45,399 bases of DNA from a virus. Position numbers and translations under genes: made by a program. The notes under the pieces are model-generated. The model saw nothing but the letters and a program-made list of their open reading frames with translations, was not told where the DNA came from and did no database searches. The DNA lies in IMG/VR virus record IMGVR_UViG_3300038553_000011, positions 1 through 45,399 of that record; one strand, written 5' to 3'. How positions within the stretch are numbered: the first letter of the stretch is position 1; each line of letters begins with the position of its first letter. This document shows, one piece after another, positions 1 to 45,399 of this stretch.

Positions 1-1371
1 ATGGTATGGAGAGGGCGCGTGCTCACAGACGCGAAAATCAAGGCGGCGAAGCCCCGCGACACCGCTTACAAGCTGGTCGACGCCGGGCAACTCTACCTGC
101 ACGTCACGCCGGCTGGTGGCCGGCACTGGCGGATGAATTACACCTATGGGAAAAACGGCCAGGGCAAGCCCGCGCAGAAGACGCTGAGCTTCGGGCCCTA
201 TCCGCAGCTGACCCTGCTCGACGCCCGGCGCAAGCGCGACGAGGCGAAGGAAATGCTCCGCGAGGGGCGCGACCCCGCCGTCGAGCGCAAGGTCGCGACA
301 CAGGCGCGCGCCGCCGAGAACGAGAACACGTTCAAGATTGTCGCGCTGCGCTGGCACGAACTGCGCCGGCCGACTTGGTCGACCGTGCACGCCGCCGACG
401 TGATGCAAAGCCTCGAGCGCGACGTTTTCCCCGAGATCGGCGACTTGCCGCTGAACAGCATCGAATCGCCGAAGGTGCTGGCGCTGCTAAACGCGGTCGA
501 GCAACGCGGCGCGATCGAGACGGCGCACCGGCTGCGCCAGCGGATCTCCGACATATTCGTCTATTCGATCGCCACCGGGCTCGCGAAGGCAGACCCGGCC
601 GCTTCGCTGGGCAAGGCCTTGCGCAAGAAGCCGCGTGCCAAAAAGCAGCCCTCGATCATCGATCGCATCCGCGATCACGACGGCCAGCTGAAGGCGGTTC
701 GCGAAATGCTCCGGGCCTGCGACGACGAGCGCTGCCGCGCGTCGACCAAGTTCGCGCTTCGCTTGCTCGCGCTGACCGCGGTTCGGCCGAACGAAATCCA
801 GAACGCCCGGTGGGACGAGCTGGAGGATCTGGACGGCGCGGAGCCGCTATGGCGCATCCCGGCCGCGCGCATGAAGGGCGATCAGGACCGCAAGGCCGAG
901 GAGGAGGGTGACCACCTTGTGCCGCTCTCGCGGCAGGCGGTCGAAGTGATCAAGGCGCTGCGCCCGCTGACTGGCGGCTATGCCCTGATGTTCCCGAGCG
1001 AACGGCACGTGCACCGGCCGATTTCGGAGAACACACTTCGCGCGCTGCTGATCCGCGCCGGCTTCTACCAGCGCCACGTGCCGCACGGCTTCCGCGCCGC
1101 CTTCTCGACCATCATGAACGACCGCCCGGATCGGCAGGAAGGCGATCGCGCCGTAATCGACCTGATGCTGGCCCACGTGCCCAAGGACAAGGTTGAGGGC
1201 GCTTACAACCGTGCCTCGTACATGCCGCGGCGCCGGGAGATCGCGCAGGAGTGGGCGGATATGGTGACGGCGGGGCTGGAGCCACCCGAAGCGCACGTGG
1301 GGCGGCCGATTCGTTGGGCAGACACGAAGCCGCTGGGACCGAGGAAGCACCTTCAGCAGGAGGCGCACTGA
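1..1371 (+). CDS. P4-type tyrosine recombinase / prophage integrase
   Basis: This 456-residue protein is a site-specific recombinase that would integrate and excise the prophage. The N-terminus has the DUF4102-like arm-binding domain of P4-type integrases (about residues 7-95), followed by a core-binding domain and the catalytic domain. Visible catalytic residues are Arg262 (in VRPNE), His362 and Arg365 (HGFR), His392 and the probable nucleophile Tyr402 (AYNR). A GTG at 19 with GGAG about 8 bases upstream gives a start that fits the family better than the ATG at 1. The last 25 residues (from about Leu426) extend beyond the usual fold, and their coding sequence recurs at 2032-2106. P4-type integrases usually target the 3' end of tRNA genes; that site would be upstream, outside the window. 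Confidence 0.93.
   Translation: MVWRGRVLTDAKIKAAKPRDTAYKLVDAGQLYLHVTPAGGRHWRMNYTYGKNGQGKPAQKTLSFGPYPQLTLLDARRKRDEAKEMLREGRDPAVERKVATQARAAENENTFKIVALRWHELRRPTWSTVHAADVMQSLERDVFPEIGDLPLNSIESPKVLALLNAVEQRGAIETAHRLRQRISDIFVYSIATGLAKADPAASLGKALRKKPRAKKQPSIIDRIRDHDGQLKAVREMLRACDDERCRASTKFALRLLALTAVRPNEIQNARWDELEDLDGAEPLWRIPAARMKGDQDRKAEEEGDHLVPLSRQAVEVIKALRPLTGGYALMFPSERHVHRPISENTLRALLIRAGFYQRHVPHGFRAAFSTIMNDRPDRQEGDRAVIDLMLAHVPKDKVEGAYNRASYMPRRREIAQEWADMVTAGLEPPEAHVGRPIRWADTKPLGPRKHLQQEAH
1282..1347 (+). repeat. Integrase-tail repeat, copy 1 (inside integrase)
   Basis: These 22 codons encode the integrase tail from PPEAHVG to PLGPRK. They match the 22 codons at 2032-2097 at 20 of 22 amino acids. 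Ten codons differ only silently, two give replacements (Ala/Val, Trp/Arg) and ten are identical. Confidence 0.9.
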
Positions 1372-1961
1372 TGCCCGGATCGCCAGACGCCACCGCTTGG
1401 ATCTCGGCTGGCGCGGCGGTGGTGCAGGCGGTCGGCGCGGTCGCAGCCATTTGGTATTCTGGAAAACTGGCACGCGACGCGGCGAAGCGGGAGAGGGCAG
1501 CAGATGAAGCAAACGCCCGTCGGATCGACGAGGCAAACGCGGCAGCTGCCGAGCAACGGCGGCTCGATCGCGAGGAGGCCGAGCGCCGACGGGTCATTGA
1601 CGAAGCGCGTACGTTCAATCGGCCGATCCGGTTGGCCCTGGACCTCATTCGGCAGGCTCGGCAGGAAGTTGAGGATCTCCGCGAGCAAATGCAGCGGAAC
1701 GCTGCTGCCGGGGAGCTATCGCTGTACGGGATGGGGTTCCAAGGGGCTGCTTATCAAGTGTTGAGGGATCGCCTGCCCGAACTCATCAACGAGGCTCACG
1801 ACGCGCCGACATCGGCAGCGATCAAGGAAGCATTTGGAGTGTTCGACCAAATTTCCGGGGCAAGGCGCGCCGATCGATGGGTGCAGGACCTCGACACTCG
1901 ATTATCGCAAATTGACGACGTGGTTCGTGACCTTGAAGATCGACTACACCCGACGAGCTAG
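1371..1961 (+). CDS. Membrane-anchored coiled-coil protein, integrase-linked cargo
   Basis: No family was recognised for this 196-residue protein. Residues about 9-28 (from WISAGAAVVQAVGAVAAIW) form one hydrophobic helix. It is followed by a long charged helix rich in Ala, Glu and Arg (about residues 30-80) that should be a cytoplasmic coiled coil, then a mixed alpha-helical C-terminus. The ATG overlaps the integrase stop by one base (TGATG), with AGGAGG at 1358-1363, so translation is probably coupled to the integrase. Such proteins next to integrases can be lysogenic-conversion or exclusion factors; that role is inference from position only. Confidence 0.75.
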   Translation: MPGSPDATAWISAGAAVVQAVGAVAAIWYSGKLARDAAKRERAADEANARRIDEANAAAAEQRRLDREEAERRRVIDEARTFNRPIRLALDLIRQARQEVEDLREQMQRNAAAGELSLYGMGFQGAAYQVLRDRLPELINEAHDAPTSAAIKEAFGVFDQISGARRADRWVQDLDTRLSQIDDVVRDLEDRLHPTS

Positions 1962-2031
1962 GCCGCTGCCCGCTCGACGAGAACCTGATCCGTCCATGCT
2001 TCACCTGGTCCCCGCCCATCGTGTCGAGGCG

Positions 2032-2106
2032 CCGCCCGAGGTACACGTCGGGCGACCGATTCGCCGGGCGGACACAAAGCCGCTCGGGCCGAGAAAGGCC
2101 GCTTAA
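2032..2106 (+). pseudogene. Remnant of a second integrase C-terminus (tail repeat, copy 2)
   Basis: The plus-strand frame ending in TAA at 2104-2106 reads PPEVHVGRPIRR and then ADTKPLGPRKAA, the same tail as the integrase. Nothing upstream in this frame resembles an integrase, so only the 3' end survives. The many silent differences from copy 1 suggest it descends from a diverged integrase gene and is not a recent tandem copy. Its stop overlaps the next start (TAATG), copying the coupling seen between the real integrase and the first cargo gene. Confidence 0.8.
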
Positions 2107-2579
2107 TGAACCAAGGTCAGATTATTTTTGAGGCAGCCAAGCTTCTAGGGCAGCTTGTCGGCGCGATCTTCGTAGCGTGGCTAACTGTGCGCTGGGCCCT
2201 TGCCCGCTACAAGCAAGAGAAACTCTGGGAACGGCGCCTCGGTATCTACTCCGAGATCATTGCCAATCTAGCTGAAATGCGGCGAACCTGCGAGGTCCTC
2301 TTTGAGCACCACGTTCGGATACACCCAATTACGTCCGAACATGAGAAGGTTCTCGGCGAACGCTACCGCGCAGCTAAGCGGCGATTCGAGGAAGCGGCGG
2401 CGGGTGCATCATTGACACTGCCACCGAGGACGATCGCCGTCATTCAAGCACTGCAAACAGCGCTCGAACGTTTGTTTACGCGGGAACTGAACATAGCCGA
2501 CGCAGAGGACGAGGAGTACGGCTTACTCGACAAAGCGATCAAGGAACTTGAGAGGTTTGGACGCGAGGATGTGGCCTGA
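2106..2579 (+). CDS. Single-TM helical protein, second integrase-linked cargo
   Basis: This 157-residue protein of unknown family begins with an amphipathic stretch and one hydrophobic helix (about residues 10-30, LLGQLVGAIFVAWLTVRWAL). A long helical cytoplasmic domain follows with YKQEKLWERRLGIYSEI and several charged heptads. The pattern of a TM helix followed by W(E)RRL-Y-I is common in small bacterial membrane proteins of unknown role. It starts one base into the stop of the integrase-tail remnant and would formerly have been coupled to that integrase. Its local composition is less GC-rich than the integrase, consistent with separate acquisition. Confidence 0.75.
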   Translation: MNQGQIIFEAAKLLGQLVGAIFVAWLTVRWALARYKQEKLWERRLGIYSEIIANLAEMRRTCEVLFEHHVRIHPITSEHEKVLGERYRAAKRRFEEAAAGASLTLPPRTIAVIQALQTALERLFTRELNIADAEDEEYGLLDKAIKELERFGREDVA

Positions 2580-2660
2580 AGAAGCGCCACTCCGACGTCG
2601 CGGTGTGAGGTGTAGCCCGCCCCTTCCGGTGGTTAGAGCGGGGCGACCGGCCTTTCCGTC

Positions 2661-2676
2661 CAGGGTCCGGACCCTG
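2661..2676. other. Perfect 16-bp palindrome between convergent genes
   Basis: CAGGGTCCGGACCCTG is its own reverse complement. It lies between the rightward cargo gene and the end of the leftward early operon. It could be a bidirectional transcription stop, although no T-tract is present on either side, or a dimeric protein binding site. Confidence 0.5.
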
Positions 2677-2774
2677 TCTGCTCCCCGTCGTGCACAACGA
2701 GGTGGTGGCGAAGCGGTTTGCTCAGCGGGCTGCCTCAATCGGCTCGTCAACTATATCGCGCCAGGCGCGTCGAG

Positions 2775-3038
2775 TCACGGCATATCGCGTTTCGCCAGCA
2801 AGCCGTCGCGCCACGCCTTCACCTCGTTCTCGCTCCAGCGCGTCGACGCGCCACCCGGCTTGCATGACTTCGGGAACTTGCCGTCCCGCATGAGCCGATA
2901 GATCATCGTCTTTCCGATGCCGGCGATCTCGGTGACGACGGCGAGCGGGATAAGGCGGTCGTCGAGCCCATAGTCGACCTCGCGCTTGGCGATGCGCTCG
3001 GCCGCGCGGCTGGTCGCCGCGGTGGCGTGGTTCTTCAT
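2775..3038 (-). CDS. AlpA-family HTH regulator, likely excisionase or integrase regulator
   Basis: This 87-residue protein carries the short winged-helix domain of the AlpA/MerR-like class. The motif reads LIPLAVVTEIAGIGKTMIYRLMRDGKFPK, followed by the wing and SENEVKAWRDG (about residues 27-75). AlpA-type proteins regulate or assist P4-type integrases, and this gene is the last of the leftward operon, directly facing the integrase. A role in excision is therefore plausible but inferred. The start ATG at 3038 overlaps the preceding gene by four bases. Confidence 0.85.
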   Translation of the reverse strand: MKNHATAATSRAAERIAKREVDYGLDDRLIPLAVVTEIAGIGKTMIYRLMRDGKFPKSCKPGGASTRWSENEVKAWRDGLLAKRDMP

Positions 3039-3217
3039 GGTCGGCGTCTCCCGTCGCGGCAGTAGCCGCATCGTCCGTCGACAAGGCGCGGCATCTGCTC
3101 GCCGCACCCGTCGCATTCGCCCGGCTCGCCGGCAGGCATCGGCTCGCGCGCGGCGCGAAGGGTTACGTCGAGGTGCTGCTGCAGGCAGTCGTTGGCTCGA
3201 TCGGCGACGTCAGCCAT
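3035..3217 (-). CDS. TraR/DksA-type zinc-finger protein
   Basis: This is a 60-residue protein. Its N-terminal helix (MADVADRANDCLQQHL) and C-terminal C4 zinc finger (Cys35, Cys38, Cys50, Cys53) match small phage TraR homologues, which bind the RNA polymerase secondary channel and alter transcription without ppGpp. The start at 3217 was chosen because the family typically begins MAD; a TTG-type extension to 3226 adds only three residues. It overlaps both neighbours. Confidence 0.8.
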   Translation of the reverse strand: MADVADRANDCLQQHLDVTLRAAREPMPAGEPGECDGCGEQMPRLVDGRCGYCRDGRRRP

Positions 3218-3398
3218 GCGCGCCAACCGTCGCGATTTCCTGCGCGATCACGAAGCATTGATCGGGGTACTGCTCGCGAAGACGGAGCGCTTCCGCTTCG
3301 GCTTCCGCGAACGTGGCGTGCTTCGGGCGGCGGCTCTGGCGCCCGTCATCCTTGTGCAGCCGATATGGCCCTTCGATCCGGGTCGTCTGGCTCGTCAT
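3210..3398 (-). CDS. Small hypothetical early protein
   Basis: This 62-residue protein has no recognised family. It reads as a compact alpha/beta fold: an N-terminal strand (RIEGPYRLHKDDG), a helix (FAEAEAEALRLREQYP) and a final strand (CFVIAQEIATV). It sits in the leftward operon with 4- to 8-base overlaps on both sides. The function is unknown. Confidence 0.65.
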   Translation of the reverse strand: MTSQTTRIEGPYRLHKDDGRQSRRPKHATFAEAEAEALRLREQYPDQCFVIAQEIATVGAHG

Positions 3399-3718
3399 TG
3401 GCGCTGTCCCTTCAGTCGCGCGGGGTTGATCGGGGCCCAGACGATCGCGTTGCGACCGCTGGCATTCTTCCGGCGCTGGCCGCTGTCTCGAACCTTGCCG
3501 AGCCTCGATAGCTCGGTCAGGCGGGGCCGGATCGAGAGGATCGAAAGGCCCAGCCGCCCGGCGACCTCGTCGGCAGTCAGGCCATTGCTCCGCTCGACGA
3601 CAGCCAAGGCGCGAGCGCGCAGCTGCGGCGCCGTGTCGGCGATTTCGTCGGCAGCGTCCTGCGAGGTGGCGCGCGCCTGCGCGCCCGGCTGGTGCGGGTA
3701 GGTGAAAAGGTCGCTCAT
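3395..3718 (-). CDS. Winged-helix DNA-binding protein
   Basis: The 107-residue protein has an N-terminal linker and a winged-helix motif at about residues 35-85. It reads QLRARALAVVERSNGLTADEVAGRLGLSI and then RPRLTELSRLGKVRDSG, ending in a wing. The layout resembles phage replication or helicase-loader-like HTH proteins and MarR-like domains, but no exact family was recognised. The ATG at 3718 follows the four-base overlap with the upstream gene; upstream in-frame codons have no protein-like character. Confidence 0.72.
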   Translation of the reverse strand: MSDLFTYPHQPGAQARATSQDAADEIADTAPQLRARALAVVERSNGLTADEVAGRLGLSILSIRPRLTELSRLGKVRDSGQRRKNASGRNAIVWAPINPARLKGQRQ

Positions 3719-3984
3719 GCCGCTGACCTCAATTGAATGACGGTGGTGTCGGCGCGCTCGCCATCGTCCGGCCCGCCGATCAGCGATGCCCAGCGGCCGC
3801 AAACGCGGCTGGCGTGCGTCGTCGGAAAGACGCTGACGATGACGCCGTTCGGAAGCACCACCGATTTAGGCGGCTCGACCTCGCACGTGCCGACGTTCCG
3901 TTGAGGTGCGACCTCGCGGGTCGCATTGGCGAACTGCGCGCCGTCCTCGTCCCACCAGCGGCAGGTTTCACAGCGCCGGCTCAT
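3715..3984 (-). CDS. Cysteine-rich, probably zinc-binding small protein
   Basis: This 89-residue protein has a CETCRWW motif near the N-terminus, then single cysteines in GTCEVEPP and RVCGRWA. Four cysteines in this arrangement suggest one zinc site. Similar CxxCxWW proteins are frequent in phages and alphaproteobacteria but have no assigned role. The start at 3984 overlaps the stop of the upstream gene (ATGA). Confidence 0.7.
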   Translation of the reverse strand: MSRRCETCRWWDEDGAQFANATREVAPQRNVGTCEVEPPKSVVLPNGVIVSVFPTTHASRVCGRWASLIGGPDDGERADTTVIQLRSAA

Positions 3985-4946
3985 GCCGCATAGACCTTGT
4001 CGACGAAGCCGCGCCCGCGGACCATCGTCTGATTGACCCATGTGATCCGCTCGGCCGAGAGGCGGCGAATATGGCCGCGGCGGAGGTGCGCGCGACACGT
4101 ATTGCGATCCCCCTCGCCCGATCCGTCACCGCCGAAATCGGCGCCCGCCAATTCGAGCACGTGGAAGCCGTACAGGGGCGGCTTGCCCTTTCTGACCCGC
4201 TGCTTGTTGAGCAGGGCCGGCGCCGGGTGCGCGCGGGTCGAAACGTTCTTACAGGCGAGCGCGCAAGCGAGATCGATGTACGCGTTCACCTCATCCATGA
4301 GATCGGCAAGGATGCCCTCGCGGGCACGCTCCGACCCGCTGGTGAGCGTTGCCATCGCGAGCGTCTCCGGAGAGACGATTATCGGGCTGGCGGGCAATGC
4401 CCGGGCTGCAGCCTGCGATTTGCTGATGCGCCCGGCCGCAATCATGAGGTCGCGAAATTCCCCGGTGCCGGGGTGATCCATCCAGCCGCCTTCATATTCG
4501 AAGTGCACCGCCGCAGCGATCGGCATCCATTTCTGATGCTCGTCATAGAAGGCGATCGAGGCGACCACGAAGCCCCGCGGCAGCGGCGGCATCGCGCCCA
4601 ACATCGTCGGCGGAAGATCGTCGGTGTAGTCCCACGCCAACGCGATCCGGCGAGAGCATGGGGATGCCGTATAAAAGCTGTCACCCCACTCGTTGCCCTG
4701 AGCGACATACTCCAGCGCCACGACCGGGAAGGGTGGGCGCAGGGCTGTCGCCGGCAGCTCGGGTCGCGGCTTGCCCCGATCGAGCAGCGTGCCAAAGTCG
4801 GGGAGGATGAACACCTCCGCCTGCTTGAGCTTGCCGATCAGGTACTCGACTCCGACCGCGGTGATAGGCGCGGAGCGCCGGGCCTCGATCGCCATCGCGG
4901 ACAGGTCAGCGATGGCCTTCGGCGTGAAGTTTAGCGGCTGGGTCAT
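3981..4946 (-). CDS. Conserved phage-type hypothetical protein
   Basis: This 321-residue protein is the longest product of the leftward operon. It has an N-terminal helical part (FTPKAIADLSAMAIEARR), a central segment with WDYTDDLPPTML and a C-terminal part with HLRRGHIRRLSAERITWVNQTMVRG. That RRGHxR...W(V/I) ending recurs in uncharacterised proteins of alphaproteobacterial phages. No catalytic motif was identified. The ATG at 4946 has GGAGG about seven bases upstream and overlaps the small membrane gene before it. Confidence 0.72.
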   Translation of the reverse strand: MTQPLNFTPKAIADLSAMAIEARRSAPITAVGVEYLIGKLKQAEVFILPDFGTLLDRGKPRPELPATALRPPFPVVALEYVAQGNEWGDSFYTASPCSRRIALAWDYTDDLPPTMLGAMPPLPRGFVVASIAFYDEHQKWMPIAAAVHFEYEGGWMDHPGTGEFRDLMIAAGRISKSQAAARALPASPIIVSPETLAMATLTSGSERAREGILADLMDEVNAYIDLACALACKNVSTRAHPAPALLNKQRVRKGKPPLYGFHVLELAGADFGGDGSGEGDRNTCRAHLRRGHIRRLSAERITWVNQTMVRGRGFVDKVYAA

Positions 4947-5071
4947 GCCCGGCCTCCCCGCCCGAAGAGAGCGCTGAAGCGGTGAGCCTGCAGGCGAATG
5001 CTGATGACCAGCGCCCAAGCGGCGGCGACGAATGCGGACCCGAATAGCCCGCCGATGAGGTAGGCGCCCAT
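4943..5071 (-). CDS. 42-residue single-TM protein
   Basis: This small gene reads MGAYLIGGLFGSAFVAAAWA, continues LVISIRLQAHR and ends with a basic tail, giving one N-terminal TM helix and a positively charged cytoplasmic end. It fits exactly into the operon: ATGA overlap with the downstream start at 4946 and two bases after the upstream stop at 5074. A GGAG lies about eight bases before the ATG. That exact packing is the main evidence that it is real. Confidence 0.65.
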   Translation of the reverse strand: MGAYLIGGLFGSAFVAAAWALVISIRLQAHRFSALFGRGGRA

Positions 5072-5073
5072 GA

Positions 5074-5553
5074 TTAGAGCTCCACCACGCCGGTACGGCG
5101 CCGACGCTTGAAGAAAACCCGGTTGGCCTCGGTCTGGAAGGCGTCGCCGAGCGCGGCGTGATTCTGATCGATCTCACAGCACATGAAGTCGAACAGCGTC
5201 TCGATCGCCGTCTGCACTACCTCAACCTCGCCGTCTGGCGCGGTCGCGCAGCTCGCATGCAAGTCGTGGGCGGCGACGATATGGAACTGGAGGACCATCG
5301 CCTCCGCCCAGCTGTCGGGGACCTGATGCAGGATCGCCACGCGCACCGCGTCGGTTTCCCGCGTGAGATCCTTCAAGGCGTTGCCTAGAAGAAGCGCGTC
5401 GGTTTCGTCCTTGCCGTCGCGCGCTTCGCGTTCGGCATTCTCGACGACCCGATACTCGGCCATCGTTTCCTCGTAGCGCTTGTGCATCGCCATGGTCGGC
5501 GAGGGCTTGCGCTCGGCCATCTGAGCGCTGGCGGGGGCTGTTGGGGCGATCAT
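5074..5553 (-). CDS. Hypothetical early protein, mainly alpha-helical
   Basis: This 159-residue protein has no recognised family. Its low-complexity N-terminus (APTAPASAQ) is followed by predicted helices. A repeated acidic and aromatic pattern (LFDFMCCEIDQNHAALGDAF) precedes a strongly basic end (FFKRRRRTG). Its ATG overlaps the upstream stop by four bases, so it belongs to the leftward operon. Confidence 0.65.
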   Translation of the reverse strand: MIAPTAPASAQMAERKPSPTMAMHKRYEETMAEYRVVENAEREARDGKDETDALLLGNALKDLTRETDAVRVAILHQVPDSWAEAMVLQFHIVAAHDLHASCATAPDGEVEVVQTAIETLFDFMCCEIDQNHAALGDAFQTEANRVFFKRRRRTGVVEL

Positions 5554-5912
5554 TTTTCGTTCTCCCGCAGGGGAGCACCGAGCGCAGCGCGCAGGATCGG
5601 CGAAGCGTCCCCGAGATCAGTGGCGAGCTTGTCGAGAAACTCGGGCGAATAGTTGTAGCTGCGGGCTGGACCCGGCCGCATCGGGGGCTCGCCGAGGCGA
5701 GGTTCAAACTCGCGCAAGATCAGCGGGAACGCCTTCAGCAGACCGTCCTCTGCGGTCTTCGCCGGCAGCACCATGAGCGTCGCGAACGTATCCGAGGCGG
5801 ATTCGCCAAGGCGGTCCATGACCTCGTCGGGGCACGGCGTAGCGTAGTACATCGCCAGTTCGGCCAGCTTCCACGCTTCGAACGCGGCGACGATCTCCGG
5901 GGAGGCGCTCAT
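5550..5912 (-). CDS. Hypothetical early protein
   Basis: This 120-residue protein is mostly helical at the N-terminus (PEIVAAFEAWKLAELAMYYA) and ends in a variable proline-rich part and a second helix. No family was recognised. It is flanked by ATGA overlaps on both sides. Confidence 0.65.
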   Translation of the reverse strand: MSASPEIVAAFEAWKLAELAMYYATPCPDEVMDRLGESASDTFATLMVLPAKTAEDGLLKAFPLILREFEPRLGEPPMRPGPARSYNYSPEFLDKLATDLGDASPILRAALGAPLRENEK

Positions 5913-6643
5913 GCTGACTCTCCCGGACGAACGTCGGCGTTCTTGCCGGCGAGAGCTGCGACGTCGCGGGCGATCCACGGGCCAGCTTCGGCGGTGAACC
6001 CTTCGTTGATTGCGATCCAGACTTTGTCGCGCAGCGCCTCATGAGACGGCGCGAGCGTCATGATCATCGCCATGATTTGCCGATTGTTTGAGAACCGCTC
6101 CTCGCCCTCCTCGATCAGGGCCTCGAGTTGCTTCAGCGATTGGGAAGGCTCCGCGCCGAGCTTGCGCAGCCGGATACATTCCTCCTCGACCTTGCTCTTG
6201 GCCCGGCACAGCCAATCGAACGCAATGGCCGAGGCGCCATAGTCGCCGTAGGCGCGGGACCAATCGAGGTGCAGCAACTCATCGATCGCGTGCACGACCT
6301 GCTGCTCGTTGCCGTCCAGCTTCTCGACGTGGCCGATCAAAGACAGCGGGCCGTGTTCCGCCAGCGCCCGGTCGACCCAGCGCGTCTGGTCTCCCGTCGG
6401 GACGTGCAGGAGCAGGCGGGCCACGACACCGGGGACCGTGGTGGCGAAGTTGCCGCGCACCTGATCCTCGTCCTCGATCATCTTGGCGTCGATCGCGGCG
6501 AGTTCGGCCTCGGGGTGCTGCTCGACGGGCTTGTCGTCGAAGCTGTACCCATAGGCGCGGGCAGCGCGGATGCGCTCGTAGGCACCAAGGATTTCGGCGT
6601 CGGGGCTCTCGGGATCGAAAGCCGGCGTGTCGAACATCGTCAT
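5909..6643 (-). CDS. Hypothetical early protein
   Basis: This 244-residue, acidic, predicted all-helical protein has no recognised family. Charged helices include EDEDQVRGNFATTVPGVVAR and KSKVEEECIRLRKLG, and the C-terminus is amphipathic. The start at 6643 overlaps the upstream stop. Its place near the front of the leftward operon, where lambda encodes anti-host and recombination functions, is the only functional hint. Confidence 0.65.
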   Translation of the reverse strand: MTMFDTPAFDPESPDAEILGAYERIRAARAYGYSFDDKPVEQHPEAELAAIDAKMIEDEDQVRGNFATTVPGVVARLLLHVPTGDQTRWVDRALAEHGPLSLIGHVEKLDGNEQQVVHAIDELLHLDWSRAYGDYGASAIAFDWLCRAKSKVEEECIRLRKLGAEPSQSLKQLEALIEEGEERFSNNRQIMAMIMTLAPSHEALRDKVWIAINEGFTAEAGPWIARDVAALAGKNADVRPGESA

Positions 6644-6915
6644 CGCGCGGCCTCCCCAGCAAAGAGGGACAGCGCGACGAGGCGTGCGATGCCGTCGAGC
6701 GCCATCGCGTGGAGACGAGGATTGAGCGAGGCGAGCGCGTCAGCGCCGGGGCTTTCGCCCGAGTCGCTCCATCCCGCTTCGAGAACGTGCAGGAGGGCAA
6801 ACGCCTGCTCGCCGGATGTAACGGCGAGATCCTCCGCGCTGGTGTCGAACGGCTTCATACCGTTGATGTGGAACGCGTTCAGGGCAGCGGTTCCGGCTTT
6901 GCTGTCGGTGCTCAT
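6640..6915 (-). CDS. Small hypothetical early protein
   Basis: This 91-residue protein contains a segment typical of small helical bundle proteins (KPFDTSAEDLAVTSGEQAFA followed by LLHVLEAG) and a second helix (LHAMALDGIARLVALSLFAG). No family was identified with confidence. It has ATGA overlaps with both neighbours. Confidence 0.62.
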   Translation of the reverse strand: MSTDSKAGTAALNAFHINGMKPFDTSAEDLAVTSGEQAFALLHVLEAGWSDSGESPGADALASLNPRLHAMALDGIARLVALSLFAGEAAR

Positions 6916-7259
6916 GCCGCCACGGCCCGGCGCTCGGCATGCGCCTTCTCGTTGATTGCGCCGACGATCGCCTCGACGTCGACAAGGAGGCCGCTGACGA
7001 CTTCGAAAATCAGCCAGTTGTCGGACAGGCGGCTGCTGAAAGCGGCGTTGACGGTGCCTCCGTTGACGGGAGAGGCAACAGAGAGATCGTGCAACTCGCC
7101 GAGGGCGTCATTGAAGAGGACGCGAAGGCGCTCAATTGCGCACGTCACGTTGTCCAAGGCACCGGTGACGGAGTTGATGATGGGCGTGGGGCGCTCGAGG
7201 TCGGGCGCAACTGGTCGTTCGCGCACCGCTATGGGTGCGCGGGATGCTTCGGCGGCCAT
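6912..7259 (-). CDS. First gene of the leftward early operon, hypothetical
   Basis: This 115-residue protein has an N-terminal linker followed by helices (SVTGALDNVTCAIERLRVLF and LIFEVVSGLLVDVEAIVGAI). No family was recognised. The ATG at 7259 has an excellent GGGAGG seven bases upstream, but that Shine-Dalgarno is locked in a 9-bp hairpin (7267-7294). A TTG at 7277 is less likely because it lies in the hairpin loop. It is the first gene after the leftward promoter at 7370-7398. Confidence 0.68.
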   Translation of the reverse strand: MAAEASRAPIAVRERPVAPDLERPTPIINSVTGALDNVTCAIERLRVLFNDALGELHDLSVASPVNGGTVNAAFSSRLSDNWLIFEVVSGLLVDVEAIVGAINEKAHAERRAVAA

Positions 7260-7266
7260 AAGCCAA

Positions 7267-7294
7267 CCTCCCTGCAAGTGTGAAAGCAGGGAGG
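7267..7294 (-). promoter_or_regulatory. Hairpin sequestering the first Shine-Dalgarno of the leftward operon
   Basis: CCTCCCTGC and GCAGGGAGG form a perfect 9-bp stem around a 10-base loop. In the leftward mRNA the downstream arm contains the GGGAGG Shine-Dalgarno of the gene starting at 7259. Translation of the operon's first gene should therefore need melting or a trans-acting factor. Confidence 0.6.
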
Positions 7295-7369
7295 CATGCC
7301 GCTACCCTGCGCTTATCTCCCTTTCCGACTGCGCCGAGTCACGTGCGCTTCAGATCGGTTGATGAGCAC

Positions 7370-7398
7370 AGAATATGTCCCAAATGGACACGCGTCAA
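7370..7398 (-). promoter_or_regulatory. Leftward early promoter (PL-like)
   Basis: On the minus strand TTGACG (7398-7393) and TATTCT (7375-7370) are separated by exactly 17 bases, close to the sigma-70 consensus. Transcription would start near 7363 and give a leader of about 100 bases before the first gene at 7259. The spacer is occupied by the palindromic operator at 7376-7390. Confidence 0.75.
7376..7390. promoter_or_regulatory. Operator OL1
   Basis: TGTCCCAAATGGACA is a palindrome with perfect 5-bp arms, TGTCC and GGACA. The same arms recur at 8114-8128. Sitting between -35 and -10, a bound repressor would block polymerase directly. Confidence 0.72.
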
Positions 7399-7407
7399 CT
7401 GCTCACG

Positions 7408-7422
7408 TGTCCAAAATGTAAA
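7408..7422. promoter_or_regulatory. Possible secondary operator OL2
   Basis: TGTCCAAAATGTAAA keeps one intact TGTCC half-site and the AAATG core of the operator, but the second arm is degenerate. It lies upstream of the leftward -35 and just beyond the cI stop codon. Confidence 0.4.
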
Positions 7423-7426
7423 TATC

Positions 7427-8026
7427 CTAGAGAGGCATGAACGCGCCGGTCACTTGCCCTATGACCGTATAGGGTGTCCGGCCGAGGGAAATCGGCTGGT
7501 GCGACGGGTCGGTTGAGCACGGCTCAAGCCGCGCAGGATCGGCGCGGTAGCGCTTCACGGTCGTCTCGCCCTCGCCGTTCATGATCGCGTACACCTTGCC
7601 CTCGCGAAGATCGGCCAGGTCAGGTTCGACGATGACATAGCCGCCATCGGGAACGAGCTGATCCATGCTGTTGCCGCGCGCCCGGAGCGCGAAGGCGTTC
7701 TCGCTGGCCTCGACCGCGGCAACGAAGCCGTCCGAGTTCGCGATTGCCTCTCGCCAATTGCCTGCGGCGATGTCGCCGACGAGGGGGACCATGCGAACGG
7801 GTCGAGGGGTAATCGCGCCGTCCGAGATCAGCTCGCGATCGGTAATGCCGAACGCGGTGGCGAGGCGCTCGACCCAGTCGAAATCAAGGCGCCGCTGCGA
7901 CTTCTCCAGCTTCATGATCTGCGACGCCGTCGTGCCGGCGCGGTCGGCCAGCTCAGCAAGGGACCAGCCGCGCTCTTGGCGCAACGCGCGGACGCGGTTC
8001 GGGATCGCTTCGCTCAACTTGGACAT
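7427..8026 (-). CDS. CI/LexA-type autocleavable phage repressor
   Basis: The 199-residue protein has an HTH_3 domain (about residues 5-65; WSLAELADRAGTTASQIMKLEK) and an S24 peptidase domain. Ser120 (GNSMD) and Lys158 (TVKRY) form the catalytic dyad, and the cleavable Ala88-Gly89 bond is present (AAGNW). These are the features needed for RecA-stimulated self-cleavage, so the prophage should be SOS-inducible. The ATG at 8026 has GAGGA upstream. The gene is flanked by inverted copies of one promoter-operator element and so represses both early operons. Confidence 0.92.
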   Translation of the reverse strand: MSKLSEAIPNRVRALRQERGWSLAELADRAGTTASQIMKLEKSQRRLDFDWVERLATAFGITDRELISDGAITPRPVRMVPLVGDIAAGNWREAIANSDGFVAAVEASENAFALRARGNSMDQLVPDGGYVIVEPDLADLREGKVYAIMNGEGETTVKRYRADPARLEPCSTDPSHQPISLGRTPYTVIGQVTGAFMPL

Positions 8027-8053
8027 CGACGTTCCTCTTCAGTTCGCCGTTCC

Positions 8054-8070
8054 ATATCCACAACGGATAT
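8054..8070. promoter_or_regulatory. Inverted repeat in the cI leader or promoter
   Basis: ATATCC and GGATAT are perfect 6-bp arms separated by five bases (ACAAC), about 30 bases upstream of the cI start. Its sequence is unlike the TGTCC operator, so it may bind another protein such as the Cro-like product, or form a leader hairpin. No clear -35/-10 pair for cI was identified. Confidence 0.4.
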
Positions 8071-8105
8071 TAAGGAGAAGTGCACAATATGGTTACGAGG
8101 ACGCG

Positions 8106-8134
8106 TTGACGCGTGTCCAAATGGGACATAAACT
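8106..8134 (+). promoter_or_regulatory. Rightward early promoter (PR-like)
   Basis: TTGACG (8106-8111) and TAAACT (8129-8134) are separated by 17 bases. Transcription would begin near 8141, essentially at the ATG of the cro-like gene. The element is the inverted counterpart of the leftward promoter: 24 of 26 bases at 8105-8130 match the reverse complement of 7374-7399. Confidence 0.7.
8114..8128. promoter_or_regulatory. Operator OR1
   Basis: TGTCCAAATGGGACA has the same 5-bp arms as OL1 and lies in the -35/-10 spacer of the rightward promoter. It is likely bound by the CI-type repressor and perhaps by the Cro-like protein. Confidence 0.72.
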
Positions 8135-8141
8135 GCTTGGC

Positions 8142-8360
8142 ATGCAGCTCAAAACCTACCTTGCCGCGAAGAGCATCACGCTCGAGGAGTTCGCGCGCCG
8201 CATCGGCGCAGCCAACGCCGGGGTCGTTCACAAGTACGCGAACAACGTTCGTGTGCCGCGGCCGAAGTACATGGCCGCGATCGTCCGCGAGACCGAGGGC
8301 GCGGTGCAACCCAACGATTTCTTCCAGATCGACGCGCTGGCGCCGACGAACGGGGAGTGA
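8142..8360 (+). CDS. Cro-like HTH protein
   Basis: This 72-residue protein consists of one Cro/C1-type HTH (MQLKTYLAAKSITLEEFARR and onward, about residues 1-40) plus a short C-terminal strand region. It is divergent from the repressor, as cro is in lambda. The ATG at 8121 lies inside the promoter spacer, so the ATG at 8142 is preferred. It falls at the predicted transcription start, so the message would be leaderless. Confidence 0.85.
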   Translation: MQLKTYLAAKSITLEEFARRIGAANAGVVHKYANNVRVPRPKYMAAIVRETEGAVQPNDFFQIDALAPTNGE

Positions 8361-8365
8361 CCGGC

Positions 8366-9373
8366 ATGCGGGGGGCGCACCGGTCGTCCGGTAGCGGCGG
8401 GTTCCGTCGGGACGAAGCCGAATTTCGTCGTCGCGTCGACGAGTTGAAAGCTCGCACGCCGATTTCGGGCGCGGTTGGCCGCGCGGTTAAGCTCAAGCGA
8501 TCGGGTCGCGAGCTTCAGAGCCTTTGCCCGTTCCACCAAGAGAAGTCGCCCAGCTTCTACGTCAACGACGCGAAGGGCTTCGCGCATTGCTTCGGCTGCG
8601 GCTGGCACGGCGATGTCATCCGCTTCGTCATGGACCGCGAGGGTTGCGACTTTCGCGAAGCATATCGGCGGCTGGCGAACGACGATCTTCCGACGTGGAC
8701 GCCATCGGAGCGCGCCAAGGCGCAAGCCGAGGACCGGCTTGAGGATCTGGCAAAGGAGCAAGCCGCCCGGAAATTCTTCGCGGAATCGGTGCCGATCGCT
8801 GGCACGCCCGGCGAAGTCTATCTGCGCGCCCGCGGCATCACACTCGCGCTACCGGACACGTCCTATGTGCGCTTCGGCATGGTGCCGTCGTGGCAGAACA
8901 AGGAAAGCGGCGAATGGGGCCGCAAGCGCCCGGCGATCGTCTGTGGTGCGCAGGACGGGACCGGGGCCGTCGTCGGTATTCAGCGCATATTCTTCCCCGG
9001 CGACGATCCGCGGCTGGGCAAGAAGGATTGCAAGCTGAGCCTCGGGACCATCCGGGGTTCGGCGCTGCGGCTGTCGCCGGCCGAGCCCGCCATCATCCTC
9101 GCCGAGGGGCCAGAAGACGGCCTTTCGATCATGCAGGAGGGGCCGGGCCTTCCGGTTTGGGTGCCGTTCGGCACCAGCATGATGCCGTCGGTTCAATATC
9201 CTTCCGAGGTTCGGCGGTGCATCATCGCCGGCCAGAACAACACAGCCGGCCGGGTCGCGGTGCAGAAAGCCGCTATCGCCTTGTCCGAGCGCGGCCTCGA
9301 CGTGGCGTTCGCCTGGCCGGCCGCACGGTTCGACGACTGGAACGACCAATTGCGGGCGGTGACAAATGACTGA
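8366..9373 (+). CDS. Phage DNA primase, CHC2 zinc finger plus Toprim-like
   Basis: The 335-residue protein has a CHC2 zinc-binding domain (Cys54, His57, Cys75 and Cys78; LCPFHQEKSP and HCFGCGWHG). A helical linker and a Toprim-like domain follow, with LAEGPEDGLS supplying the catalytic Glu. The second acidic Toprim motif, usually DxD before xxG, reads AGQNNTAG here. The ATG at 8366 has GGGGAG eight bases upstream; a GTG at 8357 would overlap that site. It should make RNA primers together with the DUF3987 protein encoded next (8-base overlap). Confidence 0.88.
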   Translation: MRGAHRSSGSGGFRRDEAEFRRRVDELKARTPISGAVGRAVKLKRSGRELQSLCPFHQEKSPSFYVNDAKGFAHCFGCGWHGDVIRFVMDREGCDFREAYRRLANDDLPTWTPSERAKAQAEDRLEDLAKEQAARKFFAESVPIAGTPGEVYLRARGITLALPDTSYVRFGMVPSWQNKESGEWGRKRPAIVCGAQDGTGAVVGIQRIFFPGDDPRLGKKDCKLSLGTIRGSALRLSPAEPAIILAEGPEDGLSIMQEGPGLPVWVPFGTSMMPSVQYPSEVRRCIIAGQNNTAGRVAVQKAAIALSERGLDVAFAWPAARFDDWNDQLRAVTND

Positions 9374-10898
9374 CGCCTTTGCCGAGCAATTCGGGGAAGC
9401 GACCCCGGCCGCGCTGCAGCCCCTCGACCTTCGCGGCACGATCGCCGAGGCGGTCGACTATCCCGTTGATGCGCTGAGCCCGGTGCTACGCGACGCGATC
9501 AAGGCGATCGAGGCTATCGCGCAGGTTCCGACCTCACTCGCGGCGCAATCCGTGCTCTCTGCCGCCGCGCTGGCGGCGCAGGGCTTCGTCAACGTGACGA
9601 CGATCACCGGCAAGGTCATCCCGGTTTCCCTGTTCCTGCTCAGCATCGCGGCGTCTGGTGACCGCAAATCGACGTCGGACAGCCTCGCAATCATGCCAGT
9701 CAAGGAGCGCGAGGAGCAGCTTGCCGTTCATTTCGAAACGCAGCGCCTGAACTACGCGGTCGATACCGAGGCGTACAAAGCTGCGACCCAGAAGGCGAAA
9801 AGCAGTGCGAAGGGCCGCGACGAAATCCGGCAGGCGTTGCAGGACGTCGGGACGCCACCGATCCCGCCAGTCCAGCCGCTTTTGACGGTCGACGAGCCAA
9901 CCGCGCCGGGCATCCAGCGCCTGTTCGCCGAAGCTATGCCGGCGCTCGGCCTGTTCTCCGACGAGGGCGCGACCTTCCTTGGCGGCTGGTCCATGCAGGA
10001 CGAGCAGCAAGCGTCGACCGGGGGCATGCTGTCGAAGTTGTGGGATGGTGCCCCGATCAAGCGCATCCGCGCCGACAAGGAAAACGGCACACAGATCCTC
10101 TACGGCCGGCGTCTGTCGCTGCACCTCATGGTGCAGCCGGACATTGCCGGGAAGCTGCTTGGCAACAAGGCGGTACGCAATCAGGGGCTGCTCAGCCGCA
10201 TTCTCGTCGCGGCCCCCAAGAGCCGCAAGGGTACGCGGTTCTGGGTCGAGCCGTCCGAAGAGCATCGCGACAACCTCGCAAAGTATCAGGCCCGGCTGGG
10301 GCAGCTGCTTGCGACCGAGTTCAACTTCAAAGACGCGACCTCGCGCGCGCTCGACCTCGAATTAGTCCGCTTGTCGCCGGACGCGAGGGCCGAGCTGATC
10401 CGCTTCAGTGACCATTGCGAAAAGTGCCTTGGGCCGGGCGGGAAGTACGAAACGATCGCCGATTTCGCGTCGAAGATGACCGAGAATGCCACGCGCATCG
10501 CCGCCGTGATCAGTTTCTTCGAGCAGCCGAACAAGCTCCGCACCGAAGGGCTCAGCATCCGCTACGCACGCGCCGGGATGGCGCTGATGGAGTTCTACGC
10601 CAGCGAAGCACTGCGGCTCTACGGCACGTCCGCCCTGGACGACGACACCGCGAACGCAGAGATCCTGATCGACTGGATCAGGAAGCGCGATCTGCCCGCG
10701 GTTGGCGTGCGGTTCCTGAACCGCCGCGGACCTCCTCAGGTGCGCAGCTCCGGGCCGCTCAAGCGCGCTATCGAGGTGCTGATCGACAACAACCACCTCG
10801 TTCGCATCGCCGGGGGCGCGACGCTTAGGCTCGAGCCCGAGGGCAAGGAGGTTTTCTACAAAGACGCGTACACGGTCGTCCCGCTGGGTGAGGCATGA
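9366..10898 (+). CDS. DUF3987-family replication protein
   Basis: This 510-residue protein matches the DUF3987 (YfjI-like) pattern: an N-terminal helical domain, FLLSIAASGDRKSTSDSLAI (a P-loop-like GDRKST), a central LFSDEGATFLGG (DEG, Walker-B-like), and a long helical C-terminus. These proteins accompany phage and plasmid primases and are thought to be helicase-like. It overlaps the primase by eight bases and the following iteron-carrying gene by four. Confidence 0.85.
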   Translation: MTDAFAEQFGEATPAALQPLDLRGTIAEAVDYPVDALSPVLRDAIKAIEAIAQVPTSLAAQSVLSAAALAAQGFVNVTTITGKVIPVSLFLLSIAASGDRKSTSDSLAIMPVKEREEQLAVHFETQRLNYAVDTEAYKAATQKAKSSAKGRDEIRQALQDVGTPPIPPVQPLLTVDEPTAPGIQRLFAEAMPALGLFSDEGATFLGGWSMQDEQQASTGGMLSKLWDGAPIKRIRADKENGTQILYGRRLSLHLMVQPDIAGKLLGNKAVRNQGLLSRILVAAPKSRKGTRFWVEPSEEHRDNLAKYQARLGQLLATEFNFKDATSRALDLELVRLSPDARAELIRFSDHCEKCLGPGGKYETIADFASKMTENATRIAAVISFFEQPNKLRTEGLSIRYARAGMALMEFYASEALRLYGTSALDDDTANAEILIDWIRKRDLPAVGVRFLNRRGPPQVRSSGPLKRAIEVLIDNNHLVRIAGGATLRLEPEGKEVFYKDAYTVVPLGEA

Positions 10899-11608
10899 GC
10901 GGCGATACCCTGTTCAGCGCCGGGTTCGATTGGAGCGACGATGTCGCGACGGATGCGACACCGGTTGCGACGCCAGCCAGCGCCACCACCACAGCCGCGC
11001 CCGCGACGCTGTCGCAACCCGCTGCGACAGTCGCAGCGACGCCCGGAGAAGCCCTTTTCTCAGGGGATTTCGACTGGTCCGCGCCCGATGTCGCAAGTGT
11101 CGCAAGTGTCGCAGCCGAGGCGAAAGTCCCCGAAGCTGTCGCAGTGTCGCGGCCGATTTCCGGGACACCTGTTGCGACACCGGAAACGGCGGATTTTTGC
11201 GGTGTTCAGGCCGATTCGCATGAGCGTGTCGCAGATGTCGCAAGTGTCGCAGGATGGCGTGAGGGCGTTGAGCTACTGACCCGAGGGCGCTGCCCGAAAG
11301 GCTATGATCCGCGACGGTGGCGCCAGCTCGTCGCAGACGCTCGCGCCTTGGTGCAGAACTGGGGCCCGGACTTCCACGCGCAGGGCTGGACGACGCTGGA
11401 GGTGTTCGGGGTGAACCCGGACCCCCGACGGCGGGGCAAGGGCTCGCGCGGATTGTTGCCGGTGCTGCAAGGCCGCGCTGTCGAGGCTGTCGATCGCGAT
11501 ACCGCACTGATCCGCGCCGGGCGCGTGGACAGGCAAACCTACCAGCGCCGGCTGGTAGCCCCGGGCGGTGTTCCGGTCTGGGAGCGGGTTTTGGGGGCTC
11601 GGCAGTGA
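10895..11608 (+). CDS. Replication-region protein whose gene carries iterons
   Basis: In this 237-residue protein the first half is low-complexity (Ala, Val, Thr, Ser) with a repeated LFS-x2-FDWS motif (about residues 6-12 and 50-56). The second half (about residues 115-237) is compact, with WREGVELLTRGRCPKGYDPR, a helix and a basic C-terminus. The low-complexity half is largely produced by DNA-level copies of TGTCGCA, read mostly as VA and once in another frame. Position after the primase pair and internal repeats suggest an O-like origin-binding protein, by analogy with lambda gene O. No known initiator fold was recognised. Confidence 0.7.
   Translation: MSGDTLFSAGFDWSDDVATDATPVATPASATTTAAPATLSQPAATVAATPGEALFSGDFDWSAPDVASVASVAAEAKVPEAVAVSRPISGTPVATPETADFCGVQADSHERVADVASVAGWREGVELLTRGRCPKGYDPRRWRQLVADARALVQNWGPDFHAQGWTTLEVFGVNPDPRRRGKGSRGLLPVLQGRAVEAVDRDTALIRAGRVDRQTYQRRLVAPGGVPVWERVLGARQ
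10954..11251. repeat. TGTCGCA iteron cluster, candidate replication origin
   Basis: Eleven exact copies of TGTCGCA or its complement start at 10954, 11010, 11023, 11089, 11098, 11107, 11137, 11173, 11227, 11236 and 11245. Two triplets (11089-11113 and 11227-11251) have a strict 9-bp period. Copies at 10954, 11023 and 11173 are inverted. The spacing and orientation mix resemble iterons of a phage origin embedded in a replication gene. Confidence 0.6.
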
Positions 11609-11742
11609 GGCCGTGGCGGCAGCCTGAGGAGGGGGCCGGGGATAGCGCCTCCAGCGCTACCCCGACCATCCCCGCCTTGTCAACAGGCATAGGGATTCCG
11701 GCGAACGTGCTGGCGAGAATTACGAGCGGAGTGGTGGCGTGA
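11605..11742 (+). CDS. Small translationally coupled protein, 45 residues
   Basis: A GTG at 11605 overlaps the previous stop (GTGA) and the stop at 11740-11742 overlaps the next ATG. The product (RPWRQPEEGAGDSASSATPT followed by IPALSTGIGIPANVLARITS) is short and partly hydrophobic. The exact fit between two genes supports it; no family was recognised. Confidence 0.5.
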   Translation: MRPWRQPEEGAGDSASSATPTIPALSTGIGIPANVLARITSGVVA

Positions 11743-12611
11743 TGAGCAGGAAAGACAAGGCGCAAGCGCGGGAGAAGGTGATGTTGGCGACGGTCGCGGC
11801 GAAGACGCCCGGCAGGCAGCCGACGAACAAGGATCGCGACGGGCCGACCCCGGAGCAGCACAACCACGCGACCTATGTGGTGCAGGACATCGTCGACAAG
11901 ATGGCGAACGGCGTCACGATCCGGGTCAACAAAGCGTACCGGCGGCAACCGATCTTCGAGACGCTGTGGAAGCAAACGGGATCAGGGATCTCGGTCGAGG
12001 GTCTGTTCGCCCTGCGCTATTATCGGGCACGATATGAAGAGACGGAGCAATCCCTGACCCGCTGCGCGCTCGACGTCCAAGGGCGGGGAGGGGGCTCCGA
12101 GGCTCCGCTCCCGCGCGGCATAGACGCGTTCATGTTCGTCGGGGAAGGCGCTGAACGAACCTTGGACCGTCTCGAGCAAGCCATGGGTGCTGTCGCTGAC
12201 ACGGTCCGGGCTGTCGCGCTAGAAGACCAGTCCTATTCCGACGTCGCTATCGCACGCTGGGGAAGTCGCAAGCAAAGCTGGATCCAGCAGCCTAACAAGC
12301 GCCAGGGCAAGGCGGTCAATGCGGAGAAGATCGTCCCGAAGTCAGGGCGGCACCGGGAGATCATCCGGCAGGAGTTCCTCCTCGGCCTGCGCCGGCTGGT
12401 CGAGGCAGTGCGCCTGCTCACCGCCAGCACCACCGAGTTGCGCCCGGACACCCGGCCTATCGTGGGCGTCGTGATGGACGATGGCGCCAAGCCGGTCACC
12501 GCATCAACCGCTGCACCGACCGACGTCGACCCCGAGTTCCTGAACGAGCAGGGATACCTGCGCGAGTGGGACGAGATCGCCAAGATTATCCGCACCCGGA
12601 CCGCAGCATGA
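11742..12611 (+). CDS. Hypothetical protein between replication and packaging genes
   Basis: This 289-residue protein has no recognised domain. The N-terminus is basic (SRKDKAQAREK), the middle has DIVDKMANGVTIRVNKAYRR, and a helix SYSDVAIARWGSRKQSWIQ precedes a long C-terminal helix and an acidic tail. The start is either ATG at 11742 or GTG at 11739. A position just before the terminase genes would suit a late-gene activator, but there is no direct sequence evidence for that. Confidence 0.68.
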   Translation: MSRKDKAQAREKVMLATVAAKTPGRQPTNKDRDGPTPEQHNHATYVVQDIVDKMANGVTIRVNKAYRRQPIFETLWKQTGSGISVEGLFALRYYRARYEETEQSLTRCALDVQGRGGGSEAPLPRGIDAFMFVGEGAERTLDRLEQAMGAVADTVRAVALEDQSYSDVAIARWGSRKQSWIQQPNKRQGKAVNAEKIVPKSGRHREIIRQEFLLGLRRLVEAVRLLTASTTELRPDTRPIVGVVMDDGAKPVTASTAAPTDVDPEFLNEQGYLREWDEIAKIIRTRTAA

Positions 12612-12722
12612 GGAGGCTTGCTCCGGGGCAGCGCATGTGGCACAGCGGGCGTCATTGGAATTGCGCCCGCACCTCTTCGGTGACCGGGTGCTTTGTCGTT
12701 ATGGCGATCGTCGGGGGTGAGG

Positions 12723-12935
12723 ATGGCAACGCAGCCCGCCCCTCTGACCGTTGCTCAGCAACTCGAACGCTTCGCCATCGACGTGCACGATATGGCCTTC
12801 GACTTCATGGAGCCGGCTCGCTCGCATCGAGACGCCGAGGGTCGCATTGCCCGTGTCGAAGACCTCGCTGACCGCCTGCGCGCAGCGGTTCGCGGGCGGG
12901 GTGTAACAATCTTGCGCAGCGACGCACGAACCTGA
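12723..12935 (+). CDS. Small hypothetical protein before the terminase genes
   Basis: This 70-residue, largely helical protein (LTVAQQLERFAIDVHDMAFD) ends in a basic segment. The ATG at 12723 follows a GGGGGTGAGG ribosome-binding site. It has no recognised family and is the last gene before the noncoding region upstream of the terminase. Confidence 0.6.
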   Translation: MATQPAPLTVAQQLERFAIDVHDMAFDFMEPARSHRDAEGRIARVEDLADRLRAAVRGRGVTILRSDART

Positions 12936-13122
12936 CGAGAGGGCGCAACATCATTGCGTCTGCCCGCGATTTCAGGGGGTTTCGTGGGTCCTTCCGGGCG
13001 TCTGACCCTATGCGGGGGCCAAAGGCGCGGAACGTTTCTAGCCACAAAACCTCATAGGTGCCGCCGCCTCGACGCAGTTTTTGGCGGATTTCGGCGATTC
13101 TTTACGGGTCGGAGGCGGCATT
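12936..13122. other. Noncoding region upstream of terminase, candidate cos site
   Basis: This 187-bp stretch lies directly before a Nu1/gpA-type terminase pair, where cos lies in lambda-like phages. It contains CGCAA-CATCA-TTGCG (12944-12958, imperfect twofold symmetry extending outward). Two related motifs end it: TTGGCGGATTTC (within 13078-13100) and TTTTGCGGATTTC (13121-13133). These could be cosN-like and small-terminase binding sites. The exact cut site cannot be read from sequence alone. Confidence 0.45.
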
Positions 13123-13626
13123 TTGCGGATTTCTGACCACAATCTGACCCGTGCCGACGTCGCGTGGCTGCTCGGTATGTCGGACAGCTGGGTCCGCGAC
13201 CGCATGCAGGCCGGCGATTTGCCCCGGCCAGGCGCGACCGCGGAGGAATATGTCGAGGCGTTCGTCGCCTTCAAAGTGGCGAAGCTGACCGGCGACGACG
13301 AAGGCGGAAGCTACGAGGTCGAGAAGACGCGGCTCACGCGCGAGCAGGCCGACGAGAAGGCAATGGATAACGCGGAGCGGCGCGGCGAGCTTGTGTCGCG
13401 GCCCGACATCACCCTCGCATTCGCGAGCGTGATCGCGCTGGCGGTGTCCCGGCTACAACTCGTGCCCGACGTCATCGCGAAGGGCGACCACAAGCTCCGC
13501 AAGCGGGTCGAAGCCGCGATGACCGATGCGCTCGAGGAATTGAGCATGACGCGCGTCGAGGAAGCGATGGGCGGGGGCATGGATGAGGAAGAAGACCTCG
13601 ACGCCCCCGGAGGCACCGAAGCCTGA
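13123..13626 (+). CDS. Terminase small subunit, Nu1-like
   Basis: The 167-residue protein begins with a winged-helix DNA-binding domain (LTRADVAWLLGMSDSWVRDR, then LPRPG) like lambda gpNu1. A charged linker and a C-terminal helical assembly part follow. A TTG at 13123 was chosen because GGAGG lies about nine bases upstream and the domain begins right after; a longer TTG-initiated form from 13081 is possible. It should bind cos and recruit the large subunit. It overlaps the large-subunit gene by 44 bases. Confidence 0.82.
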   Translation: MRISDHNLTRADVAWLLGMSDSWVRDRMQAGDLPRPGATAEEYVEAFVAFKVAKLTGDDEGGSYEVEKTRLTREQADEKAMDNAERRGELVSRPDITLAFASVIALAVSRLQLVPDVIAKGDHKLRKRVEAAMTDALEELSMTRVEEAMGGGMDEEEDLDAPGGTEA

Positions 13627-15574
13627 CACGCTGCGCGTCCGGCTAGCGGAAGTTGCCGACGCGGTCCGCGAATGTCTGGCGATCTTCAAGCCACGCGACA
13701 AACCGCCGCTGTCGATCTGGATGGCGGACCACGCGCGGCTTGATGACGGAAGCAGGTTCAGGGCGTTCCCCTTCCAGAACGGAATTGCCGATTCCTTCAC
13801 CGACCCCGAGACCTCGCAGGTCACGGTTCGCAAGAGCAGCCGCATCGGCTATTCGACCATCGTTCAGGGTTACACCGGCTATTGCATAGCCGCCGATCCG
13901 CGTCGGCTGCTGACCTATCAGCCGACGATCGATGACGCCGAGAATTACAGCAAGGACGATCTCGAGCCGGTCCTGAACTGGCCGGCGGTCCGCAAGGTCG
14001 CCACCTTCAAGCCGCGCCACCGCGACAACCAAATCCGGGCGAAACGCTTCAAAGGTGGCTGGATCCAGATCAAGGGCGCGAACAGCCCGAAAGAATTTCG
14101 CCGCGTCACGGCCGACAGCGTGTTGCTGGAGGAGCCGGACGGCTACCCGTGGTCGGCCAAGGAGGAAGGCGACCCCGCGCGGCTCGCGTTTAAGCGCAAC
14201 CTGACATCGCCGCGACGCTTCAGCGCCGCGGGATCGACGCCCAAGATCAAGGGCTGGAGCCGGATCGACGCCCTGTTCGAGCAGGGGACACAGGAATATC
14301 GGTATCTGCCATGTCCGCACTGCGGCACGATGCAGACCCTCGTGTTCGGCGACGGCACGGGGGCCGGCATTCGCTGGGAGCCGAAGCACAAGCCGAAACG
14401 GGCTTGGTATCGCTGCGTCGAAGGCTGCGACATTGACGAGAGCGACAAGCCCTCGATGGACGAGCAGGGCGAGTGGCGCGCCCACAATCCCGACGCCGGC
14501 CCGCGGCATCGCTCGTTCCATATCTGGGCCGCCTACAGCCAGTTCGAAGGCGCCTCGTGGCTGGAAATCGCCAAGGAGTTCATGGAGGTCTATAAGGACC
14601 CCAACCTTCTCAAGCCTTTCGTCAACCAGGTGCTCGGCGAAGCCTTCGTTGAAAAGGGTGAAGCGCCGGACTGGGAACGGCTCTACGATCGGCGCGAGAA
14701 AGAGATGGCGCTCGGCACTCCTCCATCATGGGCCGGGGTGCTGATCGGCGCTGCCGACGTCCAGCGCGGCGGCGGTGGCCGCATCGATCTCGACATTTGG
14801 GCATTCGGACCCAACCGAAAACGAGCCTTCGTTGAACGGATCGAGGTGTTCGGCCCGATCGCGGATGAGACGACGTGGAAGAAGCTCGACGTGGAAGTCG
14901 CCCGCGAGTGGCAGACCGCAGACGGCAAGCGGATGCGGCTGGCGCGCGTGGCGATCGATACCGGCGACGGCGAAAGCACGATGGACGTCTATCGCTGGGC
15001 CCGGCGTCATCCGGGCTTCGCGATGGCGGTGAAGGGCCGTGACACGCTCGCCGCATCGCAGGCGATTGGCGCGCCGACGTGGCAGGACGTCACGGTCAAG
15101 GGCAAGAAGATCAAGAAGGGCGTGCGGCTCTGGAACATCGGCACTTCGATGCTCAAGCTGGAGCTATTCGGGTCACTCGGGCTCGAGAAACCCGTCGACG
15201 GAGAGGAATACCCGGAGGGCTTTGTCTATCTGCCGGACGGCACGCCCGACGAGTGGATCAAGCAGCTCGTCGCGGAGGAGCTTCGGATGCATCGCCTTCG
15301 GTCGGGCGGTGTCCGGCGCGAGTGGCACAAGACGCGGGACCGCAACGAGGCGCTTGATAACGCGGTCTATGCTCGCGCCGTCGCTATCAGCCTCGGCGTC
15401 GACACATGGCCGGATTCGAAATGGCGTCAGATCCGCGGCGAGGTTTCGAGGAAGCGTCGCCCGCCGCCGACGACGCAAGGCCAGCCGGCCGAACAGCAAC
15501 AGCAGTCACCACCCCCGGCAGCAGCGCGCGCCAAGCGAGCGCGCCGACCGAACCCGTTCACCACGAGGAGGTAA
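13583..15574 (+). CDS. Terminase large subunit, gpA family
   Basis: This 663-residue packaging motor and nuclease has a deviant Walker A typical of gpA (RKSSRIGYS, residues 83-91). A Walker-B-like strand follows (SVLLEEPDGYP, 179-189), then a zinc-ribbon (CPHC at 244-247, CVEGC at 278-282). The C-terminal nuclease domain begins around VLIGAADVQ. The last 60 residues are basic and Gln/Pro-rich. It should cut concatemeric DNA and translocate it through the portal. Confidence 0.92.
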   Translation: MRKKTSTPPEAPKPDTLRVRLAEVADAVRECLAIFKPRDKPPLSIWMADHARLDDGSRFRAFPFQNGIADSFTDPETSQVTVRKSSRIGYSTIVQGYTGYCIAADPRRLLTYQPTIDDAENYSKDDLEPVLNWPAVRKVATFKPRHRDNQIRAKRFKGGWIQIKGANSPKEFRRVTADSVLLEEPDGYPWSAKEEGDPARLAFKRNLTSPRRFSAAGSTPKIKGWSRIDALFEQGTQEYRYLPCPHCGTMQTLVFGDGTGAGIRWEPKHKPKRAWYRCVEGCDIDESDKPSMDEQGEWRAHNPDAGPRHRSFHIWAAYSQFEGASWLEIAKEFMEVYKDPNLLKPFVNQVLGEAFVEKGEAPDWERLYDRREKEMALGTPPSWAGVLIGAADVQRGGGGRIDLDIWAFGPNRKRAFVERIEVFGPIADETTWKKLDVEVAREWQTADGKRMRLARVAIDTGDGESTMDVYRWARRHPGFAMAVKGRDTLAASQAIGAPTWQDVTVKGKKIKKGVRLWNIGTSMLKLELFGSLGLEKPVDGEEYPEGFVYLPDGTPDEWIKQLVAEELRMHRLRSGGVRREWHKTRDRNEALDNAVYARAVAISLGVDTWPDSKWRQIRGEVSRKRRPPPTTQGQPAEQQQQSPPPAAARAKRARRPNPFTTRR

Positions 15575-15576
15575 GG

Positions 15577-15792
15577 ATGGCATATACCCCCGCCGACCTC
15601 GAAAAGGTGCGCAAGGCCATTGCGTCCGGCGTGCGCAAAATCACCTTCGCCGACGGTCGGTCGACGGAATACCAGAACCTCGACCAACTGCTCGCGGCCG
15701 AGGAAGTGATCGCGGCGCAGATCAAGATGCAGGCGCAGGCGAGCAGCGGTATCCGCCGCCGCCGCGTCCCCTTCTACAAGAGTGGGCTCTGA
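15577..15792 (+). CDS. gpW-like head-tail connector
   Basis: The 71-residue protein matches lambda gpW in length and pattern. An N-terminal helix (TPADLEKVRKAIASGVRK) is followed by a short beta hairpin (ITFADGRSTEYQN) and a second helix, then a basic tail RRRRVPFYKSG. gpW binds below the portal to stabilise filled heads. The ATG at 15577 follows an AAGG ribosome-binding site and lies two bases after the terminase stop. Confidence 0.85.
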   Translation: MAYTPADLEKVRKAIASGVRKITFADGRSTEYQNLDQLLAAEEVIAAQIKMQAQASSGIRRRRVPFYKSGL

Positions 15793-15794
15793 TA

Positions 15795-17339
15795 GTGGCG
15801 GAGCGCTCGTTCATCGATCTCCTGCTCGGCCGGCAACCGAAGCCGGTCGCCGCGGAGCGCCCGGCTTCGCCGCGCATCCGTACTGGTCGCGGCGCCCGCG
15901 CGGAATACGACGGAGCTACGGTCGGCCGGCGCGCGGCAGGTTGGCGGCGCACCCGCCTGGACGCGAACAGCGAGCTTTCGCCGGCAGTGGCGGCGGCGCT
16001 GCGCGGAATCGCTCGCGACCTCGTCCGCAACAACCCTTATGCCGCCAGCGGCATCGCCTCGATCGTCAACAATCTGGTCGGCACGGGGATCACCTTTCAG
16101 GTCTATCGCGACGGCGTGATTGATGACCGGCTGAACAAGCTGGCACGCGAGCATTTCGATAAGCCGAACTGTGATGCCGCGGGGCGGCACGACCTTTACG
16201 GGCTCCAGTTGCAGGCCGCGCGCGCCATTGTGGAAAGCGGCGCTGCCGTTGTTCGTCAGCGCTGGCGGCGGCTCTCCGATCGCCTGCCGCTCCCGTTCCA
16301 GCTTCAGGTTCTCGAACCCGACTATATCGATCCGTCGAAACACGGGCCGCTCAGCAGCGCGCCGGGCGTGAACGGCGGCTATGTCGTAAACGGCATCCAG
16401 TTCAGCCCGCTCGGGCGCCGCGAGGGATACTGGCTGTACAACGGCCATCCCGGTGCCGCGCGTCCGAGCGCGCAAGGGTCGACATTCGTGCCAGCGCGCG
16501 AGATTGCCCACGTATTCCGCGCCGATCGCGCCGAGCAGGAACATGGCGCGACGTGGTTCGCGCCGATCATTCTGCGCATGAAGGATTTCGGCGACTTCGA
16601 AGACGCCGAGCTGACCCGCCAGAAACTCGCCTCGGCCTTTGTCGGCTTCGTTGCCGGCGATGATGCCGACGCGCCGGTGCCGGGCATCGAGACCGAGGAA
16701 GGGGTGACCTCCGACGGCTTCGAAGAGCGCGAGCCGCTCGATTATCTTGAGCCAGGCACCTTCCAGTATGGGCGCGCAGGGGAAGAGGTGACGTTTTCGA
16801 CCCCGCCCAAGAGTGACGGTTACAAGGATTATTCCAAGATCTCGTTGCTCGCGATCTCGGCCGGGCTCGGCGTCCCCTATGAGGAGCTGACCGGCGATCT
16901 GTCGGGCGTCAGCTTCATTTCGGGCCGCTTGGGCAAGCTGAAATACCAGCGCGCGGTGACGGTCTGGCAGTGGCTCATGTTCATCCCGCAATTCTGCGGA
17001 TCGGTGGAGCGCTGGTTCATGGAGGCGCTGGAAATTATCGGCGAGGACACGACGGGCGTGTCGATGAGGTGGACGCCGCCACGATTCCCGATGATGGACC
17101 CGGCGACCGAGATCCCTGCGATCCGCGACGCGATCCGCTCAGGCCAGATGACGCTATCCGGCGCTGCCGAGGAGCGCGGTGAGGACTTCGACACCTTTGT
17201 CGCGAAATGGTCCGCAGATGCCGGAAAACTCGATGAGCTTGGCCTGATCTTCGACAGCGACCCCCGCAGGGTCACCTCGGTCGGCAACGCCGTCCAGCCC
17301 ACCAGCCCCGCACGGTCGGAGCCTCCGAAAGGCAACTGA
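15795..17339 (+). CDS. Portal protein, gpB family
   Basis: This 514-residue protein follows the lambda portal pattern. An N-terminal segment is followed by ARDLVRNNPYAASGIASIVN, a central FQLQVLEPDYID and SKISLLAISAGLGVPYEELT, then a C-terminal helical crown. It forms the dodecameric DNA channel of the head. The GTG at 15795, two bases after the connector stop, was chosen because homologous sequence begins at AERSFIDLLLG. Confidence 0.92.
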   Translation: MAERSFIDLLLGRQPKPVAAERPASPRIRTGRGARAEYDGATVGRRAAGWRRTRLDANSELSPAVAAALRGIARDLVRNNPYAASGIASIVNNLVGTGITFQVYRDGVIDDRLNKLAREHFDKPNCDAAGRHDLYGLQLQAARAIVESGAAVVRQRWRRLSDRLPLPFQLQVLEPDYIDPSKHGPLSSAPGVNGGYVVNGIQFSPLGRREGYWLYNGHPGAARPSAQGSTFVPAREIAHVFRADRAEQEHGATWFAPIILRMKDFGDFEDAELTRQKLASAFVGFVAGDDADAPVPGIETEEGVTSDGFEEREPLDYLEPGTFQYGRAGEEVTFSTPPKSDGYKDYSKISLLAISAGLGVPYEELTGDLSGVSFISGRLGKLKYQRAVTVWQWLMFIPQFCGSVERWFMEALEIIGEDTTGVSMRWTPPRFPMMDPATEIPAIRDAIRSGQMTLSGAAEERGEDFDTFVAKWSADAGKLDELGLIFDSDPRRVTSVGNAVQPTSPARSEPPKGN

Positions 17340-17341
17340 AC

Positions 17342-19390
17342 ATGACGGAAATCCTGATGTACGGGATCGTCGGCGACAGCTGGGACGGTCTCGACGCGAA
17401 CACGCTCGTCCCGATGATCAGCGCCGGCGACGACGATCTCGACGTGCGGATCAACAGCCCGGGCGGTTACGTCATGGAGGGGCTGGCGATCTACAACGCG
17501 CTCATTCGCGAGCAAAAGAAGGGCCGCAAGGTCACGACCCATATCGACGGCCTCGCCGCATCGATGGCCTCGGTTATCGCGATGGCCGGCGAGGAGATCA
17601 TCATCGCGGAAAACGCGCTGATCATGATCCACAATCCTTGGGACTGTGCCTGCGGAGATGCCAACGAGCTGCGGCGCGCTGCCGACAAGCTCGACCGCCT
17701 GCGCGACCAGACCGTCAGCATCTACTCGGCCCAGACCGGCCTGACCGCCGACGATCTCATTCCGATGCTCGATGAAGAGACGTGGTTCACCGCGGAACAG
17801 GCACTCGAGCAGAATTTCGTCACGTCGATCGTCGGGGCGTCGACCGCCTCGGCCTGCAACGTGAAGCCATTCGGGTTCCGCAAGGCCCCCGATAGCCCGC
17901 TCATCACCTCAATGGCGATGGCGCGCACCCCGCGGACGGCCCCCGCCGCTCCTCAACGTCCACAGGAGACTCAAATGGACACGACGACTCAGCCGGCGGC
18001 CGAAACCAAGCCCGCCGCTCTCGACACCACGACCTCGGTCGTCGCGCTCAGCACCGCTGACGTGACCGCTGCCATCGCGGCCGAGCGCACCCGCGCCTCG
18101 ACCATTCGCATGCTCGGCAAGAAGCACGGCCTGGCCGACGACTTCATTGACGATCTGGTCGGCAGCGACACCCCGCTCGCCACCGCCCGCGAGAAGATCC
18201 TCGACAAGCTGGCCGAGGGCGGCGACGCCCAGAACATCGGTCATACCGCGCCCGCCCGCGTCACCAAGGACCAGCGCGACAAGTTCGTCGAAGGCGCCAG
18301 CAACTGGCTTCTCGTCAAATCGGGCGTGGCTCACCTCGTCGAACGGGCGGCTGCTCTCCGCGGCGAGACCGTCAAGGTCGATCCCGGCGAGTTCCGCGGC
18401 GTGCGCAACTCGGATCTGGCCCGCGAGGCGCTCAGCCTGTCGGGCATTCAGGCGAACGCGCGCGACCCGGAAATCCTCGTCCGCGAGGCGATGACCGCGC
18501 GCTCGGCGATCACTCAGTCGACCAGCGATTTCCCCATCCTGTTCGAAAACGCGGTGCATCGCATTCTGCAAGCCGCCTATGCGACCACGCCGGACACGTG
18601 GACCCGCTTCTGCGGCACGGGCACCGTGACCGACTTCCGCGCGCACACCCGCTACCTGCGCGGCTCGTTCGGCGCGCTCGACACGGTCAACGAGACCGGC
18701 GAGTTCAAGAACAAGCCGATTCCCGACCTCGCCAAGGAAGTGATCAAGGCGACCACCAAGGGCAACATCATCAACCTGTCGCGGCAGGCGATCGTCAACG
18801 ACGATATGGAGGTGTTCTCGGGGCTGGCCGTCGACCTTGGCCGGGCGGCGAAGCTGACGATCGAGATCGACGTCTATGCGCTGCTGAACGCCAATCCGCT
18901 CATGAACGACGGTGTGGCGCTTTTCCACGCGAGCCACGGCAACCTGATGACCGGCGCCGCGCCGTCGGTCGCGGCGTTCGACTCCATGCGTGTCGCGATG
19001 GCGTCGCAGAAGGATCTGAGCGGCAACGAGTTCCTCGACATCCGTCCCGCGGTTGGTCTGTTCCCGATCGCGCTCGGCGGAGCCGCGAAGGTCGTCAATG
19101 GCAGCGAATATGACCCTGACGCGGTGAACAAGCTCCAGCGGCCCAACATCGTGAAGGGCATGTTCGAGCAGATCGTGGACACGCCGCGTCTCACCGGCAC
19201 GCCGTGGTACGGCTTCGCCGATCCCAAGGTAGCGCCGGCAATCGAGGTGGTGTTCCTCAACGGCGTCACCGAGCCGTTCACCGACAGCCAGGACGGTTGG
19301 CGCGTGGACGGCGTAGAGTGGAAGGTCCGCCACGATTACGGCGTCGGCGCCGTAAACTGGCGCTCCGCCCAGAAGAACCCGGGCGCTTAA
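17342..19390 (+). CDS. ClpP-like prohead protease fused to major capsid protein
   Basis: Residues 1-190 are a ClpP-fold protease with Ser74 (GLAASMAS), His97 (MIHNPW) and Asp144 as a likely triad, used in other phages to mature the prohead. Residues about 190-330 are a Pro/Thr/Ala linker and a charged helical scaffold-like region. Residues about 330-682 read as an HK97-type capsid subunit (FRAHTRYLRGSFGALDTVNE and NIINLSRQAIVNDD). Lambda makes these as separate genes C, Nu3 and E. An ATG at 17975 (residue 212) preceded by CAGGAG would allow separate synthesis of the scaffold-capsid part. Confidence 0.9.
   Translation: MTEILMYGIVGDSWDGLDANTLVPMISAGDDDLDVRINSPGGYVMEGLAIYNALIREQKKGRKVTTHIDGLAASMASVIAMAGEEIIIAENALIMIHNPWDCACGDANELRRAADKLDRLRDQTVSIYSAQTGLTADDLIPMLDEETWFTAEQALEQNFVTSIVGASTASACNVKPFGFRKAPDSPLITSMAMARTPRTAPAAPQRPQETQMDTTTQPAAETKPAALDTTTSVVALSTADVTAAIAAERTRASTIRMLGKKHGLADDFIDDLVGSDTPLATAREKILDKLAEGGDAQNIGHTAPARVTKDQRDKFVEGASNWLLVKSGVAHLVERAAALRGETVKVDPGEFRGVRNSDLAREALSLSGIQANARDPEILVREAMTARSAITQSTSDFPILFENAVHRILQAAYATTPDTWTRFCGTGTVTDFRAHTRYLRGSFGALDTVNETGEFKNKPIPDLAKEVIKATTKGNIINLSRQAIVNDDMEVFSGLAVDLGRAAKLTIEIDVYALLNANPLMNDGVALFHASHGNLMTGAAPSVAAFDSMRVAMASQKDLSGNEFLDIRPAVGLFPIALGGAAKVVNGSEYDPDAVNKLQRPNIVKGMFEQIVDTPRLTGTPWYGFADPKVAPAIEVVFLNGVTEPFTDSQDGWRVDGVEWKVRHDYGVGAVNWRSAQKNPGA
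17975..17977 (+). promoter_or_regulatory. Probable internal translation start for scaffold-capsid part
   Basis: CAGGAGACTCAAATG places a good Shine-Dalgarno seven bases before an in-frame ATG, Met212 of the fusion. Initiation here would give a 471-residue protease-free product, resembling the nested Nu3 start in lambda gene C. Confidence 0.55.
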
Positions 19391-19410
19391 TCCTCGCCCT
19401 CGGTGAACCT

Positions 19411-19441
19411 CGGAAAGGGCGGCCTCGCGCCGCCCTTTCCG
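19411..19441 (+). terminator. Strong hairpin after the capsid gene
   Basis: A perfect 12-bp GC-rich stem (CGGAAAGGGCGG with its complement) encloses a 7-base loop. It lacks a T-tract, so it is more likely to protect or process mRNA than to terminate fully. It separates the highly expressed capsid gene from the next head genes. Confidence 0.55.
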
Positions 19442-19457
19442 TATCGGGAGACCTAAG

Positions 19458-19781
19458 ATGACCACCCCAAAGACCAAGATGATCAAGCTCCTCACGCCCG
19501 TTCCGGCGAGCGGTCGGCTTCGCTACCCGCACGAGGGCTTGATCCACCTCAACGCCGACGACGCCCAGCGGCTGCTGGACGACAAGGCGGGCGAGGACGC
19601 GACCGGTGACTTCACGGCGGACCAGCTCAAGGACCTGCCCGTCGAGCATATCACCGTCGTCACCGGCGACACTCCGACCAAGGAGCCGCCGCATCGCCAC
19701 CAGTCCGAAACCGCGCCGGCCCCCGCCGATGCGGAGGAGCCCCAAAAGCCCGCCGCGGGCGGCAAGCCCGAAAAGGAGTAA
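19458..19781 (+). CDS. Head-region hypothetical protein
   Basis: This 107-residue protein has a folded N-terminal half (MIKLLTPVPASGRLRYPHEG followed by LIHLNADDAQRLLDD) and a disordered Pro/Glu/Lys-rich C-terminus. Between capsid and decoration genes it may be a minor head or assembly protein. No family was identified. Confidence 0.68.
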   Translation: MTTPKTKMIKLLTPVPASGRLRYPHEGLIHLNADDAQRLLDDKAGEDATGDFTADQLKDLPVEHITVVTGDTPTKEPPHRHQSETAPAPADAEEPQKPAAGGKPEKE

Positions 19782-19787
19782 GCCGAA

Positions 19788-20126
19788 ATGGCACGCACTT
19801 TCGTTCAGCCGGGTGACACGCTCACCCTCATCGCCCCCTATGCCGTCGCCTCCGGTGGTGGCGTTCTCGTCGGCGCTGTGTTCGGCATCGCCCTCCACGA
19901 TGCCGCGCAGGGCACCCCCGTCGAGACCAAGCGCACCGGTGTCTGGGACGTCGCGAAGGCCACCGGGCAGAGCTGGGTCGCACACACGACCAAGCTTTAC
20001 TGGGACAACACGGCAAAGAACCTCACCTCGACCGTAGGCAGCAATCTGCTCGTCGGCGTGGCTGGTGCATCCCAGGCGAGCGGCGACACCATCGGCCGCG
20101 CGCTGCTCACCGGCCAGATTTCGTAA
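19788..20126 (+). CDS. DUF2190-type capsid decoration protein
   Basis: This 112-residue protein is beta-rich and begins ARTFVQPGDTLTLIAPYAVA with GGGVLVGAVFGIAL, the pattern of the DUF2190 family. Its members sit beside Mu- and lambda-type capsid genes and are thought to decorate the shell. It is six bases downstream of its neighbour and followed by a terminator. Confidence 0.82.
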   Translation: MARTFVQPGDTLTLIAPYAVASGGGVLVGAVFGIALHDAAQGTPVETKRTGVWDVAKATGQSWVAHTTKLYWDNTAKNLTSTVGSNLLVGVAGASQASGDTIGRALLTGQIS

Positions 20127-20150
20127 GGCGGTCCCCACCTCCCTGCGCCT

Positions 20151-20193
20151 GAACGGGCGGCTTGGCTTAGGCTCGGCCGCCCGTTCCGTTTTT
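20151..20193 (+). terminator. Rho-independent terminator within the late operon
   Basis: GAACGGGCGGC and GCCGCCCGTTC form a perfect 11-bp stem around a 14-base loop, followed by CGTTTTT. It lies immediately after the decoration gene. It probably attenuates transcription so that head proteins are made in excess over connectors. Confidence 0.7.
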
Positions 20194-20204
20194 GGAGCAT
20201 CCCC

Positions 20205-20414
20205 ATGTTAAAGCATATCGTTCTCCACTCGCCCACGATCGACAACAAGGGCGGCTATCATGATGCCGGCGCCGAGCTGGCGATTGGCGACGACGCAGCG
20301 CCCAAGGTCATCACCCTTGCTCGCGCACAGGAGCTCGTCGACGGCAATCGCGCCGTGTCGCGGACCGACGCGAAAGCCAGCGAAGGCGATACCGACAAGA
20401 GCGGCAAGAAGTAA
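20205..20414 (+). CDS. Small head-region protein
   Basis: This 69-residue protein reads LKHIVLHSPTIDNKGGYHDA and then has a helix and a Lys/Asp-rich end. The GGYHDAGAEL pattern resembles small head-tail region proteins of unknown role. GGAGC follows the terminator T-run and gives the ribosome-binding site; the stop overlaps the next start (TAATG). Confidence 0.65.
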   Translation: MLKHIVLHSPTIDNKGGYHDAGAELAIGDDAAPKVITLARAQELVDGNRAVSRTDAKASEGDTDKSGKK

Positions 20415-20737
20415 TGCGCGAGGAGGCGGCGGCGGCGCTCGACGCAATCCGCGCCGTCTATGGGGCTGAGGTGCGCTATACCGGCGCCGGTCTCACCTCC
20501 GGCCCCATTGTTGCCATTCGCTCGGACAGCATGCCGCGCGCCTTCCAAGGCTTGAGCGGCGATCCTGGCCGACTTTGGTTCGAGATCCAGAAGCAGGACC
20601 TCCCTGAGCGCCCCCTGAAGGGCAACCTGATTGTCGAGGCTGCTACGGAGGACCGCTGGCGCGTCATCGACGTCGATGAAGCTCAATCCGACGTCGCAGC
20701 GTGGATCCTGTTCGTTGAAACGGCTGGGCCGGCATGA
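20414..20737 (+). CDS. Head-tail joining protein, FII-like by position
   Basis: The 107-residue protein has an N-terminal helix then a beta-barrel-like part (VRYTGAGLTSGPIVAIRSDS and GNLIVEAATEDRWRVIDVDE) ending in a hydrophobic strand. Length, fold pattern and position fit lambda gpFII-like attachment proteins, which cap the connector before tail joining. Overlap with the next gene is four bases. Confidence 0.7.
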   Translation: MREEAAAALDAIRAVYGAEVRYTGAGLTSGPIVAIRSDSMPRAFQGLSGDPGRLWFEIQKQDLPERPLKGNLIVEAATEDRWRVIDVDEAQSDVAAWILFVETAGPA

Positions 20738-21171
20738 CCGCGCTCGGCAAGATCTTCGCCACGATCGACGCCCGGCTCGATGCGGTCGACCGAGCCGCGA
20801 GCTACGAACGCTTCCCGTCCGGCGATCCAGACGTGTTCCCGTCGCTGGCAGCATTCGACCGCGGCGACGAGCCGATCGAACAGGAGGCGGGCACCACGCG
20901 GCTCGCCATGACGCTCACGGTCGAGGGGTACGTCGCCGGCATCGGCGGTGTCGAAACCCATGACGAACTGCTGGCGCTCCACGCCGAGACCGTCGCGGCC
21001 CTGTGCGGCGATGAAGGATCGAACCTCGGCGGACTGGCCGAGAACATCGAGGTCGCCGGGCAGCGGATCGTCGCCATTGCCGAACTGTCCAAGGAGCGGC
21101 GGCTCAGCTTCTCCCAAGATTTCGAAATCATCTACACCACCGTCCGGGGTGACCCGGCTTCGCTCGCATAG
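20734..21171 (+). CDS. Tail terminator or minor tail protein, gpU-like by position
   Basis: This 145-residue protein begins with a helix (GKIFATIDARLDAVDRAASY) followed by beta strands (TTRLAMTLTVEGYVAG and SFSQDFEIIYTTVRGDP). It resembles tail-terminator proteins such as gpU that end tail-tube growth. The assignment rests on fold pattern and gene order directly before the tail tube gene. Confidence 0.7.
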   Translation: MTALGKIFATIDARLDAVDRAASYERFPSGDPDVFPSLAAFDRGDEPIEQEAGTTRLAMTLTVEGYVAGIGGVETHDELLALHAETVAALCGDEGSNLGGLAENIEVAGQRIVAIAELSKERRLSFSQDFEIIYTTVRGDPASLA

Positions 21172-21182
21172 GAGATACCTCG

Positions 21183-22415
21183 ATGGACCAGACCATTCGC
21201 CCGGCGAACGTCGCCGTGCTGATCAAGCTCGAGACGTTTGAAGGCGTCGACGCGGTTCCAACCGCAACGGCTGACGCGATCCCCGTCGAGGCCGATTCCG
21301 TCTCGTACAACACGCCCTGGACGCAGGAGGCCTCGAACGGGGCGACCGGCTCGCTGGTTTCGGGCGCCCCGCTGATCATCGGCCAGCCGGCGACGGTCAG
21401 CTTCCGATCGCGGGTAAAAGGTGCGGGAGTTGGCGCGACCTATTCGGCCTCGGTCAAGCCGCCCCTGCACCAAGCGTTTCAGGCCTGCGGCTGGCGCGGC
21501 CAGTTTCAGGCGGCGATTGCGACGGCGCTGGCAACTGCGGGCGGCGCGAGCAGCGCCACGCTCCCCGCCAGCTTCCCCGCGACTGCGCGCGCGCTGATCG
21601 GCATGCCGCTGGCGATCACGGCAGGCGTTGGCAATGGCGCGGTCCCGATCGTGACCGAATACACCGCCGGCCGGGTTGCTACGCTGGGCGACACCTTCAC
21701 GCCGCCGCTCGACACCACCACTAGCGCCTCGATCCCGCCCAACTGGACCTATGCCCAGACGTCGCCCTCCGATGCCGCTGCGCGCGCGACCGACCAGCCG
21801 AGCGCCACGATCTATATCTACGAGGACGGCGTTCTCTGGAAATTTATCGGGTGCCGTGGCGTGATGAGCCTCGACGGGCGCTCGGCGCGCCCGGGCTATG
21901 CCGGCTTCCAGTTCACCGGCATCTATGCGGGCCGCGCGGACGCCGCGGTTCCGACCAACCTCGTCATTGCGAACCACTCCGCTCCGGTGCTGGCGCAGGG
22001 CTCGGTCGTGTCGTCGGCGGTGCTGATCAACCGCAAGCCGCTGGCGATTTCGACCTGGTCGCTCGACGCTGGCTCTCAGCTGGAAACGCCGGACGATCCG
22101 AACACGCCCTATGGGTTCGGCACCAGCCAGATTGTCGATCGCACGCCCATGCTGAAGGTTGACCCTCTCGCAACGCTGGTCGCGAACCGCGACACGATCG
22201 CCGACATCGGCAATGGCGTCACCATGACGGCTGTTCTGCGGCACGGTGCTCAGACCGGCAACCGCTGGGCGCTTAGCACGCCAATGGCGCAGCCGGTCAC
22301 CGCCGACCCCGGCACGCGTGGCAAGCTCCGTTCGGAAGACGTCAGCTTCCAGCTCCGCAGCCTCGGCCGCGATAGCGTGACGCGCGACACCGACCGCATC
22401 ATTACGTTCTTCTGA
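21183..22415 (+). CDS. Major tail tube protein
   Basis: The 410-residue protein starts IRPANVAVLIKLETFEGVDA, typical of siphovirus tube proteins. It is beta-rich throughout with an Ig-like or insertion domain in the middle (about residues 100-185). It ends with VSFQLRSLGRDSVTRDTDRI. It polymerises into the tube around the tape measure. GGAG lies just upstream of the ATG. Confidence 0.83.
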   Translation: MDQTIRPANVAVLIKLETFEGVDAVPTATADAIPVEADSVSYNTPWTQEASNGATGSLVSGAPLIIGQPATVSFRSRVKGAGVGATYSASVKPPLHQAFQACGWRGQFQAAIATALATAGGASSATLPASFPATARALIGMPLAITAGVGNGAVPIVTEYTAGRVATLGDTFTPPLDTTTSASIPPNWTYAQTSPSDAAARATDQPSATIYIYEDGVLWKFIGCRGVMSLDGRSARPGYAGFQFTGIYAGRADAAVPTNLVIANHSAPVLAQGSVVSSAVLINRKPLAISTWSLDAGSQLETPDDPNTPYGFGTSQIVDRTPMLKVDPLATLVANRDTIADIGNGVTMTAVLRHGAQTGNRWALSTPMAQPVTADPGTRGKLRSEDVSFQLRSLGRDSVTRDTDRIITFF

Positions 22416-22425
22416 GGCGAGGCGC

Positions 22426-23142
22426 ATGACGATCCTGACCAGCACGCAAGCCGTTCCCTTCAAGGCGCCGTGGCGCGAGAACGACCCGGAGGCGGTGACC
22501 TTCTATCTCCGCGCCGGCACAGTGATCGAGCGAGGGCTCATGGAGGCGGAGATTGCCGGCGATCACCGGGCCGGACTGGTGCACGGCTACGAGCTGCGCG
22601 CCGCGGTGACCTCCGGCATTCAGACCCTGCTCGACGGTGACCCCGATCATGATCGCGTCCTCGAGCTTTTCGAGCAGGAGCTTGAGCACGAGGTTGCGAA
22701 GGTGGCGGCAGCGGCGAAGGAGGAGCCCGAGCCGTCCGACCCGCTCACACCGGAGGATCGGCGCCTGCTGGGCGAGGTGCGCAACGTGCTGGCCGAACAT
22801 TGGCCCGAGTATCGCGCTCTGATTGCCCAGATGGAGCGCCGCCGCGCCGTCGCGCCGATCGTCGCCCTCAAGCGGTTCTGCACCAACATCGTCGGCGCCA
22901 AGGTCAAGTTCACCAAGGGGGTCGACGGGCTCGTTTCGGACAAGACGCTGGCTGCGCTCGATCCGCAGGAAATGACGGTCGCCGGTAGTAGGGCGTTCGG
23001 CCTCCAGTATGGCCCGGGTGAGGAAAAAAACTCCGGGCGGCCGTCGCCGTCAGACGACAGCCCGAAGCCTACCACTTCGGCCGAACCGTCGAAGGAGGCT
23101 GGGAGATCGAGGGGACGCGCTGGCCGGAAAACCCCCGCATAG
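22426..23142 (+). CDS. Tail assembly chaperone G
   Basis: This 238-residue protein lies between tail tube and tape measure, as lambda gpG does. Its front part (PVPFKAP-like start; GTVIERGLMEAEIAGDHRAG) is folded and helical. The part after the slippery site is Pro/Ser/Lys-rich and disordered. The A-run at 23024-23030 allows some ribosomes to shift and make the longer G-T product. Confidence 0.8.
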   Translation: MTILTSTQAVPFKAPWRENDPEAVTFYLRAGTVIERGLMEAEIAGDHRAGLVHGYELRAAVTSGIQTLLDGDPDHDRVLELFEQELEHEVAKVAAAAKEEPEPSDPLTPEDRRLLGEVRNVLAEHWPEYRALIAQMERRRAVAPIVALKRFCTNIVGAKVKFTKGVDGLVSDKTLAALDPQEMTVAGSRAFGLQYGPGEEKNSGRPSPSDDSPKPTTSAEPSKEAGRSRGRAGRKTPA

Positions 23143-23318
23143 TCCTTCCCGCATGGGTCTGGCCGGTGGTGGACTTGTATTTCCTGACCCGTCGCTACGC
23201 CTCACCGATGACGGGGCAGGCCCTCCCTTGCCCCGGCAGTCCCGGAGAGCAGCCGGCGGCGCTTATGGATGCGTTCGCACTGCTGGACGCATCGGAGAAA
23301 GCGGGGGAGGCGGGCTAG
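22426..23318 (+). CDS. Tail assembly chaperone G-T, made by -1 frameshift
   Basis: At codon 201 the frame reads GAA AAA AAC. A -1 slip at A_AAA_AAC continues at 23031 in a frame open for 95 codons to TAG at 23316. The extension (EAYHFGRTVEGGWEIEGTRW, then LPAWVWPVVDLYFLTRRYAS) is clearly protein-like, unlike the frame-0 tail. The product would have 297 residues. In lambda the G-T form carries the domain that binds tail tube subunits while G coats the tape measure. Confidence 0.75.
23025..23031 (+). promoter_or_regulatory. Slippery heptamer A_AAA_AAC
   Basis: The heptamer is in the correct phase with the G frame and stands out as a seven-A run in a very GC-rich gene. No obvious upstream stimulatory Shine-Dalgarno was identified; GC-rich sequence downstream could form a stimulatory structure. 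Confidence 0.75.
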
Positions 23319-23475
23319 TTCTTGGGTTGCGGCTTAGGCTTGGGCGTGGGGGTCGGCGCGTCCTTTCGGATGCGATTGATCTGGCCGTCCCGATTCGATG
23401 GCTTGCTCGAGTTATTATTACCTGTCTTCGTGGTGCTGGTTGGCCGCTTTGGCGCAAGATGGAGTTGTGTTTCCA

Positions 23476-23964
23476 ATGTCGACATCCCCCTATGCTGCCG
23501 CCGATCCAGCCAAGTTGGCGGAAATTCTTCGCCTAGCTGAATCTCGTCTCGCGGCCCAGCTTACGTTGGGTGTCGCCGCTGATCAACGCGCTATGACCAT
23601 GGCGTCCTTTCTGGCGGCCTTAGATGCGGCCGTGATTGCGGTGTGGGCCGTAATCGGCGCCGGACACGCGGTTCCCATCGGCGCTTTGGTGTTCGGTTTT
23701 GGGATTGCAGCGACCATCGCTGCGTTCAGCGCCCAGCCGGTGGCTTGGGACACACCAGGAGCAAAACCTAGCGACTGGACTGACGATATCGTTGATGGAG
23801 ACACATTGCATAACGGTCTCGCGGCCATGGCGGAACACTATGATTCTATGATCAGCCAGAACGATCGCGTGCTCTCATCCAATGGAAACGCGATGCGTCT
23901 TGCGTTTGTATTCATGCTCCTGACCCTCCTTCTCGCAGCCTGTTTGGCTGCGTTGGTGATCTAA
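23476..23964 (+). CDS. Multi-TM membrane protein, tail-operon cargo gene
   Basis: The 162-residue protein has a helical N-terminus (AKLAEILRLAESRLAAQLTL), then two close TM helices (about residues 40-84, including AVIAVWAVIGAGHAVPIGAL). A soluble segment with LHNGLAAMAEHYDSMISQND follows, and a third TM helix ends the protein (about 140-162). This layout resembles the S-2TM/SLATT-like membrane effectors found near bacterial immunity genes, but homology was not tested. Its base composition is more AT-rich than the neighbouring tail genes. It splits the tail chaperone gene from the next tail gene, so it is a likely later insertion. Confidence 0.75.
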   Translation: MSTSPYAAADPAKLAEILRLAESRLAAQLTLGVAADQRAMTMASFLAALDAAVIAVWAVIGAGHAVPIGALVFGFGIAATIAAFSAQPVAWDTPGAKPSDWTDDIVDGDTLHNGLAAMAEHYDSMISQNDRVLSSNGNAMRLAFVFMLLTLLLAACLAALVI

Positions 23965-23965
23965 A

Positions 23966-24637
23966 TTGACGAGCCGGGCTGACTTCTCGCTTGATGAGGG
24001 AAGGCTAGATCGCGCCAGCGACAAGCTGGTGCGGAGCTATCTCACTGCGGGCGCCCGGGCGGTCTCCAACACGACCAAGCGGCTCGAACGCAGGTTCGAG
24101 ACCGCGACGCAACGTGCGGTGCCTGGCCGCCTCTGGCGTGCCTGGGGCTCGTCCAACTTCCCCAAGTCGGGCCCAGCCCGAAACCCGGTGGGAACGGTGT
24201 TCGTCAATGGCGGCGCCCGGACGAACGCGGCCATTCGCTATTTCACCACGCCCGGCAGGGTGCGGGCGAAGGACGGCGGGCCTGTGGCAATCCCGTTGCC
24301 GGCGGCCGGCGCGCGCCGTCGCGATCCAATGATGACCCCGGAACGCTGGGAGGCGATCCACGGCGTAAAGTTGATCCCGATCAAGCGCCGGGGCCGCGCG
24401 ATGATACTGGCTGCCCCGGGCCGCGCCGCCGTAGGCGGGACCTATCGGAAGATCGGCCGCGCCAAGACTGCGGCCGACCAACGCCGCGGGTTCATGCGCG
24501 GCGAGCAGCTGGTGCCCATATTCGTCATCATGCCCGATCTTCCGTTCGCCAACGCCGTTGCGCTCGCGCCCATGATAGCGAGTAGCGAGCGTGAGTTGGC
24601 CGAGGAGTTCCTCGACGCCGCGCGGGCTGTCGCTTGA
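23966..24637 (+). CDS. Tail protein, DUF6441-like
   Basis: This 223-residue basic protein starts with TTG just after the cargo-gene stop. It contains RSYLTAGARAVSNTTKRLER, LWRAWGSSNFPKSGPARNP, IRYFTTPGRVRAKDGGPVAI and a C-terminal FVIMPDL region, a pattern I associate with DUF6441 phage proteins. These sit between tail chaperone and tape measure and may help complete or stabilise the tail. The weak TTG start inside the cargo-gene end suggests the original upstream context was lost. Confidence 0.7.
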   Translation: MTSRADFSLDEGRLDRASDKLVRSYLTAGARAVSNTTKRLERRFETATQRAVPGRLWRAWGSSNFPKSGPARNPVGTVFVNGGARTNAAIRYFTTPGRVRAKDGGPVAIPLPAAGARRRDPMMTPERWEAIHGVKLIPIKRRGRAMILAAPGRAAVGGTYRKIGRAKTAADQRRGFMRGEQLVPIFVIMPDLPFANAVALAPMIASSERELAEEFLDAARAVA

Positions 24638-24743
24638 TCAGCGGGGGCAGCTTGGATAGTGTCTCATCTATCGTCTAGTCCTGCGCCTACGGGGCTGGAC
24701 AACCCTCTTCCTCCGTTGCAGCGTGCCGCCCCCTCACGGGGGA

Positions 24744-25175
24744 ATGCGAATGCGTGCGGCGATCATACTGGCAGCGGCGGGATTGAGTTTGGCGGGATGC
24801 CAGGACTCGCGGCTGGCCAAGGCCGAGGCGGCGGTAAAGGAAAAGCTGAACGATCCGTATTCGGCGATATTCGAAAACGTAGAGATTTGTCCCGCCAGCG
24901 ATTTGTTTCATGGCTCCGTCAATGCCAAGAACCGCCTAGGCGCCTTCACCGGGGAAGCGCCCTTCATCGTCGTCAGCGGGACAGCCTATATAGCGCAACA
25001 GGAAGGCCCACAGCAGCCTTCCGACCTGCTAAATGCAAGGTTCTTCGATGCACTGTCGCGCGAATGTTTTTTCGGTGACGGCGCCCGCGATTTCATAGCC
25101 TTTGCCAAGAGCTATGACGTGTCCAAGGATTCGCTCGATAAGTATTACAAGGGTGTGCGCGCCAAAGCGAAATAG
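24744..25175 (+). CDS. Predicted lipoprotein, second tail-operon cargo gene
   Basis: The 143-residue protein has a signal peptide ending in a lipobox (AAIILAAAGLSLAGC), so it should be an outer- or inner-membrane lipoprotein. The mature part contains KEKLNDPYSAIFENVEICPA and a conserved-looking FAKSYDVSKD. The ATG at 24744 has CGGGGGA upstream; 24750 is an alternative. A possible promoter (TTGGAT, 16 bases, TCTAGT at 24653-24680) lies in the 106-base gap before it. Phage lipoproteins often block adsorption or DNA entry by related phages; that is inference. Confidence 0.75.
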   Translation: MRMRAAIILAAAGLSLAGCQDSRLAKAEAAVKEKLNDPYSAIFENVEICPASDLFHGSVNAKNRLGAFTGEAPFIVVSGTAYIAQQEGPQQPSDLLNARFFDALSRECFFGDGARDFIAFAKSYDVSKDSLDKYYKGVRAKAK

Positions 25176-25209
25176 AGGCCGGCGCAATCATCACTGAGAA
25201 ATCACGCGG

Positions 25210-25236
25210 GCGGTCCATCGGGCCGCTCTTTTCTTT
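25210..25236 (+). terminator. Terminator before the tape measure gene
   Basis: GCGGTCC and GGGCCGC form a 7-bp stem (one G-T pair) with a 3-base loop, followed by TCTTTTCTTTT. It ends the lipoprotein transcript; read-through would be needed for the tape measure unless another promoter acts. Confidence 0.65.
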
Positions 25237-25248
25237 TGGGAGGCGCGA

Positions 25249-28200
25249 ATGGCAACGACCGACATTGTCGCGCGCCTCCATCTGCGCGCCGAACAGTTCA
25301 CGTCCGAGACTGGCGCCGCCTTCGCGCGTCTGAAGTCGAATGCTCGCTCGTCCGCATCGGAGATCCGCACCGAGTTCGGTGGAGCGTTCGCCGACGTGCA
25401 GCGCCTCGCCCAGACTGCCCTGCGCTTGCCGCGCACCGAGGCCGGGGCCCTTAATCTGGCGCCCCAGATCGCCCAGCTGACGAATCAGGCGAACGCGGCC
25501 GAGCAGGCGTCGCTGGCGCTCCGGGAGCTGTCGATCGCACAGAACGCCGCTGCCGCTTCGGCCCGGGAAGGTGCGCAAGCGTTGCGGCTGGAGGCGGACG
25601 CTTCGGCTGTCGCTGCGCTCAATGAGGAGCAGCACGCGCGGGAAATCCGACAGAAGATCGCCGCGCTCGAGGCCGTTCAGCTCGAACTGAACCAGACCAC
25701 GAGCGCAACCCGGCTCCTGACCGTCGCCGAGAACGAGGCTGCAATCGCTGGCCGACGTGCAGGCGGGGGGTTCGGCATGGCCGGCCAGCAGGTGACGGAC
25801 TTCACGGTTCAGGTTATGAGCGGTCAATCGGCTGCGCTCGCATTCGCTCAGCAGCTGCCTCAGCTCACCTACTCGCTGATTGACGTTGGCGGCACCGCGG
25901 GCCGCATCGGTGCTTTCTTCGCCGGCCCTTGGGGTACGGCGATCACACTCGCGACCGTAGTCCTGACCCCCCTCATCGCGAAGCTGTGGGAGTCGGAGGA
26001 CGCGGGCAAAGGCGCAGCGAGCGGGGTCGACGCCTATGTTGCGGCGCTGGATCGGCTTCGGCAGACCGCAGGCGCGTTCAAATTTGGCTCCCCCGAGTTC
26101 GCCAAGATCGCCACCACCGCAAACGAGGCCGAGGCAAAGGTCGCTCGGCTGCGGCTCGAACTGGCCAAGGCACCAGCCAAGGCATCGTTCGGATTTGAGG
26201 CGCCAGCTGGCGGTAGTGCGATGATCGCCACCGGTTCGCCCGCTCCGGCCATTCGCGACAAGGCGCTGGTGCAGCAGGACCTCAATGCGGCGATTGCTGC
26301 TCGCGATAAAGCCGTCATGGATCGCGACGCTCTGCTGATGCAGAAGACGAATTACGACCTCGCGAACGCACCGAAGCCGGACACACCTCGGAAGCGGCGC
26401 GGCCCGTCGGCCGCGAGCATTGCGACCCGCGAGTACGGCAACGACACCGAAGACAAGATCGCCAGCATGCGCGATCGGTTCCTCGAAATGCCGCCCGCAG
26501 TGCGTCAGGTTCACGACGCTCTGCGCGAGGTGGACGACATGGTCCGCGACCTTAATCGGCGCCAGCCGGACGGCTTCAAGGAGACGATCAGGCAGGCCGA
26601 GGCGCTGAAGCCGCTTATTCGCGACGCGCTCAACAAGCCATACCGGGACTATGTCGACCAGCAGCGGGAGAGCCTTGCGATTGGCCGGCTGACCCTTGAG
26701 GGGCGCGACGCCGAGGCGGAGGCGATGCAGGGGATGTTCCGGCTTCAGGAGCAAATGGGACCGCTCACCGATCAGCAGCTCGAGACGGTCCTCCGTATCG
26801 CCGAGCAGCACGAACGGATCACCGAGGCGCTCGAGGATCAGCGTCGAATCGTCGGCATCTACACGGCCGGCGTGCATGAGCTCCAATCGACGTTCGATGA
26901 GTTTCTCCAGAACCTCGACGGCAACACCGGCTCAGCGCTTAAGGATCTGATCGGCGGCTGGGTCGATGACCTGAAGAACGTTCAGCGCAACCTGCTCTCC
27001 AACGCCATCTTCGGCGGCGTCGATCGCGAAGTCGAAAAGTACGTGCGCTCGATCACCGGCAAGCGCACGCCGGCAGAGATCCTTGAGGAGCAGGCCGAGG
27101 ATGCCGGCAAGGCGCTCAAGGGGTCGGTCGGCGGCGCCAGCACCGCACTGGACGAGTTCGTAAAGGCGGTCCGGGCCGCGTCGGCGCAGATCAGCGCGAC
27201 GGCTGGCTTGGCTGGCGGGTCGCTGTACCCCGTCGCCGACGGCACGGCCATTTTCGACAATGTCGCCCGTTCGCTGGTGACCGAGGCATTCGACAACGTC
27301 GCTAAAACCATCGCGAATGATAATGGCGAGGGCGTCGACGAGGAAATCATCGTGAACGGCATCCGCGACGCGGCGTCCATGGTGCTGAAATCTTCGAGTG
27401 TTTGGGAGGTCGCCGCCGACAAGATCACGAGCAATCTGGAGGGCCTCGTCGGTAAGCTCCCGGGCTTCATCAAAGACGGGTTCAAGGATGGTGTTCCGAC
27501 TTTGATGCAGGGCATCGGCTTCGGACAGCTCGGCGGCTCGGTGTTCTCGTCGATCACCGGGGGCAAGGACAACAAGTTGGCCAGTTCGGTCGGTGGCGTC
27601 CTCGGAAACGTCGCCGGCAAAGCCCTCGGCAGCACGATCTCGACTGCGATCGGCGGAGCTCTTGGGCAAACCCTCGGCAGCGCCGCCGGGCCGATCGGTT
27701 CTATACTGGGCGGTGTGCTCGGGAATGTAGTCGGAGGGCTGCTGACGAAGCCGCAGTACGGTACCGCGATCCTGACCAACGCGACCGACAAGGTCAGCGC
27801 GACGGGCCGAGGCTCGTCCTCGACCAAAGCCGCCTCGGGGCTCGCTGGATCGGTGCAGCAGGGCCTGACCCAACTGGCGGACCAGCTCGGCGCCACGCTC
27901 GGCAATTTCGATACCGTCGTCGGCATGTTCGATGGCAAGTATCGGGTTCGCACGACCGCGGCGGGCTGGGACGGCAAGGGCGCCCTCGACTTCAAGGGCA
28001 ACAGCAAGAACAACCTTCATGACTTCGGCGACGATCAGCAGGCCGCGATCCAGTTCGCGATTGCCGATGCGGTTCGCGACGGTGCGATCCAAGGGCTGAG
28101 CGCAGCCAGCAGCCGCATCCTTCAGATCGGGCAGGATCTCGGCAAGGCGGTCGAGAAGGTCACGATGATCGAATCGATCCCGAAGGATCTAAAGGCGATG

Positions 28201-28833
28201 CTCGACCCCGTCGGCGCCGCCGTCGACGCGCTCAATCTGAAGTGGAAGCGGACGGTGGACGCTCTCAAGGAAGGCGGTGCGTCGGCCGAGCAGATGGCGC
28301 AGGCCCAGCGGCTTTATGACCTTCAGTTGCAGCAGACGCTGAACAGCACGCAAGCAGCAGCGGCCACGCTCAAGGATTTCCGCGACGGGCTGAAGCTCGG
28401 AAGCAACTCGCCCTATTCGCTGCGCGATCAGGAGGCGACCGCCCTTTCGAAGCTCCAGCCGTATCTCGACCAGATCAGCGCCGGGCAGTCGGTCGATCAG
28501 GACAAGTACCGGGCCGCGGCGGAGGCCTTCCTCGCCGTCGAGCGGCAAATGTATGGCTCGACGCAGGCGTATTTCGACGCGCTCGATACCGTCCAGGCGG
28601 CGACGAACCGCGCAATCTCGGCGATCGAGAACGTCGCTCCGATCACCCCGGCCGTCGAGAGCCCCTTTGTGAAGGCGACCGCAGCGAACACGCAGGCAGT
28701 GGCGGAAATGACCGAACAGACGAACGCCCTGCTGGCGCGGATTGCCAGCCGCCTCGACGCATTGGGCGGCGGCAGCGCCGGCTCCGAGTTCGTCGGCACG
28801 GCACGCGGCTTCAACTATGCGGCGAACTTCTGA
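25249..28833 (+). CDS. Tail tape measure protein
   Basis: This 1194-residue protein sets tail length. The N-terminal part (residues 1-200) is coiled-coil with Ala/Gln/Glu-rich heptads. Membrane-like Gly/Ala-rich segments occur near residue 210-245 and 780-845 (GGVLGNVAGKALGSTISTAI). The C-terminal part holds more coiled coil (FRDGLKLGSNSPYSLRDQEA). At about 3 bases per residue of helix it would give a tail of roughly lambda-like length. Its start has GGGAGG seven bases upstream. Confidence 0.92.
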   Translation: MATTDIVARLHLRAEQFTSETGAAFARLKSNARSSASEIRTEFGGAFADVQRLAQTALRLPRTEAGALNLAPQIAQLTNQANAAEQASLALRELSIAQNAAAASAREGAQALRLEADASAVAALNEEQHAREIRQKIAALEAVQLELNQTTSATRLLTVAENEAAIAGRRAGGGFGMAGQQVTDFTVQVMSGQSAALAFAQQLPQLTYSLIDVGGTAGRIGAFFAGPWGTAITLATVVLTPLIAKLWESEDAGKGAASGVDAYVAALDRLRQTAGAFKFGSPEFAKIATTANEAEAKVARLRLELAKAPAKASFGFEAPAGGSAMIATGSPAPAIRDKALVQQDLNAAIAARDKAVMDRDALLMQKTNYDLANAPKPDTPRKRRGPSAASIATREYGNDTEDKIASMRDRFLEMPPAVRQVHDALREVDDMVRDLNRRQPDGFKETIRQAEALKPLIRDALNKPYRDYVDQQRESLAIGRLTLEGRDAEAEAMQGMFRLQEQMGPLTDQQLETVLRIAEQHERITEALEDQRRIVGIYTAGVHELQSTFDEFLQNLDGNTGSALKDLIGGWVDDLKNVQRNLLSNAIFGGVDREVEKYVRSITGKRTPAEILEEQAEDAGKALKGSVGGASTALDEFVKAVRAASAQISATAGLAGGSLYPVADGTAIFDNVARSLVTEAFDNVAKTIANDNGEGVDEEIIVNGIRDAASMVLKSSSVWEVAADKITSNLEGLVGKLPGFIKDGFKDGVPTLMQGIGFGQLGGSVFSSITGGKDNKLASSVGGVLGNVAGKALGSTISTAIGGALGQTLGSAAGPIGSILGGVLGNVVGGLLTKPQYGTAILTNATDKVSATGRGSSSTKAASGLAGSVQQGLTQLADQLGATLGNFDTVVGMFDGKYRVRTTAAGWDGKGALDFKGNSKNNLHDFGDDQQAAIQFAIADAVRDGAIQGLSAASSRILQIGQDLGKAVEKVTMIESIPKDLKAMLDPVGAAVDALNLKWKRTVDALKEGGASAEQMAQAQRLYDLQLQQTLNSTQAAAATLKDFRDGLKLGSNSPYSLRDQEATALSKLQPYLDQISAGQSVDQDKYRAAAEAFLAVERQMYGSTQAYFDALDTVQAATNRAISAIENVAPITPAVESPFVKATAANTQAVAEMTEQTNALLARIASRLDALGGGSAGSEFVGTARGFNYAANF

Positions 28834-29195
28834 TGCCGGCGACACCAACGGACATCGCCGGTGCGTCCCGCGAAGTCGCGGTTGCGGCATGGGAGAGCGC
28901 CACGATGGCGGCCCGGTACCCGTCGGCGCGCGACGCTTCGGTGACGCCGTCGCCGGGGTTCTTCGACCAGTTGAACGACGCGCAATCGGTCATCAATGCC
29001 CGAGGCCTGATTATAGGCGTCGAGCGTCGCCGCTTTGCCGTTGTGGCCGCTGACGTCGTCTGGCCGGCCATCTCGACGGCGATCCCCCAGATTTCGCTGA
29101 TCGACCCGGAACAGTCTGTGACCGACCGCTTCCTTGCCGCCCGGATCGAGCTGAACCTCGACGCCGAAACTACCACCTACGAACTGTTCGGGTGA
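28833..29195 (+). CDS. Minor tail protein
   Basis: This 120-residue protein follows the tape measure with a one-base overlap (TGATG). It contains PSPGFFDQLNDAQSVINARG and a beta-rich C-terminus (FLAARIELNLDAETTTYELF). Position suggests a tail-tip component between tape measure and distal tail protein; no exact family was recognised. Confidence 0.68.
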   Translation: MPATPTDIAGASREVAVAAWESATMAARYPSARDASVTPSPGFFDQLNDAQSVINARGLIIGVERRRFAVVAADVVWPAISTAIPQISLIDPEQSVTDRFLAARIELNLDAETTTYELFG

Positions 29196-29198
29196 CGC

Positions 29199-29990
29199 AT
29201 GGCGAACGCATGGATCATCAAGCCCCTGCCGCTGGCGTTGGTCACCACTCCCAGTGCTGCCGCATATAGTGGCAGCAACATCGGGAATGATTACGCCGGC
29301 CTAGTCTGGCAGTCGAACGGCTCGGCTGGGCAAACCATCCTTGTCGACCTCGGCGCCGACTATCCAATCGATACGATCGCCCTGTTCGGGCTTGTTGGGT
29401 TCACGATCGCCAACCCGACCACCATCCGCGTAGCGACCGCGGCCCAAGGCAACAGCTTCGGGGCGGGCGCATTCACTACGTTCCTTGCAAGCGGTCCGGT
29501 TCTCGCCGGCTCCGAAATGCCCGTTAGCGGTAGGGGTGTTGGGCTATACTCGCTCGCCGCCGCCATCGTCGGCCGCTATGTCCTCCTGACCTATTCCGGG
29601 CTCTCCGGAGCCGTGCAGATTTCGCGCGCGGTAATCGGCCAGCGCATCCAGCTTGAGCGGAATTACGCCTTCGGCGGGTCGTTCGGTGTCCGCGACCTCG
29701 GCTCGCTCGACTTCTCGCGGCGCGGCGTGCTCCTGCGCACCCGGGGCAAGAAGCTGCGCACGCTGGGCTTGACCTTCTCGAACGTGAACAAGGACGAGGT
29801 CGAGGCGTCGACAAAGCCGCTCCTTGAGCAGATCGGAAACACCGAGCCGGTAGCCCTGTTCACAGACCCCGACGCCCACGCGCAGCGGCAGAACCGCGGC
29901 TATTTCGGTCCGCTGGTGGGTGACCTCGCCAACGTTCAGCGCACCGCGCGATCGTGGGAGGTGCGCGTCAACATGGTGAGTCTGTTCTGA
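29199..29990 (+). CDS. Distal tail / tail-tip protein
   Basis: This 263-residue beta-rich protein has a galactose-binding-like pattern in the N-terminal half (VDLGADYPIDTIALFGLVGF). A C-terminal part has RQNRGYFGPLVGDLANVQRT. Such proteins link tube to hub at the tail tip. It sits between the minor tail protein and the fibre/hub gene. Confidence 0.68.
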   Translation: MANAWIIKPLPLALVTTPSAAAYSGSNIGNDYAGLVWQSNGSAGQTILVDLGADYPIDTIALFGLVGFTIANPTTIRVATAAQGNSFGAGAFTTFLASGPVLAGSEMPVSGRGVGLYSLAAAIVGRYVLLTYSGLSGAVQISRAVIGQRIQLERNYAFGGSFGVRDLGSLDFSRRGVLLRTRGKKLRTLGLTFSNVNKDEVEASTKPLLEQIGNTEPVALFTDPDAHAQRQNRGYFGPLVGDLANVQRTARSWEVRVNMVSLF

Positions 29991-32900
29991 TGCAGGTTCT
30001 CGTTCAGATCGACGCCTGGGATCCGGTATCCGCGCAGTCCGTCACTCTGCGCATGTGCAGTCATGATGATCCGCGCGTGTGCCACGCCAGCGGGGTTTCA
30101 TGGGCGCCGATGCTCTCGACGCTTCCCACGCTGCGCTATGACCTGTTCGACGGCGCATTCGGTCAGGAGATCACCTCGCCGGCATCGTCACTGACGGCCT
30201 ACACCGAAATATTCCCGAACTTCGCTCGCTTCTCATTCGCGGATGCCCGCTTCCAGCTTTGGACCGGCGACGTCGATGATCCCGCGCACGTCTGGACCCA
30301 GCGGTTCGACGGGCGGGTGGCGGCTCAGCCGGAGATCGAGGACGGGGTCGCCACGATCCATTTCGCTGTTGACGATCGCTGGCTGGATGGGGCGCTGCTC
30401 AGCACCTACGCCGGCACGACGGGAGCGGAAGGCCCGGCCGCCATGAAGGGGCAGGCGAAGCCTTGGGCGCTCGGCGCGCCGCGGTACGTTCCGGGAAAGC
30501 TGATCGACAGCGTCAACAGCGTGTTTCAGGTCTCCGCCTACGGCACCATTCAGGAGTTCGAGGCGGCGCTTGAGCGGCTGGTGCGGTTCGGGGCACCGAT
30601 CGCCGACCACGCCAGCTATGCCGCTTTGGTGGCGGCGACGATCCCGGCCGGCGCATGGGCGACCGCGAAGGCTGTCGGAATGGCGCGGTTCGGCGCCCCG
30701 ACCGAGGGGCAGGTCAGCTTTCTGATCAAGGGCGACAATTCGGGCTCGGACGGCTGGGCACGAAAGCCGGGACAGTTGATCCGGCAGATTGCGAAGCGTG
30801 CGGGCGGAACCGGCAAGATTGATGATGCATCGTTGAATGCGCTGGACGTCGCCCGGCCATATAATTGCTCGATCTACATTGACGACCAGACCACCGCGCG
30901 CGAGCTGATCCAGCGGATCGCCGCCAGCGTGAACGCCGTTGCCGGCGTGTCCTGGCTGGGCAAACTGTTTGTGGTGCCGGTGGAGTTCGGCACGGCTACG
31001 GTCACCCTTGCCGCCGATGGGTCGGCGTTGCCGCCGGTCGCGTCGGTAAAGCAGATCGACATAGCCGCACCGTTCAAGAAGCTGGCGATCGGCGCCGAGA
31101 CGGCGTGGACCGTTCACGCATTGTCGGACATTGCCTTCACCGCCGAGCTGCTGCCGCTGGGGCTCTATTCAGCGACGACGATCTATCGCGAGGGCAACCT
31201 TGTTGATCTCGATGACGGATCGCAATGGCTCTACATCGCGACGACCCCGGCAGCGGGAAACGCGCCGCCGACGGCGGGGACAAGCAACGCATGGTGGTTT
31301 CGCCGCACGCCGCCGACCAAGGCGCGGGCTTCGGACGGGACGCCGCTAGAGGGCTATGCGCGCGACTCCTCGCTCTACGACCCATTCGACTATGCCACGG
31401 TCGCCGAGCTGCAACAGGCGTGGGGCGTCGACGGCGTCGGAAATGTCTCGATTGTCTCGACAAGCGACACCGGGGGGCGCACAATTCAGGGGGGCGACAA
31501 TTCTGGCAACGACGCGTTCAACCTGTCCGGCCTCCGCCGCATCCCCTATTCGCCCGAAGACCTGTACGAGCTGGCCTTTGACATCGAAGGGCTTGACGCC
31601 GGGATCATGTATCTCGGCCTGATCGCCTACAATGCGGCCGGTCTCATGATCTCTCCCTCGGACGGCGGGGGCTATTGCTACCCGGCAGCGGCGGGCCACG
31701 GGCAGGCGGGACGGAGAACGTGGAGGGGCTATTTCCGCGGCACTGCCGCCGTTGGGACTGGCGCCGGAGTCGGCATGTATGCGCCCGACCCTGCCAACCC
31801 TTGCCCCCTGCCCACCGGAACGGTTGAGGTGGCTGCTCTCGGCCTGTTCAATTATCCGAACGGCGCAGGGCGCGTTCGCGTCCATGAGCTGACCCTGCGC
31901 AAGGTAGTCGACAACACCGTCGTCGCGACCGGCGCCTGGGTGGTCGGCCGAACCTATTTTCGCAACGAGGGCGTCACCTATCTCGGGCGATCTTTCGGGT
32001 CGAAGCTGGACAACAACACCGGTCACCAACCGCCTGCGACTGCGACGAGCGATTCGTGGTGGTATCTGATCGCCGACAAGGGCGCAGATGGTGCGCCAGG
32101 TGTCAGCGCCTATTCCGTCATTCTCACAAACGAGACGGTCGGCGTGCCCGCGGATGCGGCTGGAAACGTGCTCAGCTATGCCGGCATAGCGACTACCGTC
32201 CAGATCTTCTACGGCGCGACGGACGTGACGAGCAGCTTCCAGCTGCCGGGCGGCAGCTACACCAATCCGCAAAACCTCAGCATTGGCGGCGTGTATCCAA
32301 CCTACACGCTAGCGGGCGGCTTCGATCCCGGCGAAAATGCCGCCGAGTTTACCTTCCATTTCGTCGGGACTGGAACGCACACTGGCGTCACCCTGAAAAG
32401 GACGTGGAGCTTTACCAAACAAAAGGCTGGAATTGACGGCACGCCTGCGAAGGTTATCGAGCTGACCCCCAGCGGTCAGGTCTTCAAGTACGATCGGGCT
32501 GGCGCCCCAGCGCCGACGACGCTGACTTTCAACGTCGCAAAACAAGGTGTCAGCGGTGTTCCAACGTGGTCGATCTATGATCGCGACGGCACGCTGCTCG
32601 GTTCGGCCGGCGCTTCGAGCTGGGCGGCGCCCGGAGGCTATTTCAGCTCGACGGGACCTGACAACCTGTCGATGACGCACACGCAGTTCGATGCGTTCAG
32701 CGGAAGTTCGGCTGCTCGCCAGACCTTCTCGATTGTTGTCAGTCTGTCCGGCGCTCAAGACACAGTGACCGTCATGAGGGTACAGGACGGTGCCACGGGG
32801 GCCGGTCAGTTCACCTTGGTCCCCCATTCGAATGTCGCGGTCGACGGCAACAAGGTCACGAAGAACGGCGGCGGCACCGGTTGGAATGGCAGCGCCTATT

Positions 32901-34345
32901 CCGTGGAAAGCTATACCGGTGACGTGCAAGCGGCCGCACAATGCTTGAACGTGACTCAGAGGTTCATGGTCGGTCTGAACAGCGACCCTGCGGCCGACGC
33001 CAGCTACACCAGTCTCGACGTAGCGGCGTATAATGATGGGGGCATTTTCCGCGTTTACGTCAACAACGTCCCGGTTTTCGGGGGCGGCAGCGTTGTCGCC
33101 GGCAATGTGCTATTCGCTCGGCGGAAAGGACAAGGCTTCGAGGCGGGGGTGCTTGGCGAGGCGCCGCGTTGGAGCGCTACGGCCGCTTCCCTTGGTCTTT
33201 CGGCTACGAACAATGTCTATTTCGATTGCTCGATCTATGACGCCAGCACCGTTCTCGCGAATTGCTCCTTTCAGCCGATCGGCGCCGACGGCGAAGACGG
33301 AAACTTTCGCGACGTCAAATTCCGGCGCTCGATCTCCCAGCCGTCGACACCGACCGGAAACAGCCCGAGCGGCTGGTCGGATGGCGTTCCGGCCGGGACC
33401 GATACGCTCTGGATGTCGACAGCTACAAAGACGTTCGGCGGCGCGTTGCTTACCGCGTGGTCGACGCCCCAGTCGCTCTCCGGGCTGACGCCGCGGGGCG
33501 CCTACAGCGCCGGAGCAACCTACTATCTGAACAACACCGTTACTTTCGGCGGCGGGTCGTACATCGCAACGCAGAACAGCTTCTCGGGACAAGCGCCCAG
33601 CGGCACGGCGAACGCGACAGCCTATTGGGACGTCCTCTCCGCCCCCGGTTCACCCGGAGCGCCGGCGACGCCGCCCAGCGGCTTTACAGCGACTCTCAAC
33701 CTTTCGTCCGGATCGTCGCTCAATCTGCGCGCGATCGCCGACGCGAACGGCTATCCCGGCGGCGCAGCGACGATCACGTTCGTCGTTCCCAATGGTGTCG
33801 TGTGTCGCGGCCTCGGCGGAGGCGGCATCGGGATTGATACCGGGGTGTGGCCGAGCGGCGTCTCGCTGGCGCTGGGCATCGTGGTGCAGAGCAGCGGGAT
33901 CGTCGACGGCGGCGGTGGTGCCGGCGGTGACGAGAACGCCCCCGGTGGCGCTGGCGGCGATGCCATTTTCTGCCGTGTACCGCTTAGCGGGGGCATCACG
34001 ATCAATGCCGGCGGCGTCGTGCGAGGAGGCGGCGGCGGCGGGAGTGGCGGCAACGGCCAAGTGATCACGCCTCCCATGCAGCTGCCAAGCCCGGATGACC
34101 CCTACTACGGCGGCGGCGGCGGTGGTGGTGCTCCGAATGGGCCGGGGGGCAATGGCGGCTTCGGCTACAACGGAGGGAACAACGGCACCAACGGCAATCC
34201 GGGAACGACCTCGGGCGGCGGCTCAGGCGGTAGCCCCGGTGGGCAGAACGGCGGCGGCTTTGGATCGAGCGGCTACGCCGTCCGCAAGAACGGCAACGCG
34301 GTCACTGTAAGCAACAGCGGCACCATGACGGGAACTGCCGGATGA
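29990..34345 (+). CDS. Tail hub-fibre protein with glycine-rich receptor-binding tip
   Basis: This 1451-residue protein likely determines host range. Residues 1 to about 380 look like a hub domain (QEITSPASSLTAYTEIFPNF). Three related aromatic modules near residues 390, 647 and 1169 share a G-x-x-YxxxxxVxxxGxxYxA pattern ending in WW or YWD, similar to carbohydrate-binding CBM5/12 domains. A collagen-like KGADGAPG lies near residue 698. From about residue 1305 the chain is dominated by Gly runs (GGGGGSGGNGQ, GGGGGGGAPNGPGG), resembling the polyglycine tips of phage adhesins. The ATG at 29990 overlaps the previous stop. Confidence 0.82.
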   Translation: MQVLVQIDAWDPVSAQSVTLRMCSHDDPRVCHASGVSWAPMLSTLPTLRYDLFDGAFGQEITSPASSLTAYTEIFPNFARFSFADARFQLWTGDVDDPAHVWTQRFDGRVAAQPEIEDGVATIHFAVDDRWLDGALLSTYAGTTGAEGPAAMKGQAKPWALGAPRYVPGKLIDSVNSVFQVSAYGTIQEFEAALERLVRFGAPIADHASYAALVAATIPAGAWATAKAVGMARFGAPTEGQVSFLIKGDNSGSDGWARKPGQLIRQIAKRAGGTGKIDDASLNALDVARPYNCSIYIDDQTTARELIQRIAASVNAVAGVSWLGKLFVVPVEFGTATVTLAADGSALPPVASVKQIDIAAPFKKLAIGAETAWTVHALSDIAFTAELLPLGLYSATTIYREGNLVDLDDGSQWLYIATTPAAGNAPPTAGTSNAWWFRRTPPTKARASDGTPLEGYARDSSLYDPFDYATVAELQQAWGVDGVGNVSIVSTSDTGGRTIQGGDNSGNDAFNLSGLRRIPYSPEDLYELAFDIEGLDAGIMYLGLIAYNAAGLMISPSDGGGYCYPAAAGHGQAGRRTWRGYFRGTAAVGTGAGVGMYAPDPANPCPLPTGTVEVAALGLFNYPNGAGRVRVHELTLRKVVDNTVVATGAWVVGRTYFRNEGVTYLGRSFGSKLDNNTGHQPPATATSDSWWYLIADKGADGAPGVSAYSVILTNETVGVPADAAGNVLSYAGIATTVQIFYGATDVTSSFQLPGGSYTNPQNLSIGGVYPTYTLAGGFDPGENAAEFTFHFVGTGTHTGVTLKRTWSFTKQKAGIDGTPAKVIELTPSGQVFKYDRAGAPAPTTLTFNVAKQGVSGVPTWSIYDRDGTLLGSAGASSWAAPGGYFSSTGPDNLSMTHTQFDAFSGSSAARQTFSIVVSLSGAQDTVTVMRVQDGATGAGQFTLVPHSNVAVDGNKVTKNGGGTGWNGSAYSVESYTGDVQAAAQCLNVTQRFMVGLNSDPAADASYTSLDVAAYNDGGIFRVYVNNVPVFGGGSVVAGNVLFARRKGQGFEAGVLGEAPRWSATAASLGLSATNNVYFDCSIYDASTVLANCSFQPIGADGEDGNFRDVKFRRSISQPSTPTGNSPSGWSDGVPAGTDTLWMSTATKTFGGALLTAWSTPQSLSGLTPRGAYSAGATYYLNNTVTFGGGSYIATQNSFSGQAPSGTANATAYWDVLSAPGSPGAPATPPSGFTATLNLSSGSSLNLRAIADANGYPGGAATITFVVPNGVVCRGLGGGGIGIDTGVWPSGVSLALGIVVQSSGIVDGGGGAGGDENAPGGAGGDAIFCRVPLSGGITINAGGVVRGGGGGGSGGNGQVITPPMQLPSPDDPYYGGGGGGGAPNGPGGNGGFGYNGGNNGTNGNPGTTSGGGSGGSPGGQNGGGFGSSGYAVRKNGNAVTVSNSGTMTGTAG

Positions 34346-35004
34346 TGGACTTTGCAACCGCATGGGATGCATTCGAGGTCGGCGACGCCGTAGAGGTCTC
34401 GAACGGCGTTCCCGAGCCCGCAGGGCTATTGGACAGCCTCGAACATCGCATCTGGCGATCGCATAATTTCACCGGTGCTATAGCGGAGCGGGTCTTCGGT
34501 CCTCCGCGCGCGATCGTGATCTCGTTCTCTACCGAAACCGGTGCCGAGATCGGATTTTCGATCGTCGAAGGTGAGGGACATAGCTTCAGGCCTAATGACC
34601 CGTCGCCTTCGCAAGCGCGCGAAATTCGGTGGCAAGAGGCCAAGGCCTATTCGGAGATCGTTGCCTCCGCTGGCTTCGAGCTCGCCGGCGTTGGGCGCAT
34701 CCAAAGCGATCCGGCTAGCCGGGAGGCAATTCGCCTGCTGGTCGACGAGGCGCGCGATCGGATGGCGGCCGGCGAGGCGAGCTGGTCGACGGCCTTCGTG
34801 AACGAAGCAAATCAACAGGTTCCCGTAACCGCCGAGCAGATCGTGGCGATCTACGCGGCCCTGCGCGGCTTCCTCGGCGCTTGCTATGCGGCCCGGCAAA
34901 CTGCGCGCGACGCGCTCGACGCCGCTGTGTCCGGTGGCGCCACAGCCGCCGAGATCATCGCGCTCGACCTCACTGCCATTTTTCCGGGCGCCGGCACGCC
35001 GTGA
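34342..35004 (+). CDS. Fibre-associated protein with DUF4376-like domain
   Basis: The 220-residue protein has an N-terminal part of unknown fold and, from about residue 90, a DUF4376-like helical domain. It reads IRWQEAKAYSEIVASAGFEL, then IQSDPASREAIRLLVDEARD and VTAEQIVAIYAALRG. This domain is common in proteins encoded just after phage fibres, where it may cap or assemble the fibre. The start overlaps the fibre gene by four bases. Confidence 0.78.
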   Translation: MMDFATAWDAFEVGDAVEVSNGVPEPAGLLDSLEHRIWRSHNFTGAIAERVFGPPRAIVISFSTETGAEIGFSIVEGEGHSFRPNDPSPSQAREIRWQEAKAYSEIVASAGFELAGVGRIQSDPASREAIRLLVDEARDRMAAGEASWSTAFVNEANQQVPVTAEQIVAIYAALRGFLGACYAARQTARDALDAAVSGGATAAEIIALDLTAIFPGAGTP

Positions 35005-35030
35005 GCAGCATCACTGGAGGGGGAAGGCCG

Positions 35031-35498
35031 ATGACGCCGATGTTTGAGGCCATGCTCGCAAAGTATGGCTGGGTCCTGATCGGGGTGACGGTCGGCTTCG
35101 CCGCCAAGTACGCCCTGCTGATCAAAAAGGGGGTGAAGGTCCGCGCCTGGCTCGTCTTCGCGGACCTGCTTCTACTCCCCCTGGTGGCGCTGATCGCCTT
35201 CTGGCTGGCGACGCGCGTCGGCTGGGATGCAGAGGCTTGTGCGCTGCTATCCGCATTCTGCGCTGTCAGTGCAGACCGGCTCGTGAAGCTGCTGACGGAT
35301 CGCTTTCTCGCGCGCGTCGACAGCGAGGTGCGCGCGATCGCCGATGAGACCATCGGCAAGGTCAAGCAGGCTGTGGCAAACGAGCAGGCCGGCCAGCGGA
35401 TCATCGACGATACACTCGAAGGGCGCGCTCCGGTCGAATATGTGGCGCTCCGGCCGCATCCACGAGCAGGTAAACCTGAGGGGCCGCTTTCAAAATAG
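35031..35498 (+). CDS. Holin-like membrane protein, three TM helices
   Basis: This 155-residue protein has TM helices near residues 12-31, 40-64 and 71-90, then a charged cytoplasmic tail with coiled-coil character. Length, topology and position at the end of the late operon fit a class I holin, which would open the inner membrane for lysis. GGAGGGGGAAGG lies just before the ATG at 35031; a GTG at 35001 overlapping the previous stop is an alternative. No endolysin gene follows. Confidence 0.72.
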   Translation: MTPMFEAMLAKYGWVLIGVTVGFAAKYALLIKKGVKVRAWLVFADLLLLPLVALIAFWLATRVGWDAEACALLSAFCAVSADRLVKLLTDRFLARVDSEVRAIADETIGKVKQAVANEQAGQRIIDDTLEGRAPVEYVALRPHPRAGKPEGPLSK

Positions 35499-35508
35499 AA
35501 ACACTTCC

Positions 35509-35715
35509 TCAGTTCGTCGATTCATCTAACGATAATCTTACATAATATCCTATTGTAATGCACACGAAAAATAGCGAAGATAAAGCAATAAGTCTAGAGA
35601 CGGACACAACTTGATCTTCCGTGATCTTCTCGTAGAGCAATATAACTGCTAAAATTACGACAACACCACGAAGGGCCTCCCACATTGCTTTAGCAATAAA
35701 GCGCGAATTTATCAT
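35509..35715 (-). CDS. Two-TM protein, putative immunity to the RHS toxin
   Basis: The 68-residue protein has two TM helices (ALRGVVVILAVILLYEKI and LIALSSLFFVCITIGYYV). It overlaps the RHS stop by four bases (ATGA), the typical placement of an immunity gene; an ATG at 35721 would add two residues. The sequence is strongly AT-rich relative to the phage. A membrane location suggests that the toxin acts on or at the inner membrane. The pairing is inferred from position only. Confidence 0.65.
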   Translation of the reverse strand: MINSRFIAKAMWEALRGVVVILAVILLYEKITEDQVVSVSRLIALSSLFFVCITIGYYVRLSLDESTN

Positions 35716-38700
35716 TTGCATGTTCCATCCGCCAATCGATCTAAATAATCTATTCTATCGCTGATTTTGTCAGCTACACCTTTGTAGTACTCTTCTTGCC
35801 TAAGTAAGCCAAGCTCAGCGACGCCAGCTACGACAGATGTCACCTTAACTGGCACCTTCAATGCAAATCCTAGCGCCGTCATAAGGCCATTGGCCGCAGT
35901 GCCAGAAAACTTTGAATCCCATGCATTGTCTCTGTAAGTCATCATATGGTAAACAAGTGCACTTCGACTATTCCATGTTCTGTCCATGCTGACGCGACGT
36001 GGCAGATTGCGCCGCGCCACCGATAGTTTCTGGCGCTCCTCCCTGCACGAAGGGGTTTCTTCCTCTTCGAAACTCGGTTCGGGCGGGGCATCGCTTCCCG
36101 AACCTCGTAGCGCACCTCCGATGGCAGCGCCGCCGCCGCCCAGGCCGGACCCTCCGCCCGGGCCATCCCTGTAATCCAGACAAACGCGCCTATATTGCAC
36201 GTAGCTGGTATCACCAATTAGGACAGTATTATCCTCTTGCCAGCAGACTTGGCCTTGACCAGAAGGGTCGATCATGTTGATCGGGTCGTTGCCGACATAC
36301 GCGTACATGTTCATCCCGTCCCCATATCCGATGGGGTCCGTCTGCATGAACCTCCCCAAGGTCGGCGAGTAGATGCGGGCCTTGTAGTAGTACATGCCCA
36401 GCTCCGGCAGCCACGCCTGCCCAGTGTACTGGAACCGCCCGATGTTGGTGGAGGCGGGGATGCCATATTCGTCGTAGCGATTGATGGCGATGGCGTTGCC
36501 GGCCGAGTCACTGACTGCCACGACCGAGCCCCGCTCGTCCGCATGCAGCCAGCGCCTGTCTCCAGTGCCGGAGCCCTCGTACCAGACTACCGTCTCGTCG
36601 GTGCCGGCGCCAGGCACATACCGGCGCGAGATCGTCCAGGTCGCCGCATTAATCTCCGATACCAGTTGGTTTCCTGACCACGCAAAGCGCGCATCGTATC
36701 CCGAACCGACATTATAGAGCTGGAGGAGCTGTCCGCCCGCGGGCTCGTAAGCCATCGCCATGCCGGGAGCCGAGCGCATCCGGTTCTCGGTGGTGTACTC
36801 GTAGCCGACGCTGCCGTTGGACGCGTTCAGATTACCGCGTCCGTCATAGCCGAAAGCGACGCTTCCGGCAGCCGTCGCTTGATTCAGCCCGTTAACCGAG
36901 TAGGGGCGGTCGACATTGTAATGCCCCTGCCATGCATAGAGGTCGTTCGAGCGCGCCAGGCTCGAGATCTGATTGCCCGGATTGTACGTCAGGGCGTGAG
37001 TGAAGTCGTAGGCGGTGCCCGCCACGTCTTGTGAGAGCGAGGACAGGCGCGACACGGGGTCATAAGCGTAGTTGGTCTGAGTGCCGTTGCCCCGCACGAT
37101 TGCGGTTCGCCGCCCTAGGTCGTCATAGCCGTAGCGGGCGAGCATGCCGACGCCGGATGTGGCTCCGTTCTCACGTACGGCCGTCATCTCGCCCGTGACG
37201 GTATACTCATAATCGACGTAGAATCCGTCATGCCAGGATAAGCGTGTCCGCCGCCCGGCCAAATCATAGGCGTGATACACGGTGTCATTATAGTTCTGCT
37301 CGTGAGTCACCCTACCGAAGGCGTCATAGGTGAAAGCGTTCACAGCCCAGCCATCACCCGTCGCACTCTTGAGGCGACCTAGCAGGTCATAGGTATAGAC
37401 CACGTCCCAATCCAAAACGACACTTCCCGGCGTCACCTTGCTCGTGACCCGACCGAGGTTGTCGTAGCCATAACTGATTGTCTGGCCATCGCGTAGCCGG
37501 TGGCTGGTGACGTTGCTTGCAGCGTCATAGCCAAATTGTTCATAATCGCCTGGCGGCGTTCCAGGCGAGCTCGCGTTGGCGCCGGCCGTTGACACAGGGT
37601 AGCGCGTCTTCAGTACCCGGTCGTGGCCATCATATTCGTAGGTGGTCTTGTTGCTCTCCGCGTCACTCACGCTGGCGAGTTGCCCATTGTCGGAATAAGT
37701 GTGAGTGACTTCATCCGACTGGATCGCCGTCCCGACGGCGGTTTGAACCTTTGAAATTCGACCCACCTGGTCATAGAAATGCCGGGTGATACGGTCGGGG
37801 CCGGCTGTGCCAGCAGTCGTGTGATTGCAAGCACCCGGAAGCGAGCCCCAGGTCGCGCTATTCATTCGCAGAGCGGTGCACTCAAGCCTGCCGACTTGGT
37901 CGTAGCTGTAGCGGGTGACCTGATACGTGCCGCTGCTAGCGGTGAGAACATCGCCTGTCTTGAAGCCGTTCGCGTCGTAAACGGAAGTGGACTGCTGCGC
38001 GGACACGAACGCGGCCCAGTCCGGATCACTCGTCCCATTCACGTTGCCGATCTCGGCGATCGTGGGCTGTCCGTCGGCGTTGTACGTTGTCTTTATCGCT
38101 CGCCGCTTGAGTACTCCCGGGCCGTCCGGATCCGGCGTGATCGCTCCCACGAGCTGACGATCGGCATCGTAGCGGTACGTGACTGTATCGTCGCTGCCTG
38201 AAAGCGGCCCGTCTACCGTGCGCAGGTTTCCGGCGGCGTCGAAAGTGCCGGTCACAGAAGCGACCAGGCTATTGTCGCCCGCGGACGTGGTGATGCCAAT
38301 TTGGTTCAGATGGGCGTCGTAGGCAATTACCGACTTCGTTTCATCGGCAGTCCCGACACATGCGGGAGCAACTCCGGCGCGGCATTGCGAAACGCCGGTC
38401 AGGAGCGAAATGCCCGCAGGGTTCACGGTGTAACTGTAGCGTGTCTCAGGCCTGTTCGCGCCTGTGCTTGCGGCCGGCAGCAAAATGCTGGTCGGCAGAC
38501 CGGTCGAGGGATCATAGGCATAGTTCGTCACATTGCCGCGAGGATCGGTAGTTGTGTCCGGGCTGTTGCACGAAGGCGTCGAGCACGATGCTGGATAGCT
38601 CGCGCTGCTGACTATGTCCGAAAGGCCGGTGCCGGGTTTCGCCTTCTGCCGCGTCTCGATCAAATTCCCGCGGCCATCATAGGCATACTGGACCTTGTTC

Positions 38701-39806
38701 CCTTCAGGGTAGCTAACCTCCGTGGGACGGCCGACGCTGTCATAACTGAACGACGTCGTCTTGTTCAGCGCGTCTGTGACCGAGGTCGGCCGGAACTTGG
38801 CAAGGTCCGACACGATCGTGGTGCTGTGCGACTGTGCGTCGGTGACCACCATGGTCGCCGTATTGCCTGAGGTGGAGTAGTTATAGTTCGTCGTGATGCC
38901 ATCGCGAGTGACCGAATTGACCTTGTAGCTGCCGTTGCGGCTGACCGTCATGGTATCGCTGGTGGCGCTCGGACGACGGAGGGCTGTGATCGTGTGCTTT
39001 CCTGTGATGCGCCACGTTTTGTTGCCTGGGGTGGTGATCGTGTACACGCCTGGCGACGGATAGCCGTATGTCACCGTTCCTACCGTGGTGGTCCCACCCG
39101 ACAAAACGGCTGAAGTGCGGCGGAACCAGTCAGGCAAGGGCGCGGTGACACCCGCATAAGTCCAGCTGATGGCGCCGGCAGGGTTGCCGACTGAGGAAAG
39201 GCGCCAATCATAGGTGCAAACCCGGCCCGGTTCTCCGATCGGAACATCGTTGCAATTGGCGTTAGTCTCCCACGAGAGATACGCCGTCATCCCGCCCTTC
39301 CGCGCTATGCTGGTGGGCAGTAGGTGGCAGTAGTTCGTGTTCTCGAGATCGCAGAACGATGAGGCTCCACCAGCCCCTGCTGTGGGATTGCTGAACTGGA
39401 TCGTGGTGCCGTCCAGCGTCTGGTAGATCGCTGAATCGAGGTTGTCCGTAAGCGTTGCGCCGGTTCCGCGGATCGACTGCGGGCTCGTGCTAGTGAAGGT
39501 GTCAAAGCTCGTGCCCAACGTCACCGAGTACCGCGTTACTCCGGCTACCACAGTCTTGTAGAACGAGATATTGGACCAGTTGTCGCTCTCGCCGGCATAG
39601 GCGATCAGCGGAAGTTCCGTGTCGCCTGAGCCCACCGACGCAATCTTGAGCTGCAACTGATGCTCGCCCGTGGTCAGATCGACGCCGTTTGAATCCAGGT
39701 TGGGATGCGGAGAGCCGGTTTGCGCCAGCGCCGGCATCGCAGTGCCGGCAGCGAGCATGGTCGAGAGAAGCAGCGCAACGCGGCGCGAGCGGCGAGTAGC
39801 CTTCAC
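35712..39806 (-). CDS. Secreted RHS/YD-repeat polymorphic toxin
   Basis: This 1364-residue protein starts with a signal peptide (RRVALLLSTMLAAGTAMPALA, cleavage before QTG). It continues with an N-terminal domain and a long series of YD repeats (for example YDAFGRVTHEQNYNDTVYHA) that build an RHS shell. The core ends at the classic RFMQTDPIGYGDGMNMYAYV and NMIDPSGQ. About 180 residues follow (36254-35715) as the variable toxin tip, with a Gly-rich linker, Cys residues and a hydrophobic stretch (NGLMTALGFALKVPVKVTSV). No nuclease or other known catalytic motif was recognised. GTG at 39806 with AAGGGGA upstream is preferred over ATG at 39839. Confidence 0.88.
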   Translation of the reverse strand: MKATRRSRRVALLLSTMLAAGTAMPALAQTGSPHPNLDSNGVDLTTGEHQLQLKIASVGSGDTELPLIAYAGESDNWSNISFYKTVVAGVTRYSVTLGTSFDTFTSTSPQSIRGTGATLTDNLDSAIYQTLDGTTIQFSNPTAGAGGASSFCDLENTNYCHLLPTSIARKGGMTAYLSWETNANCNDVPIGEPGRVCTYDWRLSSVGNPAGAISWTYAGVTAPLPDWFRRTSAVLSGGTTTVGTVTYGYPSPGVYTITTPGNKTWRITGKHTITALRRPSATSDTMTVSRNGSYKVNSVTRDGITTNYNYSTSGNTATMVVTDAQSHSTTIVSDLAKFRPTSVTDALNKTTSFSYDSVGRPTEVSYPEGNKVQYAYDGRGNLIETRQKAKPGTGLSDIVSSASYPASCSTPSCNSPDTTTDPRGNVTNYAYDPSTGLPTSILLPAASTGANRPETRYSYTVNPAGISLLTGVSQCRAGVAPACVGTADETKSVIAYDAHLNQIGITTSAGDNSLVASVTGTFDAAGNLRTVDGPLSGSDDTVTYRYDADRQLVGAITPDPDGPGVLKRRAIKTTYNADGQPTIAEIGNVNGTSDPDWAAFVSAQQSTSVYDANGFKTGDVLTASSGTYQVTRYSYDQVGRLECTALRMNSATWGSLPGACNHTTAGTAGPDRITRHFYDQVGRISKVQTAVGTAIQSDEVTHTYSDNGQLASVSDAESNKTTYEYDGHDRVLKTRYPVSTAGANASSPGTPPGDYEQFGYDAASNVTSHRLRDGQTISYGYDNLGRVTSKVTPGSVVLDWDVVYTYDLLGRLKSATGDGWAVNAFTYDAFGRVTHEQNYNDTVYHAYDLAGRRTRLSWHDGFYVDYEYTVTGEMTAVRENGATSGVGMLARYGYDDLGRRTAIVRGNGTQTNYAYDPVSRLSSLSQDVAGTAYDFTHALTYNPGNQISSLARSNDLYAWQGHYNVDRPYSVNGLNQATAAGSVAFGYDGRGNLNASNGSVGYEYTTENRMRSAPGMAMAYEPAGGQLLQLYNVGSGYDARFAWSGNQLVSEINAATWTISRRYVPGAGTDETVVWYEGSGTGDRRWLHADERGSVVAVSDSAGNAIAINRYDEYGIPASTNIGRFQYTGQAWLPELGMYYYKARIYSPTLGRFMQTDPIGYGDGMNMYAYVGNDPINMIDPSGQGQVCWQEDNTVLIGDTSYVQYRRVCLDYRDGPGGGSGLGGGGAAIGGALRGSGSDAPPEPSFEEEETPSCREERQKLSVARRNLPRRVSMDRTWNSRSALVYHMMTYRDNAWDSKFSGTAANGLMTALGFALKVPVKVTSVVAGVAELGLLRQEEYYKGVADKISDRIDYLDRLADGTCK

Positions 39807-39861
39807 GTTCAATCCCCTTTTCTGTGCCCGGAACTTCATCGCCGCGCCGCGGCGACAACAA

Positions 39862-40089
39862 TCAGGGTGGGGGAGGATTGGGTGAGCCGGTTACCTTCAG
39901 GTTCTTGCGGTTGTTGGCCTTGTCGTGCGTGTACTCGTGCTTCACGCCATTATTGACGGTGCCCGAGCGCTCGACCTTAACGAGCCTGCCTTTGGCGTCG
40001 TAGGTGTAAGTGACTGTCTCGGAGGCTAGTGCAGGGGGCGTCATTACGGCGCATGCACAAAATAAGACCCCACAGGATAATACACGCAT
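39862..40089 (-). CDS. Secreted mini-YD-repeat protein
   Basis: The 75-residue protein has a signal peptide (RVLSCGVLFCACAVMTPPAL ASE) and one YD-type unit (VTYTYDAKGRLVKVERSGTV), ending in Pro residues. It is encoded 55 bases upstream of the RHS gene in the same direction, with GGGGGGA before its ATG. Such small YD proteins may help fold or close the RHS shell, or may be remnants of a former toxin gene; both are inference. Confidence 0.72.
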   Translation of the reverse strand: MRVLSCGVLFCACAVMTPPALASETVTYTYDAKGRLVKVERSGTVNNGVKHEYTHDKANNRKNLKVTGSPNPPPP

Positions 40090-40242
40090 ACCGATCCCCC
40101 CAAAAAAAAGGCGGTACAATCTTGCGATTACATCGACTTGAGGTGTTCGCCCGCGCCCGTGACGACTCATTTATCGTTACGCATGAAAGCCCAACTTGCG
40201 ACGAAGCGCAACTGAAATGCTTGGGGACCAGCTCACTAACCA

Positions 40243-40689
40243 TTGATGGTTGAAATGACGCAGGGACTAAAGCATCCTTATAGCTCGATATTCTCCACTC
40301 ACGCTCATGCTTGGAAGGCAGCCGTGGCGCATTTCCCATTAGCGGATCCCTCTGGCTCCAGCTCGATTGTTGCTGCTGTCCAGTGGCTCGAAGGAACGCT
40401 GCTTGGCACCATCGCGACCACGATCGCGGTGATCGCTGTGGCGAGCGTCGGGTTTTTAGCTTTGAGCGGCCGCGTGGATGTTCGGCGGGCGCTGACGGTC
40501 GTGGCCGGATGTTTCGTGCTCTTTGGCGCAACGAGCATCGTCGCGGGGCTGCAATCTGCCATAGCGGGCACGGGCACAGCTGAGATAACTTACTTGGCGC
40601 CTCGGGCTGAGGTATCGCCTTTGACCGCTTTGCCGAAGACCCCGGCCAATCATGATCCTTATGCCGGAGCGGCCGTGCCGACCCGCTGA
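40243..40689 (+). CDS. Orphan TrbC/VirB2-type pilin-like protein
   Basis: The product has the TrbC/VirB2 pattern: two hydrophobic helices separated by a short basic loop. It reads TIATTIAVIAVASVGFLALS, then GRVDVRRALTVVAGC and VLFGATSIVAGLQSA. In type IV secretion, VirB2 is the pilus subunit. No other VirB or Trb gene is nearby, so it is an isolated copy. The start is uncertain; ATG at 40243 or 40255 or GTG at 40324 are possible. Confidence 0.75.
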   Translation: MMVEMTQGLKHPYSSIFSTHAHAWKAAVAHFPLADPSGSSSIVAAVQWLEGTLLGTIATTIAVIAVASVGFLALSGRVDVRRALTVVAGCFVLFGATSIVAGLQSAIAGTGTAEITYLAPRAEVSPLTALPKTPANHDPYAGAAVPTR

Positions 40690-40785
40690 CATTGCGCTCG
40701 CGCCCGGCATGTTCTGGGGCGGGCTTCGCGAACCGGGCAACGATCGACCTGATCTCCAGCTCCGTTCAGCGCCCCGAACATTGCG

Positions 40786-41109
40786 TTATTGGGCGGCTAG
40801 ATGCCCGAGGCCTCTCAGAAACTCAGCTCCCTCAGCGGTTTCGAATGCGAGGACATCCCGCTTGTCCTTCTCACTTCGGACGCGCCTGGTAAGTCGCAGG
40901 CCGGCCAATGTGTTGAGTCCACGCGTGACAACAGGCTTACTCACCCGAAGCTTCTTGGCCAGCGCGCGGACCGTCTGCGGCCCGTCGAAGTGAATGAGAA
41001 GCAGCATAGCCAATTGCCGGTTGGTCAGGTCTGGAACTCCGGCTCGCACATAGGTGACGATTGTATCCTTCCACTTCGACAGCAACGGCTGATTGGCACT
41101 GCGCTCCAT
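40786..41109 (-). CDS. MarR-family transcriptional regulator
   Basis: This 107-residue protein is a compact winged helix: LTNRQLAMLLLIHFDGPQTV, then RALAKKLRVSKPVVTRGLNT as the recognition helix and RVRSEKDKRDVLAFE as the wing. It is short for a MarR protein but complete. A 22-bp near-perfect palindrome lies about 57 bases upstream and may be its operator. Confidence 0.83.
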   Translation of the reverse strand: MERSANQPLLSKWKDTIVTYVRAGVPDLTNRQLAMLLLIHFDGPQTVRALAKKLRVSKPVVTRGLNTLAGLRLTRRVRSEKDKRDVLAFETAEGAEFLRGLGHLAAQ

Positions 41110-41165
41110 CTTGCTATCCTCTTCCGCGTACCCGATTAGGTATTTCGGCGTTGGACTGACAACGT

Positions 41166-41187
41166 GCGGAAATCCGTGGATATCCGC
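41166..41187. promoter_or_regulatory. Palindromic candidate operator upstream of marR-like gene
   Basis: GCGGAAATCC and GGATATCCGC are 10-bp arms with one mismatch and a 2-base spacer. MarR proteins bind such 18- to 22-bp palindromes, usually in their own promoter. Confidence 0.5.
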
Positions 41188-41275
41188 CCCCGCCGGAGTC
41201 TTGTTTGATTTCAGTATTTTCTTGCTGCGTGGTTCTGAGCGCGCAGTCCGATAGTCGGTCCGCTCAGACGGAGGC

Positions 41276-41467
41276 CTAGTTTACGGGCCCGGCCGGCCGT
41301 TGAAGACGATCAAACCAGTCGGCGATCTCCAGCCAACGCTGAACGCCAGCCGAGTCTCCAGCCTCGGCAAGTGCCTTCACGCGATCGTGGATGACCTCCG
41401 GCGCGCGCTCGCCATGCTGCTTCTCAAGCATGAGAGCTTCGGCCAGGCGCTCCCGCTCTGACTTCAA
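41276..41467 (-). CDS. DUF6961-type small protein
   Basis: The 63-residue protein reads ERLAEALMLEKQHGERAPEV, then IHDRVKALAEAGDSAGVQRW and LEIADWFDRLQ, the signature of a small helical family common in sphingomonads. A TTG at 41467 with GGGAAAG upstream serves as start. It is the last gene of a four-gene minus-strand cluster. Confidence 0.72.
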   Translation of the reverse strand: MKSERERLAEALMLEKQHGERAPEVIHDRVKALAEAGDSAGVQRWLEIADWFDRLQRPAGPVN

Positions 41468-41479
41468 TGAGCGCTTTCC

Positions 41480-41659
41480 CTACTTGCCCTTGAGATATTC
41501 GCGAACGGCTTCGGCCTGATCGCCGACCGCGTCAACGGCCTCTTGCAAGCGTTCCCTGGTCACCCCGAGCGACTGGGTCCAATCACGGACCTCATAGTCC
41601 TCATGCATGTTGATGCGAGCGCGGTCCTGCCCTCCGACCTTGCTTTTATCGTCAGCCAC
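41480..41659 (-). CDS. DUF3606 protein
   Basis: The 59-residue protein reads ADDKSKVGGQDRARINMHED, then YEVRDWTQSLGVTRERLQEA and VDAVGDQAEAVREYLKGK, a clear DUF3606 member. GTG at 41659 is preceded by AAAGGAG. The family is widespread in alphaproteobacteria with no defined role. Confidence 0.85.
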   Translation of the reverse strand: MADDKSKVGGQDRARINMHEDYEVRDWTQSLGVTRERLQEAVDAVGDQAEAVREYLKGK

Positions 41660-41864
41660 TTCTTTCTCCTTTGGGCCCGGCGATCAAGTGAACGAACGAC
41701 ATGCGGGTAGGTTCGGGCCGAAGGCCGAGCGCAGCGACGATGTCCGACGCCGGCGCCTTGAGGTAGTGCCCCAGATTCACTCGCCCCACGCGGCCCTTCG
41801 ATTTGTGCGTGAGCCAAATGAAGCCGTCCTCGTCTGGTCCATCAATCGCAACGATGTGACTCAT
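41652..41864 (-). CDS. Small hypothetical protein
   Basis: This 70-residue protein (IVAIDGPDEDGFIWLTHKSK) has an alternating strand pattern and no recognised family. It overlaps the DUF3606 gene by eight bases and the upstream gene by four, supporting co-expression. Confidence 0.6.
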   Translation of the reverse strand: MSHIVAIDGPDEDGFIWLTHKSKGRVGRVNLGHYLKAPASDIVAALGLRPEPTRMSFVHLIAGPKGERSG

Positions 41865-42082
41865 TCGCTGAACTCGCGCACTCTGACGCGGCGATGATAT
41901 TTCGTGTGTGAGTGATCGGGGATCAGCTGGTGCATGGAACTAGGCGAACCATATGCGCCGGCAAGGGTTCCATCGCTGTCGAAGTAGAGATGCTGGCGGA
42001 GCGACCAAGGGGAGCGCGGCGCCCCGCCAGCGATCAGCGCTGCACCGCGCTGACCCTCTATCCTAGCAAGTTCCGGGCGCAC
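41861..42082 (-). CDS. Small hypothetical protein
   Basis: This 73-residue protein starts with GTG at 42082 and has no strong ribosome-binding site. The middle reads WSLRQHLYFDSDGTLAGAYG and the end is basic. No family was recognised. An ATGA overlap with the downstream gene supports it. Confidence 0.52.
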   Translation of the reverse strand: MRPELARIEGQRGAALIAGGAPRSPWSLRQHLYFDSDGTLAGAYGSPSSMHQLIPDHSHTKYHRRVRVREFSE

Positions 42083-42133
42083 TGTTGTCGAAGCAGTGAA
42101 AATTATCGATTGTTCGGGCGCAGCAAACCAAGA

Positions 42134-42466
42134 TCAAGTCAACTCGAGGTTGCCCGCCTCAAGCCAGCCGAGAATCTCCTCCGCATCCCTGCGGCCGCAG
42201 CTCGGCAATCTGAGCAGGGCTACGAAGGCCGCCTGTCGATCCCGCGATAGCATCGCCGCCCATTCCTTCGGGCTCTGCGGCGAACGTTCAAGGATCCCCC
42301 TTGCACGTGTGCTAAGCCCAGTTTTCAGCTCGGTGCGCAGTATCACTGCTCGCTGGTAAATCACGCTGGCCCGGGCGGCGCTCACCCCAAACACATGGCC
42401 AATGGCCTGATAGGTGGCGCCCGCCTGGCGCATCTCTAGCGCGGTTCTGTGTCTGTCGGTCAGCAT
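42134..42466 (-). CDS. HTH protein, sigma-70 region 4-like
   Basis: This 110-residue protein has an N-terminal helix-turn-helix (DRHRTALEMRQAGATYQAIG, then HVFGVSAARASVIYQRAV) like sigma region 4 or transposase HTH domains. A helical C-terminal half follows. It probably binds DNA as a regulator. It lies divergently from the ParB-like gene, with a 135-base shared upstream region. Confidence 0.7.
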   Translation of the reverse strand: MLTDRHRTALEMRQAGATYQAIGHVFGVSAARASVIYQRAVILRTELKTGLSTRARGILERSPQSPKEWAAMLSRDRQAAFVALLRLPSCGRRDAEEILGWLEAGNLELT

Positions 42467-42601
42467 CGGTGCCCTCCGTCCACAGAACTATTCAGATGTG
42501 CACACGATCTCCACGATTTTCGACCGCCCGCGCGCTTTCGTTAACCGAGAGAGGACCTCCGCCGCAGATGCCTTTTGCCGGACAAGCAGAGGGAAACGAC
42601 G

Positions 42602-43735
42602 ATGAACATGGAGCGAGTTGAGCGAGCGCATGGCATACCGGCAGGCGTCCGAATTTGGCGGCACGGCGGCGAGATCCCCGACTGGATTAAGTCTCAGCTC
42701 GCGGGGTCGATCGCGACGAACGGCACCTTCCTGATCGAGACGCCGCTGGGGCGGCAGCGAGTTCACCGCGGTTACGTTGTCATCGAGCAGGGAGGACTGC
42801 TCTATGCCTGCCCGGCCAGCGAAGCTGCTTCGATAGTTCGAGAGGGCGCAAGCGCGTCGGCGGTGGCTTCCGATCCCGCTATTTTGGTCGGCCCCGGTAA
42901 GTCGCTAAAGACCGCGCGCCGGAGCCTTGGCAACAAGCGCGGAGCTGCAACTTCGAAGCGCACCTTCGCTCCGCCAAGAGGAACAAGGCCCAGCATCGAG
43001 AACGTGCTCGTGGGAGAGCTGCTTATCGATCCGGACTACCAGCGCTCGATTGATACAGAGCCGTCGCGCCGACTGATCGCAGCAATCGCCGCGCGATGGG
43101 ATTGGCGTCTCTGCATGGCCCTATCAGTCTCGCGCCGCGATGACGGAAATTACGTGATCGATGGCCAACACAGGCTGGCCGCAGCGAAACTGCGAGGCGA
43201 CATCGACCAGCTGCCCTGCTGCCTTGTTCGATACTCAGGACCCGCGGAAGAGGCGGCGATGTTCGTCACCGCCAATCGCGTCCGTCGTGCCATCAACAGG
43301 CTTGACGACTTTCACGCCGCCTTGGTGGCCGGCGACGAGGACGCGATCGAGGTGCGGGAGGTGGTTGAGCGCGCCGGACTCAAGGTCGCACGCCAGACAG
43401 GCTCGCAAGCATGGCGACCCGGGGAAGTCGCCTTCACCAGCAGCGTGCAGTCCGTGCTCGGCAAGCATGGCGATGACATTGTGGTGGAGAGTCTGAAAGC
43501 CATCGCCGACGCGTTTCCGGGTGAGGTACTGTCGAACGGAGCCTCGATCTTCCTCGGTCTATCTCGCATCCTGGTTCATCCTCCTGAAGATCTCGACCGC
43601 GAGCGGCTCTTCAAAGCACTGGGCGCGCATTCTATGAAACAGTGGGGCGCGTTCGTTCAGCAGGTGAAGGGCGGAGACTTGCGTGCGCAGGTCATGCGAC
43701 AGGCACTACTCGCCGCTTATTCCCTCCTAGAATAA
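42602..43735 (+). CDS. ParB/Srx-like protein with DGQHR motif
   Basis: This 377-residue protein has an N-terminal domain (residues 1-80) with PLGRQRVHRGYVVIEQGGLL. From about residue 128 a ParB/sulfiredoxin-like fold follows (NVLVGELLIDPDYQRSI, then VIDGQHRLAAAKLRGD with DGQHR at 187-191). The DGQHR box resembles the phosphate-binding GxxR box of ParB-type enzymes and DndB-like proteins. No ParA partner is adjacent, so partitioning is unlikely; a regulatory or DNA-linked role is open. GGGAAACGACG precedes the ATG. Confidence 0.72.
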   Translation: MNMERVERAHGIPAGVRIWRHGGEIPDWIKSQLAGSIATNGTFLIETPLGRQRVHRGYVVIEQGGLLYACPASEAASIVREGASASAVASDPAILVGPGKSLKTARRSLGNKRGAATSKRTFAPPRGTRPSIENVLVGELLIDPDYQRSIDTEPSRRLIAAIAARWDWRLCMALSVSRRDDGNYVIDGQHRLAAAKLRGDIDQLPCCLVRYSGPAEEAAMFVTANRVRRAINRLDDFHAALVAGDEDAIEVREVVERAGLKVARQTGSQAWRPGEVAFTSSVQSVLGKHGDDIVVESLKAIADAFPGEVLSNGASIFLGLSRILVHPPEDLDRERLFKALGAHSMKQWGAFVQQVKGGDLRAQVMRQALLAAYSLLE

Positions 43736-43866
43736 CACGCCATCGAGCGGCCATAACCTCAGTTGTTCAGGCCGGGTTCGCAATCGGGTTTCGCCGCGCG
43801 GCGCGCCTCTTCGTGAATCCGGTCGCCAGCTGATGGAGACTTGCTAAAGTGGTGGGAAGCCGACCT

Positions 43867-44277
43867 TCAGAACTCGCTGCCCGTCTGAGCCTCAGTTATC
43901 AGGGTGGATATTGCTGTCAGCAGCTGAGCCGGCGCGTAGGGCTTCTGGACTACGAGGCTCTTCGGCACCCCCTGTGCGGACCAGTCTTGTGCGCTATCCG
44001 CGGTGGCATAAACGACAGGTAAGTTGGGTTTCAGCTCTCGGGCATGCCGCGCAACGTCCCAACCGCTCGGGCCGTCGCCCATGCGAACGTCCGTGACCAA
44101 ACCTGCTAGCTCCTCGGAGCGGGCGTCCAATAACGCCATGGCCTCTTCCCCATCGCCAGCTGTCACGACGGTATAGCCACCGCCCTCAAGCGTGTCCTGA
44201 GTCGAGAGCAGAACAAGAGGCTCGTCCTCGACCAAGAGCACATGGATCTGATTGCTCAAAGGAGCGCCCCTATACAC
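43867..44277 (-). CDS. Single-domain response regulator
   Basis: This 136-residue receiver domain has Glu17 and Asp18 (acidic pocket), Asp63 (phosphorylation site, TDVRM), Thr92 (YATADS) and Lys112 (QKPY). It has no output domain, so it probably works by binding partners, as in stress-response phosphorelays of alphaproteobacteria. No histidine kinase is nearby. A TTG start after residue 6 is possible. Confidence 0.85.
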   Translation of the reverse strand: MYRGAPLSNQIHVLLVEDEPLVLLSTQDTLEGGGYTVVTAGDGEEAMALLDARSEELAGLVTDVRMGDGPSGWDVARHARELKPNLPVVYATADSAQDWSAQGVPKSLVVQKPYAPAQLLTAISTLITEAQTGSEF

Positions 44278-44313
44278 GGAAGCGAGCCGGTGAACCCACC
44301 TGCGGGCGCCGTC

Positions 44314-44568
44314 TCAAGCTGCGTCATTGGCACATGGCATGGCTGCTGCTTCCGAACCGACGAAGCGCAGCGAGAAGAGCGTCAGTCCGGCCGCATTTGC
44401 GACCGTCACGCCGAAATCTTTCTTGCCCCAAAACTCGCCAGCGGCCTCGCATACCAGCTGACCAGCAAGCTTTACCGCTTCGCATTTTGCGACAGCAATA
44501 TCCGCCACCTCGACACCGTCGTCATCTGGCGACGAGCCATCATCCACATGGAAGGAATATCGAGGCAT
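44314..44568 (-). CDS. DUF6894 protein
   Basis: The 84-residue protein begins PRYSFHVDDGSSPDDDGVEV, then AKCEAVKLAGQLVCEAAGEF and W, then VTVANAAGLTLFSLRF. This is the DUF6894 pattern found in rhizobia and sphingomonads, often near stress or signalling genes. Function is unknown. Confidence 0.78.
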   Translation of the reverse strand: MPRYSFHVDDGSSPDDDGVEVADIAVAKCEAVKLAGQLVCEAAGEFWGKKDFGVTVANAAGLTLFSLRFVGSEAAAMPCANDAA

Positions 44569-44707
44569 CGCAGCACTCCAGCCCAGGCGGGAGCACGATG
44601 TCTCTCAGCCGTCCGGGCCTGAAAACTCGCCGGACGATTTCCGAGGACTACGCCAGAATCGAGCTATTTGATACTAAGTAATAGCCACCGATTTGACCGC
44701 ACAAGCT

Positions 44708-44947
44708 TCACAGGCTCCACCATGCGCGCTCGGCATCGTCCAGCGCCTCCAGCGTCTCGCTATCGGCGCCCTTGTCGATCATGCGCTTGCGCACCTCCTC
44801 CGGGCTCCCTTGCATTGGAAATGCCGGGTCGCGACGCGCCGCGCCGGCGACCTCATCGATCCAATCGCCGTGCCCGCGCTGAGCAAGGAGCCATTGACCG
44901 AAAGCCTCGCGCTTCGGCCGGTATCTTTGCTGATCACCGTTCACCAC
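44708..44947 (-). CDS. YozE/SAM-like small protein
   Basis: The 79-residue protein reads REAFGQWLLAQRGHGDWIDE, then VAGAARRDPAFPMQGSPEEV and LEALDDAERAWW, matching YozE-like SAM-domain proteins common in sphingomonads. GTG at 44947 is the start. Role unknown. Confidence 0.75.
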   Translation of the reverse strand: MVNGDQQRYRPKREAFGQWLLAQRGHGDWIDEVAGAARRDPAFPMQGSPEEVRKRMIDKGADSETLEALDDAERAWWSL

Positions 44948-45018
44948 GAATCTCCTTGCCGACTCGAAGCCGATGCAAATACACGATGTTCCCTTTATGT
45001 TCTACGGGATCGAGTCGC

Positions 45019-45399
45019 ATGGGTTGGAACGACTTTAGCTTGCCGGCGTGCGGAGAGGTGCATTCAAATGGTGACGGGACCTGCCGGCAATGCGAGCTGG
45101 CGTTATGCCGTCCGGGCGACCCGCTGCGACTGGTTCGCGAACCGACGAACATCCACGATCGTAACGCCATCGCGATCGTCACCGAGCGCGGGGTGCGCGT
45201 CGGTTACCTCAGTCGCCAGTATGCTTCGGTCTGGGCAAGCAAGCTGGATCGCGGGGCGGAGCCGAAGGTCATAGTTGAACGGATCAAGGGTGCGACGCTG
45301 CCAGGCGCGATGCTCGGGCTCGTGATGCGGCTGAACCTCGAAGGCGAGGAGCCGGAGCTTCCGTGCGATCCTGATCAGGTTGTGCGATGGGTCGCATAG
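45019..45399 (+). CDS. HIRAN-domain protein
   Basis: This 126-residue protein contains a HIRAN domain (GDPLRLVREPTNIHDRNAIA, then IVTERGVRVGYLSRQYASVW). HIRAN domains bind DNA 3' ends or damaged DNA in eukaryotic and bacterial repair proteins. Two Cys pairs near the N-terminus (PACGEVH, TCRQCELALC) may bind zinc. The stop codon is the last codon of the window. An ATG at 44987 would add an unrelated N-terminus. Confidence 0.8.
   Translation: MGWNDFSLPACGEVHSNGDGTCRQCELALCRPGDPLRLVREPTNIHDRNAIAIVTERGVRVGYLSRQYASVWASKLDRGAEPKVIVERIKGATLPGAMLGLVMRLNLEGEEPELPCDPDQVVRWVA

Follow-up and report, generated by a model that had tools for sequence, protein, structure and literature searches.

A TGTCGCA iteron array in the gene after a DUF3987 helicase as a candidate phage replication origin

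Results

The array and its genes

We analysed a 45.4-kb virus contig over its whole length of 45,399 nucleotides (the window), which carries an integrase gene, a replication module, and terminase, portal, and capsid genes (Table 1). The sequence-only reading had placed a gene for a 237-aa protein after a primase and a DUF3987 protein. Both precede it; the direct predecessor is the DUF3987 gene (4-bp overlap), and the primase gene lies before that. DUF3987 proteins are predicted replicative helicases from their gene context (PMC5862659). No sigma-70-type promoter was found in the 8300-13700 region. A 1375-aa RHS-repeat protein is encoded on the minus strand (35712-39839) in a lower-GC segment at the prophage end.

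An exact recount agreed with the reading's claim of eleven TGTCGCA copies in 298 bp, in both orientations and more than one reading frame, with two strict 9-bp triplets. Eight copies are forward (11010, 11089, 11098, 11107, 11137, 11227, 11236, and 11245) and three are reverse (10954, 11023, and 11173), giving the order R F R FFF F R FFF. The copy at 11010 lies in a different frame from the other exact forward copies. The whole window holds 14 copies, three of them in the remaining 45.1 kb, and the shuffle-based chance expectation for 298 bp is about 0.05. The 400-bp array stretch gives the strongest period-9 signal of the window (18 repeat pairs; next best, 5). One-mismatch sites at 10942, 10966, 11029, 11145, and 11329 make the cluster slightly longer. 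The array starts 56 bp past the helicase stop codon, and the placement is similar in relatives. Between the reverse site at 11173 and the second triplet lie the 40 bp of the array with the highest A+T content (near 11184-11224), a modest enrichment at 47% AT (91st percentile). The core motif within this stretch, GCGGATTTTTGCGG, matches GCRGATTTYTGCGG, which is present in the arrays of relatives.

Table 1. Coordinates of the genes and sequence features in the window
Feature	Position	Strand	Remark
Integrase	1-1371		
Repressor-like gene	7665-8360		PHROG match
DnaG-type primase	8357-9373	+	CHC2 zinc finger, DUF7146, Toprim
DUF3987 helicase, proposed initiator	9366-10898	+	Pfam E 1.4e-81; PHROG DNA helicase
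Helicase C-terminal winged-helix region, proposed iteron reader	10626-10880	+	AF2 model
Gene of the 237-aa protein, holding the array	10895-11608	+	
Iteron array, candidate replication origin	10954-11251	.	11 exact TGTCGCA/TGCGACA
First strict 9-bp TGTCGCA triplet	11089-11113	+	
Core motif GCGGATTTTTGCGG	11189-11202	+	within the array's 40 bp of highest A+T
Second strict 9-bp TGTCGCA triplet	11227-11251	+	
Nu1-like small terminase	13081-13626		
Lambda-type large terminase	13583-15574		
Portal	15039-17339		
Capsid/protease	17342-19390		

A structure model of the 237-aa protein predicts that residues 1 to 117 are disordered and that residues 118 to 235 (about 11246-11599) form a folded domain; the iterons encode the disordered linker. 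By sequence or fold, the domain matched nothing in Pfam, NCBIfam, PHROG, or the PDB, and no DNA-binding fold was among its matches, so the protein is novel as the earlier reading held. Homology to lambda O was likewise absent from the Pfam, PHROG, and NCBIfam matches. Searching viral contigs with the full 237-aa protein, the helicase, or a single relative returned no matches, as these patterns were too specific. A short motif occurs twice in the disordered part (as TLFSAGFDWS and as ALFSGDFDWS, within 10895-11089), and relatives keep DLFSAGFAW at the N-terminus. This motif is possibly a protein-binding peptide.

The repeats are constrained as DNA

Scanning viral contigs blindly for three TGTCGCA at 9-bp spacing, we obtained 63 loci. 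About a third are collagen-like tail genes, and many triplet matches were set aside as collagen-like tail repeats. The homologues encoded at six loci (L016, L033, L035, L041, L057, and L067) are 39-54% identical over the folded domain, and these loci retain most of one geometry, as the window does. A triplet is followed by a single forward site 47-77 bp on and then by one or two reverse sites; paired reverse sites are 12 bp apart, and another triplet often comes next. Two more distant homologues (L037 and L052) have a short linker without iterons. Their arrays, of similar geometry, begin 5 and 2 bp past the stop codon of the homologue gene. At L085 and L108, the array also lies past the stop codon of the gene.

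We also checked whether the repeats could follow from the peptide. A Val-Ala-rich repetitive linker, with the DNA repeats arising merely from codon bias or slippage, would suit the fact that most sites lie in one frame and encode Val-Ala in a disordered region. However, reverse and out-of-frame copies exist, and eleven copies were never reached in 5000 synonymous-codon shuffles of the 237-aa protein (mean 0.8 TGTCGCA, maximum 5). In the linkers of eight close relatives, Val-Ala is encoded by GTCGCA in 56 of 78 cases, compared with 4 of 31 in control regions (the helicase and the folded domain). The earlier reading had named a Val-Ala peptide kept with unrelated codons as what would speak against an origin, and these codon counts show the opposite. 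Because the array stands past the stop codon in relatives, where it is nearly identical outside the gene, and because of this codon use, we reject a purely peptide-level cause as extremely improbable. From these sequence comparisons, the constraint acts on the DNA rather than on the peptide.

Relatives keep the 9-bp period and change the word

Whole-genome searches covered one family (13/401 genomes), one class (10/385), and one phylum (17/299), bringing the homologue set to 61 distinct members. Near these homologues, exact 6-mer repeats at 9 bp sum to 753, with a median of 10 per locus, and 48 of the 61 loci have at least three. For comparison, the sum is 203 at period 12, 382 at period 18, and 27-96 at periods not divisible by 3, and the mean in codon-shuffled controls is under 2. 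The repeated words differ between homologues and include TGTCGCA, TGTAGCA, TGTTCC, TTTAGCC, TGTCCC, TTGATCA, TTCCCA, GATGCTC, GTCCCAAC, and others, the words being assigned partly by eye.

By a stricter cut, 37 of the 61 loci have a compact array. Eighteen of these arrays lie in the linker of the small gene, ten at the 3′ end of the helicase gene, six downstream of the small gene, and two between genes; one was scored inside the domain, which is probably a domain-boundary effect. The other 24 homologues showed no array of at least five repeat pairs within the scanned span.

One gene (L035 / L100 / L104) carries two arrays with two words, TGTAGCA and TGTCGCA, and looks as if one word were giving way to another. 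Within some arrays (L132, L151, L148, L110, and L005), the iterons form hairpins, such as TGTCCCCACTC-AAAAAC-GAGTGGGGACA at L132. A phage record (G012, locus L174) has TGTCGCA arrays at both 4412-4502 and 12054-12152, 7.6 kb apart and of nearly the same geometry, one beside a helicase and the other not.

AT-rich spacers and a shared 17-mer

At five loci (L137, L170, L171, L172, and L112), sets of forward and of reverse sites enclose an AT-rich stretch whose A+T content ranks around the 99th percentile or higher for its locus; L112 has this layout with TGTCGCA itself. In the published description, PICI origins always have two iteron sets flanking an AT-rich region (PMC6092414). The layout of the window array is more complex than this.

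The core 17-mer GCGGATTTCTGCGGGTT, noted together with 11189-11202 of the window, was found in 81 viral contigs (loci L176-L255). In several of them, it directly follows the 3′ end of a helicase or primase gene and is framed by element-specific inverted repeats (e.g. L205, L206, L203, and L208). Locus L005 has the perfect palindrome CCGCAGAAATCTGCGG. Checking the 39 nearest ORFs, we find matches to D5_N (5), Prim-Pol (4), VapE (2), and DUF3987 (1), these counts overlapping, while most match no replication family. As only a minority match, the 17-mer is no more than suggestive as an origin signature; it could be an origin core common to these phages or a phage signal of another kind. The 4.7-Mb genome G001 (locus L156) has only two GCRGATTTYTGCGG copies, about 8 kb either side of its prophage array, and the array itself has none. 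In the literature searched, we found no mention of these motifs.

The helicase is the better candidate for reading the iterons

The gene directly upstream is DUF3987 in nearly all alphaproteobacterial loci; in other loci, the upstream helicase is DUF927, AAA_25, or VapE. Such helicase types are known or predicted to interchange in the primase modules of mobile elements (PMC5862659). Among the blind-scan loci, at least 13 of the 17 with both orientations are beside a replicative helicase by our models and Pfam together, compared with 0 of the other 46 by the models, Pfam having been run on some of these 46.

We assembled a control set of five DUF3987 genes without the small domain nearby (L169-L173). 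Four of the five (L169-L172) have 9-bp arrays, the one at L169 not clearly resolved on inspection, and L173 has none. Three blind-scan loci (L018, L020, and L060) have a DUF3987 or AAA_25/Prim-Pol helicase with no small domain detected, and at L095, from the genome scan, an array stands beside a DUF3987 helicase, again with the small domain not detected. In view of control loci L169-L172, we gave up a strict assignment of the array to the small protein.

The last 90 residues of the window helicase are a confidently predicted winged helix, with AF2 pLDDT above 90 over most of them and the secondary structure order helix-strand-helix-helix-strand-strand. Compared with the PDB, many of its matches are winged helices, all weak and none significant. 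In Mantel tests, which are confounded by shared ancestry, the distance between words correlated with helicase distance (r = 0.68 for the core and 0.59 for the C-terminus), the agreement being closer for the core than for the winged helix. The correlation with small-domain distance was 0.39, and near 0 once the helicase core was controlled. As word, helicase, and small domain are inherited together, we take the word-helicase correlation as supporting evidence only. The earlier reading had suggested checking whether iteron sequence and protein vary together in relatives; the words do differ, and what they follow is the helicase rather than the 237-aa protein.

These results bear on the alternative that the origin is real and that the folded domain of the 237-aa protein reads the iterons, as an initiator or helicase loader in the manner of lambda O or RSF1010 RepC, and brings in the helicase later. 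The domain and the arrays co-occur beside four unrelated helicase families, which suggests a common partner, and in the window group the array lies within the domain's own gene. However, arrays stand beside DUF3987 where the domain is not detectable (L169-L172, L018, L060, and L095), the word follows the helicase, and the domain lacks a match to a DNA-binding fold. We consider this alternative unlikely. The earlier proposal of an origin embedded in its own initiator gene is supported in that the iterons of the candidate origin lie in coding sequence. That this gene is the initiator is not supported, since the array leaves the gene in relatives and occurs beside helicases without the protein. 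From structure models and sequence comparison, we infer that the DUF3987 helicase is a better candidate for the initiator than the 237-aa protein, whose folded domain probably plays an accessory part in this replication module.

Discussion

Comparison with known origins

As proposed for the window, the SaPI and PICI pri-rep-ori modules have genes for a primase and a self-loading initiator helicase with a short-iteron origin directly behind them, and the two iteron sets flanking an AT-rich region recur in several of our relatives (PMC6092414). SaPI Rep and SCCmec Cch2 use their C-terminal domains to bind iterons that lie shortly past their own genes (PMC7581432), and in the window the iterons are immediately 3′ of the proposed initiator helicase gene. 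Unlike these satellites, which lack their own structural genes, the window is a prophage that encodes an integrase, a portal, capsid proteins, and a terminase of its own, so the phage is not a PICI. Its helicase is also of the DUF3987 family, and its array is inside the next coding sequence. By analogy, the array most likely works like a SaPI/PICI origin. As related elements keep the 9-bp layout and change the word, it is probably a coding-sequence version of this known type of phage-satellite origin.

SCCmec Cch2 has short direct repeats just downstream and inverted repeats nearby (PMC7581432). It resembles the window in having a helicase with a C-terminal DNA-binding domain (predicted here) and short repeats downstream, whereas the window has another helicase family, a 7-bp word at 9-bp spacing, and many more copies. 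In phage lambda, the ori iterons are inside the replication gene O (PMC7466680), and the window iterons are also inside a replication gene. In lambda this gene encodes the initiator itself, and an AT-rich tract stands to one side of the iterons; those of the window lie in both orientations in the gene after the proposed initiator. Unlike lambda O, the iteron-bearing gene of the window probably does not encode the initiator. The P4 alpha protein is a primase-helicase-initiator reading short iterons, a binding we predict for the window helicase, while the window primase and helicase are separate genes of other families. P4 has both ori and crr, to which the paired arrays of L174, 7.6 kb apart, may be likened.

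A proposed origin read by the DUF3987 helicase

We think it fairly likely that the array is the phage origin, that it is read by the DUF3987 helicase, and that its iterons are carried by the next gene, in the part that encodes a disordered linker. Once the phage is induced, the DUF3987 protein would bind the TGTCGCA iterons via its C-terminal winged helix, open the A+T-richer stretch near 11184-11224, and load itself as the replicative helicase, while the CHC2/Toprim primase next door would make primers. The origin would then follow the initiator gene without a gap, an order also seen in SaPIs and PICIs. Since the space past the initiator is occupied by the next gene, the iterons would have been written into its disordered N-terminal linker. 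The sequences show the array, its conservation as DNA, its place beside replicative helicases, and the change of word from element to element, whereas we infer helicase binding, melting, and replication start.

Clusters of repeats near a terminase small-subunit gene are also typical of cosB-type sites. Nu1-like small and lambda-type large terminase genes lie downstream of the array, the former 1.8 kb away, and a cosB or pac packaging site to which the small subunit binds would fit this arrangement. However, the array stays with the helicase at L157, L158, L160, and L162, where no relatives of the window's terminase were found in 19 kb each, so the repeats are not tied to the small-subunit gene as in a lambda-type cosB. 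Arrays are also present in loci chosen solely for a DUF3987 gene, and those of relatives stand where the helicase gene ends or in the gene that follows it. A packaging site is quite improbable on these grounds. Regulators also bind short repeats, and the repressor-like gene of the window could point to operator sites for a phage repressor or an autoregulator of the replication operon. Yet the array lies inside or downstream of the last replication genes rather than at a promoter, and its copy number, the forward/AT-rich/reverse layout, and the word diversity suit origins better. We regard operators as highly improbable.

Implications

Beyond the proposed origin of this phage, Proteobacterial phages and islands may contain a widespread class of origins embedded in coding sequence that has yet to be described. 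Here a cassette of 9-bp-period iterons and an unnamed small protein family would be joined to four or more unrelated self-loading helicases. Each lineage would set its own word, and the GCRGATTTYTGCGG core would be read in alphaproteobacterial phages by a common, perhaps host, factor. Taken as a whole, we hold this wider reading as tentative, a possibility with the odds somewhat against it. If the proposed origin is right, a 9-bp periodicity beside a helicase gene could locate origins from sequence alone, and this would apply to many uncharacterised Proteobacterial prophages and islands. The pairs of word and winged helix would form a natural data set on origin recognition by these helicases. 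The DUF3987 family would gain a concrete DNA target, and the finding would point to an unnamed protein family in replication modules.
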